A stretch of DNA of 48,576 bases from positions 1 through 48,576 of IMG/VR virus record IMGVR_UViG_3300044904_000292. One strand, given 5' to 3'. Made by a program: the position numbers and the translations under genes. This document shows, in pieces, positions 1 to 48,576 of this stretch. Under the pieces are notes generated by a model. That model saw nothing but the letters and a program-made list of their open reading frames with translations, did no database searches and was not told the DNA's origin. Position 1 is the first letter of the stretch. Each line of letters begins with the position of its first letter. This DNA is from a virus.

Positions 1-3000
1 GGCACAGCGGTGGAGCACAAGACGGCCAGCGGGAGCTCGGCGAGCGTGACGTTCACGCGGTCGTTCAGCACGGCGCGGACGATCAACTGGTCGGCGACGG
101 CCTACGACACGCCGGGCTTGAGCAGTGCGTCGCTGACGGGCTCGTTCAATGTGACGGCGGCGGGGCCGCAGCAACTGACTCTGGACGTGTCTCCGGCTGG
201 CGCGCAGAGCGTTTCACTGGGTCAAACAGTTAGCTTTACAGCGGCTGTTTCTGTGGGTGGGCTGCCCGTGGGCGGTGTCACTGTCCCGGTGGTAGGCGGA
301 GTGAGAGGCGCCGCAAGCGCTAATCTCGTGACTGGTTCAGACGGCAAGGCTCCCTTCCAGACCTCCGCATCGAATCCAGGCTCTTATTCTGTGACGTTTG
401 GGCCCGCCGCGAAGGTGGGTTACACGAGCAGTACCTCGGTGAGCCGCGCGGTTGTGGTCCAGTCGTGCACGGTCACACCTGGCCCACTGACTGTGTCGGC
501 GGGTCCCGCAGGAGGCACGTACAACATTGCCGTCTCGGCCGCCCCAGGATGCTCCTGGACCGCCAGCACGGATAACGCTTGGGCCAGCGTCCCAGCCGGG
601 TCCGGCGGCAGTGGGAGCGGTTCCGTCAGCGTCTCGGTGTCCGCAAGCGCTGATGCCGCTCCGCGTTCTGCCACGATCACCATTGGTGGAATCGCGGTGG
701 CAGTAACCCAATCCTCGTGTTCGGTCGATGGACTCGCACCTCCGAACGCTAGTTTCAGCAGCGCCGCGGCGACAAGCAGTGTCGCCGTCACGGCCGCGAC
801 GGGATGCCCTTGGAATGCCGTCAGCAATGCCAGTTGGCTGACCGTTACGTCGGGGTCGACATCGACCGGTAGCGCACCCGTGGCATATTCGGTTGCCGCC
901 AACTCGGGAGGCACGCGCAGCGGCTTGATCAGTATCAAGAACCGGACATTTTCGGTTACCCAGGCAGGCACCTGCACATATACAGTGAACCCAGGATCGC
1001 TTACACCTGGCTATCAAGGTGCTACCGGTATCATAAGGCTCTCCACCGATCCAAGTTGTCCTTGGTCGGCTGCCAGCGATTCCACCTGGGCAACTTTCTC
1101 TCAGCCCAGCGGGACAGGGGGGGCGTCGATTGTATATAACGTCCAACAGAACGGTGGCGCCGCCTCGCGCAATGCCGTGCTTGACATTGCGGGACAATCC
1201 ATCCAAGTTCAGCAAGCGGGTAACCCGCTGGCAGGCTGCCGGCCATCGGTCACCAAGGTTCAGACGCAATACAGTGGCTATTTCCTCCCGTTTGGCGACG
1301 TTCCCAATCGTATCGACGTAACTGTCGCATGGTGTGGGACACCTGGTTCCGTGCGCTTTGACATTAATGGCGTTAGGGCCGCTACCGACAGTGCAGCAGG
1401 TTCCGTCACCTCTCACGTCTTCCACATGGCCAAGGACTTTCCAGCACAACTCGCACCGTCGGTAGTAACGATCATCCCGATCTCAACGGATGGCACGACG
1501 GGTTCGCCCTGGACGGGGCAAGTGCACGTTTTCGGCCTGCCGGATTGGTTGGAAGTGACGACACACCAGATGGGCTTTTTCCCTTCCATCGACATCACAA
1601 GTAACGATGTCACCTACGGTTGGGGGTTTCAATATCCTAATCCCGCGATTGAGGACGTCAACATAAGTGTTCCAGACGGGGTACCTTTCCTTGGCGGCGA
1701 GAAGTTCGGCCTGAAGAAGACCTTTTTGTCGATAGACGCCAGTGTCAGCAGCTCATCCGGCTCTGGCATTGGTAGCATTACGGGATCAACAGGCTTCACC
1801 GCATTCGGCAGCGACCTCGATGGCAGCGTCAGCGGGAGCGCCGGATTCACCTTAGGATCGCGATACGGGCTGCAACTTCAAAACGCCACGGTTGGCCTTG
1901 ACATCTCCGGCACTTTGGCGAAGGACGCCTCGGTCTTCGATGTCCTCGCTGGCGCCACGGGAATCGCGGCGCTCGCTGCTCTCCCGGATTCGTTCAAGAA
2001 GCATGCCATGCTCCACGGGGAGATCTCGCCGAGCCTTAATACTACCGTCGGATTCTCCCAGCAGAACGGCGAGTTAGCATTTGACGCGGCAACAGTGGAA
2101 ATCGGTCTTGGACTGAAAGGCAGCCTGGAGGTGAACGTCACTGACGGCCTGTCGGCACACGGTTCAGTTTATGGATCGGGCGCGACGACTGTCGGCTTTC
2201 CATCACCACACTTGCAGGGGGTGGGCTTGACCTTGGGCGCCGAAGTCGAGGCCGAGGCGGACGCAAGCTGGTGGGTCTTCGACGGGAAGTGCGACGCGAA
2301 GGCGTCCATCGCGTGGCTCTGCAAGTGGCAGGCCGGAGACGCTCAGCTCAGTTGCCAGAAATCGGATACGAGCGGCTCAAGCGCAGGTTGTGGCGTCACT
2401 GTGGCGTTGGCACGCGAAGAGAGCGTGAACCTTGAATTGCGACCGATCCAACGAAAGTATGATCGCTGGGGCCGATATGCTGCTCTTTCGCATCCTCAAT
2501 CAGCACAACGCAAGCTGCAAGCTTCAGTCGGAGCGCTCGACGTCAGCGGGCAACCCGGTACAGCAGATGGCGGCGGCGTGAACCAGCAGCTTGTCCAAAA
2601 TGTTTTCCCTGGCGCCAACCCGCAATTGATTCACGCAGGCGCTCTGGACCTACTGGTCTGGGCCTATCAGAACCCCACCCTGCCGTTGGAGCAGTCCACC
2701 GACATCGCTTGGTCCATTAACGATGGCACGGGTTGGACTCCCACTGCATTCGTCGCCCAGGACACCCGTCTGGAGATGTCGCCTGTTTTGGGTGTGGATC
2801 GCAACGGCAATGTCGTAGCCGCATGGAAGCGAGTAAAGGACCAGGCATGGGCGCAGACGGTCCAAACGCTGGCCGATCTTGAGACGCTCCATAAAGAGAT
2901 GGAGGTTGTTTACGCAGTCTTCAATGCGGGCTCGCGGACCTGGAGTCCGGTCACCCAGTTAACCGATGACACTGCTTTCGATACAGACCTGCACATCTCT

Positions 3001-5079
3001 ACCGATTCTGCGGGTGCTCTCATGCTGACGTGGATATCGAATCCTAGCGGCGAATTCACATCGACCAGCGCCAACCCGTCCGCGATCAAGTATGCATTCT
3101 GGACGGGGTCCTCCTTCGGCGTTTCGGCTGTCGCGATGGGCGGTCTAGTAGGGGTTTCGCGCCATGCGGCAGCTCTGAAGGGTTCGCAGGGCGTCATCGT
3201 TATCCAGCGCGATGCGCCCGCGGGAAGTACCGGCGGCGACGTGCTGGACTTGCTATCGTGGAACGGCGCCGCGTGGGCGTCTACCTTGAATTACGCAGCG
3301 AGCGGCGAGAATCGTCTGCCTTCGGCCGTTATTGACAATGCGGGTTCCACCCATCTCGTGTGGGTTCGCAACGGGCAACTGGTCCATTCCACGCTCCAAC
3401 AGTCAACGCCGGATGTTATTCGCGATAGTGCCGACTCCATGGCGTTTTACGATACCCATCTTCTGGTGAATCCGGCCGGCAACCTCACTCTTGTTTGGCA
3501 GCAGGCTAGTGACAACGGGGATGCGAACCTGTTCGCGCGGATCTTCGATCCCGTCACCTCGACGTGGAGTTCCGATGTTCGTCTGAACCTACTTCCGGGA
3601 AGGTCCCACGGGGTAAGCGGGTATTACGCAGCCGACGGCAGCCTCCATCTTTGTTATCTACAAACGCTCGTGGAACGGTCTTCACAGTTGGCTACCATTG
3701 GCGGCAGTTCTGTCCTGTTGGAGAATGTGCCAATGGACGGGCGCACGGATATTTACACGCTCAGCCACTTCCTTTCAGTTGATCTCGCGGTTGCGAACCC
3801 GGACATGCAGGTCACCCCGGCGATTCCGGCGCCCGGAGCACAGGTTGGTGTCCAACTCACCGTCCATAATGCGGGCAGCCTGCCGGTACCCTTCGTCCAT
3901 GCGAACGTTTACGCTGGAACCGTCAAGATTGCGACCCTCACAAGTGAGACGCCGCTTGCCGCGGGCGACAGGCGTGTTCTGTCAGGTCAGTTTACATACC
4001 CGGCCGCGGGTGGCGACATAGTCGTGATCGTCAACGAAGAGCATGCGTTCACCGAGCTGACCTATGACAACAATCGAGCGGTCGTCCAGCTTAGGAACTC
4101 GGTTCCGAGTGCGAAGATCGTCGCAAGCGCCGTTACTGGTGTGGCGCCATTTTCGGTTGACTTTGATGCCAGCGGAAGTGTTGATCCTTCCGGCTCCGCC
4201 CTGAGTTTCAATTGGGTGTTCTCGGATGGCGGTCCGATGGCTGCAGGCGCTAAGGTGTCGCACGTTTTCGGCGCCTCCGGAGCTTATCCGGTAGCGCTGA
4301 GTGCGAGGAATGCCCAAGGAAATTCCAGCACGGCCGCAGTTACCATTACCGTGGTGACCGCCGATGCGCCGACGTTCATAGCCGATGGCGTTGTAGATGC
4401 AGCGAGTTTTGCATCCGGCATATCGCCTGGCTCGATCGCGTCGTTGTTCGGTGTTCGGCTGAGCGCCGTATCGGGCGTATCCTCCGCCCAAGGCTTTCCG
4501 CTGCCAGTTCAATTGCAGGGTACGTCTGTTACAGTCAATGACATTCCGGCGCCGCTGCTGGCGGTCGCCAACGTGGCCGGTTCCGAGCAAATCAATTTTC
4601 AGGTACCCTTCGAGGTTGCAGCACCCGGCAATGCGCGAATTGTCGTTTCTTCTAGCGGTCGCAATAGTTGGCCGATAGACGTTCCTGTTTTGCCGGCCAA
4701 ACCGGCTGTTTTTGTCAGTGGCGGCATCGGACCGGCGATCATGCACGGTTTAACGGGAGAAATGGTAACTGTGACCAAACCTGCTCAGCCCGGGGAGGTC
4801 GTTGTGATCTACTGCACGGGTTTAGGTGCCGTTACGCCGCAGGTGTCGACTGGCTCCGCGGCATCGACAACGACCCTGTCGCAGGCGATCTTGCCATTCG
4901 CCGTGACTGTAGGAGGCAAGGACGCCGTTGTGGACTTTGGCGGCCTTGCGCCCACTTTCGCCGGGTTGTATCAGGTGAACCTGGAGATTCCATCGGGTCT
5001 GACCGGTACATCTGTGCCCCTCGTGATCCAGGTAAACGGCTCTACCTCGACGCCAGTGTCGGTACCTATTGGCCCGTAA
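1..5079 (+). CDS. Giant secreted multidomain protein, BACON x3 / CARDB / PKD / TIGR03437 (5' partial)
   Basis: The reading frame is open from the first base, so the N-terminus, including any signal peptide, lies outside the window; the GTG at base 10 is only an internal codon. About 1690 residues are visible. Roughly residues 150-400 hold three BACON-type repeats, each with a Cys-Pro/Ser-Trp core and an Asn/Ser-x-Trp motif and ending in a VTQ/VQQ strand. The middle part has Asp-box-like and TolB-like WSxD repeats. A CARDB-like adhesion domain follows near 1260-1360 and a PKD domain near 1370-1455 (DASGSxDP, FNWxFSDGG). The last 230 residues are the TIGR03437 domain of Solibacter-type extracellular proteins (GSIASLFG, INFQVP, YCTGLG). 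BACON and PKD modules usually bind carbohydrate or protein at the cell surface. No catalytic domain is recognised. A role as a large extracellular adhesin or binding protein is inferred. Confidence 0.85.
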   Translation, partial: GTAVEHKTASGSSASVTFTRSFSTARTINWSATAYDTPGLSSASLTGSFNVTAAGPQQLTLDVSPAGAQSVSLGQTVSFTAAVSVGGLPVGGVTVPVVGGVRGAASANLVTGSDGKAPFQTSASNPGSYSVTFGPAAKVGYTSSTSVSRAVVVQSCTVTPGPLTVSAGPAGGTYNIAVSAAPGCSWTASTDNAWASVPAGSGGSGSGSVSVSVSASADAAPRSATITIGGIAVAVTQSSCSVDGLAPPNASFSSAAATSSVAVTAATGCPWNAVSNASWLTVTSGSTSTGSAPVAYSVAANSGGTRSGLISIKNRTFSVTQAGTCTYTVNPGSLTPGYQGATGIIRLSTDPSCPWSAASDSTWATFSQPSGTGGASIVYNVQQNGGAASRNAVLDIAGQSIQVQQAGNPLAGCRPSVTKVQTQYSGYFLPFGDVPNRIDVTVAWCGTPGSVRFDINGVRAATDSAAGSVTSHVFHMAKDFPAQLAPSVVTIIPISTDGTTGSPWTGQVHVFGLPDWLEVTTHQMGFFPSIDITSNDVTYGWGFQYPNPAIEDVNISVPDGVPFLGGEKFGLKKTFLSIDASVSSSSGSGIGSITGSTGFTAFGSDLDGSVSGSAGFTLGSRYGLQLQNATVGLDISGTLAKDASVFDVLAGATGIAALAALPDSFKKHAMLHGEISPSLNTTVGFSQQNGELAFDAATVEIGLGLKGSLEVNVTDGLSAHGSVYGSGATTVGFPSPHLQGVGLTLGAEVEAEADASWWVFDGKCDAKASIAWLCKWQAGDAQLSCQKSDTSGSSAGCGVTVALAREESVNLELRPIQRKYDRWGRYAALSHPQSAQRKLQASVGALDVSGQPGTADGGGVNQQLVQNVFPGANPQLIHAGALDLLVWAYQNPTLPLEQSTDIAWSINDGTGWTPTAFVAQDTRLEMSPVLGVDRNGNVVAAWKRVKDQAWAQTVQTLADLETLHKEMEVVYAVFNAGSRTWSPVTQLTDDTAFDTDLHISTDSAGALMLTWISNPSGEFTSTSANPSAIKYAFWTGSSFGVSAVAMGGLVGVSRHAAALKGSQGVIVIQRDAPAGSTGGDVLDLLSWNGAAWASTLNYAASGENRLPSAVIDNAGSTHLVWVRNGQLVHSTLQQSTPDVIRDSADSMAFYDTHLLVNPAGNLTLVWQQASDNGDANLFARIFDPVTSTWSSDVRLNLLPGRSHGVSGYYAADGSLHLCYLQTLVERSSQLATIGGSSVLLENVPMDGRTDIYTLSHFLSVDLAVANPDMQVTPAIPAPGAQVGVQLTVHNAGSLPVPFVHANVYAGTVKIATLTSETPLAAGDRRVLSGQFTYPAAGGDIVVIVNEEHAFTELTYDNNRAVVQLRNSVPSAKIVASAVTGVAPFSVDFDASGSVDPSGSALSFNWVFSDGGPMAAGAKVSHVFGASGAYPVALSARNAQGNSSTAAVTITVVTADAPTFIADGVVDAASFASGISPGSIASLFGVRLSAVSGVSSAQGFPLPVQLQGTSVTVNDIPAPLLAVANVAGSEQINFQVPFEVAAPGNARIVVSSSGRNSWPIDVPVLPAKPAVFVSGGIGPAIMHGLTGEMVTVTKPAQPGEVVVIYCTGLGAVTPQVSTGSAASTTTLSQAILPFAVTVGGKDAVVDFGGLAPTFAGLYQVNLEIPSGLTGTSVPLVIQVNGSTSTPVSVPIGP

Positions 5080-5235
5080 AGTCGTTCCTCAGTTTGCAGG
5101 CTGAGGCGATCATTGGTGCCGTGAGTCAGCCATGTCACCACTCCCATCGGCTCTGTTGCCACTCACGCCGGCTGATACCCTTTGGAGCGCCCCCGGCCAG
5201 GCAGGACGACCTTCCGCAGGCACGCCCTGCAACCG

Positions 5236-6042
5236 CTACTTCCGTAGCGTGACCGTGATCGCTGGCGATTCCTGCGGACTATCCGTTTGCTTTGTTAGCT
5301 CACCGATCGGCAGTGCTGTAGATGTGGACAGGACGTAGATCCGGTAGCGCATCCCCGAAGGCGTGTCACCCTGCCCGAAATGCGCGCTCCGCGTCCACTC
5401 AGGCGACGCGATTTGGCCCTGGACCCACCGCCGGCCGGACTGGTCGACAGGCTCTACGATCAAGTAGTTGTTCAGCTTCGGCTCCCAGCCCTTGCCGGTG
5501 ATGTCCTGCACGGGGCCGACCGTCGCGCCGTCTGCGGGACTCGTGATCCGCACCGAGGAGCCGGAGAGTTGCGCGTATAGCACCCCCACCAGAATCACCA
5601 CCACCGCGGCGACCGACGCCTTCAGTGCCCACGCCCGTTTCGCGCCGACCTTCCCGGCGTCGGGTGATGGAGCCGGTTGAGTGGCGGCCGCCTCCGGTTC
5701 GGATCGAGCCGTGAACTCAGGAACGAAACCTCCTATGGGGATCGCGATCACCCAGCGGTCGCGGCGCCCCTCGTCGGCGTAGTATTCGATCAGCCTTTTC
5801 CGCAGGTCCCCGGCCGCTTGGCTCACGACCCGGTCGTTCCCAGAATCGAAGGCCGGCCCTTTGCCGTACAGCGCCTGCGCGACCAGGATCTCCTTCAGAT
5901 CCCCTTCCAGACCCGCCAGCGCCTTTTCCACGATGTGGTTGAGAAGAATCTTGGCCTTTGGCGCGTTGGCAAATCGCTTGCTCGCCTGGATTCGCCGCAC
6001 CTGACCCCGAAGCTCCAAATGCTCATTCTGGTCGATACCCAT
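5236..6042 (-). CDS. Single-pass membrane protein with acidobacterial N-terminal regulator-like domain
   Basis: The 268-residue protein starts with an about 110-residue domain (LKEILVAQALYGKG, then RVVSQAAGDLRKRLIEYY, ending IPIGGFVPEF). In acidobacteria this domain commonly precedes a transmembrane helix and TPR or beta-propeller modules, and it resembles a degenerate DNA-binding output domain. Residues 137-160 form one hydrophobic helix (VAAVVVILVGVLYAQL). The C-terminal 100 residues look like an Ig-like extracytoplasmic domain (VRITSPADGATV, GKGWEP). A cytoplasmic regulator domain, anchor and periplasmic sensor would fit, but no ligand or target is evident. The gene converges on the large secreted protein at 1-5079, with 156 bases between the stops. 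The start at 6042 is the first ATG that gives the full domain. Function is inferred only. Confidence 0.75.
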   Translation of the reverse strand: MGIDQNEHLELRGQVRRIQASKRFANAPKAKILLNHIVEKALAGLEGDLKEILVAQALYGKGPAFDSGNDRVVSQAAGDLRKRLIEYYADEGRRDRWVIAIPIGGFVPEFTARSEPEAAATQPAPSPDAGKVGAKRAWALKASVAAVVVILVGVLYAQLSGSSVRITSPADGATVGPVQDITGKGWEPKLNNYLIVEPVDQSGRRWVQGQIASPEWTRSAHFGQGDTPSGMRYRIYVLSTSTALPIGELTKQTDSPQESPAITVTLRK

Positions 6043-6203
6043 AACAGTGCCTCTGTTTTCATTATCTGACAGGATTGCTCCATGAGGAATCCGCGCACCT
6101 CACTGTCGCCTGACCGTAAGATCATTGACCTGCACCAGATCGAGCCCCAGAATGCGGTATGGCGCGACCTTCACTGTCGGAACCTGGTGATCATGGGGGG
6201 CTG

Positions 6204-6473
6204 ATGAGTATGGGCGAGATCAATCCGCCGAACGCATATGAGTTTGTAATCCTGTACGGCCCGAGGCTCAGAGGACTCCAAAACGACTCCAAGTCGATGT
6301 CGGCAGCCGCATTCAAGCGCAAACATGGAGTTTCCCCCCAGGATTACCGGAAGCGAATCACGCGGTTCAGGGAGCTGATCAAAGCACAGGACCCGATCAA
6401 TGGCCTGCGCGGGGACGAGATCGTGCAACTGATGCACTTCTTCGTCGCGGTGTGGCGGAGAGAGCATTTATGA
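6204..6473 (+). CDS. Small HTH-like protein translationally coupled to a nuclease
   Basis: An upstream ATG at 6159 is in frame, but the ATG at 6204 follows a G-rich Shine-Dalgarno stretch (gggggg) at a suitable distance and is preferred, giving 89 residues. The centre (KSMSAAAFKRKHGVSPQDYRK) reads like a compact helix-turn-helix and is followed by a basic amphipathic helix and the sequence NGLRGDEIVQLMHFF. The stop TGA at 6471-6473 overlaps the ATG of the nuclease gene at 6470, which is the arrangement expected for translational coupling. No family is recognised. By position it could be a regulator, an antitoxin or immunity partner of the nuclease, or a structural partner; the sequence cannot decide between these. 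Confidence 0.55.
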   Translation: MSMGEINPPNAYEFVILYGPRLRGLQNDSKSMSAAAFKRKHGVSPQDYRKRITRFRELIKAQDPINGLRGDEIVQLMHFFVAVWRREHL

Positions 6474-7459
6474 ACTGGTTCCGTGAGTCCTGCGACGCAC
6501 CGACGAACGATCCGGCGGCGAAGGCCGAGGCGCCGGTCGGGATCGAGTGCGGCCACTGCGGGGAACGGATCGTGGTCGGCGAACCCCCAACACCAGTAGT
6601 ACGTCAGCCGCGGCGCGGTGTATTACCATGCTCTTGGGACGTGGGCGTCCCGTTCAGCGAACAATGCGCCAACCGCCAACGTCGGCCACAACGGTACCTT
6701 GACGCTCTCGTCCAGGTCTTTAGCCACTTTCTGCATGGCCTGCGCACTCGGATGCGAGCAATGAGCTTGGCAACTATCGACTACGACGGAGTGCTTGCCT
6801 CGGCACCGAAGCAAGAGGGAGTGAGCCTCCGCGAATTTCTGGCCGAGGAACTGCCCTACGTCTGGCTCGATGCCTACGTAGCAATGCTGCCGCACCAGCA
6901 CAACGTCCACCGCATTGACGCGGAAGGGTTCGAGTACCTGTGGGATCTCAGCACGGAACTGGTGAATGAGGGCCGCGTGAGGCCGTCCGAAGCCGTCGAT
7001 GACCGCCTCATCGCTGCGCATGGAGTATCGAGATGCAACCCGGAGCCGCGAAATGCCCCCCGGTTGAGACGCCGCACTCTGGGACCCGTTGAGGCCGTGG
7101 ACAAGTCGCAGCGCCTGCCTTACGACAGGGGACACGCAATTGGGCACGTTCTGGGCGGCGTCCTCGACATAAACATCATTCCCCAGAGCCGAGCCGTGAA
7201 CCGGGGCGGCGGTTGGCGTCGCATGGAGCGGTACTGCCAGGAGCATCCGGGCACGTACTTCTTCTGCCGCCCCTTGTATGCGGGCCTCTCGTCCCACCCC
7301 GCGGAGATTGAGTTCGGCGTCCTGAGAGTTGACGGGACGCTGTGGTTGAACACCTTTAAGAACTACGGACGCATCGAGGAGCTTGAGGAATTCGAGCGTC
7401 TCTACCGGGAGAAGATCGCGGCACTTGAAACGAGCGGCGGGGATACCAGGGCACCGTAA
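6470..7459 (+). CDS. Predicted DNA/RNA non-specific endonuclease (DRGH type)
   Basis: The gene is read from the ATG that overlaps the previous stop (ATGA, 6470), giving 329 residues; an in-frame upstream ATG at 6452 is less likely. The nuclease signature is in the C-terminal third: YDRGH at about residues 218-222, followed by NIIPQSRAVNRGG at about 235-247 and then WRRMERYCQEHPG. The DRGH motif plus a downstream metal-binding Asn is the hallmark of the betabetaalpha-metal non-specific endonucleases (Endonuclease_NS/NS_2), which cut DNA and RNA with one metal ion and use the His as general base. The N-terminal part has one CxxC pair (C27, C30) and no recognised fold, and no signal peptide is visible. 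Related domains are often toxins. A 39-base stretch at 6678-6716 resembles part of the gene at 7765, so the N-terminal half may be rearranged. Confidence 0.6.
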   Translation: MNWFRESCDAPTNDPAAKAEAPVGIECGHCGERIVVGEPPTPVVRQPRRGVLPCSWDVGVPFSEQCANRQRRPQRYLDALVQVFSHFLHGLRTRMRAMSLATIDYDGVLASAPKQEGVSLREFLAEELPYVWLDAYVAMLPHQHNVHRIDAEGFEYLWDLSTELVNEGRVRPSEAVDDRLIAAHGVSRCNPEPRNAPRLRRRTLGPVEAVDKSQRLPYDRGHAIGHVLGGVLDINIIPQSRAVNRGGGWRRMERYCQEHPGTYFFCRPLYAGLSSHPAEIEFGVLRVDGTLWLNTFKNYGRIEELEEFERLYREKIAALETSGGDTRAP

Positions 7460-7764
7460 TTGGCATTCAAGTGTTTTAGATTCAGAGCCTGAAACGTCGC
7501 CCGCTTGCGGCCCGGTTGGCTGGCAGGCCGGGTCCAAAAGCGGCGCCCTTAGTCCATAGCCCGCCCTCCTGCGCCCTCGGCAGGAACGGGAATTGTGGAC
7601 CACGCAACGTGCTCGGAACAGAAAGAATGAGATAAACAGCTCCAATGTGGCTGGTTGGATCTATAATCGATGCGGCATGACCAGCGTGGCGGGGAGAATT
7701 GCATCGGCGGTGCCCCACCCAGGCGTCTTGATTCACCGCCAATTTCGAAAAGGAGAATTATTTC
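7460..7764. other. Intergenic region, 305 bases, with possible promoter
   Basis: No convincing gene is seen. The left part has GC-rich inverted repeats near 7508-7535 (ggcccggttgg and ggcaggccggg type) that could end the nuclease transcript, but no T-run follows them. The right part holds a TATAAT element at 7662-7667 and a good ribosome binding site before the secreted-protein gene at 7765. Confidence 0.4.
7662..7667 (+). promoter_or_regulatory. Possible -10 element for the secreted protein gene
   Basis: A perfect TATAAT lies 98 bases upstream of the ATG at 7765 in an otherwise gene-free stretch. No good -35 hexamer is found 16-18 bases upstream, so the assignment rests on the -10 match alone. 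The message would also carry the strong AAAGGAG ribosome binding site near 7750. Confidence 0.25.
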
Positions 7765-8487
7765 ATGATTCTGAGAGGTCTGAATTCGGGGCACCGCACC
7801 GCGCGGCTCGCCTTAACTGTTATGGCCTTTTCCGCTGTGGCGTTTGTCGCTCGCGCGCAAACCCCGCAAGCATTCTTCGAGCGTTCGACCGTGACTGGTT
7901 CCGGCAATACGATCAGCGCTACCAATGTCCCGGTGGTTATCTCCCCGGGGCTCACCGTATACATCAACGTCACCATGCAATTCAACGTGGACCACAACGG
8001 TAACTTGACGCTTTCGTCCGGGTACCCGCAGGTCGTCCCGGCGCCGAATCTGTTGTCGTCCACCTTTCAGGCGGGCACATATGTGGGGCCCAGTAGCGCG
8101 GGTAACCCTGGGACCGCTGTTGTCACGGTCAGCGGCCCGGGTGTCACCGATGGTGGGGCCACGGAATGGTCACTAAACCTGACGACCGATGTCAGTGACA
8201 CCAACACCTGTAACCGTCCAAATCCAAGAAGCGCTACATGGTACGTTGGCCCAACCGCGAGCAATCCGGTAGCGGCACGACTCAAGAGCGCCGGTATCAC
8301 TTCGACAGCTTGGAGTTATGGTGTTGCCAGCGCCTCCCAATGTCTTAGTTGCACTTGGTCTTCCGGCGCCTTAATCGGGGCTAGCCAAACCGGGAATGCG
8401 ATCACGATCGCAAGCTTTAGCACCGGTTGCGGTTTCCAAGACAAAAGCGCTCCCACAGACCAGATAACCTACACACTTAAACCATAG
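7765..8487 (+). CDS. Exported protein of unknown function
   Basis: The product has 240 residues. A classical signal peptide is visible: basic start, hydrophobic core (LALTVMAFSAVAFVA) and a likely cleavage after ARA near residue 32. The mature part is rich in Thr, Ser, Asn and Gly with alternating hydrophobic residues, as in extracellular beta-rich proteins. Six or so cysteines sit in the second half (NTCN, CLSCTW, TGCGF), compatible with disulfides outside the cell. No catalytic motif or known family is recognised. A clear AAAGGAG ribosome binding site stands nine bases before the ATG. The gene lies 74 bases upstream of the NHL-repeat gene and may share its transcript. It is probably a surface or secreted protein of the host. 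Confidence 0.7.
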   Translation: MILRGLNSGHRTARLALTVMAFSAVAFVARAQTPQAFFERSTVTGSGNTISATNVPVVISPGLTVYINVTMQFNVDHNGNLTLSSGYPQVVPAPNLLSSTFQAGTYVGPSSAGNPGTAVVTVSGPGVTDGGATEWSLNLTTDVSDTNTCNRPNPRSATWYVGPTASNPVAARLKSAGITSTAWSYGVASASQCLSCTWSSGALIGASQTGNAITIASFSTGCGFQDKSAPTDQITYTLKP

Positions 8488-8561
8488 GCAGGATTATTGA
8501 ATCGGAAGCCGGTCCTCGAACTTGACCGACCTAACCCGATTTCCATTGACGGGAGAGCCTA

Positions 8562-10376
8562 ATGAACAGAGATACGAAGAGCATCCTCCTCTGTCTGATC
8601 GGAATTGTGGCTATGTTCATCCCCGCCCCATGCTGGGCGCAGAGCTACACGATCAGCACAATAGCTGGCGGCGGAAACACTTACTTTTACCCCGGCACCG
8701 GGGACGGGGGGCAGGCGACCAGCGCAGGCCTCGGGAACCCCTGCAACGATGTAGCCTTGGATGGTGGCGGAAACCTCTACATCGTGGCCGGCACATTGAT
8801 TCGCAAAGTCTCTCCAAGCGGCACTATCTCGACGGTCGCCGGCGGGGGCTCCAGCGTCGGGGAAGGCGTCCAGGCCACCGACGCCGAACTGTCGCCCGTT
8901 GCTATCGCCGTCGACACCTCGAGCAACCTCTACATTGCAGATTCTGTCTTCGGCTTGTTTCGCGTTCGAAAGGTGGACACCAAGGGCATCATCACCACCG
9001 TGGCTGGAGGCGCCCAGTGCTGCGCTTTGGGAGACGGAGGGCGAGCTACCGCAGCCTACCTGGCCATTCCGTATGGCTTGGCGGTGGACACCACCGGAAA
9101 TCTCTACATCGCCCAGGCAAACGGCGGCGGTAGCAACTTGGTGCGGAAGGTGTCGGCAAACGGCGTCATCAGTACGGTAGCCGGAGGCGGGACCGCTTCG
9201 GGCGACGGGGTACCCGCAATCAGTGCCAGCCTGGCCCGCCCGCTCGGCGTGGCCGTGGACACGGCTGGAAACCTCTTCATCACCGAAGCCAACGGGAATA
9301 GGGTCCGAAAGGTATCGAAAAGCGGCACCATCACGACCGTCGCCGCAATCGACAACCCCTGGCATGTCGCCGTGGACGCCTCCGGCAACCTCTATGTAAC
9401 ACAGCCTTCTGGCGCGCTGGTCCGGATGATCACGCCGGATGGCGCCGTCGCAACCATTGCAGGCACCGGCGCGCACGGGTTCTCGGGCGACGGCGGGCCA
9501 GGCATGAGTGCCATGCTCGACCTCCCTGCCGGAGTTGCCCTCGGCAGTCACGGCACCGTCTATGTTGCGGACGCCACTCTCGGCACCGCTCGCGTCCGGC
9601 TGCTGACCCCGTTTGCACCACCGACCGCGCCGCCCTCGATTGCGTCCGGCGGTATCGTCAGCGCGGGTGCGTTCGGAGCATTCACCTCCGTCGCCCCCGG
9701 CTCCTGGATCGAAATCTACGGCGCCAAGCTCGCGGCGGATTCGCGCCTATGGAGCGGGGCCGACTTCAACGGCGTGAACGCGCCCACTTTGCTGGACGGG
9801 ACCAGGGTGACCGTTGGCGGCCAGTCCGCCTTCGTCTCCTACGTCAGCCCGGCCCAGGTCAACGTCCAAGTGCCATCGAATGTCGGTACGGGCTCCCAAC
9901 CGATCATCGTCAGTACGGCTGCCGGCGCCAGCGCTCCGTACACGATCACGGTGAATCCGCAGCAGCCGGGATTGCTGGCGCCGAATTCGTTCATCATCGC
10001 CGGCAAGCAATACATCGCGGCGTTCTTCCAGGACGGCGCCTTCGCCCTCCCACCCGGCGCCATTGCCGGTGTAGCCTCGCGCCGCGCGCATCTCGGGGAC
10101 ATCCTCACGTTGTGGGGCATCGGCTTCGGACCGGTGACACCCAACACGCCGGCTGGCCAACTCGTGCCGCAATTGAACACCCTGGCCGCGCCGTTGCATA
10201 TCCTTTTCGGGCAGACCGAGGCGGCGCTGCAATACGACGGGCTTGAGCCAAACGCGGTCGGACTGTATCAGTTCAACGTGGTGGTACCGAACGTTGCGGC
10301 CAGCGACACCGTGCCCCTGACCTTCACGCTCGGGGGTGTGCCAGGGACGCAGACGCTGTACATCGCCGTTCAGTGA
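8562..10376 (+). CDS. Secreted NHL-repeat protein with TIGR03437 C-terminal domain
   Basis: The product has 604 residues. The N-terminus is a signal peptide (hydrophobic LLCLIGIVAMFIPAPCWA, cleavage likely after WAQ). Residues about 28-345 contain at least six NHL-type beta-propeller blades, seen as the repeating pattern GLAVDTxGNLYIA...RVRKV...GxITTVAG. NHL propellers are usually binding platforms and are frequent in secreted acidobacterial proteins. Residues about 355-604 form the TIGR03437 domain (SGGIVSAGAFG, VAPGSWIEIYG, AQVNVQVP, LTLWGIGFGPV), the same module that ends the protein at 1-5079. The gene is the last host-type gene before the phage region. Substrate or partner is unknown. 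Confidence 0.85.
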   Translation: MNRDTKSILLCLIGIVAMFIPAPCWAQSYTISTIAGGGNTYFYPGTGDGGQATSAGLGNPCNDVALDGGGNLYIVAGTLIRKVSPSGTISTVAGGGSSVGEGVQATDAELSPVAIAVDTSSNLYIADSVFGLFRVRKVDTKGIITTVAGGAQCCALGDGGRATAAYLAIPYGLAVDTTGNLYIAQANGGGSNLVRKVSANGVISTVAGGGTASGDGVPAISASLARPLGVAVDTAGNLFITEANGNRVRKVSKSGTITTVAAIDNPWHVAVDASGNLYVTQPSGALVRMITPDGAVATIAGTGAHGFSGDGGPGMSAMLDLPAGVALGSHGTVYVADATLGTARVRLLTPFAPPTAPPSIASGGIVSAGAFGAFTSVAPGSWIEIYGAKLAADSRLWSGADFNGVNAPTLLDGTRVTVGGQSAFVSYVSPAQVNVQVPSNVGTGSQPIIVSTAAGASAPYTITVNPQQPGLLAPNSFIIAGKQYIAAFFQDGAFALPPGAIAGVASRRAHLGDILTLWGIGFGPVTPNTPAGQLVPQLNTLAAPLHILFGQTEAALQYDGLEPNAVGLYQFNVVVPNVAASDTVPLTFTLGGVPGTQTLYIAVQ

Positions 10377-10757
10377 GGGTAAGGAGGAATCGCGAGACGC
10401 TGGACCCGCAATAAGCACTACGGCCGACACGACTTGCTTTCCCCTGGGGCGCCTGACCAACACTAGAAGGGAAACCCGACGCCCAGTCCTCCGACCCCAG
10501 GGATAGACGACCCAAACGCCTCGCATCAACCCGCGTTTGCCTCAGGACTCTTCACACGCTTGGGGATCTCGGTGCGATCTTTTCCGATCATCGGTTTCCG
10601 ATTCGATCCGAAGGGGGTCGTTACGGGCAGATCTTCACAGCCGCCTCTTCAAGCACCCGCGCGGGCGGGCTTACCGGGGTGGCGTCGCGAGGATCGGCGA
10701 AGAAAGTCGCCGATCCGCCCACGACCCGATGTCCCCATCTGCATGTATAGGGAAGGC

Positions 10758-10772
10758 CATGTTGTCTGTCGG
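10758..10772 (+). repeat. Inverted repeat copy 1 (operator-like)
   Basis: The 15 bases catgttgtctgtcgg occur here and again as an exact reverse complement at 10957-10971. Each copy is followed, on the plus strand, by a direct repeat of cgcacgcgtaa (10807-10817 and 10976-10986). Paired inverted copies in a phage boundary region suggest binding sites for a regulator or a terminase/integration protein; the regulator itself is not seen. Confidence 0.5.
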
Positions 10773-10945
10773 TCAGCGAAATCTCAAGATGTCGTGCGAC
10801 CGTGCGCGCACGCGTAAAAAGCACGTGGAATACCAACTCCAACCGTTGTCCCTGTTCTCCCGATGGATTATGTAATCGGGACAATATAAACCACGTCGCC
10901 TCAGCTACATGTCCCGATGTACCCGATGTCCTGGTTGTTTTTGGT

Positions 10946-10971
10946 ATGTCGTCTGTCCGACAGACAACATG
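10946..10971. promoter_or_regulatory. Palindromic operator-like site
   Basis: The core GTCTGTCcGACAGAC (10951-10965) is a perfect 7+7 palindrome around one base. It extends to 10946-10970 with a single mismatch in the outer arms. The right half is the inverted partner of the repeat at 10758-10772. This is the best protein-binding-site candidate in the window. It could be the operator of a missing repressor. Confidence 0.5.
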
Positions 10972-10995
10972 CCCTCGCACGCGTAAGGACGCGAT

Positions 10996-11193
10996 TTATC
11001 GGGACAATCGGGACAGACCGGGCTCAGATGTGAACACGACGCACCGGTGCGCGCTCCTGGCCTGGTGACATCCGTGGTCATCGCACACGTCCACCCAGTC
11101 CTCTCCGGCGCAACGTGGGCCACGTGGGCGCGGTTGGTGGCCACTGTACTGGCGGCGCGTGACTGCTCGGGGTGCGGGTGTTTTTTCATCCAT
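10996..11193 (-). CDS. Possible small protein at the phage boundary
   Basis: On the minus strand an ATG at 11193 follows a TAGGAG ribosome binding site by seven bases and opens a 65-residue frame rich in Arg, His and Pro, with three cysteines (RCAGED, DVCDDHGC). The gene would be divergent from the phage operon, the usual place for a phage regulator. Against it, the C-terminal LSRLSR arises from the repeated TGTCCCG word and the composition is not clearly protein-like. No family is recognised. Confidence 0.25.
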   Translation of the reverse strand: MDEKTPAPRAVTRRQYSGHQPRPRGPRCAGEDWVDVCDDHGCHQARSAHRCVVFTSEPGLSRLSR

Positions 11194-11253
11194 CGCACAA
11201 CTCCTACTTGGCACCACCTCCTCTCCCTTTGAAAACAAAGCGAATAAAACGTA

Positions 11254-11282
11254 TTGACATCGATTATGTTTTGGGCCATGAT
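11254..11282 (+). promoter_or_regulatory. Candidate promoter of the phage structural operon
   Basis: A perfect -35 hexamer TTGACA at 11254-11259 is followed, after a 17-base spacer, by CATGAT at 11277-11282 (four of six matches to TATAAT). It lies in an AT-rich island (about 11230-11275) within GC-rich DNA, about 85 bases before the first phage gene. It is the best sigma-70-like promoter seen and reads towards the packaging genes. Confidence 0.5.
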
Positions 11283-11365
11283 CGGCGCGTAAGTTTGCTG
11301 GCGCTGTTGCGGGAAGCGTCATAGGTCCACAGGTTGCCCAGTTCTAACCTGCCCGCCCACCCTTT

Positions 11366-11737
11366 ATGGTCGTTCCACGTTCAGACAGATTTGCTCCGCG
11401 AGTGCAAGTAATCTCATCTGCGGGTGACCATGTCTACCGCGTTCACGCGGCAGAGGCCGCGCGGATGGTGAAAGCCGGCCAAGCAAAGAGGCGTGGTAGC
11501 GGCCGCCGTGTTGGCCAGATAGAGCTTCTCCATTCGCTCTCCAACGCCCAACGCGGGCCGTCCTCCCCGCCGTCACTTGGACAGTACCTGGGCCAGCAGT
11601 ACACGTACCTCGAAGAAATCAAAAACGGCGACGAGGTGGTCGCCCACGTCATGCAGTTGAAGTACATCGACCCGCGCGACCGCGCGATCTTCCTGCTGAG
11701 CGTCACGGATTGTATGTCCAGCAAGGCGGCGGCGTGA
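11366..11737 (+). CDS. Hypothetical phage protein upstream of the packaging genes
   Basis: The product has 123 residues and no recognised domain. The N-terminal half is basic (RFAPRVQVISSAG, then KAGQAKRRGSGRR), which could bind nucleic acid. The C-terminal half is more ordered (YLEEIKNGDEVVAHVMQLKYIDPRDR). No Shine-Dalgarno sequence precedes the ATG at 11366; an internal GTG at 11402 is an alternative start, equally without a good site. It is the first gene downstream of the candidate promoter at 11254 and probably the first gene of the phage late operon. Function is unknown. Confidence 0.55.
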   Translation: MVVPRSDRFAPRVQVISSAGDHVYRVHAAEAARMVKAGQAKRRGSGRRVGQIELLHSLSNAQRGPSSPPSLGQYLGQQYTYLEEIKNGDEVVAHVMQLKYIDPRDRAIFLLSVTDCMSSKAAA

Positions 11738-11766
11738 TTGGCGCGGAAACTTTCAGGAGATGAACC

Positions 11767-12051
11767 ATGGGAACTCAAACGACAGTAGTACCAACGCTGG
11801 CCGACGCCATCACGGCAGTCGAGCAGGCCAATACCAGCTATCAGGGCGCTGTGGTGCAGACCAGCAACGACCAGGCGGCCGCCGATGCCGCCCAAGCCAA
11901 GGCCGATGCAGCCAAGGCTGTCGTGACCAACGATCAAACCGGTCAGCAGTCGGCGGCGGGCGTGCTGGTGGGCGCGCTGCAATCGCTGGTTGCGGTTGCG
12001 AACGCTCAGATCGCTTCGCTGACGCCGCCGGCCCCGGCCCCGGTCGCGTGA
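11767..12051 (+). CDS. Small Ala-rich helical phage protein
   Basis: The product has 94 residues. An AGGAG ribosome binding site stands before the ATG. The sequence is dominated by Ala, Gln and Asp in heptad-like order (NDQAAADAAQAKADAAKAVV), predicting one long helix or coiled coil, and ends in a Pro-Ala tail (PPAPAPVA). Similar short proteins near packaging genes of phages are scaffold-like or of unknown role. It shares its direction with the genes around it. A similar coiled-coil design is seen in the gene at 16276. Confidence 0.6.
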   Translation: MGTQTTVVPTLADAITAVEQANTSYQGAVVQTSNDQAAADAAQAKADAAKAVVTNDQTGQQSAAGVLVGALQSLVAVANAQIASLTPPAPAPVA

Positions 12052-12193
12052 CCCCTCCCTGGGCGGATGGCTGCGCCACCCGCCCAGCCCATCTCCGGGA
12101 CCTGCAATCGACCGGCGCCGGCCGCGGGTGGAAATGGTGCGGAGAACGCCTGAGCATGAGCAAGTTAAGTAGCTTAACCCGAACCCTTAACCG

Positions 12194-12724
12194 ATGGAAA
12201 CGCTCCTAAAATCAGAGTTTGCGAAGCGCCTGCACGTCAGCAAGGCGCGCGTCTCGCAGATGGTCCAGAAGGGCATGCCGGTGACGGCCGAGGGCAAGGT
12301 GGATGTCGCCGAGGCCCTTAACTGGATCGAGTCCCACATCGATCTCTCGCACAAGGACTCGGTCGCGCGCCGCCAGTCGGCGCCGCCCGCCGCGAGCGCG
12401 GCGCCGGCCATCCCCGTCCCGATACCAGACCGGTTGCCGACGGACCCTGGCCGCATTCTCCTCACGGCGAAAGCCAAGCGCGCCTTGGTGGAACTTCGCC
12501 GCGCCGAACGTCTGGAGCGCCTCGAGAACGACGAGCTGGTGGAGGCGGCCGAGGTGCGCCGCGCCATCGATGGCCTGATCGCGAACGCGAAGTCGAAGCT
12601 CCTCGCGCTGGGGCATCGGCTGGGCCCACGCGTGGCCATCGAGACCGATGCCAGCAGATGCCAGATCCTGATTGACGACGTCGTGAGCGAGGCGCTGCTC
12701 GATCTGACCGGGTACCAGGGATGA
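12194..12724 (+). CDS. Terminase small subunit, Nu1-like
   Basis: The product has 176 residues. The N-terminal 55 residues are a winged helix-turn-helix that matches the DNA-binding fold of lambda Nu1 family proteins (KSEFAKRLHVSKARVSQMVQKGMPV, then AEALNWIE). A Pro-Ala linker (about 65-85) leads to a basic coiled helix region (RRAERLERLENDELVEAAEVRRAIDGLI) that in this family mediates oligomerisation and contact with the large subunit. The protein recognises the packaging site on phage DNA. The stop overlaps the start of the large subunit gene (ATGA at 12721), so the two are translationally coupled. No clear Shine-Dalgarno site precedes this start. Position and fold agree, so the call is firm. 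Confidence 0.85.
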   Translation: METLLKSEFAKRLHVSKARVSQMVQKGMPVTAEGKVDVAEALNWIESHIDLSHKDSVARRQSAPPAASAAPAIPVPIPDRLPTDPGRILLTAKAKRALVELRRAERLERLENDELVEAAEVRRAIDGLIANAKSKLLALGHRLGPRVAIETDASRCQILIDDVVSEALLDLTGYQG

Positions 12725-14673
12725 GCGTGCAACGCCTGGTGACGGGGCTGTCGCGCGGTTGGGCGCCGCCGCCCAAGCTGTCGGTCACGGGCTGGGCGGA
12801 TGAGTATCGCTTCCTGTCGAGCGAGTCGGGTGCGGATGCCGGCAAATGGCACACGCTGCCGTTCCAGCGGGAAATCTTCGATGCGTTCTCGAACCCCGCC
12901 GTGCACACCGTGGTGGTGATGAGCGCGACGCAGATGGTGAAGACGGTCCTCATCGAGAATGCGCTCGGCTATATCATCGACCGCGACCCCGGCCCAACGC
13001 TGCTGATCGTGCCGCGCGACTCCGACGGCGATAAGTTCAGCAAGATCCGGATGGCGCCCATGGTGCGCGATACGCCCTGCCTCCGTGAGAAGGTTTCGGA
13101 CGTGAAGACCGCGAGGACCACCAACACGCTCGATTACAAGGCGTTCCCCGGCGGCCACCTCACCATCGCCGCAGCGGGCTCGCCGGGCAACCTGGCGGCG
13201 CTGCCGATTCGGTTTCTGCTCTGCGACGAGATCGATAAGTACCCGGCGTCGTCGGGCACCGAGGGCGATCCCATCAGCCTGGCGTTCAAGCGCACGGCGA
13301 CCTTCTGGAATCGGAAAGTCGTGCTCTGCTGCTCGCCGACCATCGACGGCGAGAGCCGGATCGCGAAGGCGTTCGGGACCTCCGACCAGCGGGAGTACAC
13401 GGTGCCATGCCACGCCTGCGGCTCGTTCCAGGTTCTCAAGTGGGCCCAGGTGAAGTGGGACAACGGCCTGGCCACGAAGGAGGCGCGGGCGGCGTCGGCG
13501 TACTACGAGTGCGAGCACTGCCAGGCGCATTGGAACGACGTTGAGCGGTGGCGCGCGGTCGAGATCGGCCGCTGGTTGGCGGGGGCGCCGTTCGCCGGCG
13601 TGGCGGGGTTTCACATCAACGAGTTGGCGTCGCCGTGGAAAAAGCTGTGCGAGATCGTTCTGGACTTCCTGACGAAGAAGGACGACCCGGAGCAGCTCAA
13701 GACGTTCGTCAACACGACCCTGGCGGAAACGTGGAAGCAGGGCGAGACGCCCGATTGGGAGAAGGTTTACGCGCGCCGCGAGGATTACCCGTTGGGTACC
13801 GTGCCGATGCGGGCTTTGATGCTGGTGGCGGCCGTTGATGTGCAGCACAACCGGCTCGAGTTCGAGGCGGTGGCGTATGCGCCCAACCGGGAATCGTGGT
13901 CGGTGTGGTACGAGGTGATCCCCGGCGATCCGGCGAACATCACGGCGGCGGGTCCGTGGGCGCAACTCGACGTGCTGCTGTCGCGCGACTGGCCGCATGA
14001 GTCCGGCGGCGCCATGCCGATCCTGGCGATGGCGATTGATACCGGGTTCCAGAGGCGCGCGGATGGACAGCCGGCGCCGGTGTACGAGTTCGCGCGCCGC
14101 CACCCGCAGCCGGTCTATGGTCCGGCAGGCACGCGCGTGTGTTCGTTCCGTACCGTGATTCCAGTGAAGGGCAACGATGACGCGTTCAAGCTGATCTCCG
14201 GCGTCAGCGGGACGGACGCCGCGCAAAAGCGGCAGGGCGTCCGGATCTGGACGGTTGGGACGCACTGGGCGAAGCAGGAATTCTACGATCTGCTACGGTT
14301 GACCGCGCTCGAGGGCGGGGCGTTCCCGCCCGGATACTGCCACTTCCCGGCGGCTTACGAGAAGGTCTACTTCCAGGGCCTCTGTTCGGAGCGGCGCGTG
14401 GTGCGGGCGTCGGGCAAGGTCGAGTGGGAACAGGATTCCGTGGTGCGTAACGAGCCGCTGGACCTCCGCGGCGTGTACGCGCGTGCGGCCGCGGAACTGT
14501 GCGACCTCACCCGATTGACGAAAGAGCATTGGGCGTTTCTTGAATCGGTGGTGACCCGCAGGCCTGCGCCGCTGCCGCAAGCGGAGATCGCGGTGGCGGC
14601 GCAGCAACCCCGTCCGGTGGGCGATCCGCGATACATCGGGCGCTTCGATGTGACGAACTGGCTGGGCCGATGA
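12721..14673 (+). CDS. Terminase large subunit, GpA family
   Basis: The product has 650 residues, the usual length for lambda gpA-like terminases. It is the DNA-packaging motor and nuclease that cuts concatemers and pumps DNA through the portal. The ATPase domain shows a P-loop-like segment (SATQMVKT, residues 68-75), a second nucleotide-binding strand (TLLIVPRD) and Walker B with catalytic acid (FLLCDEIDKYP, D169-E170). A GpA-type four-cysteine knuckle lies near residues 228-266 (CHACGS ... CEHCQAHW). The C-terminal nuclease has the acidic strands VAAVDVQHN and LAMAIDTGF. The gene overlaps both the small subunit and the downstream methyltransferase by ATGA junctions, so it sits in a tightly coupled operon. 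Confidence 0.93.
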   Translation: MSVQRLVTGLSRGWAPPPKLSVTGWADEYRFLSSESGADAGKWHTLPFQREIFDAFSNPAVHTVVVMSATQMVKTVLIENALGYIIDRDPGPTLLIVPRDSDGDKFSKIRMAPMVRDTPCLREKVSDVKTARTTNTLDYKAFPGGHLTIAAAGSPGNLAALPIRFLLCDEIDKYPASSGTEGDPISLAFKRTATFWNRKVVLCCSPTIDGESRIAKAFGTSDQREYTVPCHACGSFQVLKWAQVKWDNGLATKEARAASAYYECEHCQAHWNDVERWRAVEIGRWLAGAPFAGVAGFHINELASPWKKLCEIVLDFLTKKDDPEQLKTFVNTTLAETWKQGETPDWEKVYARREDYPLGTVPMRALMLVAAVDVQHNRLEFEAVAYAPNRESWSVWYEVIPGDPANITAAGPWAQLDVLLSRDWPHESGGAMPILAMAIDTGFQRRADGQPAPVYEFARRHPQPVYGPAGTRVCSFRTVIPVKGNDDAFKLISGVSGTDAAQKRQGVRIWTVGTHWAKQEFYDLLRLTALEGGAFPPGYCHFPAAYEKVYFQGLCSERRVVRASGKVEWEQDSVVRNEPLDLRGVYARAAAELCDLTRLTKEHWAFLESVVTRRPAPLPQAEIAVAAQQPRPVGDPRYIGRFDVTNWLGR

Positions 14674-16268
14674 GCACAACCATAATCACGCCCGCCATGG
14701 TGCGGCAGATCGAAATCTGGCCGACCGGGAAGCTGCGCGCCTACGCCCGCAATGCCCGTACGCACTCGCCCGAGCAGGTAGCGCAGATCGCGGCGAGCAT
14801 CCGGGAGTTCGGGTTCGTGAATCCGATCCTGGTAGACTCCGGCGCGGGAGTGATCGCCGGCCACGGGCGCTTGCTGGCGGCGCGGCAGTTGGGCCTCGAG
14901 GAGGTTCCGGTGGTCGTGCTGGACCACCTGAGCGACACCCAACGGCGCGCGTACATCATCGCCGACAACAAGCTGGCGATGAATGCTGGGTGGAACCTTG
15001 AACTGCTGGCGCAGGAAGTGCGCGAGCTGGAGCGGGAAGCATTCGACCTTGACCTTATCGGCTTTTCGGAATCCGAGATGGCGGAACTGCTGGCCATCGG
15101 CGACACGCCGGAGGCCGTGGACGCAGTCGAGGAGGCGATTCCCGAGGCGCCGGCCCAGCCGGTCACCCAGCCTGGGGACGTATGGCTGATCGGTCCGCAC
15201 CGCCTGGTGTGCGGCGATTGCAGGGACCGGAATATTCTGGGTATATTATTCCCCGCCAATTCCCGCGCCAACGTGGTGATCACGTCGCCGCCCTACGCCG
15301 CGCAGCGTGAGTACGACTCCTCGAGCGGGTTCCGGCCGATCCCACCGGACCACTATGCCGACTGGTATCGAGACGTGGCGGCGAACATCGCGGCGGTCCT
15401 TGCGGACGATGGCTCCTACCTCCTGAACATCAAGCCGCATGCCGACGACGGCGAGAGAAGTCTGTACGTGATGGATCTGGTTATCGCTCACAAGCGCCAG
15501 TGGGGTTGGCGATTTGTGGACGAGCTCTGCTGGCGCAAGACCGACAACGGCGTGCCGGGCGGCTGGGGGAACAGATTCAAGAATGCTTTTGAGCCCGTGT
15601 TCCATTTCTGCCGCCAGCAGCAAATCAAATTCCGGCCGGAGGCGGTCGGGCACGAGTCGGAGGACTGCTTCGACTACTCGCCCAACAACCCCAAGTCGAC
15701 CTCCGGAAGCGGGTTGCTGGGCACCGGTCCGCGCGGCGCCGCGGCCGACGGCGGCCCAAATCAGGATGCCTGGCGCAGGAGCCACAACAACCTGAATGCC
15801 GCCACCAATCCGGAAGGCCGGCATACCGGCATCGCGCGCCCCAGTAACGTGGTCGAGGTGAAGTCGGAGTCTTCGCAGGGCACGCACTCCGCGCCGTTCC
15901 CCCGCGCGCTGGTTGAGTTCTTCCTGAAGGCGTACAGCGACCCTGGCGACGTGGTGTACGACCCGTTCATGGGGAGCGGAACCACGATGGCGGCGGCGGC
16001 CGCGTTGGGCAGGATTGGAAATGGTGCGGAAATTTCTCCGGCCTACTGCGATGTAATCGTCTGTCGAATCACGAATTTGATTGGAAACGAGCCAGTGCTC
16101 GAATCGACCGGCGAGACGTTTGCGGCGGTCGCCGCGGCGCGCGGCGTCCCGGTCGACCAGGCGTTGAACCCCAAGCAGCAGGACGGGCGTGCCATCAAGC
16201 ATCGCGGGCCGAACCCGCACTACGGGCCGCGCCGGAAGCGCGACGCCGAGGTTCGTGTCGCAGGGTAG
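14670..16268 (+). CDS. ParB-like nuclease domain fused to DNA methyltransferase (copy 1)
   Basis: The product has 532 residues. Residues about 15-140 are a ParB/sulfiredoxin-type domain (NARTHSPEQVAQIAASI, VIAGHGRLLAAR). The rest is an amino-methyltransferase in the beta-class order: the catalytic motif TSPPY at 205-209 comes before the AdoMet motif DPFMGSG at 431-437. TSPPY is common in N4-cytosine and some N6-adenine enzymes, so the target base is uncertain. Phages use such fusions to methylate their own DNA against host restriction. The long insert at about 290-400 is probably the target-recognition region. The start overlaps the terminase stop (ATGA). No partner restriction enzyme is present. 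It is a paralogue of the gene at 16591. Confidence 0.9.
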   Translation: MSTTIITPAMVRQIEIWPTGKLRAYARNARTHSPEQVAQIAASIREFGFVNPILVDSGAGVIAGHGRLLAARQLGLEEVPVVVLDHLSDTQRRAYIIADNKLAMNAGWNLELLAQEVRELEREAFDLDLIGFSESEMAELLAIGDTPEAVDAVEEAIPEAPAQPVTQPGDVWLIGPHRLVCGDCRDRNILGILFPANSRANVVITSPPYAAQREYDSSSGFRPIPPDHYADWYRDVAANIAAVLADDGSYLLNIKPHADDGERSLYVMDLVIAHKRQWGWRFVDELCWRKTDNGVPGGWGNRFKNAFEPVFHFCRQQQIKFRPEAVGHESEDCFDYSPNNPKSTSGSGLLGTGPRGAAADGGPNQDAWRRSHNNLNAATNPEGRHTGIARPSNVVEVKSESSQGTHSAPFPRALVEFFLKAYSDPGDVVYDPFMGSGTTMAAAAALGRIGNGAEISPAYCDVIVCRITNLIGNEPVLESTGETFAAVAAARGVPVDQALNPKQQDGRAIKHRGPNPHYGPRRKRDAEVRVAG

Positions 16269-16275
16269 GTGGGCT

Positions 16276-16587
16276 ATGCAGGTGTACAAGGCGGTTCTCA
16301 GGATTCTGATCACGCCGGTCATGCAGAGGCTGGATCAGATTTTAGACAGTCAGCAAAGGATCGAAAGGAGACTTATGACATTGACGGATCAAATAACGCA
16401 GTTGCAGGCGGCGGTCGCGGACGTAAAGAAGGCGAGCGACGACGAGGCCGTCCGCGTGGATTCCATTATCGCGGCGCTCCAGGCAGGGGCGGGCGACAAC
16501 CCGGTGGTGGCGCAGGCCGTTGCAGACCTGACCGAGACGGCGGCGAAGTTGCGCGCCTTCCACGCCGACCAGCCGGCGGCGGCGTAA
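16276..16587 (+). CDS. Small coiled-coil protein between the two methyltransferases
   Basis: The product has 103 residues from ATG 16276, which follows an aggtggg-type site. An internal ATG at 16375 has a stronger AAAGGAG site five bases ahead and would give 70 residues; both forms may be made. Heptad-like hydrophobic spacing runs nearly the whole length (MQRLDQILDSQQRIERRL ... QITQLQAAVADVKKA ... LTETAAKLRAF), predicting a coiled coil. No catalytic residue or family is recognised. Its position between two ParB-methyltransferase genes suggests a partner or a minor head protein, which remains a guess. Confidence 0.6.
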   Translation: MQVYKAVLRILITPVMQRLDQILDSQQRIERRLMTLTDQITQLQAAVADVKKASDDEAVRVDSIIAALQAGAGDNPVVAQAVADLTETAAKLRAFHADQPAAA

Positions 16588-16590
16588 CCC

Positions 16591-17901
16591 ATGGGGATCG
16601 CGCAAGGCAAAGGCACGATATTCGAGAAGGCTGCGTCTGCCGTGCGTGCCTTGCGCGATCTCATCGTCCAACGATGGCCAATCGACAGGCTCATCCCGTA
16701 CGCCAGGAACTCCCGGACTCACTCCGAAGAGCAGGTGGCGCAGGTGGCCGCCAGCATCGTCGAGTTCGGGTGGACCAACCCCATTCTGGCCGGCCCGGAC
16801 GGCGTGGTGATTGCCGGCCACGCCCGGTTGCTGGCCGCCCGCAAGTTGGGCATGACCGAGGTCCCTGTAATCGTTCTCGCGGATTTGACCGAGTCGGAAC
16901 GCCGGGCGTTCGTGCTGGCCGACAACAAGCTGGCGCTCAACGCCGGGTGGGACGAGGAGATGCTGCGGGTGGAACTGGAGTCGCTCAAGGAAGACGACTT
17001 CAACCTCGATGTCGTGGGTTTTTCCGCAGAGGAGTTAGAAGTGATCCTGGCGGGTCCGGAGGAGACGCGCGAAGGACTGACCGACGAGGATGCGGTTCCG
17101 GATGCGCAGGAGAAGGTCATCACGGTGGCCGGCGACGTGTGGTTGCTGGGCCGACACCGCCTGCTCTGCGGCGACGCCACGGTACTCGGCGACGTGGAGA
17201 AAGTGATGGCTGGCGGGCTGGCCGACATGGTCTTTTGCGATCCACCGTACGGCGTGAACTACGGCGCAACGATGAAGGACAAGCTGCGCGGCACGCACAG
17301 GCCAATCGCCAACGATAACCTGGGCGCCGACTTTGAGCAGTTTCTTAAGGAGGCCTGCGTGAACATGCTGGCGGTCACCAAGGGCGCGCTCTATGTCTGC
17401 ATGTCGTCTTCGACGCTACACACGCTGCACCGCGCGTTCACTGAGGCCGGCGGCCACTGGTCCACGTTCGTCATCTGGGCGAAGAACACGTTCACGATGG
17501 GCCGTTCCGATTACCAGCGGCAGTACGAGCCGATGCTGTACGGGTGGAAGGAAGGCACGGATCATTTCTGGTGCGGCGCCCGCGACCAGGGCGACGTGTG
17601 GTTTGTGAAGAAGCCGGTCAAAAACGATCTGCATCCTACGATGAAGCCGGTGGAGCTGGTGGAGCGTGCGATTCGCAACAGCAGCAAGTCGCGCGACACC
17701 ATCCTGGACCCGTTCGCCGGGAGCGGCACGACGATCATCGCTTGTGAGAAGGCGGGGCGGCAGGCGCGCGTGATTGAGATCGATCCGCGGTACTGCGACG
17801 TGATCTGCCGCCGGTTTATCCAGTTCTCAGGCGAGCAAGTACTCCTCGAAGCTACCGGAGAAACCTTCGATCTAATTTCATCGCGGAGGGCGGCAGCATG
17901 A
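16591..17901 (+). CDS. ParB-like nuclease domain fused to DNA methyltransferase (copy 2)
   Basis: The product has 436 residues. The ParB-like domain spans about 28-155 (YARNSRTHSEEQVAQVAASI, VIAGHARLLAARKLG) and aligns closely with that of the gene at 14670. The methyltransferase half carries DPPYG at 217-221 and DPFAGSG at 373-379, again the beta-class order; DPPY favours N6-adenine. LHPTMKPVELVER, typical of the family, precedes the AdoMet loop. The target-recognition insert differs from copy 1, so it probably methylates another site. The shared ends (ATGETF) and ParB halves point to an old duplication. The start is three bases after the stop of the coiled-coil gene. Confidence 0.9.
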   Translation: MGIAQGKGTIFEKAASAVRALRDLIVQRWPIDRLIPYARNSRTHSEEQVAQVAASIVEFGWTNPILAGPDGVVIAGHARLLAARKLGMTEVPVIVLADLTESERRAFVLADNKLALNAGWDEEMLRVELESLKEDDFNLDVVGFSAEELEVILAGPEETREGLTDEDAVPDAQEKVITVAGDVWLLGRHRLLCGDATVLGDVEKVMAGGLADMVFCDPPYGVNYGATMKDKLRGTHRPIANDNLGADFEQFLKEACVNMLAVTKGALYVCMSSSTLHTLHRAFTEAGGHWSTFVIWAKNTFTMGRSDYQRQYEPMLYGWKEGTDHFWCGARDQGDVWFVKKPVKNDLHPTMKPVELVERAIRNSSKSRDTILDPFAGSGTTIIACEKAGRQARVIEIDPRYCDVICRRFIQFSGEQVLLEATGETFDLISSRRAAA

Positions 17902-17945
17902 CGATGACAGCCTCACCGGGTGATTCACTGCACTGAAGCACAAAA

Positions 17946-17969
17946 GCCGCCAGCCTCGCGGCTGGCGGC
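17946..17969 (-). terminator. Rho-independent terminator of the minus-strand cargo genes
   Basis: A perfect 10-base stem (gccgccagcc / ggctggcggc) closes a four-base loop. Read on the minus strand, the stem runs into CTTTTGTG, a short T-run. It lies 16 bases past the stop of the minus-strand gene at 17985-18578 and also insulates it from the converging methyltransferase gene. Confidence 0.7.
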
Positions 17970-17984
17970 CTCGTGCGAGTGGCC

Positions 17985-18578
17985 CTACTTTGCGATTCGG
18001 TAGATCCTTTCGCCCGCGTCGTTCTTGGTGCTCTCGACCGTGAGGCCCATTTTCTTGCCGAGTGTTCCGCTGATGAATCCCCGGATGCTGTGGTTCTGCC
18101 AGTCGGTCGCTTTGGCGATCTCTGCCAGGGTTGCGCCGCCCTTGCGGCGCAGCAGGTCCAGCACGATGGCCTTCTTGCTGCCCTCGCGCGCCTCAGGGGC
18201 GGCGTCCTTGGCCTTGGCAGCCTTGGTCGCCTTGGCCTTCTTCGGCGCAGCCTTGGTCGCCTTGGGCGCGGGGGTGGCGGCTTCCTGGGCGGCGGTGGCC
18301 GTCTCCGGCGCGGTGCCGTCCAGTCCCTGGATGGCCTTCCAGATTCGGGCCATGGCGCTCTTGCGGTTCGTGAACTTCTTGACTGGCTTCAGGTCGCCGC
18401 CGAATCCGGCGACGCCGGCAAAGCCTTTCCAGATCTGGATCAGGCGGTCGGTGGGCCAGTTGGCGGCGAGCTTGGCAAGCTCCTTCTCGCTGGCGAATTG
18501 CTCTTGGCCTTCCGGAATCTGCTCGGCGGCGGGGAAGGCGGTGATGGTGTTGTCGTTGTCGATGGCGAATAGCTTCAT
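17985..18578 (-). CDS. DUF3489-like protein (winged-helix C-terminus)
   Basis: The product has 197 residues. The C-terminal 65 residues match the DUF3489 pattern (KAIVLDLLRRKGGATLAEIA ... DWQNHSIRGFISGTLGKK ... ERIYRI), a small winged-helix-like domain found in phages and bacteria and thought to bind nucleic acid. The middle is a Lys-Ala-Pro low-complexity linker resembling histone-H1-like tails (AAPKKAKATKAAKAKD). The N-terminus (MKLFAIDNDNTITAF ... KPVKKFTNRKSAMARIWKAIQ) is conserved in this protein type. An AAGGAG site stands seven bases before the ATG, and a terminator follows. The gene runs against the phage operon and is probably expressed separately. A DNA-binding regulatory or nucleoid role is inferred. 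Confidence 0.75.
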   Translation of the reverse strand: MKLFAIDNDNTITAFPAAEQIPEGQEQFASEKELAKLAANWPTDRLIQIWKGFAGVAGFGGDLKPVKKFTNRKSAMARIWKAIQGLDGTAPETATAAQEAATPAPKATKAAPKKAKATKAAKAKDAAPEAREGSKKAIVLDLLRRKGGATLAEIAKATDWQNHSIRGFISGTLGKKMGLTVESTKNDAGERIYRIAK

Positions 18579-18602
18579 GGTGATGCTCCTTCACGTCCGC
18601 AA

Positions 18603-18623
18603 GCCCGCCTGTTCCGGGCGGGC
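18603..18623 (-). other. Hairpin between the two minus-strand cargo genes
   Basis: The sequence gcccgcc-tgttcc-gggcgggc forms a seven-base GC stem. No T-run follows on either strand, so it is more likely an mRNA-stabilising or attenuating hairpin between the genes at 18646-18927 and 17985-18578 than a full terminator. Confidence 0.35.
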
Positions 18624-18645
18624 GCGGGCGGGGCGTTGGGCGCTG

Positions 18646-18927
18646 CTATCTGCGGTGCCCGTCGATTACCACCGGGACCATGATGTACTTGCCATCGATC
18701 CCGCGCGCCCAAAGCCTGAAGCATCCGGCGACCTGGGGCTTGTAGCTTGCAGCGATCTCCTGCGCCTCGTTGGGCGTGCTGACCGCCGCGACCGGTGTGT
18801 AGCCGCTGCTGGCGTATTCGTACATCAGGAGGCCTTCGCCGCCCAGGTCGGTGTCCGGCCCGATCTCAATCGCGAAGCCGTGCCAGGGCTTCCATGCGCT
18901 CTTTTTGGTGCTCGTCGTTGCCGCCAT
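18646..18927 (-). CDS. Hypothetical small cargo protein
   Basis: The frame is open from 18975, but the ATG at 18927 follows an AAGGAG site and gives 93 residues, which is preferred. The sequence (WKPWHGFAIEIGPDTDLGGEGLLMYEY ... TPNEAQEIAASYKPQVAGCFRLWARGIDGKYIMVPV) looks like a compact alpha-beta protein with no transmembrane segment. No family is recognised. It is the first gene of a two-gene minus-strand unit with the DUF3489-like gene and is divergent from the head genes that begin at 19062. The 134-base gap upstream is comparatively AT-rich and should hold promoters for both directions. Confidence 0.6.
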   Translation of the reverse strand: MAATTSTKKSAWKPWHGFAIEIGPDTDLGGEGLLMYEYASSGYTPVAAVSTPNEAQEIAASYKPQVAGCFRLWARGIDGKYIMVPVVIDGHRR

Positions 18928-19061
18928 CTGCTTTTCTCCTTCGCATGACGATTCATCACTCTTTGCGGCTAACAAGGCAAGTCAAATGATCCGAATTCCG
19001 GGATCTTTATTCGGCGCGTTTTCAAAGACATGCTGCCAGCGTTTGGCGACGGGGCGTTGAT

Positions 19062-19292
19062 GTGGCACTGACTCTCCAACAACTGCAGGCGAACATCGAT
19101 TCGATCAACCAGGCAATCGGAGAAAAGGTGTCGCGCGTGCGATACCCCGATGGCCGCGATGTGACGTATCGCTCGATGGACGAGCTCCTTAAGGCCAAAG
19201 GCGATATTGAAAACCAGATCCGCACGTATGGCGGCGCCTCCGACAGCAAATCCACTCTTGCCCAGCACCGCCGCGGGGACGGCTCCTGGTAA
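19062..19292 (+). CDS. Head-tail connector protein, gpW-like
   Basis: The product has 76 residues, close to the 68 of lambda gpW. The pattern of an N-terminal helix, a short basic hairpin (KVSRVRYPDGRDVTYRS) and a second helix (MDELLKAKGDIENQI) matches the gpW fold, which plugs the portal after packaging so that gpFII and the tail can join. The start is GTG at 19062; the overlapping ATG at 19060 is out of frame. The gene stands just before the portal gene, the same order as gpW and gpB in lambda. Confidence 0.75.
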   Translation: MALTLQQLQANIDSINQAIGEKVSRVRYPDGRDVTYRSMDELLKAKGDIENQIRTYGGASDSKSTLAQHRRGDGSW

Positions 19293-19295
19293 CCG

Positions 19296-20987
19296 ATGAA
19301 TCTTATTGACCGCACCATCGAGGCAATGGCGCCCAGATACGCACTGCGCCGGATGCAGGCGCGCGCGGCGCTCACGCTGACCCAGGACTACATGGAGCGG
19401 CATGCGGAGCGATTCGCCTACGACGGATCGTCCGCGGGCCGGCGGGCGCACGGCTGGTACGCGCCCTCGAGCGACGCCAACGTCGAGTTGATGGGGTCGC
19501 TCGTGTGGCTGCGCAATCGCAGCCGCGACCTCGTTCGGAACAATCCTTACGCGGTGAAGGCGACCGAGGAACTGGTCGGCAATGGGGTCGGCACCGGGAT
19601 CGTGCCGCAGTCGAAGACCGGCAACGCCGGCATCGACAAGATCATCGACGCGGAGTGGCCCTTCTTCGTGGAGGCCTGCGACACGCCGCAACGGTTGGAT
19701 TTCTACGGCATGCAGGCTCTGGTGATGCGGACGATGGCAGAGAGCGGAGAGTCCATCGTTCGCTTCCGGCCGCGCCTGGCGCAGGACAACCTTCGGGTGC
19801 CGTTGCAGCTTCAATTGCTCGAGGCCGACTTCCTGGACCACGCGCGCACCATGGGCACGGTCAACGGGTCAGTGATGCAGGGAGTCCAGTTCGACCTACT
19901 GGGCCGCCGCGTGGCCTATTGGATCTACACGTATCATCCGGGCGGCATGTTGGTCCTCAACCCGCGCGGCGGCATCCTCAGCCAGCCGGTCCCGGCCGAC
20001 CAGATCCTGCACACGTATCGCGTGCTGCGGCCTGGCCAGATTCGCGGCGTGCCGTGGTTGACGCCGGTGATGTTGGCGCTTCGCGACCTCGACGACTACG
20101 CGGACGCGGAGCGGGTGCGGAAGAAGATCGAGGCCTGCGTGGTCGCCATGATCACGCAGCCCGAAGGCATCGAAGGGTCGTGGCTCGGGTTCAAGGGCAA
20201 CGATCCGCTGACGACACACCCGGTGGAGAGCTTCCAGCCCGGCATGACGGCGTACCTCAAGCCGGGCGAGGACGTGAAGTTCAATAATCCGCCGGCGCTG
20301 GGTGGCTACCGGGAATACAAGACTACGGAGCTGGAGGAGATCGCCGCCGGCCTGGGGCTGCCCTACGAGCTGATGACCGGCGATCTCTCGAAGGTGAACT
20401 ATTCCTCGTGGCGCGGCGGCCAGTTGGGTTTTCGGAACACCATCGAGAATTACCGGTGGTTGACGCTGATCCCGATGTTCTGCATGCCGGTGCGCCGCCG
20501 CGTGATCGACACCCTCGTGATGCTGGGCAAGATTCCGGCGCGCGCGGTCGACGATCCGGCAATCAATCTGTACGCCACGCAGTGGACGGCGCCACGGTTT
20601 GAATCCGTCGATCCGGTGAAGGACGCCGAGGCCGCGCTGAAGGACATCCGGATGGGCCGCATCACTTGGTTCGAAGCGGTGCTGGCGAACGGGTACGATC
20701 CCAACGCCCAGCTCGGGCAAATTGCGCTGTTCAACAAGCTGGTCGACAAGCTCGAAATCATCCTCGATTGCGACCCGCGCAACACCACGCTCCGCGGCCA
20801 GGAACAGCCCGCGGGAACCGAGGAGCGTACCCCCAGCAGCAAGGCGGCGACGGGCAAGCCCAAGGGCCAAGGGATGGACGCGCTCTCGGAGGAGGACCTG
20901 GGGATGGTCAGGGAGCTGCTGGTCGCGGGCGCCTCGCACCGCGCGACGCGCGACTGGGCCGCCGCGACGCGCACGTACCTGACGTAA
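19296..20987 (+). CDS. Portal protein, lambda gpB family
   Basis: The product has 563 residues (lambda gpB has 533). It forms the dodecameric ring at one capsid vertex through which DNA enters and leaves. Family features are visible: RNRSRDLVRNNPYAVKATEELVGNGVG near the N-terminus, a tryptophan-rich central region (RVLRPGQIRGVPWLTPVMLALRDLDDYADAE) and the conserved GLPYELMTGDLSKVNYSSWR near residues 345-372. The C-terminal 60 residues are low complexity and may vary. It starts three bases after the gpW-like stop. The call rests on several long family motifs. Confidence 0.92.
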   Translation: MNLIDRTIEAMAPRYALRRMQARAALTLTQDYMERHAERFAYDGSSAGRRAHGWYAPSSDANVELMGSLVWLRNRSRDLVRNNPYAVKATEELVGNGVGTGIVPQSKTGNAGIDKIIDAEWPFFVEACDTPQRLDFYGMQALVMRTMAESGESIVRFRPRLAQDNLRVPLQLQLLEADFLDHARTMGTVNGSVMQGVQFDLLGRRVAYWIYTYHPGGMLVLNPRGGILSQPVPADQILHTYRVLRPGQIRGVPWLTPVMLALRDLDDYADAERVRKKIEACVVAMITQPEGIEGSWLGFKGNDPLTTHPVESFQPGMTAYLKPGEDVKFNNPPALGGYREYKTTELEEIAAGLGLPYELMTGDLSKVNYSSWRGGQLGFRNTIENYRWLTLIPMFCMPVRRRVIDTLVMLGKIPARAVDDPAINLYATQWTAPRFESVDPVKDAEAALKDIRMGRITWFEAVLANGYDPNAQLGQIALFNKLVDKLEIILDCDPRNTTLRGQEQPAGTEERTPSSKAATGKPKGQGMDALSEEDLGMVRELLVAGASHRATRDWAAATRTYLT

Positions 20988-21014
20988 GAGGAGACGAAGG
21001 CTTAAGGAGGGATC

Positions 21015-23273
21015 ATGGCGCTACTCGAAAATATCAAACAACCGCCCGGCGAGGTTTTTGCCGCTGCAGACGATGAGATTTCATTCCAGCCGGCGACGGC
21101 AGACGCGAAAAACCGCACGGTGGATGTGGTGTGGTACGGGGGCGCCACGGTGCCGCGGATGGACCCGGTGACCGGCGAGCCATACATGCTGCGCCTCGAC
21201 ATGGCAGGGTGCCGCATGGAGCGGCTGAACGCGGGCGCGCCCGTGTTCGATTGCCACATGAGCGGGCTGGACCTCCGTTCGATGGTGGCCGGCCAGGTCG
21301 GGTCCAAGGCGCAGCGGGGATCGGTCGCGAAGGCGTGGGCCGATGGAGCGCAGGGGATGGCCACGCTCCAGTTCGGCGTCGAGGGCGAGAACGAGGATAC
21401 GGACCGGCTGTGGTCCGGAATCGTTTCCGGTCGCATCCGGAACCTCAGTTTCGGCACTTGGGTCTACAGCAAGGCGCCAGCCAAAGACCAGAACGGGAAC
21501 GGCACCATGGCGCCGCACCCGAGCGGCAGCCAGGCGCCGGTATTTGTCGCCACCGACTGGGAGCCTTTCGAGGTGTCGGCCATCACGGTGCCGGCGGATT
21601 TCAGTACGCAGTTTTTATCCGCGGTGGGAGCGGATGCAGGACGGGCAACCAGCCCAATGAGGGAAACAATGGAACCAACGACTCAGCCGGGCACGGAAGC
21701 CCGTAACGACCAGGTGGTACTCGACGCGGCGCGCGCCGAGGGAGCGAGGCTGGAGCGTCAGCGGGTGAGCGGCATCACTGCGCTGGGCGCCAGCTTCAAT
21801 ATGGAGAAGCTGGCGACCACGCTGATTGCCTCGGGCGTATCGGCCGAAGATGCCAGGGGCCGGTTCGCGACCGCGACCGAGATCCGCGCCATCGGGAAGC
21901 CCATGGCGAAGTACGGCCTCACCCAGGAATTCGTGGACGCGATGATCGACAGCGGCGTGACGCTGGCGGATGCGCGCGCCAAGATCCAGGAAGAGTTGGT
22001 CGCCTTGGCGGGCCGGACGGTCGACGGAGGCCGGCACGACACGCAGGAGCACATCGCGATCACCCGCGACGGTGGGGAAACCAGACTCGCGTGCATGCAG
22101 GAAGCGATCTTGTTCCGCATCGACCCGATGCTCTACCGCAACGAGACGCCCGCAGTGCAGCGGCAGCGTACGGAGATGGCGCGGGAATTTGTCGGGTTCA
22201 GCCTGATGGAGATGGCCCGCGAGGCCCTCAATGCCGCGGGGATCAGCACGCGCGGCATGTCGAAAGACATGATTGCGCAGAAGGCGCTGAACTATCGCAG
22301 GCTTCCGGAGTTCATCGGGATGAGCGGCTCGTATTTCGGGGGTGGCGCGGAATCCACATCGGACTTCCCCTCGATCCTGGCCAACGTCGCGAACAAGACG
22401 CTCCGGCAGGCGTATCAGGCGTTCCCGCAGACCTTCCGGCCGTTCTGCCGGCAGACGACCGCCGCCGACTTCAAGCCGATCAACCGCATGGCTCTGCACG
22501 ATCTGGCCGAGCTCGCTCCGCTGAGCGAAAGCGGCGAGTATCGCACGGCGACGCTGACCGACTCCGGGGTGAGCTACTCGCTGGCCGAATTCGGGGGCAT
22601 TGTGCGCATCACCCGGCGTTCGATCATCAACGACGACCTCCAGGCCTTCACGCGGGTATCGGAACAGCTTGGTTCGGCCGCCGCACAGCGGCAGAGCACG
22701 ACGGTCTGGTCCGTCATCACCGGCGCTTCGGCGGCCAAGTACGCCGGAGATACCGTGAGCACCGCGCTGTTCCACGCGAACCACAAGAACCTGTTGAGCG
22801 GCACGCCCGGCACGTCAATCGACCCGACGGTGGGTTCGGCCAACGCCCTGATGGCAGTAACGAAGGCGCGGGCGCAGATGCGCGTGCAGAAGGGGCCCGC
22901 CGGCACGCATCTCAACCTGGTCCCGAGGTACGTTGCGGTTCCGGCGGCGCTGGAAGGCTACCTCCTCCAGTTGATCTTTCCGATCAACATCGCTTCCTCG
23001 GATCAGACCAAGGTCGTTCCGGAGTGGGTGCGCAGTCTGGTCCCGGTTGTGGAACCGCGCCTCGACGACAGCAGCCTCACCGCCTGGTACCTCTTCGCCG
23101 ATCCGGCCCAGATCGACACGGTCGAGTACTGCTTCCTCGAGGGTCAGGAGGGCGTGTACTTCGAGACCAAGCAGGGCTTCGAGGTCGACGGCGTCGAGAT
23201 GAAGGCGCGCATGGACTTCGGCGCCGCGGCCATCGAATACCGCGGCATGCAGAAGAATACGGGAGCCGCGTAA
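21015..23273 (+). CDS. Prohead protease - scaffold - major capsid fusion protein
   Basis: The product has 752 residues. Residues 1-190 form an S78-like prohead protease: the catalytic His is likely H81 (FDCHMSG) and the nucleophile S145 (IRNLSFGTW), followed by the family block WEPFEVSAITVPADF (172-186). Residues about 215-330 are a charged helical region that should act as scaffold or delta domain. The remainder is an HK97-fold major capsid protein (SDFPSILANVANKTLRQAYQ, ITRRSIINDDLQAF, VVEPRLDD). After assembly the protease presumably cuts itself from the shell protein. Protease and capsid are often separate genes; fused versions exist in several siphoviruses. A strong aaggagg site precedes the ATG. 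Confidence 0.88.
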   Translation: MALLENIKQPPGEVFAAADDEISFQPATADAKNRTVDVVWYGGATVPRMDPVTGEPYMLRLDMAGCRMERLNAGAPVFDCHMSGLDLRSMVAGQVGSKAQRGSVAKAWADGAQGMATLQFGVEGENEDTDRLWSGIVSGRIRNLSFGTWVYSKAPAKDQNGNGTMAPHPSGSQAPVFVATDWEPFEVSAITVPADFSTQFLSAVGADAGRATSPMRETMEPTTQPGTEARNDQVVLDAARAEGARLERQRVSGITALGASFNMEKLATTLIASGVSAEDARGRFATATEIRAIGKPMAKYGLTQEFVDAMIDSGVTLADARAKIQEELVALAGRTVDGGRHDTQEHIAITRDGGETRLACMQEAILFRIDPMLYRNETPAVQRQRTEMAREFVGFSLMEMAREALNAAGISTRGMSKDMIAQKALNYRRLPEFIGMSGSYFGGGAESTSDFPSILANVANKTLRQAYQAFPQTFRPFCRQTTAADFKPINRMALHDLAELAPLSESGEYRTATLTDSGVSYSLAEFGGIVRITRRSIINDDLQAFTRVSEQLGSAAAQRQSTTVWSVITGASAAKYAGDTVSTALFHANHKNLLSGTPGTSIDPTVGSANALMAVTKARAQMRVQKGPAGTHLNLVPRYVAVPAALEGYLLQLIFPINIASSDQTKVVPEWVRSLVPVVEPRLDDSSLTAWYLFADPAQIDTVEYCFLEGQEGVYFETKQGFEVDGVEMKARMDFGAAAIEYRGMQKNTGAA

Positions 23274-23301
23274 GGGCACGACCGTAAGGGTAATCAACAG
23301 G

Positions 23302-23319
23302 GGGCGGCTTGCGCCGCCC
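23302..23319 (+). other. GC hairpin 1, between capsid and decoration genes
   Basis: The stem GGGCGGC / GCCGCCC (seven base pairs, loop ttgc) is followed by ggtttcc. The T-run is too short for a strong terminator. A second hairpin with the same stem core lies after the decoration gene at 24099-24120. Partial termination or 3' mRNA protection after the highly needed capsid message is plausible. Confidence 0.5.
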
Positions 23320-23348
23320 GGTTTCCAAAAGTCAGGAGAAAACAATCC

Positions 23349-24065
23349 ATGAAGAACTTCGTGCATCGAGGAGAAGTCCTCTCGCTCACCGCGCCCTATG
23401 ACGTGCTTTCGGGCGCCGGTTTCAAGGTCGGCAACATCTTCGCCGTGGCCTCGGGAGACGCCGTGTCCGGTGCCGCAGTGGAGGGCCAGGTCAAGGGCGT
23501 CGTTCGGATCGTAAAGGACGCCAGCGTCTTCGCGCAGGGCGATCTCGTCTATTGGGACGACACCGCCAAAAAGGCCACCAGCACGGTTGGCAGCAACCTA
23601 TTGATCGGCAACGCGGAGGCCGCGCAACTGACCGGAGACGCGACCGTCGATGTCGTGCTCTTTGGCGTGCCCGGCTTCTCCGGCCAAGTCAACGGCGTCA
23701 GGGTCGCGCACGCGCTCTACGATTATTCCGTAGACGGGGGCGCCACCTGCACTCCGGCCAACAGCGACACCATTCCCGACAATGCCGTGGTGTTCGGCGG
23801 CGTAGTGAACTCCACCGCCGCGGTCACCGCATCGGGATCGGCCACGGTCGCGATTGGTACCGCTGCTGGCTCCGCATCCAACTCCATCTTGACCGCAACC
23901 GGCAAGGCGTCGCTTGGTTTGGATGCGGTGGTCGCACCCACATGCGCGGCCACCCCATTCAAGATGACTGCGGCCGGCAAGATCAACGTCACGGTCGCCT
24001 CCGGCCCGCTCACCGCCGGCCAGATCGAAGTCTGGGTGCTGTACGCGCTCGCCAGCAACTCCTGA
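23349..24065 (+). CDS. Capsid decoration/stabilisation protein, DUF2190 type with C-terminal extension
   Basis: The product has 238 residues. The first 115 residues match the DUF2190 family (MKNFVHRGEVLSLTAP, GxxFKVGNIFAVAS, VYWDDTAKKATST, LIGNAEAA), which is placed directly after the capsid gene in many phages and is thought to decorate the shell, like lambda gpD. The C-terminal 120 residues are an added beta-rich, Ala/Thr/Ser domain (TPANSDTIPDNAVV ... GKINVTVASGPLTAGQIEVWV), probably displayed on the capsid surface. The AGGAG ribosome binding site is good. Two similar GC hairpins flank the gene, which may set its dosage relative to the capsid. Confidence 0.82.
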   Translation: MKNFVHRGEVLSLTAPYDVLSGAGFKVGNIFAVASGDAVSGAAVEGQVKGVVRIVKDASVFAQGDLVYWDDTAKKATSTVGSNLLIGNAEAAQLTGDATVDVVLFGVPGFSGQVNGVRVAHALYDYSVDGGATCTPANSDTIPDNAVVFGGVVNSTAAVTASGSATVAIGTAAGSASNSILTATGKASLGLDAVVAPTCAATPFKMTAAGKINVTVASGPLTAGQIEVWVLYALASNS

Positions 24066-24098
24066 CGGTAACCGCTTGGTGCTGCGCAACGACCTTGG

Positions 24099-24120
24099 GG
24101 GCGGCCAACTCGCCGCCCCG
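24099..24120 (+). other. GC hairpin 2, after the decoration gene
   Basis: The stem GGGGCGGC / GCCGCCCC (eight perfect base pairs, loop caactc) repeats the core of the hairpin at 23302-23319. It is not followed by a T-run. Together the two bracket the decoration gene. Confidence 0.5.
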
Positions 24121-24131
24121 CATCCTTATAT

Positions 24132-24458
24132 ATGTCCGATTGGCCCATCATCGACGCGGCCGCGAACGCCATTATGCAACAGGCGTTTGGCGAGCCGGTG
24201 GTGTATCAACCGGTCGAAGCAGGGGTGGCGACCGGAGCGCCAGTCACGATCACAATCATCCGGCACGCGCGAGTTCGCGAGGAAGCTGGGGCGTTGGCGA
24301 ACGTCGAAGAGATCGCGGTCAACCCCGCCGATTTGCCGAGGTTCCCGCAACGCGGAGATTGGGTGACCGCTTGGGGATCGCAGTTCGTGGTCGCCACCAC
24401 ACGCCAGCCCGACCCGTACGGGCTGGTCGAGCTTGCGCTGGTGTTGCGCGCCGGATAA
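24132..24458 (+). CDS. Head-tail adaptor, lambda FII-like (probable)
   Basis: The product has 108 residues. The C-terminal half (RFPQRGDWVTAWGSQFVVATTRQPDPYGLVELALVL) has the GDxV ... F.V ... DP.G beta-barrel pattern of lambda FII-like attachment proteins, which form the ring between connector and tail. It directly follows the decoration gene and precedes a tail-terminator candidate, matching the usual order. No Shine-Dalgarno site is evident before the ATG at 24132. The assignment relies on the pattern and position. Confidence 0.6.
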   Translation: MSDWPIIDAAANAIMQQAFGEPVVYQPVEAGVATGAPVTITIIRHARVREEAGALANVEEIAVNPADLPRFPQRGDWVTAWGSQFVVATTRQPDPYGLVELALVLRAG

Positions 24459-24465
24459 CTTCGCA

Positions 24466-24963
24466 ATGATTCACCCGAAAACGCTTCTGGCCGAGTGGGT
24501 GACGGCGCTCCAGTCTCTGCCAAATCTGGTGAAAGCGCTGGGGGGCGACGACGCCCAGATTCAGTTCTACACCGAGAACGCCACCGTTTTCGGCCAGCCC
24601 ACGCAGAACAACATTCGCCTGGCGCTTTTGTCCATGCCGCCCGGCTCGGTGATGATCGCGTGGCACGGCAGTGGACCGGGCAGGCTCGGTAATGCGCTGG
24701 TGTTCGTGCATGACTTCTCTCTGTACCTGCGCGCGCCGGAAGATGCCGACGTCGGCTACGAGGATCTATTCAATTGGATCGTGAATGACATTCCTACGGG
24801 CGGCAGCCTCCGGATGTTGCACACCCAGATCGACACAAACTGCGAGCCGATGGATTTCTACCTTCCATCGGCCCGGCGCAACACCGTCGTGATCAGCGCG
24901 GACGGGGCCACCTTCGAATACTTCGAGGTTCCGGTGCGGCTGATTGAATCGTACAACCCATAA
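24466..24963 (+). CDS. Tail terminator / minor tail protein candidate
   Basis: The product has 165 residues from ATG 24466; an upstream in-frame start overlaps the previous gene and is less likely. The sequence has an N-terminal helix (KTLLAEWVTALQSLP), a beta-rich core (NNIRLALLSMPPGSVMIAWHGSGPG, ALVFVHDFSLYLRAP) and a closing strand (ATFEYFEVPVRLIESYNP). The layout of one helix pair plus a sheet fits gpU/gpZ-type tail-end proteins. It stands between the adaptor and the tube gene, where the tail terminator is expected. No family is firmly recognised. Confidence 0.5.
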   Translation: MIHPKTLLAEWVTALQSLPNLVKALGGDDAQIQFYTENATVFGQPTQNNIRLALLSMPPGSVMIAWHGSGPGRLGNALVFVHDFSLYLRAPEDADVGYEDLFNWIVNDIPTGGSLRMLHTQIDTNCEPMDFYLPSARRNTVVISADGATFEYFEVPVRLIESYNP

Positions 24964-24983
24964 CGCTGAAAGAGGGAACGAGA

Positions 24984-25139
24984 ATGGCAGACCGGGTATA
25001 CATGCAATCTCCACAGGGTGAGATCAAAGAAGTCGAGGCGACCGCGGAAAGTCTCTCACCGTTGATGGCAGGCGGTTGGACTCAGGTACCCACGCCAGTG
25101 GGTCACAAGCCGGCGGTGCCGGCCGAGGAGGAAAAGTAG
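24984..25139 (+). CDS. Very small phage protein before the tail tube gene
   Basis: The gene encodes 51 residues (MADRVYMQSPQGEIKEVEA ... GGWTQVPTPVGHKPAVPAEEEK). A gaaagaggg ribosome binding site precedes the ATG, and the TAG stop falls two bases before the tube-protein start. The body looks coding: a short beta-hairpin, then a Pro-rich tail ending in charged residues. Short proteins with a VxMxSPxGE ... GW pattern occur between head-tail and tube genes in other phages. Role unknown; it may be a connector or tail assembly factor. Confidence 0.6.
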   Translation: MADRVYMQSPQGEIKEVEATAESLSPLMAGGWTQVPTPVGHKPAVPAEEEK

Positions 25140-25141
25140 CC

Positions 25142-26170
25142 ATGGCGAACATAAACGAACTCATGAATGGGTGGGGGTTCGGCAAACAGACCGCCATCGG
25201 CGCCGCCAATCTGGTGACGGCGATGTGGCGTCACACAAACCTCAATACCAAGCCTTGGGCCAAGGTCCCGGTGAACGAGGATGACCGGGCCGAAGTCGGA
25301 AAGGGCCACGAGTTCCCGACGCAACTGTTCAAGTCGCACTACAACATGCCGACGTTCGAGATCTCCAAATACGCCTCGTCGGAGATCCTGGCCTGGGCCA
25401 TGTCGTTCGCCCTGGGCAATGTTGTGCTGAGCGGCAATGGCCCCTACACGTATGTGATCACTCCGGCGCTGGGCGCCACGAATCCCACCGGCCTCGAGCT
25501 GCCGTATTTCTCGTTCGTGCAGCAGATCCGGCCTGGTGGCTCGGCTGTGCTGGACGAAATGCTGGTGGGCAGCGCGGTCAAAGGATGGAAGCTCTCCATC
25601 AAGAATTCGCCAGGCCGCGCCAGTGCGATGTGCTCGGTGGAATGCGTGACGACGGGCATGTACACGTCGCCCAGCGGGATCACGTTGCCCGCCGCCGTGA
25701 CGCCGCATGAGTTCAACGCCGGCATGATTACCGCGCTGACTTTCAACGGCGTCAATTACCTCACTGGCGGCGCCGCGAAGCAGTTCGTTTCCATGGACGC
25801 CTCCTGGGAGAACAACTTCCGGCCCGGCTTTTTCCCCGGCTCGGGATCGCAGGATGGCTATCAGATCCAGGGGCGCTTCGAGTGGGGCGACCGGACCTTC
25901 GCCGTGCAGTTTGTGGTTCGTGTCCAGGCCGGCTCGACGGAATATGCGAGCCTGATCGCCCTGACCACCGGGACGGCGACGTTCACCATGGCCCGCGATG
26001 CTGACAACTCCTTCACGATGCTGATCCAAAAGTTGGGCTTCAACGTCGTGGAACTTGGCAATACGGATGGCATCGCGACGCTCCAGGTCACCGGTGTGCA
26101 GCTCTATGACGCCACTAATGGCCTGGTGACCATGACGATCACAACGCCACAGAATGGCATCTGCCAGTAA
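25142..26170 (+). CDS. Major tail tube protein
   Basis: The product has 342 residues from ATG 25142, preceded by gaggagga; the longer frame from 25076 overlaps the small gene ahead and is rejected. Tail-tube features are a conserved N-terminus (GFGKQTAIGAANLVTAMWRHTN), a long beta-rich body and an Ig-like or tube-fold second half (TALTFNGVNYLTGGAAKQFVSMDASWENNF ... GRFEWGDRTFAVQFVVRV). It has no signal or membrane segment. The protein should polymerise around the tape measure. Position after the terminator candidate and before the chaperone-slot genes is standard for siphoviruses. Sequence motifs alone would give a weaker call. Confidence 0.75.
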   Translation: MANINELMNGWGFGKQTAIGAANLVTAMWRHTNLNTKPWAKVPVNEDDRAEVGKGHEFPTQLFKSHYNMPTFEISKYASSEILAWAMSFALGNVVLSGNGPYTYVITPALGATNPTGLELPYFSFVQQIRPGGSAVLDEMLVGSAVKGWKLSIKNSPGRASAMCSVECVTTGMYTSPSGITLPAAVTPHEFNAGMITALTFNGVNYLTGGAAKQFVSMDASWENNFRPGFFPGSGSQDGYQIQGRFEWGDRTFAVQFVVRVQAGSTEYASLIALTTGTATFTMARDADNSFTMLIQKLGFNVVELGNTDGIATLQVTGVQLYDATNGLVTMTITTPQNGICQ

Positions 26171-26185
26171 GGGATTGGGGGAGAT

Positions 26186-26794
26186 ATGGAACAGACGAAG
26201 ACGCCGGTATTTGACGCTGCTAAGCCGTTCGTAGTGCCGATCCTTTCGGGCGGCGAAAAACAGTGTGAGGTGCGTTTCCCCTCGGACGAAGAATGGTGCG
26301 GTTGGGCGCGCGCCCAGCGCACGGTGCGGCACTTCCTCGGGCGTGGGAAGTCGCAGAGCGAGGACGTGGACCTCCCGAAGATCAACGCGGAGCTGTTCGC
26401 CAAGATCCGTACCGACAAGGACGGTCCGGAGTTTGACGATGCCGAGGCCGGGATGGTGATCGGACGCATCGAGCGGTGCGCGGTCGCCAGCGTGGAGCGC
26501 GAAGGGATTAACTACCGGATTGTGATGAAGGTCCCCGGCGCCAGGGTGACGCATGTACTGCGCATGCCGACCGCCAAGGAGATGCAAGACCACGAGCGGG
26601 CTTCGACCAGCGTGGTCGCCGCGCGGCGCTCGGTCGAGACCCGGGCGTTTCTGGAGCCGAGTGGCGCGCTCTACGACAAGCTGCATGTCTCGCACGATGG
26701 GTATGCCGGCGCGGTGCCAATCGTGCACAAGTCGGCGGCGGTGTCCGAGGTGATCGGGTCCCTGGCGATTGAGGGAGACGACGACCCGGAATAG
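26186..26794 (+). CDS. Phage protein in the tail assembly chaperone slot (1)
   Basis: The product has 202 residues, with a good GGGGGAG site. It starts with a beta-rich segment (PFVVPILSGGEKQCEVRFPSDEEWCGW) and continues with charged helices (EDVDLPKINAELFAKIR, EAGMVIGRIERCAV). It lies between the tube and tape measure genes, where tail assembly chaperones (lambda G and GT) are found. No slippery heptamer is visible at its end, so the usual -1 frameshift product is not supported. Its stop overlaps the GTG of the next gene by one base. Function is inferred from position. Confidence 0.55.
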   Translation: MEQTKTPVFDAAKPFVVPILSGGEKQCEVRFPSDEEWCGWARAQRTVRHFLGRGKSQSEDVDLPKINAELFAKIRTDKDGPEFDDAEAGMVIGRIERCAVASVEREGINYRIVMKVPGARVTHVLRMPTAKEMQDHERASTSVVAARRSVETRAFLEPSGALYDKLHVSHDGYAGAVPIVHKSAAVSEVIGSLAIEGDDDPE

Positions 26795-27240
26795 TGACGC
26801 CCGACTCCCCCGAGGGTCCGGGCGTGCAGTTCCTGATCCGGTCGGTGTTGCGCCAGGGAACGCTCTGCGGGCCAGAGCAAGAGTGCCCGGACCGGGTGTT
26901 CCGCTGCCGGGAGTGCGGCTACTCGGCGCAGACGGAATTGGACGGATGCCCGGCGTGCGGCGCCGGCTGGAAGGCCATCGATGTCAGCCACGGTCCAGCC
27001 TGCCCCAAGAACCTGCTCGATGAGGCCATGGACACGCCCAACGGCGTCCTGGTGCGCCGGTGCTTTCGGATCATAGGCGCCAAGTCCATGGGCCTGACCA
27101 TCACACTTTCCGATGTTACGGAGGAAGAGTTCCGGGCGATGGAGATGATTGAAGCCGCGCGCCAGGAGCAGATATCGACCGAGGACAGCGGCGTACAGAG
27201 CTTCCAGGAGTTGCTGATCCGCAAATTGTCCCGGCGGTAG
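26794..27240 (+). CDS. Zinc-ribbon phage protein in the chaperone slot (2)
   Basis: The product has 148 residues from a GTG that shares its first base with the previous stop. Residues about 36-54 are a zinc ribbon (FRCRECGYSA ... DGCPACGAGW). Two more cysteines lie in the N-terminal part (LCGPEQECPD). The C-terminal part is charged and helical (DVTEEEFRAMEMIEAARQEQ). Zinc ribbons are unusual for tail chaperones; the protein could instead be a regulatory or assembly factor. It follows the tube module and precedes the gene at 27247. Confidence 0.55.
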   Translation: MTPDSPEGPGVQFLIRSVLRQGTLCGPEQECPDRVFRCRECGYSAQTELDGCPACGAGWKAIDVSHGPACPKNLLDEAMDTPNGVLVRRCFRIIGAKSMGLTITLSDVTEEEFRAMEMIEAARQEQISTEDSGVQSFQELLIRKLSRR

Positions 27241-27246
27241 AATCCC

Positions 27247-27705
27247 ATGCCCAGATTCCAGACAGTGATTCGCAAGGCCCGGTTTGTTTACTCGCCATAC
27301 ACCGCGACCGAAATGCAGGGATTCGCGCAGGTGCTGGCGGACTCCATTCGGGTGCGTATTCAGAGCGGCCAGAATATCTACGACCAGGCGGCGGCGCCAC
27401 TGAAGCCCGGCAAGCCGGGGCGCAGGGGCTACCCGGATTACAAGGCGGCCCGCGGCCTCCAGCCCATCCGCGACTGGACCTGGAGCGGGCACACGCTGCG
27501 GTGCCTGAAGGTGCTGACCGCCAACGAGAACCGTGCGGCGATTGGGTTTCTCGATGAGGCCATGCCCGGCAGGCGGCAAACGGCGTCGCAGATCGCCTTC
27601 TATAACAACCAGCGCGAGCGACAGTGGGGCGTGTCGCCGCGAGACCGCCAGGCCGTGCTCGCCGCGTTTTTGGCGCGTCCCATTGTGATGCTCAAAGCAG
27701 CGTGA
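27247..27705 (+). CDS. Conserved phage morphogenesis-like protein
   Basis: The product has 152 residues. It shows a basic, Arg-rich helical pattern with the block PLKPGKPGRRGYPDYKAARGLQPIRDWTWSGHTLRCLKV, recognisable as a conserved motif of hypothetical phage proteins placed before tape measure genes. The C-terminal part has QIAFYNNQRERQWGVSPRDRQAV. It may be a tail completion or tape-measure-associated factor; no precise family is known to me. The stop is one base before the tape measure ATG. Confidence 0.6.
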   Translation: MPRFQTVIRKARFVYSPYTATEMQGFAQVLADSIRVRIQSGQNIYDQAAAPLKPGKPGRRGYPDYKAARGLQPIRDWTWSGHTLRCLKVLTANENRAAIGFLDEAMPGRRQTASQIAFYNNQRERQWGVSPRDRQAVLAAFLARPIVMLKAA

Positions 27706-27706
27706 A

Positions 27707-30700
27707 ATGGCCGACCAAGCGGAACGCGTAATTCTCGAAGCCGAGGACCAGGTCACCCCAATCGTCGGCCAGGCCAACGCCGGCCTGGACAGCTTCGAAA
27801 AGAAAGCGGAATCGGCGCACGGCAAGGTCATCCGCATCACCGACCAGACTCGGACCTCGATCCAGCGGCTCATCGCATCGCTCGAAAAGCAGGCCGAGGT
27901 CTACGGTAAGAGCGGTGCCGAGCGACTCATCAGCCAGCGGGATCAACTGCTCCAGCGGTATGCCAGGGAACCGGCGGCCATCGATGCGATCACGAAGTCC
28001 TACGAGAAGATGATCGCCGTCGAGGAGAAAGCTGCACGCGAGGCCGCTGTTGTCAAGGCCGCCAAGGAAGCAGAAGCGGCCCTGCGGGGCCAAGCCGAGG
28101 CTATCAGGTCGTTCGGGGATCGCGTCGGCCAGTTCATGGAGAATCCCCTCCAGGGAGCGCGGGGCGCGGTAAGCTCCGTGCTCTCGTCGCTGGGTCCGTT
28201 CGGCATCGGAGTGATGGCAGGCGCAACGGCACTGGTTGGCTTCGGCGTTGCGGCGTTCGAGGCGGCGAAGAGTTTGGGCGCGTATGGCACCCAGGTGAAG
28301 GACGCGGAGCTGCGCACCGGGCTGACCGCGAAGGAGGTTGGGCAGTTCGGGTTCGCAGCCAAGGCCGTTGGACAGGACATCTCCGTCGTGGAGCGGTTGA
28401 TGCGCGGCCTCTCGCAGGCGGCGGATGAGAATTCGCGGGAGGGCGAGAAGGCGCGGGCAACCTTGCAGCGGATGGGCATCGATCTGCACACGGCGGCCGG
28501 CGAGATGAAGCCGACGTCCGACATCCTGATCGAGATTTCCGAAGGCTTGAACAAACTTCCGGAGGGTCTCCAGCGGGACGCCGCCGCGATGGACCTCTTC
28601 AAGCGCGTGGGCATCGAGGCGATTCCGTTTATGACGGAACTAAACCACAACCTCCACATCGCGCACGAGGAGGGCTTCGGGCCGACCGAGGAGGATGTGC
28701 GCCGGTTCCAGGAATACCAGCGTGAAGTGTCGGTGCTCGAAACGAAGTGGGACGCGCTGGTGCGCAAGTTCAAAGAGGGGCTGGTCATCACCGTGTCCTT
28801 CGCCGGCAAGGGTGTCGATTGGTTCCTGAACAACATCGGCACCGCGGGGGACGAGGAGCGGCAGCAGCGCGAAGAGGAACAGGCCCGCCAGGACGCGGAA
28901 CAGGTCCGCCGCGTAGGTGGCTACGGCGCCAGCATGTCGCGCAGCGCCCATCGCAGCCTTCAGAGGCAGATGGAGGGACTGGCTCCTGGCATCATGCAGG
29001 ATCGCGATCTGATCCAGCGTCAGATCGCGGAGATGGAGACCGAGCAGCAGAACCTCGTCGGCAACTTCGGATGGGTCCAGGCGGTGGCGCCGACCGAAGA
29101 GGAACAGGGCCGCATGCGGAAGGCTGCGGACATCCAGAAGCAGATCGAGCAGTTGCAGCAGACGTTGGATGCGGCCGAGAGAGCCACCCGCCGTACCGAC
29201 CTGCGCGCCGGCAAGGAGGAGACGGATCGTCTCCGCGCCCGATTCTTCGGCACGCACGAGGGCATGGAGAAAGCGTACTCCGACGCGAAGAAGGACGTGG
29301 CGAAATACCGGAAGGAACTGTTCGAGTCGGAGAAGCCTCTCACCAAAACCGAGGTTCTCGATCTGTCCGGAAAGCTCCGGACGGCGCAGGGTACGGAGGC
29401 GCGGTGGAAGGCGGCGCTGGATGCTGAAAAGAATCAGGCAGAGCAACTGAAGGAGTTCCGCCGCGAAGCTGCGGCATTCGAGAAGAAGGGCGACGAGGCG
29501 GAGCTGTCGGCCATCGAGAAGATCTATTACCTGCGCGACCTGTTGTTGAAACAGGCCGCCCAGGTGAAGGCGACCGAGGCGGATATCGCCGCCATCCGGA
29601 AATCGGCGGATGAGCAGGCTTCGGTCATCATGCAGAAATCCTGGGAGGAATTCGAGAAGTACGACCAGAAGCGGAATGCCGAACGGTCGAAGGAGATCAC
29701 GGGGCTGCTTCTTCCCTCCAAGGAACAGTTGAAAGAGTGGGGCGACATATTCGGAGCGCGCGAGCGCATCGAGGACATCGGGGTCGAGGCGCAGCGCGAG
29801 GTGCTGCGGCGGCGGGCCACGCGCGGTGCGAAGGCGGCCGAAACCCCGGAGGAGGGCTACCAGATTCGCCTCGATCTGGCGGTCCAACTGGCCGAGATCG
29901 AAGTGGCGCGCATCCAGAAGGAGGACAGCGCGGCCAAGCGCATGGAGATGGCGGCGCACGCGCAGAAGGATCTGTACACCGAACTGGCGCAGGCGCAGGA
30001 CGAATTGAACGACAAGCGGGCGGCCGCAGAGCAGAAGCGCACGGAAGAGTTGCAGCGGCAAGTGGATGAGATCCAGAAGGTTTCCTCCGGCTTATTGCAC
30101 ACGCTGTTCACCAAGCCCGGCGACTTCCCCAAGCAACTGGGGAGCACGATCCGCGAGGCCGTGCTGAAGCCGGTTACCGAAGGCCTCGGCGGGATGATCG
30201 GGAGCGCGGTCCATCCGCTCATCTATGGCAGCAACGGACAGGGCGGGATCGCGGGCATGTTCCACGGCGCGTTCGGCGGCCAGCAAGACCCCATCAAGTT
30301 TTCGACCGACCTCAATACGGCAGTGACGGCGCAGAACTCCGCTGCGGTCGGGATGCTCACGGCGGTCCTGGCCGCATTCATGGGGATCAGCGCTCCTGCC
30401 GTCGCCGCACCCAGCATTCCCGGCATTGGAAGCGTCTCCATCCCGAACATTTCGATTGCTGCGCCGACCGGCGTCCTGGGAGGCATACTCCGGGGAGTCT
30501 CCGGCGGTCTGCCCCGGTTTGCCGAGGGCGGGATCACCACCGGCCCCACCATCGTCGGCGAGGCCGGCCCGGAACTTGTGGTTCCACTCTCACCGGAGAT
30601 TGAAGCCATGCGGCGCCAGGCCAGCGTTCTGCGCGGCCCCGATGCGCCGGATTCCAGCTTGCGGTATCGAGGCATCTTGGGCCTGCTGCGAGAGAACTAC

Positions 30701-32803
30701 CCGGGCCTCGCCGACTGGATCGGCGATACCGCCAGCAAGGTCTGGAATGATCCCGGCCTGCGATTGCTGCCGGGGCCGATGGCCATCGAGATGGAAGGCG
30801 CGGAGGCTGCGGAGGAACTGATCCAAACAGGGTGGCAAGGCGGGATATTCAACCCGCGCGGCAAGACCGTGGCGCGCGCCAGAGCAGCCAGCGCAAAGGG
30901 CGGCCGCATGGCCGGAATCACTCGACGGTTGCGAGCAGCCGCAGAATTTGACGATGAGATGTATCGCGGCCCGGAGATCGACCCCGAAATAGCACATGAG
31001 GCCAGCGCGGCCATCGATGAGAAGTTCCCGCATCTCAGGGACGCGTTTGCAAAGACCGAAGCAGATATTCGGCGTCAAGAAGCTGCTTCTCGTGGCGGCA
31101 GAGCTAGCGCCTCCGTGCGGGCGCCCCGCGACATCGCACCGATGCGGGGGAGTCAGTTTAAAGAAGGCAACCTCCTGTGGGCAATCAATCCCAGGACTGG
31201 AAGACCACGTTTTAGCCCGCTGATCCCATCAGATGCCACACCCGAGGCTTATCGTGGATTCGAAACCCATGCAGACTGGTTCGAAAGGATAAACTTTCCG
31301 ATGGCTGGTCCCGAGTTCGACCGAATCCCGCGCGGGACGGCGAGTATTAAGAGAGGCGGCATCAGGATTATTGATAACGGGCTAGAGGAAGCGCAGGAAG
31401 GTTTAACGTCACCGCCGTTGACTGCTGATCAATACCGCATGATCATAAAGGCGCTCGGCACCCGCTTTCGTTTTCCCTCGTACGACGAGGGAGGCTCCGT
31501 AGGGAGTACCGGCCTGGCGGTGGTGCATGCGGGCGAGGCTATTATGCCCGGTGCGGACACGTTGAAGCGGAGCATCGACGCGTTGACGTCCGAGATGCAT
31601 GCCAACACCGGGCTGCTTGGCGGCGTGCTGAATTGGATGATCTCGCCGATGCTCGGTGGCCGCAGCTCGTTGCCGTTGAGGCTGCCCGGAATTGGCACTC
31701 TTGCGATTCCTCCTCTGATGGCGTCCGCGGCCTCCGGAACGACCGCCAGCAGTGGATCTGGCGCCCTCTCGGCTTTCGACGGCGGCGGCTATTCGCCAGT
31801 GGGCGGCTATTCGCCAGTGGGTGGCTATTCGCCAGTGGGTGGCTATTCTCCGGTGGGCGGTTATTCGGCCACTGGATCGACCGGGGATTTGGCGAACCTA
31901 CCCGTGAGCCATCAGTTGAATCCGTGGTCACTGATCAATCTCGGAAGCGGCAAGGGTGGCGGCAGCATCGTTCCCGGCTCCGGCTTTCGCCCCGGAAACA
32001 TCCTGCAGAACCTCAAGAGCACGGATTGGGGCGGGTTCAGCCGAAACGATAAAGGCAGCATCACTGGCATGCATGGTGTGGCGGGCGCCGCCGTGTTCGC
32101 GGGTGGAACGATGCTGGCGGAACGGGGATTGATGGGTTCGGGTGCCGGCACGTGGGGAGGCGTCGCCGAAGGTACGGCAGGAGGAGCGGCTATTGGGTTT
32201 ACGATGGGTGGCCCACTCGGGGCAGCCATCGGCGCGGGCGTCGGGCTTGGCATTGGTCTGGGCGAGAAGGCTTTCGGGGTGAAATCCCTGCAGCAAACCG
32301 CTCACGACGACATCAAGTCGGTTTACGGCGTCGACATCCCGACCAACAGCGGAACCGTCAAACAGATCGTGGAGCTTGCAAAGTCGCAGTTCGGCGGAAG
32401 CGTTTCGGTGGCCGTGCGGTCGCCCAGCGTGCGGCAACTCGTGATGCTGTACTCGGAGGCAACCGGCCAGAAGATGCCCTTGTCGGCGACGACGCCCTAT
32501 GCCGGGAGCCTGGTGGAGCAGGGCGGCAGTCTCTACCAACAGGCCAGCTTCCAGAACAACGCCTGGCACATGTATGGATCGAACCTGCCGACGCTGGGCG
32601 GCATCCCCGGCAGCACGTACCCTACGCCTGGCGGCCCCAACACGGCGCCGGGCGGTGGCGTGACCAACATTGCACTGAACATCAATGGCCAGCCCATCAC
32701 GCCGGAGTTTGTGACGGACCAGTCGATGGCGGCGCAGGGTTCGAGCTATGGCCGGACGCAGCAGGCGGCCAACATGCAAGTGCCTGGGCTGATGGTGGCG
32801 TAG
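27707..32803 (+). CDS. Tape measure protein with an inserted domain
   Basis: The product has 1698 residues and sets tail length (about 1.5 A per residue would give roughly 250 nm). Residues 1-800 are mostly coiled-coil helices with a minor-tail domain near 180-370 (TGLTAKEVGQFGFAAKAVGQDI). A typical FAEGGITTGPTIVGEAGPELVVPL block stands near 936-958 and a second one (SYDEGGSVGSTGLAVVHAGEAIMPG) near 1255-1280. Between them, about residues 985-1250, lies a polar segment (GSQFKEGNLLWAINPRTGRPRF, THADWFERINFPMAGPEFDR) unlike tape measure sequence. A hexapeptide repeat (GYSPVG) is at 1361-1390 and a glycine-zipper hydrophobic stretch near 1490-1525. The protein follows the gene at 27247 by one base. 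Confidence 0.88.
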   Translation: MADQAERVILEAEDQVTPIVGQANAGLDSFEKKAESAHGKVIRITDQTRTSIQRLIASLEKQAEVYGKSGAERLISQRDQLLQRYAREPAAIDAITKSYEKMIAVEEKAAREAAVVKAAKEAEAALRGQAEAIRSFGDRVGQFMENPLQGARGAVSSVLSSLGPFGIGVMAGATALVGFGVAAFEAAKSLGAYGTQVKDAELRTGLTAKEVGQFGFAAKAVGQDISVVERLMRGLSQAADENSREGEKARATLQRMGIDLHTAAGEMKPTSDILIEISEGLNKLPEGLQRDAAAMDLFKRVGIEAIPFMTELNHNLHIAHEEGFGPTEEDVRRFQEYQREVSVLETKWDALVRKFKEGLVITVSFAGKGVDWFLNNIGTAGDEERQQREEEQARQDAEQVRRVGGYGASMSRSAHRSLQRQMEGLAPGIMQDRDLIQRQIAEMETEQQNLVGNFGWVQAVAPTEEEQGRMRKAADIQKQIEQLQQTLDAAERATRRTDLRAGKEETDRLRARFFGTHEGMEKAYSDAKKDVAKYRKELFESEKPLTKTEVLDLSGKLRTAQGTEARWKAALDAEKNQAEQLKEFRREAAAFEKKGDEAELSAIEKIYYLRDLLLKQAAQVKATEADIAAIRKSADEQASVIMQKSWEEFEKYDQKRNAERSKEITGLLLPSKEQLKEWGDIFGARERIEDIGVEAQREVLRRRATRGAKAAETPEEGYQIRLDLAVQLAEIEVARIQKEDSAAKRMEMAAHAQKDLYTELAQAQDELNDKRAAAEQKRTEELQRQVDEIQKVSSGLLHTLFTKPGDFPKQLGSTIREAVLKPVTEGLGGMIGSAVHPLIYGSNGQGGIAGMFHGAFGGQQDPIKFSTDLNTAVTAQNSAAVGMLTAVLAAFMGISAPAVAAPSIPGIGSVSIPNISIAAPTGVLGGILRGVSGGLPRFAEGGITTGPTIVGEAGPELVVPLSPEIEAMRRQASVLRGPDAPDSSLRYRGILGLLRENYPGLADWIGDTASKVWNDPGLRLLPGPMAIEMEGAEAAEELIQTGWQGGIFNPRGKTVARARAASAKGGRMAGITRRLRAAAEFDDEMYRGPEIDPEIAHEASAAIDEKFPHLRDAFAKTEADIRRQEAASRGGRASASVRAPRDIAPMRGSQFKEGNLLWAINPRTGRPRFSPLIPSDATPEAYRGFETHADWFERINFPMAGPEFDRIPRGTASIKRGGIRIIDNGLEEAQEGLTSPPLTADQYRMIIKALGTRFRFPSYDEGGSVGSTGLAVVHAGEAIMPGADTLKRSIDALTSEMHANTGLLGGVLNWMISPMLGGRSSLPLRLPGIGTLAIPPLMASAASGTTASSGSGALSAFDGGGYSPVGGYSPVGGYSPVGGYSPVGGYSATGSTGDLANLPVSHQLNPWSLINLGSGKGGGSIVPGSGFRPGNILQNLKSTDWGGFSRNDKGSITGMHGVAGAAVFAGGTMLAERGLMGSGAGTWGGVAEGTAGGAAIGFTMGGPLGAAIGAGVGLGIGLGEKAFGVKSLQQTAHDDIKSVYGVDIPTNSGTVKQIVELAKSQFGGSVSVAVRSPSVRQLVMLYSEATGQKMPLSATTPYAGSLVEQGGSLYQQASFQNNAWHMYGSNLPTLGGIPGSTYPTPGGPNTAPGGGVTNIALNINGQPITPEFVTDQSMAAQGSSYGRTQQAANMQVPGLMVA
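31787..31876 (+). repeat. In-frame 18-base tandem repeat in the tape measure gene
   Basis: Five units of ggctattcgccagtgggc type encode GYSPVG four times and GYSATG once. Units 1-3 differ only in the last base; unit 4 has three silent changes and unit 5 has diverged. The array probably grew by slippage and makes a flexible linker. Confidence 0.9.
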
Positions 32804-32839
32804 ATTCTTACTGCCCGGTAGAGACGTACAAGCTTTGGT

Positions 32840-33154
32840 TCACTGAATCGGGATCTGGAACAGCGCGGGCTTCCGGTCGCGCGGGTGAATCCGCAGCACA
32901 TTCGTCATGTATACGGTGAACGACTCGTCGAGTTCGCAATCGATGCCGAGGGTGTATTGAGCAACACGCTCCAACAGAATGCGCACACTCCGGAGGCCCA
33001 GACTGTAGTCCGGACCGTCCCCGGCCTCGAAGTCCTCGTCGTCGATGGGCGCTTTGAACCGGCGGCTGGCGGCGTCGGCCATGATTCTGCAGAGGGTCTC
33101 GATCCTCTGACACTCCTCGATCATTCGTTCTCTATGCGTCTTGGGACAGTGCAT
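32840..33154 (-). CDS. Minus-strand hypothetical protein within the tail module
   Basis: The frame is open from 33217, but the ATG at 33154 follows a ggaaagg site and gives 104 residues, which is preferred. The protein is soluble and charged (CPKTHRERMIEECQRIETLCRIMADAASRRF ... APIDDEDFEAGDGPDYSLGLRSVRILLERVAQYTLG). No family is recognised. It is one of two genes that run against the tail operon, just after the tape measure, so it likely has its own promoter and may be lysogeny-expressed cargo (a moron). Confidence 0.6.
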   Translation of the reverse strand: MHCPKTHRERMIEECQRIETLCRIMADAASRRFKAPIDDEDFEAGDGPDYSLGLRSVRILLERVAQYTLGIDCELDESFTVYMTNVLRIHPRDRKPALFQIPIQ

Positions 33155-33228
33155 TGCTTTTAACCTTTCCGCCAATACGTCACTTCGAGTGCGAGAAATA
33201 GCAAGGGGAGGCCTCACATAATCTCAAA

Positions 33229-33645
33229 ATGCCTGGCAACCTCCAATCCGCCTCGCCCAGTGGCGTGATGCCGGCCTCGTTGTCGACCGCGTTCACTGAG
33301 TCGCGCGAGTACGCGCAACTCCAGAACCAGTACCGCGATGAGACGATCCAGCGGTCGCAACTCGCCCAGACGTCGCGCCGGACCTTCATGCTCAGTAAAC
33401 GATTGAGCGCGACCGATTTAAGCACGCTGTCCGGCTTCTGGGCTGCCAGGAAAGGCGGCCTGATGCCGTTTGCATTCTACAACCCGTTCGATGTGGCGTC
33501 AGGCCAGCAGATCGGAAGCAACCACGATCCGACCGGCAATAACACGCAGGGGCGCGTGACGGTGGTGTTCCGCGGCCCATGGGCGCAGGCCACGGACATC
33601 GCGCGGACGAACGTTCAGGGCCTGGAATTGGTGGAGGTGGCCTGA
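33229..33645 (+). CDS. Minor tail protein, gpM / DUF2460-like
   Basis: The product has 138 residues and a good aaggggagg site. The core pattern RRTFMLSKRLSATDLSTLSGFW ... LMPFAFYNPF ... GRVTVVFRG ... GLELVEV resembles gpM-type minor tail proteins, which link the tape measure to the tip. The first 140 residues of the next tail gene (34387) have the same layout, so the two are probably paralogous domains. Location after the tape measure agrees with lambda order (H, M, L). The fold assignment is moderate. Confidence 0.6.
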   Translation: MPGNLQSASPSGVMPASLSTAFTESREYAQLQNQYRDETIQRSQLAQTSRRTFMLSKRLSATDLSTLSGFWAARKGGLMPFAFYNPFDVASGQQIGSNHDPTGNNTQGRVTVVFRGPWAQATDIARTNVQGLELVEVA

Positions 33646-33724
33646 CGTTGTGGAGGGTCAAGGGTAGCGGAACCACCGCTCGGGGTGCTTACCGCGTGCG
33701 CTTCTCCTCAAAGTATGGGCCGCG

Positions 33725-34144
33725 CTACCTGGTCTTCAACGACCGATCAATCGAGGCTAGCCTCTCGTGAATACTGAACAAGAGGATGACCTGCTCGCAT
33801 ACAAGCCTCCACAGGAGGTTGCCCACAGTCGCCAGAAGTAGCGCCGATAGGACCTTCACTAGCTTGGCCGTATCCTCGGTTTCCTTGGTGCCAGCGAAAA
33901 CCATGTAAATCGCCGCCACCATTATGCCCACCACACCAATCACGTACACAACCTTGATGAGCGTTGGACTGATCATCTTCTGAAATGAAAAATACCCATC
34001 CGCTAATCCGTCCATTACTTCGCCTCGCCCTCGAATCGGGGCTGTTTTGTGGACTTCGTCCACCTTGCCGGTGGAAAAATCATAGCCACAATCACACCAC
34101 AGGGCGCTTGCAGGATTTTCGAGTTTGCACTTGGGGCACTGCAC
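33725..34144 (-). CDS. Zinc-ribbon DUF4282-like membrane protein (cargo gene)
   Basis: The GTG at 34144 has an ideal AAAGGAG site eight bases ahead and gives 139 residues; the ATG at 34258 would add 38 unlikely residues. The N-terminus is a zinc ribbon (CPKC ... CDCG, C3, C6, C17, C19). The rest follows the DUF4282 pattern: GYFSFQKMISPTLIKVVYVI, a first membrane helix near 62-84, a second near 95-115, and RLVCEQVILLFSIHERL. DUF4282 proteins are small membrane proteins of unknown function, seen in prophages and hosts. It runs against the tail operon between two tail genes, so a lysogeny-expressed moron such as an entry-exclusion protein is possible but unproven. Confidence 0.75.
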   Translation of the reverse strand: MQCPKCKLENPASALWCDCGYDFSTGKVDEVHKTAPIRGRGEVMDGLADGYFSFQKMISPTLIKVVYVIGVVGIMVAAIYMVFAGTKETEDTAKLVKVLSALLLATVGNLLWRLVCEQVILLFSIHERLASIDRSLKTR

Positions 34145-34386
34145 TGAATAAGCTCCTTTGTGTTGTCGTCTCCGAGACTTTCCAGAATATTCAACGCTGC
34201 GAACAAGGTGGCCCCGCAGCTCTTGCGGCGTGCGGCTTCTCGGATTCATCGCGTTCAATCGGTATCAATCGTTTTCATTTCGTTGAATTTCGTAGATATG
34301 AGTGTACCGCTGGGCCAACTCGGATGAAAGGCCCTGGAATACCCCCTCCAGGCCTCACTCTCATCAGACAAAATTCATAAGGCGCC

Positions 34387-37300
34387 ATGCCCGACACCAT
34401 CGGCCGCATCACCGTCCCCACGGTGATCAACTCCGGCCAGACATTCCCGCTCACCACGCAGTACCCGTTCGGCTTCTCCGTCGAGCGCCCGGTGATCGTG
34501 CATCGCTTCGGCTCGCTCGACGCCAAGCAGGAGCAGCGGTATTACGCCGGCATCGGCCCGCGGAAGTTCCAGTTCAAGCGGCCGAACCTGAACTGGAGCG
34601 AATCCCGCCAGCTCAAGGCGTTCTGGGAGTCCATGCAGGGGCCATGGCAGGCGTTCACCTACAACGTGCCCAATCCCGATGGCACGACCAGCGCCGTGCT
34701 GGTCACCTTCGAGCAGGCTCCCATTTCGTTCGAGTACCTGCGCAACGCCGCCCAAGTGGGACTGAATCTCGTCGAGGTCGTCGATCCGGCGGCGGCGCCC
34801 AGCTACACGGTCGCCTCCACTTGCCTGCGGTTTCCCTCGAGCGGACTGGCCACCGCGCTCCTCTCGGAAGTCCAGCAGGTCATTCCGCTCGTCCACATCC
34901 GCATGCGCGAATCCGCGGTCGCGGACATCCATCTCTCCGACCGCCGTGTGACCGTGGGCGACCAACTCTATTTGCCGCGCCTCGTCGGCATCGGCGAGGC
35001 CGGCTCCGACGTCCTGATCTCCCAGGACATCAGAGGCGCCTCCGACAACGTGCGCTTCGCTTTCGGTAACGGCGACCGCGTCATGACGCAGCTCGCCAAC
35101 GACACCGACCTGAAGTATGCCGAGATTGACCTCTGCCTGTTCCATGTGAATTCCGGCATCCTGCTCCAGCTCTGGAAGGGCGTCATCCAAAACTACGTCA
35201 GCGATGGAACGCCCACTTTCCCGGTGACCTGCTCCGACGGCTTCTTCCAGATCATGAACCAGTACCCCGAGCGGCAGCTCAGCCGCCAGTGCTGGAAGAC
35301 CTTCGACGATGGCGTGAATTGTCCGTATGCAGCGCACGGGAGTGGCGGCGATCCCGCGAGTTGCGACTATTACCTCGAGTCGGCCAATGGCTGCCAGGCG
35401 CACGGCATGGCCCGCTACTTCGGCGGGCACCAGGCCGACCCCCAGGGCGTGATCATCAAAGACGACTCCACCGGGTTCCTGGGTTTCGGCCGCAACACGG
35501 TCACCGCCACGTCAATCATTTCGGACACGATCTGGGGCCTGGCGCTGCCGGAGATCTGGTGCAACTCGGGCGGCAACCCGTTGTTTGCCTTCCTGGCCAC
35601 AGCGTTGATGGTGAACTACCGGGACGAGTCCGGATACGCCGACTCATTGGGCATCCTTGGTGCCGGACCTCTGGGCGGGTTCACGCCGTCGATGGTCGTG
35701 CAGAATGCGGACGGCTATCGGTATCTGGTGGCCCCCATGGTGGACGGCTACCCCTGGCAGGGTCTCAAAATCGACGGCAACCTGAACGTGACGAAATACC
35801 AGCCGGGGATGGGGCTGCGATACATCGCGGGCAACGACCCCGCGAACCCGAGCAGCGACTATTTCTCGCTCGGTCAGGGATCGCCTCAGGTGTGGCAGCC
35901 GAACGTCTATGCGGCGGGCACGGCGGCGTGCGAGATCCGCATCGTCAAATCGACCACGATCCAGCCCAGCACCCCCGACCAGCACCAAATGAAAGTCCCT
36001 ATCGATTTCGGGATGTGGGGCTGGACCTGGGACCAGGCCGGCAACCGGACGGCGGTCAGGGGATTGATCAATCCGTTCTGGATTGCCGTCAACATGCTGC
36101 TGCGCGCCATGGGGATCTATGGCGACCCCTCCACCGGATCGGACCCCGGCGGCGGGCCGGGACCGTCGTCGGCCGCGCAGCTCGCCACGTTTGTGCTGCC
36201 GTCGCTGGTAGTGGGCGACGGAAGCGGCGCGGCCGAGATCGCCGCAGACCAGGTTGCAGCCATCCTCGGCACCGGTACCGAGACGCAGTTCCAGTTCCAG
36301 GGAATTCTGAGCAGCCAGAAGCCGTTCCGCGACTGGCTTACCGAGGTGCTCAACTGCTGCCTGGGGTTCTACACCTGGGAATTCGGCCAACTGAAGCTCG
36401 GCTGCCGGATCAACGCCAGCGCGGTAGACGCCTACACCGTCGGCAATCTGCTGTTCCAGAGCCTGCGATTGGCTCCGATTCAGTCGGCCTTTGAGCACCT
36501 GGTGCTTTCCTTCGCCGACGTTGCCTATCAATACCAGGCGAACACCGCAGAGTATTGCGACAAAGGCCACGCGGCCTACTACGGCCGCGCCGGATCGCCG
36601 CTTACCAGCCAGATGCACTCCGTCGGCTGCTCCACGCTCAGCCAGGCGCTCCGGATCGCGGCCACGCGGACGCGCGAGGAAATCGGCGGCGTGAATCCCA
36701 CCGAGTGGCGCAATGCGAGGACAACCACCTGGCAGACCACGCTGCTGGGCCTGGCCAACGAAGTCGGCCAGGTGGTCTCGATCACGCATCCCGACGTGCC
36801 CACCGGTACCGGCAAGTTCCGGATTCAGCGGTGGAGCCTGAAGAAGGACTGGTCGGTTGAGATCCAGGGGCAGACGGTCACGGATTCGATGTACGACCTG
36901 GACGTCGGGCCGAAGCCCATCGACGTGGTGCCCGCGCCCCTGCCGCCTCTGTTTTACCCGATCCCGCTCAGCCCGGCGTGGGCGCCCTACCAGGTGCAGG
37001 CGGCCGCCTGGGACGCGCTGTTCCCGAATGAGTGGACATTCGATTTGAACCAGACCTACACCACGCTGGCCGATGGCAGCGCGCTCGCCAACCTCATTGT
37101 CACCGGCAAACTGCCGGTGAACCAGTTCAGCGCCACCGGCGCCGGCGCGCCTGGGATCGGATCTATCTCGCAGTCCGCGGCGGGCGGCTCGTTGCCGGCC
37201 AACGTGACGCTGCGCGTAGCCATCTGCGCCATCGATTCGAATGGGCTTCCGTCGGCTCCGTCGAATATCGCCATCATCGGGACCCCGGCTTCTGGAACGG

Positions 37301-38496
37301 GCACGTTCACCCTGGAAGACATCACCTGGCCGGCGGTCGCGGGCTTGGTTTCGTACGTCCTGTTCGTGGCCACCCAGGACGATTTGATCTGCGCGCAGAC
37401 CTCGGGCGCGTTGACGGCGGGTCCGAACAATACCTACACGCCGGACTCGATCACTTTCGGCGGTCCGCTGGCGCGCTCGACGTGGGCGCTGCCCTCACCC
37501 TACATCTCAAAGATACGGATCAAGGCCAAGCGGGCGATTCACATGGGGGTGGCGGGCCTGGACGTGGACAGCGTGGCTGCTCCGAATCAGGTCGTCTGCG
37601 GGTGGCTGGTCGACGCTAATCCGCCGGCCAACGCTTTCAATCCGGTCGGCAGACTCCTGTCTGTCGTTGGGCGCCCGGAGAGCAGCACGCCGTTCGTCAG
37701 TGTGCAGATCACGGGTTATGACCATGCGACCGGAACACTGACCGTCTCTCCGCAGGCAGTGGTTGCGGGCCATCCGGAACTGTCCATCCAGGTGGGCGAC
37801 GTGGTTGTCATTCGCAACTCAGCCGATGCGCCGAACACTGGCAACCCGACCCGGATCACCGACTCGGGTTACCAGAACGTGACCTGCAATTACAGCGGCC
37901 TGACGCCGGGCGTCGAGGTGGGGAACATCCTGCGGGTGATCATGGGCACCGGGCGCGGCCAACTCCGCAAGATCACCGGGAACACGCCCACCCAGTTGTC
38001 CTGGGATCTGCCGTTGGTTCTCGATGAAACCTCGGTGTGTATCGTCGAGGACGCAGCGTGGTCTTACAGCGTCGATTCCAGCGACGTCGACAACGCTAAC
38101 TATCAACTGGCGACCTCTCTCACGCTGCCCAGCACCAACTTCCTGGACTTCTCGATGGTTGTGGGCGGCTTCACGGTAAATTCGGCCGGTGTGGAATCGA
38201 GTGATGCCTCGGCTCCCATCCGCGAGATCTTCATCTACGGCGACGGCTACGCGCAGGCGTTCATTGCGGCCACGACGTATGCCATGAAGGCCAACGATCA
38301 CGTTCTGACCTTCACCGGTGTCAATCAAACGCTGAACCTGTTGCCCAGCAATGCGATCCGCCGTTTCCCGAGGTACATCATTCACGCCGGCACGGGCGCG
38401 CTCTCTGTGAACCCGGCGCCTGGCGACACTGTCGAGGGACTCGCCTCCGGGACCTTGAACCCGGGTGATCGCATGGTGCTGATGCCCAGCTCGTAA
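34387..38496 (+). CDS. Fused tail-tip protein: gpM-like + gpL-like + gpJ/hub-like
   Basis: The product has 1369 residues. Residues 1-140 resemble the small gpM/DUF2460-like protein at 33229 (NLNWSESRQLKAFWESM, GPWQAFTYN, LNLVEVVD). Residues about 155-350 resemble gpL/DUF2163: a beta-barrel part (DIHLSDRRVTVGDQLYLP) and four cysteines, C302, C312, C326 and C336, followed by YFGG. Lambda gpL uses four cysteines in this region to hold an iron-sulfur cluster, so one is predicted here. Residues about 640-870 look like the hub/J-type domain (FYTWEFGQLKLGCRIN ... RIQRWSLKKDWSVEIQ), followed by an Ig/FN3-like part near 920-1020 and C-terminal beta domains. The fusion would combine the tip parts that are separate in lambda. 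Confidence 0.78.
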   Translation: MPDTIGRITVPTVINSGQTFPLTTQYPFGFSVERPVIVHRFGSLDAKQEQRYYAGIGPRKFQFKRPNLNWSESRQLKAFWESMQGPWQAFTYNVPNPDGTTSAVLVTFEQAPISFEYLRNAAQVGLNLVEVVDPAAAPSYTVASTCLRFPSSGLATALLSEVQQVIPLVHIRMRESAVADIHLSDRRVTVGDQLYLPRLVGIGEAGSDVLISQDIRGASDNVRFAFGNGDRVMTQLANDTDLKYAEIDLCLFHVNSGILLQLWKGVIQNYVSDGTPTFPVTCSDGFFQIMNQYPERQLSRQCWKTFDDGVNCPYAAHGSGGDPASCDYYLESANGCQAHGMARYFGGHQADPQGVIIKDDSTGFLGFGRNTVTATSIISDTIWGLALPEIWCNSGGNPLFAFLATALMVNYRDESGYADSLGILGAGPLGGFTPSMVVQNADGYRYLVAPMVDGYPWQGLKIDGNLNVTKYQPGMGLRYIAGNDPANPSSDYFSLGQGSPQVWQPNVYAAGTAACEIRIVKSTTIQPSTPDQHQMKVPIDFGMWGWTWDQAGNRTAVRGLINPFWIAVNMLLRAMGIYGDPSTGSDPGGGPGPSSAAQLATFVLPSLVVGDGSGAAEIAADQVAAILGTGTETQFQFQGILSSQKPFRDWLTEVLNCCLGFYTWEFGQLKLGCRINASAVDAYTVGNLLFQSLRLAPIQSAFEHLVLSFADVAYQYQANTAEYCDKGHAAYYGRAGSPLTSQMHSVGCSTLSQALRIAATRTREEIGGVNPTEWRNARTTTWQTTLLGLANEVGQVVSITHPDVPTGTGKFRIQRWSLKKDWSVEIQGQTVTDSMYDLDVGPKPIDVVPAPLPPLFYPIPLSPAWAPYQVQAAAWDALFPNEWTFDLNQTYTTLADGSALANLIVTGKLPVNQFSATGAGAPGIGSISQSAAGGSLPANVTLRVAICAIDSNGLPSAPSNIAIIGTPASGTGTFTLEDITWPAVAGLVSYVLFVATQDDLICAQTSGALTAGPNNTYTPDSITFGGPLARSTWALPSPYISKIRIKAKRAIHMGVAGLDVDSVAAPNQVVCGWLVDANPPANAFNPVGRLLSVVGRPESSTPFVSVQITGYDHATGTLTVSPQAVVAGHPELSIQVGDVVVIRNSADAPNTGNPTRITDSGYQNVTCNYSGLTPGVEVGNILRVIMGTGRGQLRKITGNTPTQLSWDLPLVLDETSVCIVEDAAWSYSVDSSDVDNANYQLATSLTLPSTNFLDFSMVVGGFTVNSAGVESSDASAPIREIFIYGDGYAQAFIAATTYAMKANDHVLTFTGVNQTLNLLPSNAIRRFPRYIIHAGTGALSVNPAPGDTVEGLASGTLNPGDRMVLMPSS

Positions 38497-38501
38497 GCGA
38501 T

Positions 38502-39344
38502 ATGGCCAACTGGACAATCATCGGCGGGAGCCAAGGCCCGGTCGTCAATCCGCCAGGCGGAAGCATCGGCGGCGGCGGGTCCTCAACCAAGGACGACAGC
38601 CTTGCGGATAAAGCGACGTTCTTTGCCGGCTTCGGCAACCCGATTCTGCCTGGCGTGGATTATGGAGTGCGGCACATCGTTAGCCGCACATCGACACCGG
38701 GCATGCTATTCGCTTATCTCGCCAGCCCGCCCGCCGCCGGCAGTTTCACCTTTGACATCCTGCTTTCCCAGGATGGGGGTTCGACGTGGTCCACGATCCT
38801 CAACAACCCGATCAGCATCAATTCCGCGAACGTCGTCCAGTCCAACGATTTCGTAACGAACACCGCGTTCGCGCCGGGCAATCTTCTGCGTCTGGATGTG
38901 CTCAACGCGGGCGTCGGGCCAGGCTTCGCGAACGGGTTCCAATGCGTGCTTACCACGCAGGGAATCACGGTGCCGGGGTGGGACCGCGCCACGTTCGTCT
39001 TCGGGATCGCCACCAGCCCGCCAATCGCCCAGGACCTCGGCGGCTACTTCATCGTGACCCGGCCCACTGCTCCGAGCGCCGTGTTCCTGAACGTCAAGAA
39101 CCCACCCGGCGGCGACGTCAGCCTGGATCTGCAGGTTCTGCGAGACGGCGCTTGGACATCGATCTTTCCCGCTGGAGGTCCGCTCACCGTGGCGGCGGCC
39201 TTCAGCGGCGTGCTGACGGCCGAGGTATTCGCCAGCCGCATGGCATTCGCCCCCGGCGAACTCATCCGCCCATACATCATTAGCGGCCCGACCGCTTCCG
39301 GAATGGGCTACAACGTGGTTCTGATTATGGAGGTTCTCAACTGA
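38502..39344 (+). CDS. Tail-surface protein with duplicated beta domain
   Basis: The product has 280 residues. The N-terminus is a Gly-rich flexible stretch (GGSQGPVVNPPGGSIGGGGSS). Two tandem beta domains follow: SFTFDILLSQDGGSTWSTIL ... NTAFAPGNLLRLDVLNAG, and VSLDLQVLRDGAWTSIFPAGG ... RMAFAPGELIRPYIISG. The shared (A)FAPGxLxR core shows an internal duplication. No enzyme motif is seen. Position after the tip protein suggests a fibre or receptor-contact protein. It starts five bases after the tip stop. Confidence 0.6.
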   Translation: MANWTIIGGSQGPVVNPPGGSIGGGGSSTKDDSLADKATFFAGFGNPILPGVDYGVRHIVSRTSTPGMLFAYLASPPAAGSFTFDILLSQDGGSTWSTILNNPISINSANVVQSNDFVTNTAFAPGNLLRLDVLNAGVGPGFANGFQCVLTTQGITVPGWDRATFVFGIATSPPIAQDLGGYFIVTRPTAPSAVFLNVKNPPGGDVSLDLQVLRDGAWTSIFPAGGPLTVAAAFSGVLTAEVFASRMAFAPGELIRPYIISGPTASGMGYNVVLIMEVLN

Positions 39345-39345
39345 A

Positions 39346-40170
39346 ATGGGAGTTATCTATTCTGGGCAGCCGATCACCAACACGACGGTGGACGGATCTA
39401 CCAACGATACGCTGAACCAAGCGATCAAGAACGCGCTCATCACGGCTGGCTGGAGCCTCATCAAGAGCGGATCGGGTGACGGCATCTGGCGCCTGCGCTC
39501 GGCCGCCACGCCGCAGGGCATGCAGGGCGACATCTGGATGTGGCGCGGCACGGGCAGTCCTGCACCATCGTACTTTGCGGCGTCCAGCAACCTGGCCACC
39601 ACCAACGCCCAAGGGTTGCAGGAGCAGAACGGTGTGACCGTGCTGGTCGGCAGCGGCTACAGCTACCAGTTGGTTGCCAACGCCTACTACTTCTACCTGT
39701 TCCGCAACGCGACTCCCATGCCGGCACAGCAGTGCTTCTTCTTCACCGTCCCGTACATCCCGCCCAACCTCGTGGGGCTGGTGAACTCGATCATCTGCGC
39801 GAACGGAAGCAACAGCACAGGCGACACGATCGGCGCCGGTGGGCTGTTTAACTCAGGCTCCAACTCCTTCGCCTATCTCAACGGCCAGGGCAGCAACCGC
39901 TCTGGCCAGTTTAGCCTCTACGGGGTGGCGACCAACACCAAGCCGACCTGGTTCGATGGAAGCTGCGAATACTACGAGCCGCGCATCATGGCGTTCCAGA
40001 CCAACGGCAACGGCCAACAGAGCGGAACCGTCCACGCCTGCGGCTACCAGTGGGATGCGCTGGTTGTCAACCAGCCCCTTCCGCGGGGAACCACCATTTC
40101 CTACGACGGCGGGACGTGGTACGTGCTCACCGAGGGCACCGATCCGGCCCTGATGATCAAGGTGGCGTAG
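39346..40170 (+). CDS. Tail-associated hypothetical protein
   Basis: The product has 274 residues. It is rich in Gly, Ser, Asn and aromatic residues. The N-terminus (NDTLNQAIKNALITAGWSLIKSG) is a helix seen at the start of several phage tail proteins; the body is beta-rich (YQLVANAYYFYLFR, TVPYIPPNLVGLVNSI, SGTVHACGYQWDALV). No membrane segment or signal is present. It probably belongs to the tail fibre assembly. It starts one base after the previous stop. Confidence 0.6.
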   Translation: MGVIYSGQPITNTTVDGSTNDTLNQAIKNALITAGWSLIKSGSGDGIWRLRSAATPQGMQGDIWMWRGTGSPAPSYFAASSNLATTNAQGLQEQNGVTVLVGSGYSYQLVANAYYFYLFRNATPMPAQQCFFFTVPYIPPNLVGLVNSIICANGSNSTGDTIGAGGLFNSGSNSFAYLNGQGSNRSGQFSLYGVATNTKPTWFDGSCEYYEPRIMAFQTNGNGQQSGTVHACGYQWDALVVNQPLPRGTTISYDGGTWYVLTEGTDPALMIKVA

Positions 40171-40183
40171 CCGGAGACGTACC

Positions 40184-40832
40184 GTGCCCCAAGCCTACTC
40201 TTATCAGCAGCAGGGTCTTCAAAGCCTGCTGGCGAGTTCCTTGTCGATTGCCTTGTACACCCGGTGCCCCGAGGGCAACGCGGCCGGCGTGGAATTGAGC
40301 GGCAACGGCTACTCGCGTCAGAGCATCACGCTCGCGACGATCCTCAACCTCTGCGCTTCGAACCAGAGCGACATCGTGTGGACCGCGAGCGGCCCCCTGG
40401 GGCACGGCTTACTACTTTGCGATCTGCCTCGCCGCGGACGGTTCCATGGTCTACTGGGGGGCGCTCCCAGCGTCCCTCACGGCCTCGGCTGGGTCCACGC
40501 CGACCATCAAGGCCGGCTCGCTTCTGATCGATTGGACCAACCCGGCGACCGGGATGGCCGTCAACTGGGGGGCGATGTTCGACCGTGCTCCAGTCGGCGA
40601 CCTGGCGCTCGTGACTCTGGTCAACAGTATGGGGTTCCTGACGAGCCTGCCGTCCGGCCTGGTCACCATCTCGACTTACAAGATCGTTCCGCAGGACCAC
40701 GCGGAAATGAACCTGGCGACCGTGGTGGCCGAGCAGCAACTCGGCGCGTATCTGTTCCGCAACGTATTCGATGCCACGCGCGGAAGCACCGCGGGCTATA
40801 CCGTCGCCGGCCCGACCAGCCTGACGTTCTGA
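40184..40832 (+). pseudogene. Tail protein gene split by a one-base frameshift
   Basis: Two frames join into one protein. Frame 1 (from ATG 40184) reads MPQAYSYQQQGLQSLLASSL ... IVWTASGP and then runs out of register. Frame 2 resumes as WGTAYYFAICLAADGSMVYWG and ends at 40832 (GPTSLTF). Omitting one C from the CCCCC run at 40393-40397 restores GPWGTAYYFA and an uninterrupted 215-residue protein. The N-terminus is shaped like a virion protein of unknown function. The lesion may be a sequencing error, a true frameshift mutation or, less likely, programmed +1 frameshifting. The ATG at 40446 could start a shorter 128-residue product. Confidence 0.7.
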
Positions 40833-40854
40833 ACATTCAAGGAGAGATCTTCCC

Positions 40855-41238
40855 ATGGCGAAAAGCTATTACCTCGACAATGCAGTTCTACAGGCGGTTC
40901 TGGCCGCCGTTCCGTACACGTCCCCTTCGGCGGTGTACGTGGCGCTTTACACCGCCGCGCCCGGCCCCACCGGCGGCGGCACGGAAGTCGCGGGCGGATC
41001 ATACCAGCGCACCGCGTGCACATTCGGAGCGCCCACTAACGGCGCGCTTACCAACTCCGGGGCTTGCACTTTCCCGCAGGCGTCCGCGGGTTGGGGCACC
41101 ATCACTGCCTTTGGCATCTTCGACGCGCAAACAAACGGCAACCTGCTCTACTACGGCAACCTGACGGCGAGCAAAACAATCAACTCCGGCGACCAGTTGA
41201 CGTTCGCCATCAGTGGCATCACGGTCACCGAGAGCTAA
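40855..41238 (+). CDS. Phage tail-surface protein, Gp80-like
   Basis: The product has 127 residues with an aaggaga site. The pattern (YLDNAVLQAVL ... YTSPSAVYVALYTAAPG, EVAGGSYQRTACTFG, GWGTITAFGIFDAQTNGNLLYYGNL, TINSGDQLTFAIS) is widely shared by small tail proteins of phages. It is a compact beta-sandwich thought to lie on the tail or baseplate surface. It has no enzyme features. Its position within the fibre gene run agrees. Confidence 0.75.
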   Translation: MAKSYYLDNAVLQAVLAAVPYTSPSAVYVALYTAAPGPTGGGTEVAGGSYQRTACTFGAPTNGALTNSGACTFPQASAGWGTITAFGIFDAQTNGNLLYYGNLTASKTINSGDQLTFAISGITVTES

Positions 41239-41246
41239 TCCCCACC

Positions 41247-42101
41247 GTGGCGATCACCAATCAAACGACTCTGTCGAACGCCGCGATCACCCGACAGATC
41301 CTCAACTTTCTGTATGGGTTCTCCGGCAATTCGCTCGGCGCGTGGAACAAGGGCAGCACGTTCTCGCTGTGGGGCTATGGCGGGTTGCCGCCTGCGGGCA
41401 ACACCAACCCGTCGAGTGCCATCCCGACGAGCGGGACAACTGGCGCGTTCCCCCTCGTCGACGCCGCCGCGGGCAAGCAGCTTTATCTTGGCAAGATGCA
41501 TGCGCGCCAATCGTATTATGTTCAAAGCCCGGCGGGCTATTACCCCGCTCGTGTCGCGCTTCGCTTGTACGACCGGCTCTACCATGCCGGCGTGACTTTC
41601 AACGGCGCGAGCCAGACCACCACGCTGAACGGTCCGACTGTCACCAGGGGTCTGGCCAACGGGATCGGGAACGAACTCTGGTTCGAAGAGGACAGTGGGG
41701 GTTTTCCGCAAGGTTCTATCACCATCACTTACGTAAACCAGAGCGGAAACAACGCCACCACAACTGCGTTCAGTCTCTCGTCGACGAGCGGCGATTCATC
41801 CGGTGGGCGCACGGCGCAGGTCCCCCGTGTGAGCGGCGATTCCGGCGTGCAATCGATTGTTTCGATAGCTAGCTCCGGCTTTTCGACTTATCCCAACACC
41901 CGGCAGGGCACGGTCCTGATCTTGCGCGAGATCGCCCAGTACACCTACAACTTCATGGAGGGCGAGTTCCTCGATGCGCTCGACCTGGGCTTGCCGACCA
42001 TCGACAACGGATCGTGCCTGTTCCTGATGACGGAAGCGTGCATTGCATCGCCCTCATATCCTTTCGGAATTGTGGGGCGCATCGAAATCTACCAGCAGTA
42101 G
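41247..42101 (+). CDS. Tail fibre-like protein, paralogue A
   Basis: The product has 284 residues from GTG 41247, immediately after the previous stop; longer in-frame extensions overlap the upstream gene. It is beta-rich, with repeated Asn/Gly/Thr. The block LYDRLYHAGVTFNG ... GNELWFEEDSGGFPQGSITITYVNQSGNNATTTAFSL and the end FLDALDLGLPTIDNGSCLFLM have counterparts in the next gene, so the two are tandem paralogues. Catalytic motifs are absent. It is probably a receptor-facing tail or baseplate protein. Confidence 0.65.
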   Translation: MAITNQTTLSNAAITRQILNFLYGFSGNSLGAWNKGSTFSLWGYGGLPPAGNTNPSSAIPTSGTTGAFPLVDAAAGKQLYLGKMHARQSYYVQSPAGYYPARVALRLYDRLYHAGVTFNGASQTTTLNGPTVTRGLANGIGNELWFEEDSGGFPQGSITITYVNQSGNNATTTAFSLSSTSGDSSGGRTAQVPRVSGDSGVQSIVSIASSGFSTYPNTRQGTVLILREIAQYTYNFMEGEFLDALDLGLPTIDNGSCLFLMTEACIASPSYPFGIVGRIEIYQQ

Positions 42102-42120
42102 AAACTCAACAGGACGACTT

Positions 42121-42921
42121 ATGGCAATCACAACGATGGACCTTCTAGTTGCGGCAATCGCGGTCGCGCAGCAGAAGCGGTTCTATAAGCAGAGCATGTC
42201 GACCAAAGCCATCGGCGCGTGGCAGTCGATGTGGACCGCGGCAGGCGAGCCGGCCGCCGGAGCCGCCGCCGGATCGACGGCCGGTGTGGTCCCAACGTCT
42301 TCCACGACCGGCGCGATTGCCTTTACCGACGCGGGCGCCGGCATCACCAGCTATCTCGCGCGCCTGCAGGCGATGGGCACGACCCAACCGCTCTGCATCG
42401 CGCTGGCCGACCGCCTCTACCACAACTCGGGATTCTCGGGAACAAACACCGGCGTGCAAAGCGTCACCGGCCCACCGGCGCTGACTCGGCCCGACAACTC
42501 GGGCGCGAATAACGAACTGTGGATCGAATGGTACACGGCCACAGGTTCTTCTTCGGTGAATCTGACCGTCAGCTACAACGATCAGAGCGGCAACCCTCAG
42601 ACCACCACGTTCCCGTTCCAGGCATCGCCGGTTGCCGGCCAGATGCAGGCTGTCCCCCTCGCCGCGGGATCGACGGGCGTTCGTTCCATTACGAGCGTTC
42701 AGCTTTCCGGGACCACCGGCACGGCCGGCAACTTCGGGCTGACGATCTTGCGGCGCCTGGGCGAGATAGTCTGCATGACCGCAGCAAGCGGCGACAACCT
42801 CGACGCCTTCGCGTTGGGCCTGCCGACGATCTACACCAGCGCGTGCCTGTTCGTGTTCTGCCTGGCGGGCGCGACTTCGACCGGCGACATCAAGGGCGGC
42901 ATCGCTATCGCCCAAGGGTAG
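42121..42921 (+). CDS. Tail fibre-like protein, paralogue B
   Basis: The product has 266 residues from ATG 42121; the earlier ATG at 42043 overlaps the previous gene and is rejected. It shares with the gene at 41247 the segments LADRLYHNSGFSG, NELWIEWYT ... VNLTVSYNDQSGNPQTTTFPF and LDAFALGLPTIYTSACLFVF. The N-terminus (AAIAVAQQKRFYKQSMSTKAIGAWQSMW) differs, which could reflect a different attachment end. Role as a tail-surface protein is inferred from position and composition. Confidence 0.65.
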   Translation: MAITTMDLLVAAIAVAQQKRFYKQSMSTKAIGAWQSMWTAAGEPAAGAAAGSTAGVVPTSSTTGAIAFTDAGAGITSYLARLQAMGTTQPLCIALADRLYHNSGFSGTNTGVQSVTGPPALTRPDNSGANNELWIEWYTATGSSSVNLTVSYNDQSGNPQTTTFPFQASPVAGQMQAVPLAAGSTGVRSITSVQLSGTTGTAGNFGLTILRRLGEIVCMTAASGDNLDAFALGLPTIYTSACLFVFCLAGATSTGDIKGGIAIAQG

Positions 42922-42933
42922 GACCCATCGCTC

Positions 42934-44436
42934 ATGTCCATCAGGCAACTGCCCGGCCAGAAGCCGAAACGCACTCGCCACCGCGTTTCCACCGCCATTG
43001 GCGCGGTCATCGAGTCGCTGTCCGAGAACTTCGTCTTCCCTGGCGCCCCCGTAAGCGCGTCGGGCGAGGCGGATGGGGCTTCGGCGCTGACGGGCGGGGC
43101 GCTTCGCTTGGTGCTCCCGGCCGGGACGGCCGCGGGAACCAGCACGATAGCTGGCGCGGCCATACGGTGGGAAGATGTAACCGACGTCCTGACTGGCACC
43201 AGCGACCTCGCCGGGCAGGCCGATTGCATTGCCTCGGCCACCGGTACCCTCGATGGCGAGGGATCGCTCGACGGCACGGTCTCGACGCTGATCGTGCCAG
43301 GCACCAGGCTCCTGCCGGGCCAGAGGCCGAAGCGCACCCGCCACCGCGTTTCCATCGCGATTGGCCCCTTCATCGATTCGATTTCCGAGCAGTTCGTCTT
43401 TCCCAAGACAAACGCCGTAACAGCGCTGGGCGAGGCCGATGGCGATTCGCTGGTCACGGCGGCCGGCATGCTGCTGACGGTCGCGACCGGCGCGATGGAC
43501 GGCGCCAGCGCAACCGGGGGCGACGGGATTCGCGTGGCGCTCCCGACCGGCGCGCTCGCGGGGAACAGCGCGACAACTGGCGCAGCCATACGGCGGGCGG
43601 TCGCGACCGGCGTCCTGGCTGGCGCGGGCGATGCTGCCGGGCAGGGGAATCGCATTGTTTGGACCACCGGCACTCTCGAGGGCGCCGGGTCGACGCTCGT
43701 TGGTATTCCAACGATGCGGATCTTCGCGCCGGCGTGGGGCAACAACTCCCTCACCGGAGACGCAGGGGCCAGCTACCTGGTCGAGGCATTGACGGTCAGC
43801 CAAGCCCCCGTGGAGGGCCTCGGCGGCTACGTTCTCGTGGACGACGCGGAAACGCTCGCAGGAGGGTCCGCGGCCTCCGCGATCCAGGGCGCGAATCTCA
43901 AGACGGGCGCGTCGGCCTCGGCCGCAATGTCGAGCGTCTCGGGCGCGGCTGACTCGCTTCTCGCCTGCTCTGGTGAAGCCGATGGGGCGTGCGCCACGGA
44001 GGCCGACACGCAGGTGGTGTTCGTGGCCGGCGGCACCGTCCTGGCGGGGGACGGGTTCGATCTGGACGGCACTCCGCAGCCCAGCTCGACGTTAGCCGTC
44101 GCGCAGGCGACCGCGCACGTGGCGGCCGGAGCCTCCGGTTGGTCGCACTTGGAAGGATCTGCTCCGACGCCGGTCCCCGCCGATGGAACCCTCATCGGCT
44201 CCAGCACGGTCCTGTTCCTGGAGACCGTGATCTGCGCCACGGAAGGATTCCAGGGAATCTCCGACACCGAGGCGAGTGCGGAACTCAAGATGACGACCCA
44301 AGCCCTTTCAGTCAATCTGTCCTACGCCGTGGCGACCGCCAACTACGGTCCGGGCAGGCTGGCTGGGGCGCTCCTTGGTGCGGGCGCCGCGATGGGGCTG
44401 GCGACCGTCGCATGGAACGAGAGACCTCCGCGCTAG
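42934..44436 (+). CDS. Repeat-rich tail protein with internal duplication
   Basis: The product has 500 residues. The opening block LPGQKPKRTRHRVSTAIG ... NFVFP recurs 121 residues later as LPGQRPKRTRHRVSIAIG ... QFVFP, followed in both copies by Gly-Ala-Thr-rich degenerate repeats (TGxLxGxGxxAGxA). The repeats suggest a solenoid or collagen-like fibre shaft. The C-terminal 60 residues are hydrophobic (AGALLGAGAAMGLATVAW) and could form a buried end. No enzyme is seen. It is the last gene before the lysis-like cassette. Confidence 0.65.
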   Translation: MSIRQLPGQKPKRTRHRVSTAIGAVIESLSENFVFPGAPVSASGEADGASALTGGALRLVLPAGTAAGTSTIAGAAIRWEDVTDVLTGTSDLAGQADCIASATGTLDGEGSLDGTVSTLIVPGTRLLPGQRPKRTRHRVSIAIGPFIDSISEQFVFPKTNAVTALGEADGDSLVTAAGMLLTVATGAMDGASATGGDGIRVALPTGALAGNSATTGAAIRRAVATGVLAGAGDAAGQGNRIVWTTGTLEGAGSTLVGIPTMRIFAPAWGNNSLTGDAGASYLVEALTVSQAPVEGLGGYVLVDDAETLAGGSAASAIQGANLKTGASASAAMSSVSGAADSLLACSGEADGACATEADTQVVFVAGGTVLAGDGFDLDGTPQPSSTLAVAQATAHVAAGASGWSHLEGSAPTPVPADGTLIGSSTVLFLETVICATEGFQGISDTEASAELKMTTQALSVNLSYAVATANYGPGRLAGALLGAGAAMGLATVAWNERPPR

Positions 44437-44463
44437 TTCTGTAACCCAAAAGAAGAAACTCGA

Positions 44464-44946
44464 ATGCCTGCTTTTCCACTACACGTGCGCCCGAAGGAGA
44501 GCTATAAGGAGCCGCCGCGCTCCTTTGGCGCCTCCCGCGATCATGGGGCGCGGAAACACGCGGGGTGTGATCTCTACGCCCCGGCCGGGACGGAGGTGCT
44601 GGCGGTCGAGGATGGCACGGTCATCCGCGACCCATACCTCTTCTACGACGTCGTCTACGCGCTCGAGGTCCAGCACCCCAGCGGCATCGTTCGCTACGGC
44701 GAGATCTCGCACGCGGCCCAGGGGATCGCGGCAGGAGTGGCGGTAAAGGCCGGCCAGGTCCTCGGGTACGTCGGCAAGATGCAGACTGTGGCGCAGTCGA
44801 TGCTGCACTTGGAACTGTTCGCCGGCACGGCGCAGGGCCCACTCACCGACCGGAACCACCCGCCGTTCATGCGGCGCGCCGATCTGGTCGACCCCACGGC
44901 ATTCTTGGATTCCTGTATGGAGGTGACGAATCGTGCAACGGCTTAG
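44464..44946 (+). CDS. M23-type peptidoglycan peptidase (endolysin or tail lysin)
   Basis: The product has 160 residues, a bare M23/LytM domain without signal peptide. The zinc motif HxxxD is H32-D36 (KHAGCDLYAPAGTEVLAVEDGTV), H83 is present in YGEISH, and the third zinc ligand is H115 in SMLHLELF. In most M23 enzymes the last motif is HxH; here the first His is replaced by Met (M113), so one catalytic residue is missing although metal binding may persist. The enzyme would cut peptide cross-links in the cell wall. It lies at the head of the lysis-like genes, and the next gene overlaps its end. Confidence 0.8.
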   Translation: MPAFPLHVRPKESYKEPPRSFGASRDHGARKHAGCDLYAPAGTEVLAVEDGTVIRDPYLFYDVVYALEVQHPSGIVRYGEISHAAQGIAAGVAVKAGQVLGYVGKMQTVAQSMLHLELFAGTAQGPLTDRNHPPFMRRADLVDPTAFLDSCMEVTNRATA

Positions 44947-45619
44947 GTTGGCTTTGTCGTGCGCCCTGTTGGCGGCACTCACAGGAGTGGCAGTCCAGGC
45001 CATCCTCCTGCTACACGCCGCCACACAGGCCGCCCGGGCGTTACCCACGGGCGTTTCTGTCGAAATCCAGCCTACGCGTGCGGCGCTGCTGGCCGAGATA
45101 GCCGCGACCCGCGCCGACCTGAGCAACCAGGTCGAGGCAGCGCGCAAGGACCTCCTGGGGAAAGCTGACGCCCAGTTCACCACGATCCAATCCGAATCGT
45201 TCCGGCAAATCGCGGGATTCCGCAGCATGGCAGACCGGCGCCTGGGGGATACGCTGGCGTGCGCGGACACCGCGCTAGGCACGGTCGAGGCGTTGCGAAA
45301 CGACGTGAAGCCCGCGGTCGATGGCGCTGTGGCATTGGAATCGGACGTGAAGGATTCCTGGGACGACGTGTACTGGGACGTGAAGGCTCTCGTCGGTTCC
45401 GCTACGGTCGCCGCGCGCGGTGTGGCTGAAACTTCCGACGCTGTCGGAAAGGCTGCACCCAAGCTCGCTGAATCAGCAGTTGGCATTGGCAAGAGCACCG
45501 ATGCCATTGCCGGCGACGTCCACACCGCTACGTCCGACTTTGTGAAGCCCAAGACATTCTGGCAGCGCATGAAGGCGTGGCTGGAGACGGCCGGCAAAGT
45601 CGGCGCGAGATTCCTGTAA
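44933..45619 (+). CDS. Membrane-anchored coiled-coil protein, spanin-like candidate
   Basis: The product has 228 residues from GTG 44933, overlapping the M23 gene by 14 bases. The start is chosen because GGAGGTGA stands just ahead of it. One hydrophobic helix (residues 6-33, ALSCALLAALTGVAVQAILLL) anchors it in the inner membrane. The rest is Ala-rich coiled coil in the periplasm (ATRADLSNQVEAARKDLL, ending KTFWQRMKAWLETAGKVG). Inner-membrane spanins (Rz) have this design, and the place right after a lysin fits. No overlapping Rz1 lipoprotein is evident, so the role is only a candidate. Confidence 0.6.
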   Translation: MQRLRLALSCALLAALTGVAVQAILLLHAATQAARALPTGVSVEIQPTRAALLAEIAATRADLSNQVEAARKDLLGKADAQFTTIQSESFRQIAGFRSMADRRLGDTLACADTALGTVEALRNDVKPAVDGAVALESDVKDSWDDVYWDVKALVGSATVAARGVAETSDAVGKAAPKLAESAVGIGKSTDAIAGDVHTATSDFVKPKTFWQRMKAWLETAGKVGARFL

Positions 45620-45669
45620 TTCCATCGCGCCCGGAGATCCGGGCGCCAATTCAGAAAGGACAATCCAAC

Positions 45670-46203
45670 ATGACGCACCTTCGAATCGCTGTAACTACTG
45701 CCCTGCTCGCGCTCCTGGCGGTTTCCGCATTTGCGCAGGTAGGCACGTCTTCCACCAACCCGACCCCTGGCCCGATGTACTCTGCCGGCGCCTTCTTGGG
45801 TTTCAATCACTACGACACCCCACAGATGAAGGGAGGCGGATTCTTCGATACCAAGATCGCCGAGAAGACCTACAACGAAACCACGCTGAACATGACCAGC
45901 AAGCTCGCTACCGTTACGACCGGCGTGAAGCGGTTCTTCTACAGTAGCCCCCACGGTACGGTTGGCCTGTTTGCCACCGCCAAAGCGGGAGTGGCCACTG
46001 GCGACGGTTCCGCTACGGCGGTTTTCGGAGGCGGTGGGGGCATCAAAGTGTTCCTCGCGGGAGCCGCCAACAAGTTTCCGTTCCTGAAGCTGTTCAGCAC
46101 GATCCCCAATTCCTACGTGAGCGGCACGGTGGATATCCAGCAGATCAATGGAGCCGGCGTGTCCCCCACGTTCGGGTTCGCGATTGGGGCGGACTTCAAA
46201 TAG
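45670..46203 (+). CDS. Exported protein in the lysis-like cassette
   Basis: The product has 177 residues from ATG 45670, preceded by gaaagga. The first 23 residues are a signal peptide (VTTALLALLAVSAFA). The mature part resembles a small outer-membrane or secreted beta protein with amphipathic strands (GTVGLFATAKAGVATG, ATAVFGGGGGIKVFLAG, SGTVDIQQINGAG) and ends with FGFAIGADFK, a terminal pattern usual for beta-barrel proteins. An envelope protein expressed from a prophage would be unusual; it may act on host surface properties. No family is assigned. Confidence 0.6.
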   Translation: MTHLRIAVTTALLALLAVSAFAQVGTSSTNPTPGPMYSAGAFLGFNHYDTPQMKGGGFFDTKIAEKTYNETTLNMTSKLATVTTGVKRFFYSSPHGTVGLFATAKAGVATGDGSATAVFGGGGGIKVFLAGAANKFPFLKLFSTIPNSYVSGTVDIQQINGAGVSPTFGFAIGADFK

Positions 46204-46226
46204 AGCGCAGCGCGGGAGGTCTGACG

Positions 46227-46423
46227 ATGATATCGGATTTACTGCGTCAAGTCGGCGCCGGCCTCGCGGAGTTCCTGGAACGCGAGGCCGGCCGCGTCAT
46301 TGTGCTGATGGTCCTGATCTGGTGGGGTACCAGCTCATGGCCATGCACGTCGAGTTCGGCCAGCGCCTGGCCGACCAAGCCACCGGCGCGCTGTTCTACG
46401 CGCTGCATGTGAGGAAGCCATGA
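46227..46423 (+). pseudogene. Small one-helix membrane protein split by a frameshift (holin-like candidate)
   Basis: From ATG 46227 (site gggaggt) the frame reads MISDLLRQVGAGLAEFLERE ... VIVLMVLIW and then runs into nonsense. In the next register it continues GYQLMAMHVEFGQRLADQAT ... ALHVRKP and stops at TGA 46421-46423. That stop overlaps the ATG of the next gene (46420), supporting the second frame as the genuine end. Adding one G after 46322 would give IWVGYQLM and a 65-residue protein with one membrane helix. Its place between an exported protein and a lysin fragment suggests a holin-like or accessory lysis role. The lesion could be an assembly error. Confidence 0.55.
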
Positions 46424-46617
46424 CGCCCGATCAACTGGCGGTCCCGCGCTGCCTCGCCGAGGCAGCCGTTGCGGCCGAGCGGGAAACCGGTTGCCCAGCC
46501 GAGATCTCGGCTGCCCGGGGCGTTGTGGAGTCGGACTGGCTCAAGGTGGCACCTGGAAATAACTGCTTTGGAATCATAGCCAGCCAATCATTGCGTCTGC
46601 TTTCGATCCGAATGTAA
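46420..46617 (+). pseudogene. Truncated GH73-type glucosaminidase
   Basis: Only 65 residues remain of a family usually over 130. The preserved part is the start of a GH73/FlgJ-like glucosaminidase: MTPDQLAVPRCLAEAAVAAE, then the catalytic Glu region (ISAARGVVESDWL) and the APGNNCFGI motif. After FGI the reading frame loses similarity and stops. The enzyme would cleave glycan strands of peptidoglycan. The rest of the domain is not found in any frame to 46820. In another frame 46578-46660 reads as a protein-like peptide (PIIASAFDPNVSLFAFNPAI), which may mark a recombination junction. It is probably inactive. Confidence 0.65.
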
Positions 46618-46881
46618 GCCTCTTCGCATTCAATCCAGCAATCGCGGCGGGTGGATGTCTCTAGCCGAAGGTCCCGGGATACGCCGGCAGCGTCCCCGGA
46701 CTACTCGAGCGTACAGCCGACGATCAGCCGCGTATGGCGCAGTCACTCCGCCGGTCCGTCAGTTCCCCCCGATGGCCTCCTACTCGCAGCAGGTGAACGG
46801 CCCTAGTAATGGTACGTCCTAGGGTTGAATGCGGACGATAACCAGCCGAAAATACCATTAACCACACCAAGAAGACCAACA

Positions 46882-48576
46882 GTGACCAAGATCACCCAAT
46901 TCGTGATCACCCTTCTGTCGGCCACGGCCCTACTGGCCCAGCCGGCAGCGGTGCGTCCCACGCCTGACGTGAATCCCCGGGGCAGCGGGTTCGTGCTGGC
47001 AAGAGACGCCGCTATACAGGACGGGTTTTGGGACGCTGTGAATGCCCAGGACTTCGGCGCCTTCTGCGATGGTATTACCGACGCAGCACCGGCCCTGCGC
47101 GCCGCCATTGCCACTGGCGGATCGGTGATCATTCCGTCGTGCGTGAACGGCGCGGCCTATCCCTTGGGATCCTACGATGCCACGATCTGGCAGAACAACG
47201 CCATCGTGGCGTACTTGCACAGCAACCAGACGATCCTCTGCCAGCCGGGCGCCACACTAAGGCTCTCCGACAATGCACTCAATGGGGGCGGGCCGAACGG
47301 TGCCAGCGTCTTCCTGGCGCACGAGACCAGCGGCACCGTCATCGCCGGCTGCGCCATCGACATGAACGGGACCAGCAATCCGACGCCATTGGGCGGCTAC
47401 CACCCCGCGATGGTCGTCTGGTGCAGCTCATGCAGCGACATGACGATTGACGGCGTAACGGTACTCGACTCGCCGGGCCGGAACATCTTCAGCGCCGGTA
47501 ACCTTGCCGCGGAGGCCGTGCCGGCGCGGTTTACCGTACGCCACAGCAAGATCTTTGGCGGCGGCACGACCCTCTCGGGCAACACCAACCAGGACGACTT
47601 CTCGGCAATCTACACTGCGGCGACAGGTTCGGTGATTGAGTACAACCAGATCTACCACTCGAACTGGCCCCGCCCCGGCAACCCGATGAACGGCGGGATC
47701 GAACTGCACGGGTCGAACTCCATCGCGCGGGGCAACTACATCGAGAAGGGGCACCCGGCTATCTGGATCGCGAACGATTCCGGAACCACGGACCTGACGG
47801 ACATCGACGTCGTGGACAACGTATTCCCGCAGGCCGTGGCGGGGGTGAAATTCAGCCCCGCCGGGTTCGCCGACTTCAGCCGGATTCACATCGACGGCAA
47901 CCAGATCGGCCTGTCGGTGCTGCCGGGGGCCAACATCACCCCTTGGGGAATCTCGCAGCCACGCGACGACTCGGGCAACTTCACTTACCGGGGCGCCCTG
48001 AAGGACTCGGACATTTCGGGCAACACGGTGATGGAGTCGGGGCAGCCCAACACCTCGCAATCCACGTTTACCAGGCTGTCGAACACCGACCGGCTATCCA
48101 TCCGCAACAACACGGTGATCGGGCTGGGCGGCGCGGCGTTCACGTTCATCGGTTCGCCGTGGGGCGTGAATCAGACTGTGCTGGAAAGCAACACGGTGAT
48201 CGATTTCGGACGCGCGAGCGGGGGCGGCATCCGCTACGCCATCGCAGTGGACTCGACGGGCAGCTCCACCACCCCGCGCAAGACGGCCTACGACATTGCG
48301 GGGCTGTCGATTCGGAACAACGACGTGCGGCTGACCGCTCCGGACAGCACGGGATCGACGTATGGGTACCTGCTGTCCTGGAGTGGGGGATCTTCCATCA
48401 CCGACCTGGCGATCGCGGGCAACCGGCTGACCAACGTGAGCGGCGCGTACGGCAACGGCGCCGCGGTGACGTCCATGCTGGACGATCTGTTCGTGTCGGC
48501 TGCCGTTCCATCGATTCCCAGAGTGCCGGTGCGGGGTGACCGGGGAAGTGCTCCGTTGGCCGCGCGCGAACGTTAG
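46882..48576 (+). CDS. Exported right-handed beta-helix (pectate-lyase-like) protein
   Basis: The frame opens at a TTG (46825), but the GTG at 46882 begins a clean signal peptide (KITQFVITLLSATALLA) and is preferred, giving 564 residues. Residues about 50-100 show the DFGAFCDGITDAAPALRAAI signature of the pectate-lyase-3/phage tailspike superfamily. The remainder holds beta-helix coils, such as NxVIGLGG, SNTVIDFGRA and RNNDVRL, built on Asn ladders. Such helices act as polysaccharide lyases, depolymerases or adhesins. A signal peptide is unusual for a virion tailspike, so an exported carbohydrate-active enzyme of the host or of phage cargo is more likely. Catalytic residues cannot be assigned from sequence alone. 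The gene is complete within the window. Confidence 0.75.
   Translation: MTKITQFVITLLSATALLAQPAAVRPTPDVNPRGSGFVLARDAAIQDGFWDAVNAQDFGAFCDGITDAAPALRAAIATGGSVIIPSCVNGAAYPLGSYDATIWQNNAIVAYLHSNQTILCQPGATLRLSDNALNGGGPNGASVFLAHETSGTVIAGCAIDMNGTSNPTPLGGYHPAMVVWCSSCSDMTIDGVTVLDSPGRNIFSAGNLAAEAVPARFTVRHSKIFGGGTTLSGNTNQDDFSAIYTAATGSVIEYNQIYHSNWPRPGNPMNGGIELHGSNSIARGNYIEKGHPAIWIANDSGTTDLTDIDVVDNVFPQAVAGVKFSPAGFADFSRIHIDGNQIGLSVLPGANITPWGISQPRDDSGNFTYRGALKDSDISGNTVMESGQPNTSQSTFTRLSNTDRLSIRNNTVIGLGGAAFTFIGSPWGVNQTVLESNTVIDFGRASGGGIRYAIAVDSTGSSTTPRKTAYDIAGLSIRNNDVRLTAPDSTGSTYGYLLSWSGGSSITDLAIAGNRLTNVSGAYGNGAAVTSMLDDLFVSAAVPSIPRVPVRGDRGSAPLAARER

Follow-up and report, generated by a model that had tools for sequence, protein, structure and literature searches.

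A single-chain phage tail hub with an N-terminal gpM-type domain and a predicted iron-sulfur module, and a tentative model for the six-to-three symmetry change of the tail

Joining a six-fold tail tube to a three-fold tip is a general problem for siphophages, gene transfer agents and related machines. The window analysed here (the whole stretch of DNA, a viral record of 48,576 bases) raises the question of how that problem is solved by a phage in which an earlier note, made from the sequence, had assigned gpM-, gpL- and gpJ-like parts to one frame of 1369 residues. This frame (Table 1) has an ATG start and runs uninterrupted to its stop codon, and its standing as a single frame is confirmed by alignment over the full length in 63 homologues; because it is kept at full length in these homologues and because four of its cysteines are invariant, it is not a chance ORF. 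The head genes of the window encode a gpA-type terminase, a lambda-family portal, a capsid protein and a cement protein, which, together with the tape measure gene, identify a siphophage with a lambda-like head module. No NlpC/P60 match was found in the whole record.

Table 1. Coordinates of the hub protein, its parts and the neighbouring tail genes in the window
Feature	Coordinates	Strand	Basis
Tape measure protein (1698 aa), immediately before the free ring gene	27707..32803	+	PHROG tape-measure families
Free gpM/Dit-like protein, 138 aa, partner copy	33229..33645	+	PF09343 (7.5e-6); found in 88/88 loci
Fused tail-tip/hub protein, 1369 aa	34387..38496	+	ORF; full-length homologues
gpM/Dit (DUF2460-type) domain, residues 1–140	34387..34806	+	Profile matches to free family and lambda gpM
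Hub domain I (gpL N-terminal / RcGTA attachment domain), residues 141–290	34807..35256	+	PF09931; Foldseek
Four-Cys gpL C-terminal-type module, predicted 4Fe-4S site, residues 291–360	35257..35466	+	Cys invariance; transitive link to gpL
Cys302 codon	35290..35292	+	ORF translation, conservation
Cys312 codon	35320..35322	+	ORF translation, conservation
Cys326 codon	35362..35364	+	ORF translation, conservation
Cys336 codon	35392..35394	+	ORF translation, conservation
Hub core, residues 361–643, between Cys module and Phage-tail_3	35467..36315	+	HDII/HDIII-type by co-linear T5 pb3 alignment; low-confidence model, pLDDT 51
Phage-tail_3 (PF13550), gpJ/megatron core domain, residues 644–816	36316..36834	+	27.9 bits vs curated cut-off 23
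C-terminal part, residues 831–1369, variable past ~1100	36877..38496	+	Median identity drop

The fused protein is encoded in 74 viral loci and five bacterial MAG loci, mostly of Acidobacteriota; a tblastn search with it against 50,697 phage records returned zero matches. Among the 63 aligned long homologues, median identity is approximately 85–86% over the first 830 residues and 41% at the C-terminus, the C-terminal part being likely the receptor-binding region. A profile of residues 1–370 found matches in 49 of 237 genomes from a single bacterial family, to which a Solibacteraceae MAG belongs; a few of them matched by the N-terminal domain only, and several genomes hold multiple copies. In a phylum-wide genome sample the family was matched in only 2 of 396. 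The hosts are Bryobacterales (Acidobacteriota). Deep relatives are 35–45% identical and retain a constant domain order, namely the gpM-type domain, hub domain I, the Cys module (where present), the core and Phage-tail_3, and in every full-length relative the gpM-type domain is fused to the hub.

Taken alone, residues 1–140 of the window protein score below Pfam cut-offs. Profile-profile comparison of the same residues with deep relatives added gave an E-value of 7.1e-12 against the family of the free protein encoded at 33229, and the profile of the fused domain matched the lambda gpM family (1.1e-5, 110 columns, nearly the whole length) and RcGTA-type Dit (3.5e-4), with reversed-profile controls of 0.15 for gpM and 0.28 for Dit. 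The N-terminus, described in the earlier note as gpM-like and as mirroring the free protein, is accordingly homologous both to that protein and to lambda gpM. When a profile of residues 1–145 was run against 12,942 ORFs, only the free-protein family and two lambda-type gpM proteins fell below E 1. AlphaFold predicts a strand-helix-strand arrangement with pLDDT 80–90 across most of residues 61–130. A scan of viral contigs with lambda gpM returned near-identical copies only. A long gpL in one Klebsiella phage was considered as a second case of fusion and rejected, its N-terminal extension being not gpM-like.

The match of the free protein to DUF2460 (PF09343) lies below the curated cut-off; PF09343 was found in 12 of its 19 relatives and PF05939 in two. 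DUF2460 is the family of RcGTA-type Dit, for which the R4C and RDJL1 genes served as references. Since the free copy matches DUF2460 and the fused copy matches gpM/Dit, the gpM call is right for both. The free gene lies upstream of the hub gene in all 88 loci with enough upstream DNA (about 80 distinct contigs, viral and host) and is kept in nearly all deep genome loci, so that the suggestion of one free and one fused gpM copy holds at every testable locus. The two genes abut in about 20 contigs and are separated in the others by unrelated genes spanning up to 4.7 kb. The free and fused copies form separate, long-diverged clades, so the pair does not stem from a recent duplication. In related elements of Bryobacterales, a single-chain hub is preceded by two DUF2460-type genes in tandem (approximately 125 and 250–290 aa). 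Descent of the fused domain from the second of these genes fits the gene order but is not favoured by sequence, which places the domain nearer to gene 1 (7e-10) than gene 2 (2e-6).

Pairwise distances of the free protein and the fused domain are strongly correlated (r 0.95), with a partial correlation of 0.64 (0.38–0.73 on subsampling), which is 0.41 where other genes separate the copies and 0.56 after divergent loci are removed. The partial correlation is 0.15 between the fused domain and the adjoining hub domain I of its own chain, and 0.05 between the free protein and the C-terminus of the neighbouring tape measure. We read the co-variation of the two copies as co-evolution of physical neighbours, an indirect argument given their shared phylogeny; in part it could instead mark a recombination boundary where the N-terminal domain meets hub domain I.

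Downstream of the gpM-type domain, the proposed gpL-like region is borne out by fold, family and profile evidence. The AlphaFold model is reasonably confident for residues 1–285, except for 36–56 and 212–218, and of low confidence after 285, and Foldseek matched hub domain I (HDI) to T5 pb3, DT57C, JBD30, the RcGTA hub, lambda gpL, Chi, T1 and the R4C hub (probability 1.00, E-values from 1e-4 to 1e-2). The baseplate hub attachment domain PF09931 was detected in 10 of 24 relatives, with a best value of 1e-3. A poor AlphaFold model of residues 141–830 (pLDDT 51), from which the domain order by Foldseek alone was taken, aligns co-linearly to T5 pb3 (E 5e-10, 855 columns). Direct hhalign comparison of the gpL region, whether to lambda gpL or to RcGTA-type hubs, remained below significance, as did that of the Cys region alone with gpL (0.022, reversed control 0.047), and searches of PDB sequences, with single sequences and with shallow profiles gave chance matches only. 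A bridge is provided by a single-chain hub family of Bryobacterales, to which the window family aligns at 3.4e-13 and which itself aligns to gpL at 2.9e-12, both alignments covering hub domain I and the cysteine positions. By this transitive route, residues 141–360 are judged homologous to gpL. Profiles and structure prediction, the check that had been proposed for residues 1–360 of the fusion, recover a gpM-type part by profile and then a gpL-type part by profile and, up to residue 285, by fold, and the hub-like, gpJ-type portion is represented by Phage-tail_3 above its curated cut-off.

The cysteines at positions 302, 312, 326 and 336 are present ahead of YFGG (residues 344–347) exactly as the earlier note described. 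Their spacing of C-x9-C-x13-C-x9-C is true of the window protein but does not carry over to the family, as relatives differ widely in the middle gap, which can be anywhere between about 5 and 70 residues long; this variable gap, between the second and third cysteines, is the site of the large oligosaccharide-binding domain that is inserted between the Cys pairs in RcGTA and R4C hubs (PMC7296036, PMC10276861). All four are invariant in 63 of 63 aligned and 58 of 58 unique sequences, and within the first 360 residues they are the only cysteines that never vary. In RcGTA-type hubs the four cysteines are likewise invariant (61/61), and the first pair is also C-x9-C. The deep set contains all four together in 98–99 of 104 relatives. 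Homologues lacking the four cysteines, named in the earlier note as a refuting observation, do occur (five of 104, L464–L468), but in these the whole module is absent and the segment from HDI to the core has shrunk to a short linker; such loss as a unit suggests a ligand set that behaves as a module, present in full or not at all, and does not count against it.

Bridge-family sequences show CPW...CGYS...C-x6-C...RFGG. The sequence CWKNFKDGINCTYSGAETVCDKSWARCTALANTDQFGG, from one deep relative in the window family, is close to lambda CTWTYRGDECGYSG...C-x6-C...FGG. The C-x-W / C-x-Y / FGG motif, defined after both families had been seen, occurs in 12 of 13 gpL-family members, 46 of 58 hubs and approximately 1 in 3,800 background ORFs. 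This cysteine pattern is what a four-ligand metal site would predict, and from the homology to gpL, RcGTA and R4C we infer that the site would hold 4Fe-4S. Such a cluster is established in gpL, according to Tam 2013 as cited in PMC10721106, and Fe-S density has been seen in the RcGTA and R4C hubs (PMC7296036, PMC10276861).

We consider it about an even call that the protein is a single-chain siphophage hub (gpL plus gpJ) that has kept the four-Cys module, has gained an N-terminal gpM/Dit ring domain and works through a mixed ring. Three hub chains would build the tail tip, and the distal ring would be a single six-membered one in which each of their three fused N-terminal domains is followed by one of three free proteins. 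The mixed ring would close the six-fold tail tube, hold the end of the tape measure and hand over to the three-fold hub, which would be covalently tethered at every second ring position, while the four-Cys module would bind 4Fe-4S, as in gpL and RcGTA gp13, and stabilise the outer hub. Because the hub is three-fold, three fused and three free proteins would fill a six-membered ring; we infer both ring membership and this 3+3 stoichiometry. The heteromeric distal ring itself, with the six-to-three change built into the gene layout, is put forward tentatively, as somewhat short of an even chance. There are precedents in RcGTA, whose odd and even Dit subunits contact hub and megatron differently (PMC7296036), and in JBD30, where the distal tail proteins, each of two domains, form a trimer that bridges the 6-to-3 mismatch (PMC11445458).

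The two gpM-type proteins might instead occupy different levels, with the six-fold distal ring made of the free protein alone and a three-fold collar or decoration, placed between this ring and the hub, made of the fused domain, an arrangement that we regard as possible though not the probable one. It is favoured by the tandem gene pair of the related Bryobacterales elements, which implies that the older state may have been one with two distinct ring-type proteins, and by the deep separation of the two clades; the strong free-fused co-variation, however, fits direct neighbours somewhat better, though stacked rings would also touch. The resemblance to gpM could also be real and the role of the N-terminus solely carbohydrate or host-surface binding, as an evolved Dit-like decoration with no part in a ring. 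Sugar binding is common in Dit insertion domains (PMC7296036, PMC10276861), but the fused domain has only about 140 aa, aligns to gpM almost over its full length with no inserted domain and, at a median identity of 86%, is among the protein's conserved regions, in contrast to the variable C-terminal end, which makes this role quite improbable.

As for the cysteines, zinc binding or disulfide formation instead of Fe-S is an unlikely reading: four cysteines by themselves do not name the metal, and the equivalent upper baseplate protein of JBD30 is described only as having a putative metal site (PMC11445458), but the homology through the intermediate family leads to gpL, where Fe-S is established, the like-placed four-Cys modules of the RcGTA and R4C hubs show Fe-S density, and the joint loss of all four residues speaks for a single shared ligand. 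An assembly or frame artefact as the source of the fusion, to which broken frames at a few loci (L066, L070, L071/L072, L080) might point, is refuted by intact homologues in more than 60 viral contigs and in contiguous Bryobacterales chromosomes, and we give it practically no weight.

If the mixed ring is true, the family would be a natural covalent solution to six-to-three joining, and a ring half free and half fused would be a new way of linking the six-fold tail with its three-fold tip. For the role of the iron-sulfur cluster of gpL, a natural series is offered by close relatives that carry the four-Cys module and by relatives from which it is cleanly absent. We found no prior report of a gpM/Dit domain fused to a hub in the literature, an absence that, coming from a limited search, proves little.

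T5 pb3 resembles the window hub in that a single chain carries hub domains of gpL and gpJ type; it differs in having no N-terminal gpM/Dit domain, the T5 Dit being separate, and the window family, with such a domain in its hub chain, departs on this point from the pb3 type. In pb3 an HDII insertion reportedly stands where lambda has the gpL C-terminal domain. Alishewanella phage LSH1 gp25 is, like pb3, a single-chain hub with gpL- and gpJ-like domains, but its gpL C* region has no cysteines and its distal tail protein is separate (PMC13243795). JBD30 likewise makes the change from a six-fold tail to a three-fold hub in its distal ring, but does so with three copies of one distal tail protein that has two beta-sandwich domains (PMC11445458); no hub fusion is involved. 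RcGTA and R4C (g12-g13-g14-g15) share with the window a DUF2460-type Dit, an attachment-fold hub with four invariant cysteines and a megatron with Phage-tail_3, but in these systems Dit, hub and megatron are separate genes and a peptidase gene is present; the window hub does not follow this layout, in which the peptidase gene lies between the hub and megatron genes, and no Dit-hub fusion was found in 80 RcGTA-type loci. In lambda the gpM, gpL and gpJ domain types likewise follow the tape measure in this order, and the Cys module is shared, but the genes are separate and K and I stand between L and J, whereas the window has one chain and a free gpM copy. One-chain hubs (T5 pb3, LSH1) and Fe-S hubs (lambda gpL, RcGTA, R4C) are already known; since single chains of gpL and gpJ type are among them, the novelty lies in the gpM-type domain carried by a predicted Fe-S hub, a combination that, judging from the sequences, is standard across a large group of Bryobacterales phages.

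Within the tail module, the interval between the free gene, which encodes a gpM/Dit-like ring-type protein, and the single-chain tail-tip hub is a hypervariable site for cargo genes. It is occupied by 0.6-4.7 kb in about 54 of 80 contigs, and sequence clustering of 71 cargo ORFs taken from 42 spots gives 70 clusters. PADLOC defence models were matched at E <= 1e-5 by 12 of the 20 cargo proteins scanned, a partly hand-picked sample, and the matches include TIR, LmuB, NsnA, GajB-like and PD-T4-6. The window's own cargo protein has a zinc-ribbon-like N-terminus (CPKC...CDCG); its gene lies on the strand opposite to that of the hub and the free gene.

Features of the window
Feature	Position	Strand	Remark
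Cargo spot in tail module	33646-34386; loci L002-L080		between free gene and hub
Cargo gene, DUF4282	33728-34249	-	DUF4282 match, 8.5e-17
ParB-like N-terminal domain + N6/N4 DNA methylase domain protein	14670-16268		
ParB-like N-terminal domain + N6/N4 DNA methylase domain protein	16591-17901		
Large repeat proteins (BACON/PKD/CARDB; NHL propeller)	10-5079 and 8562-10376		

In five deep relatives of the hub (L464, L465, L466, L467 and L468) the entire four-cysteine module is missing and a short linker remains; judged by sequence, these are natural hubs minus the predicted Fe-S site. The gpL-type four-cysteine motif is present in the single-chain hub (about 1310 aa) of a conserved Bryobacterales element (L494-L502), mostly found in single copy per genome, which also encodes a P22-type coat protein, a tail-tube protein and two tandem DUF2460 genes. 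Weak matches to this type of element occur in roughly 60 of 257 genomes, and a domesticated prophage, a gene transfer agent and a tailocin are candidate identities for it.

The presence of 6-7 hub copies in each of three single bacterial genomes or bins (G002, G453 and G459) suggests either several prophages of the hub group per host or mixed bins. At L071/L072, the free ring-type gene is present twice and the hub frame is split into pieces, a layout that reflects either rearrangement or an assembly error.

Elsewhere in the window, the two ParB-like/methylase proteins are neighbours, and the repeat proteins are encoded upstream of the terminase gene. Large repeat proteins of these kinds are unusual in the head-proximal region of a phage.
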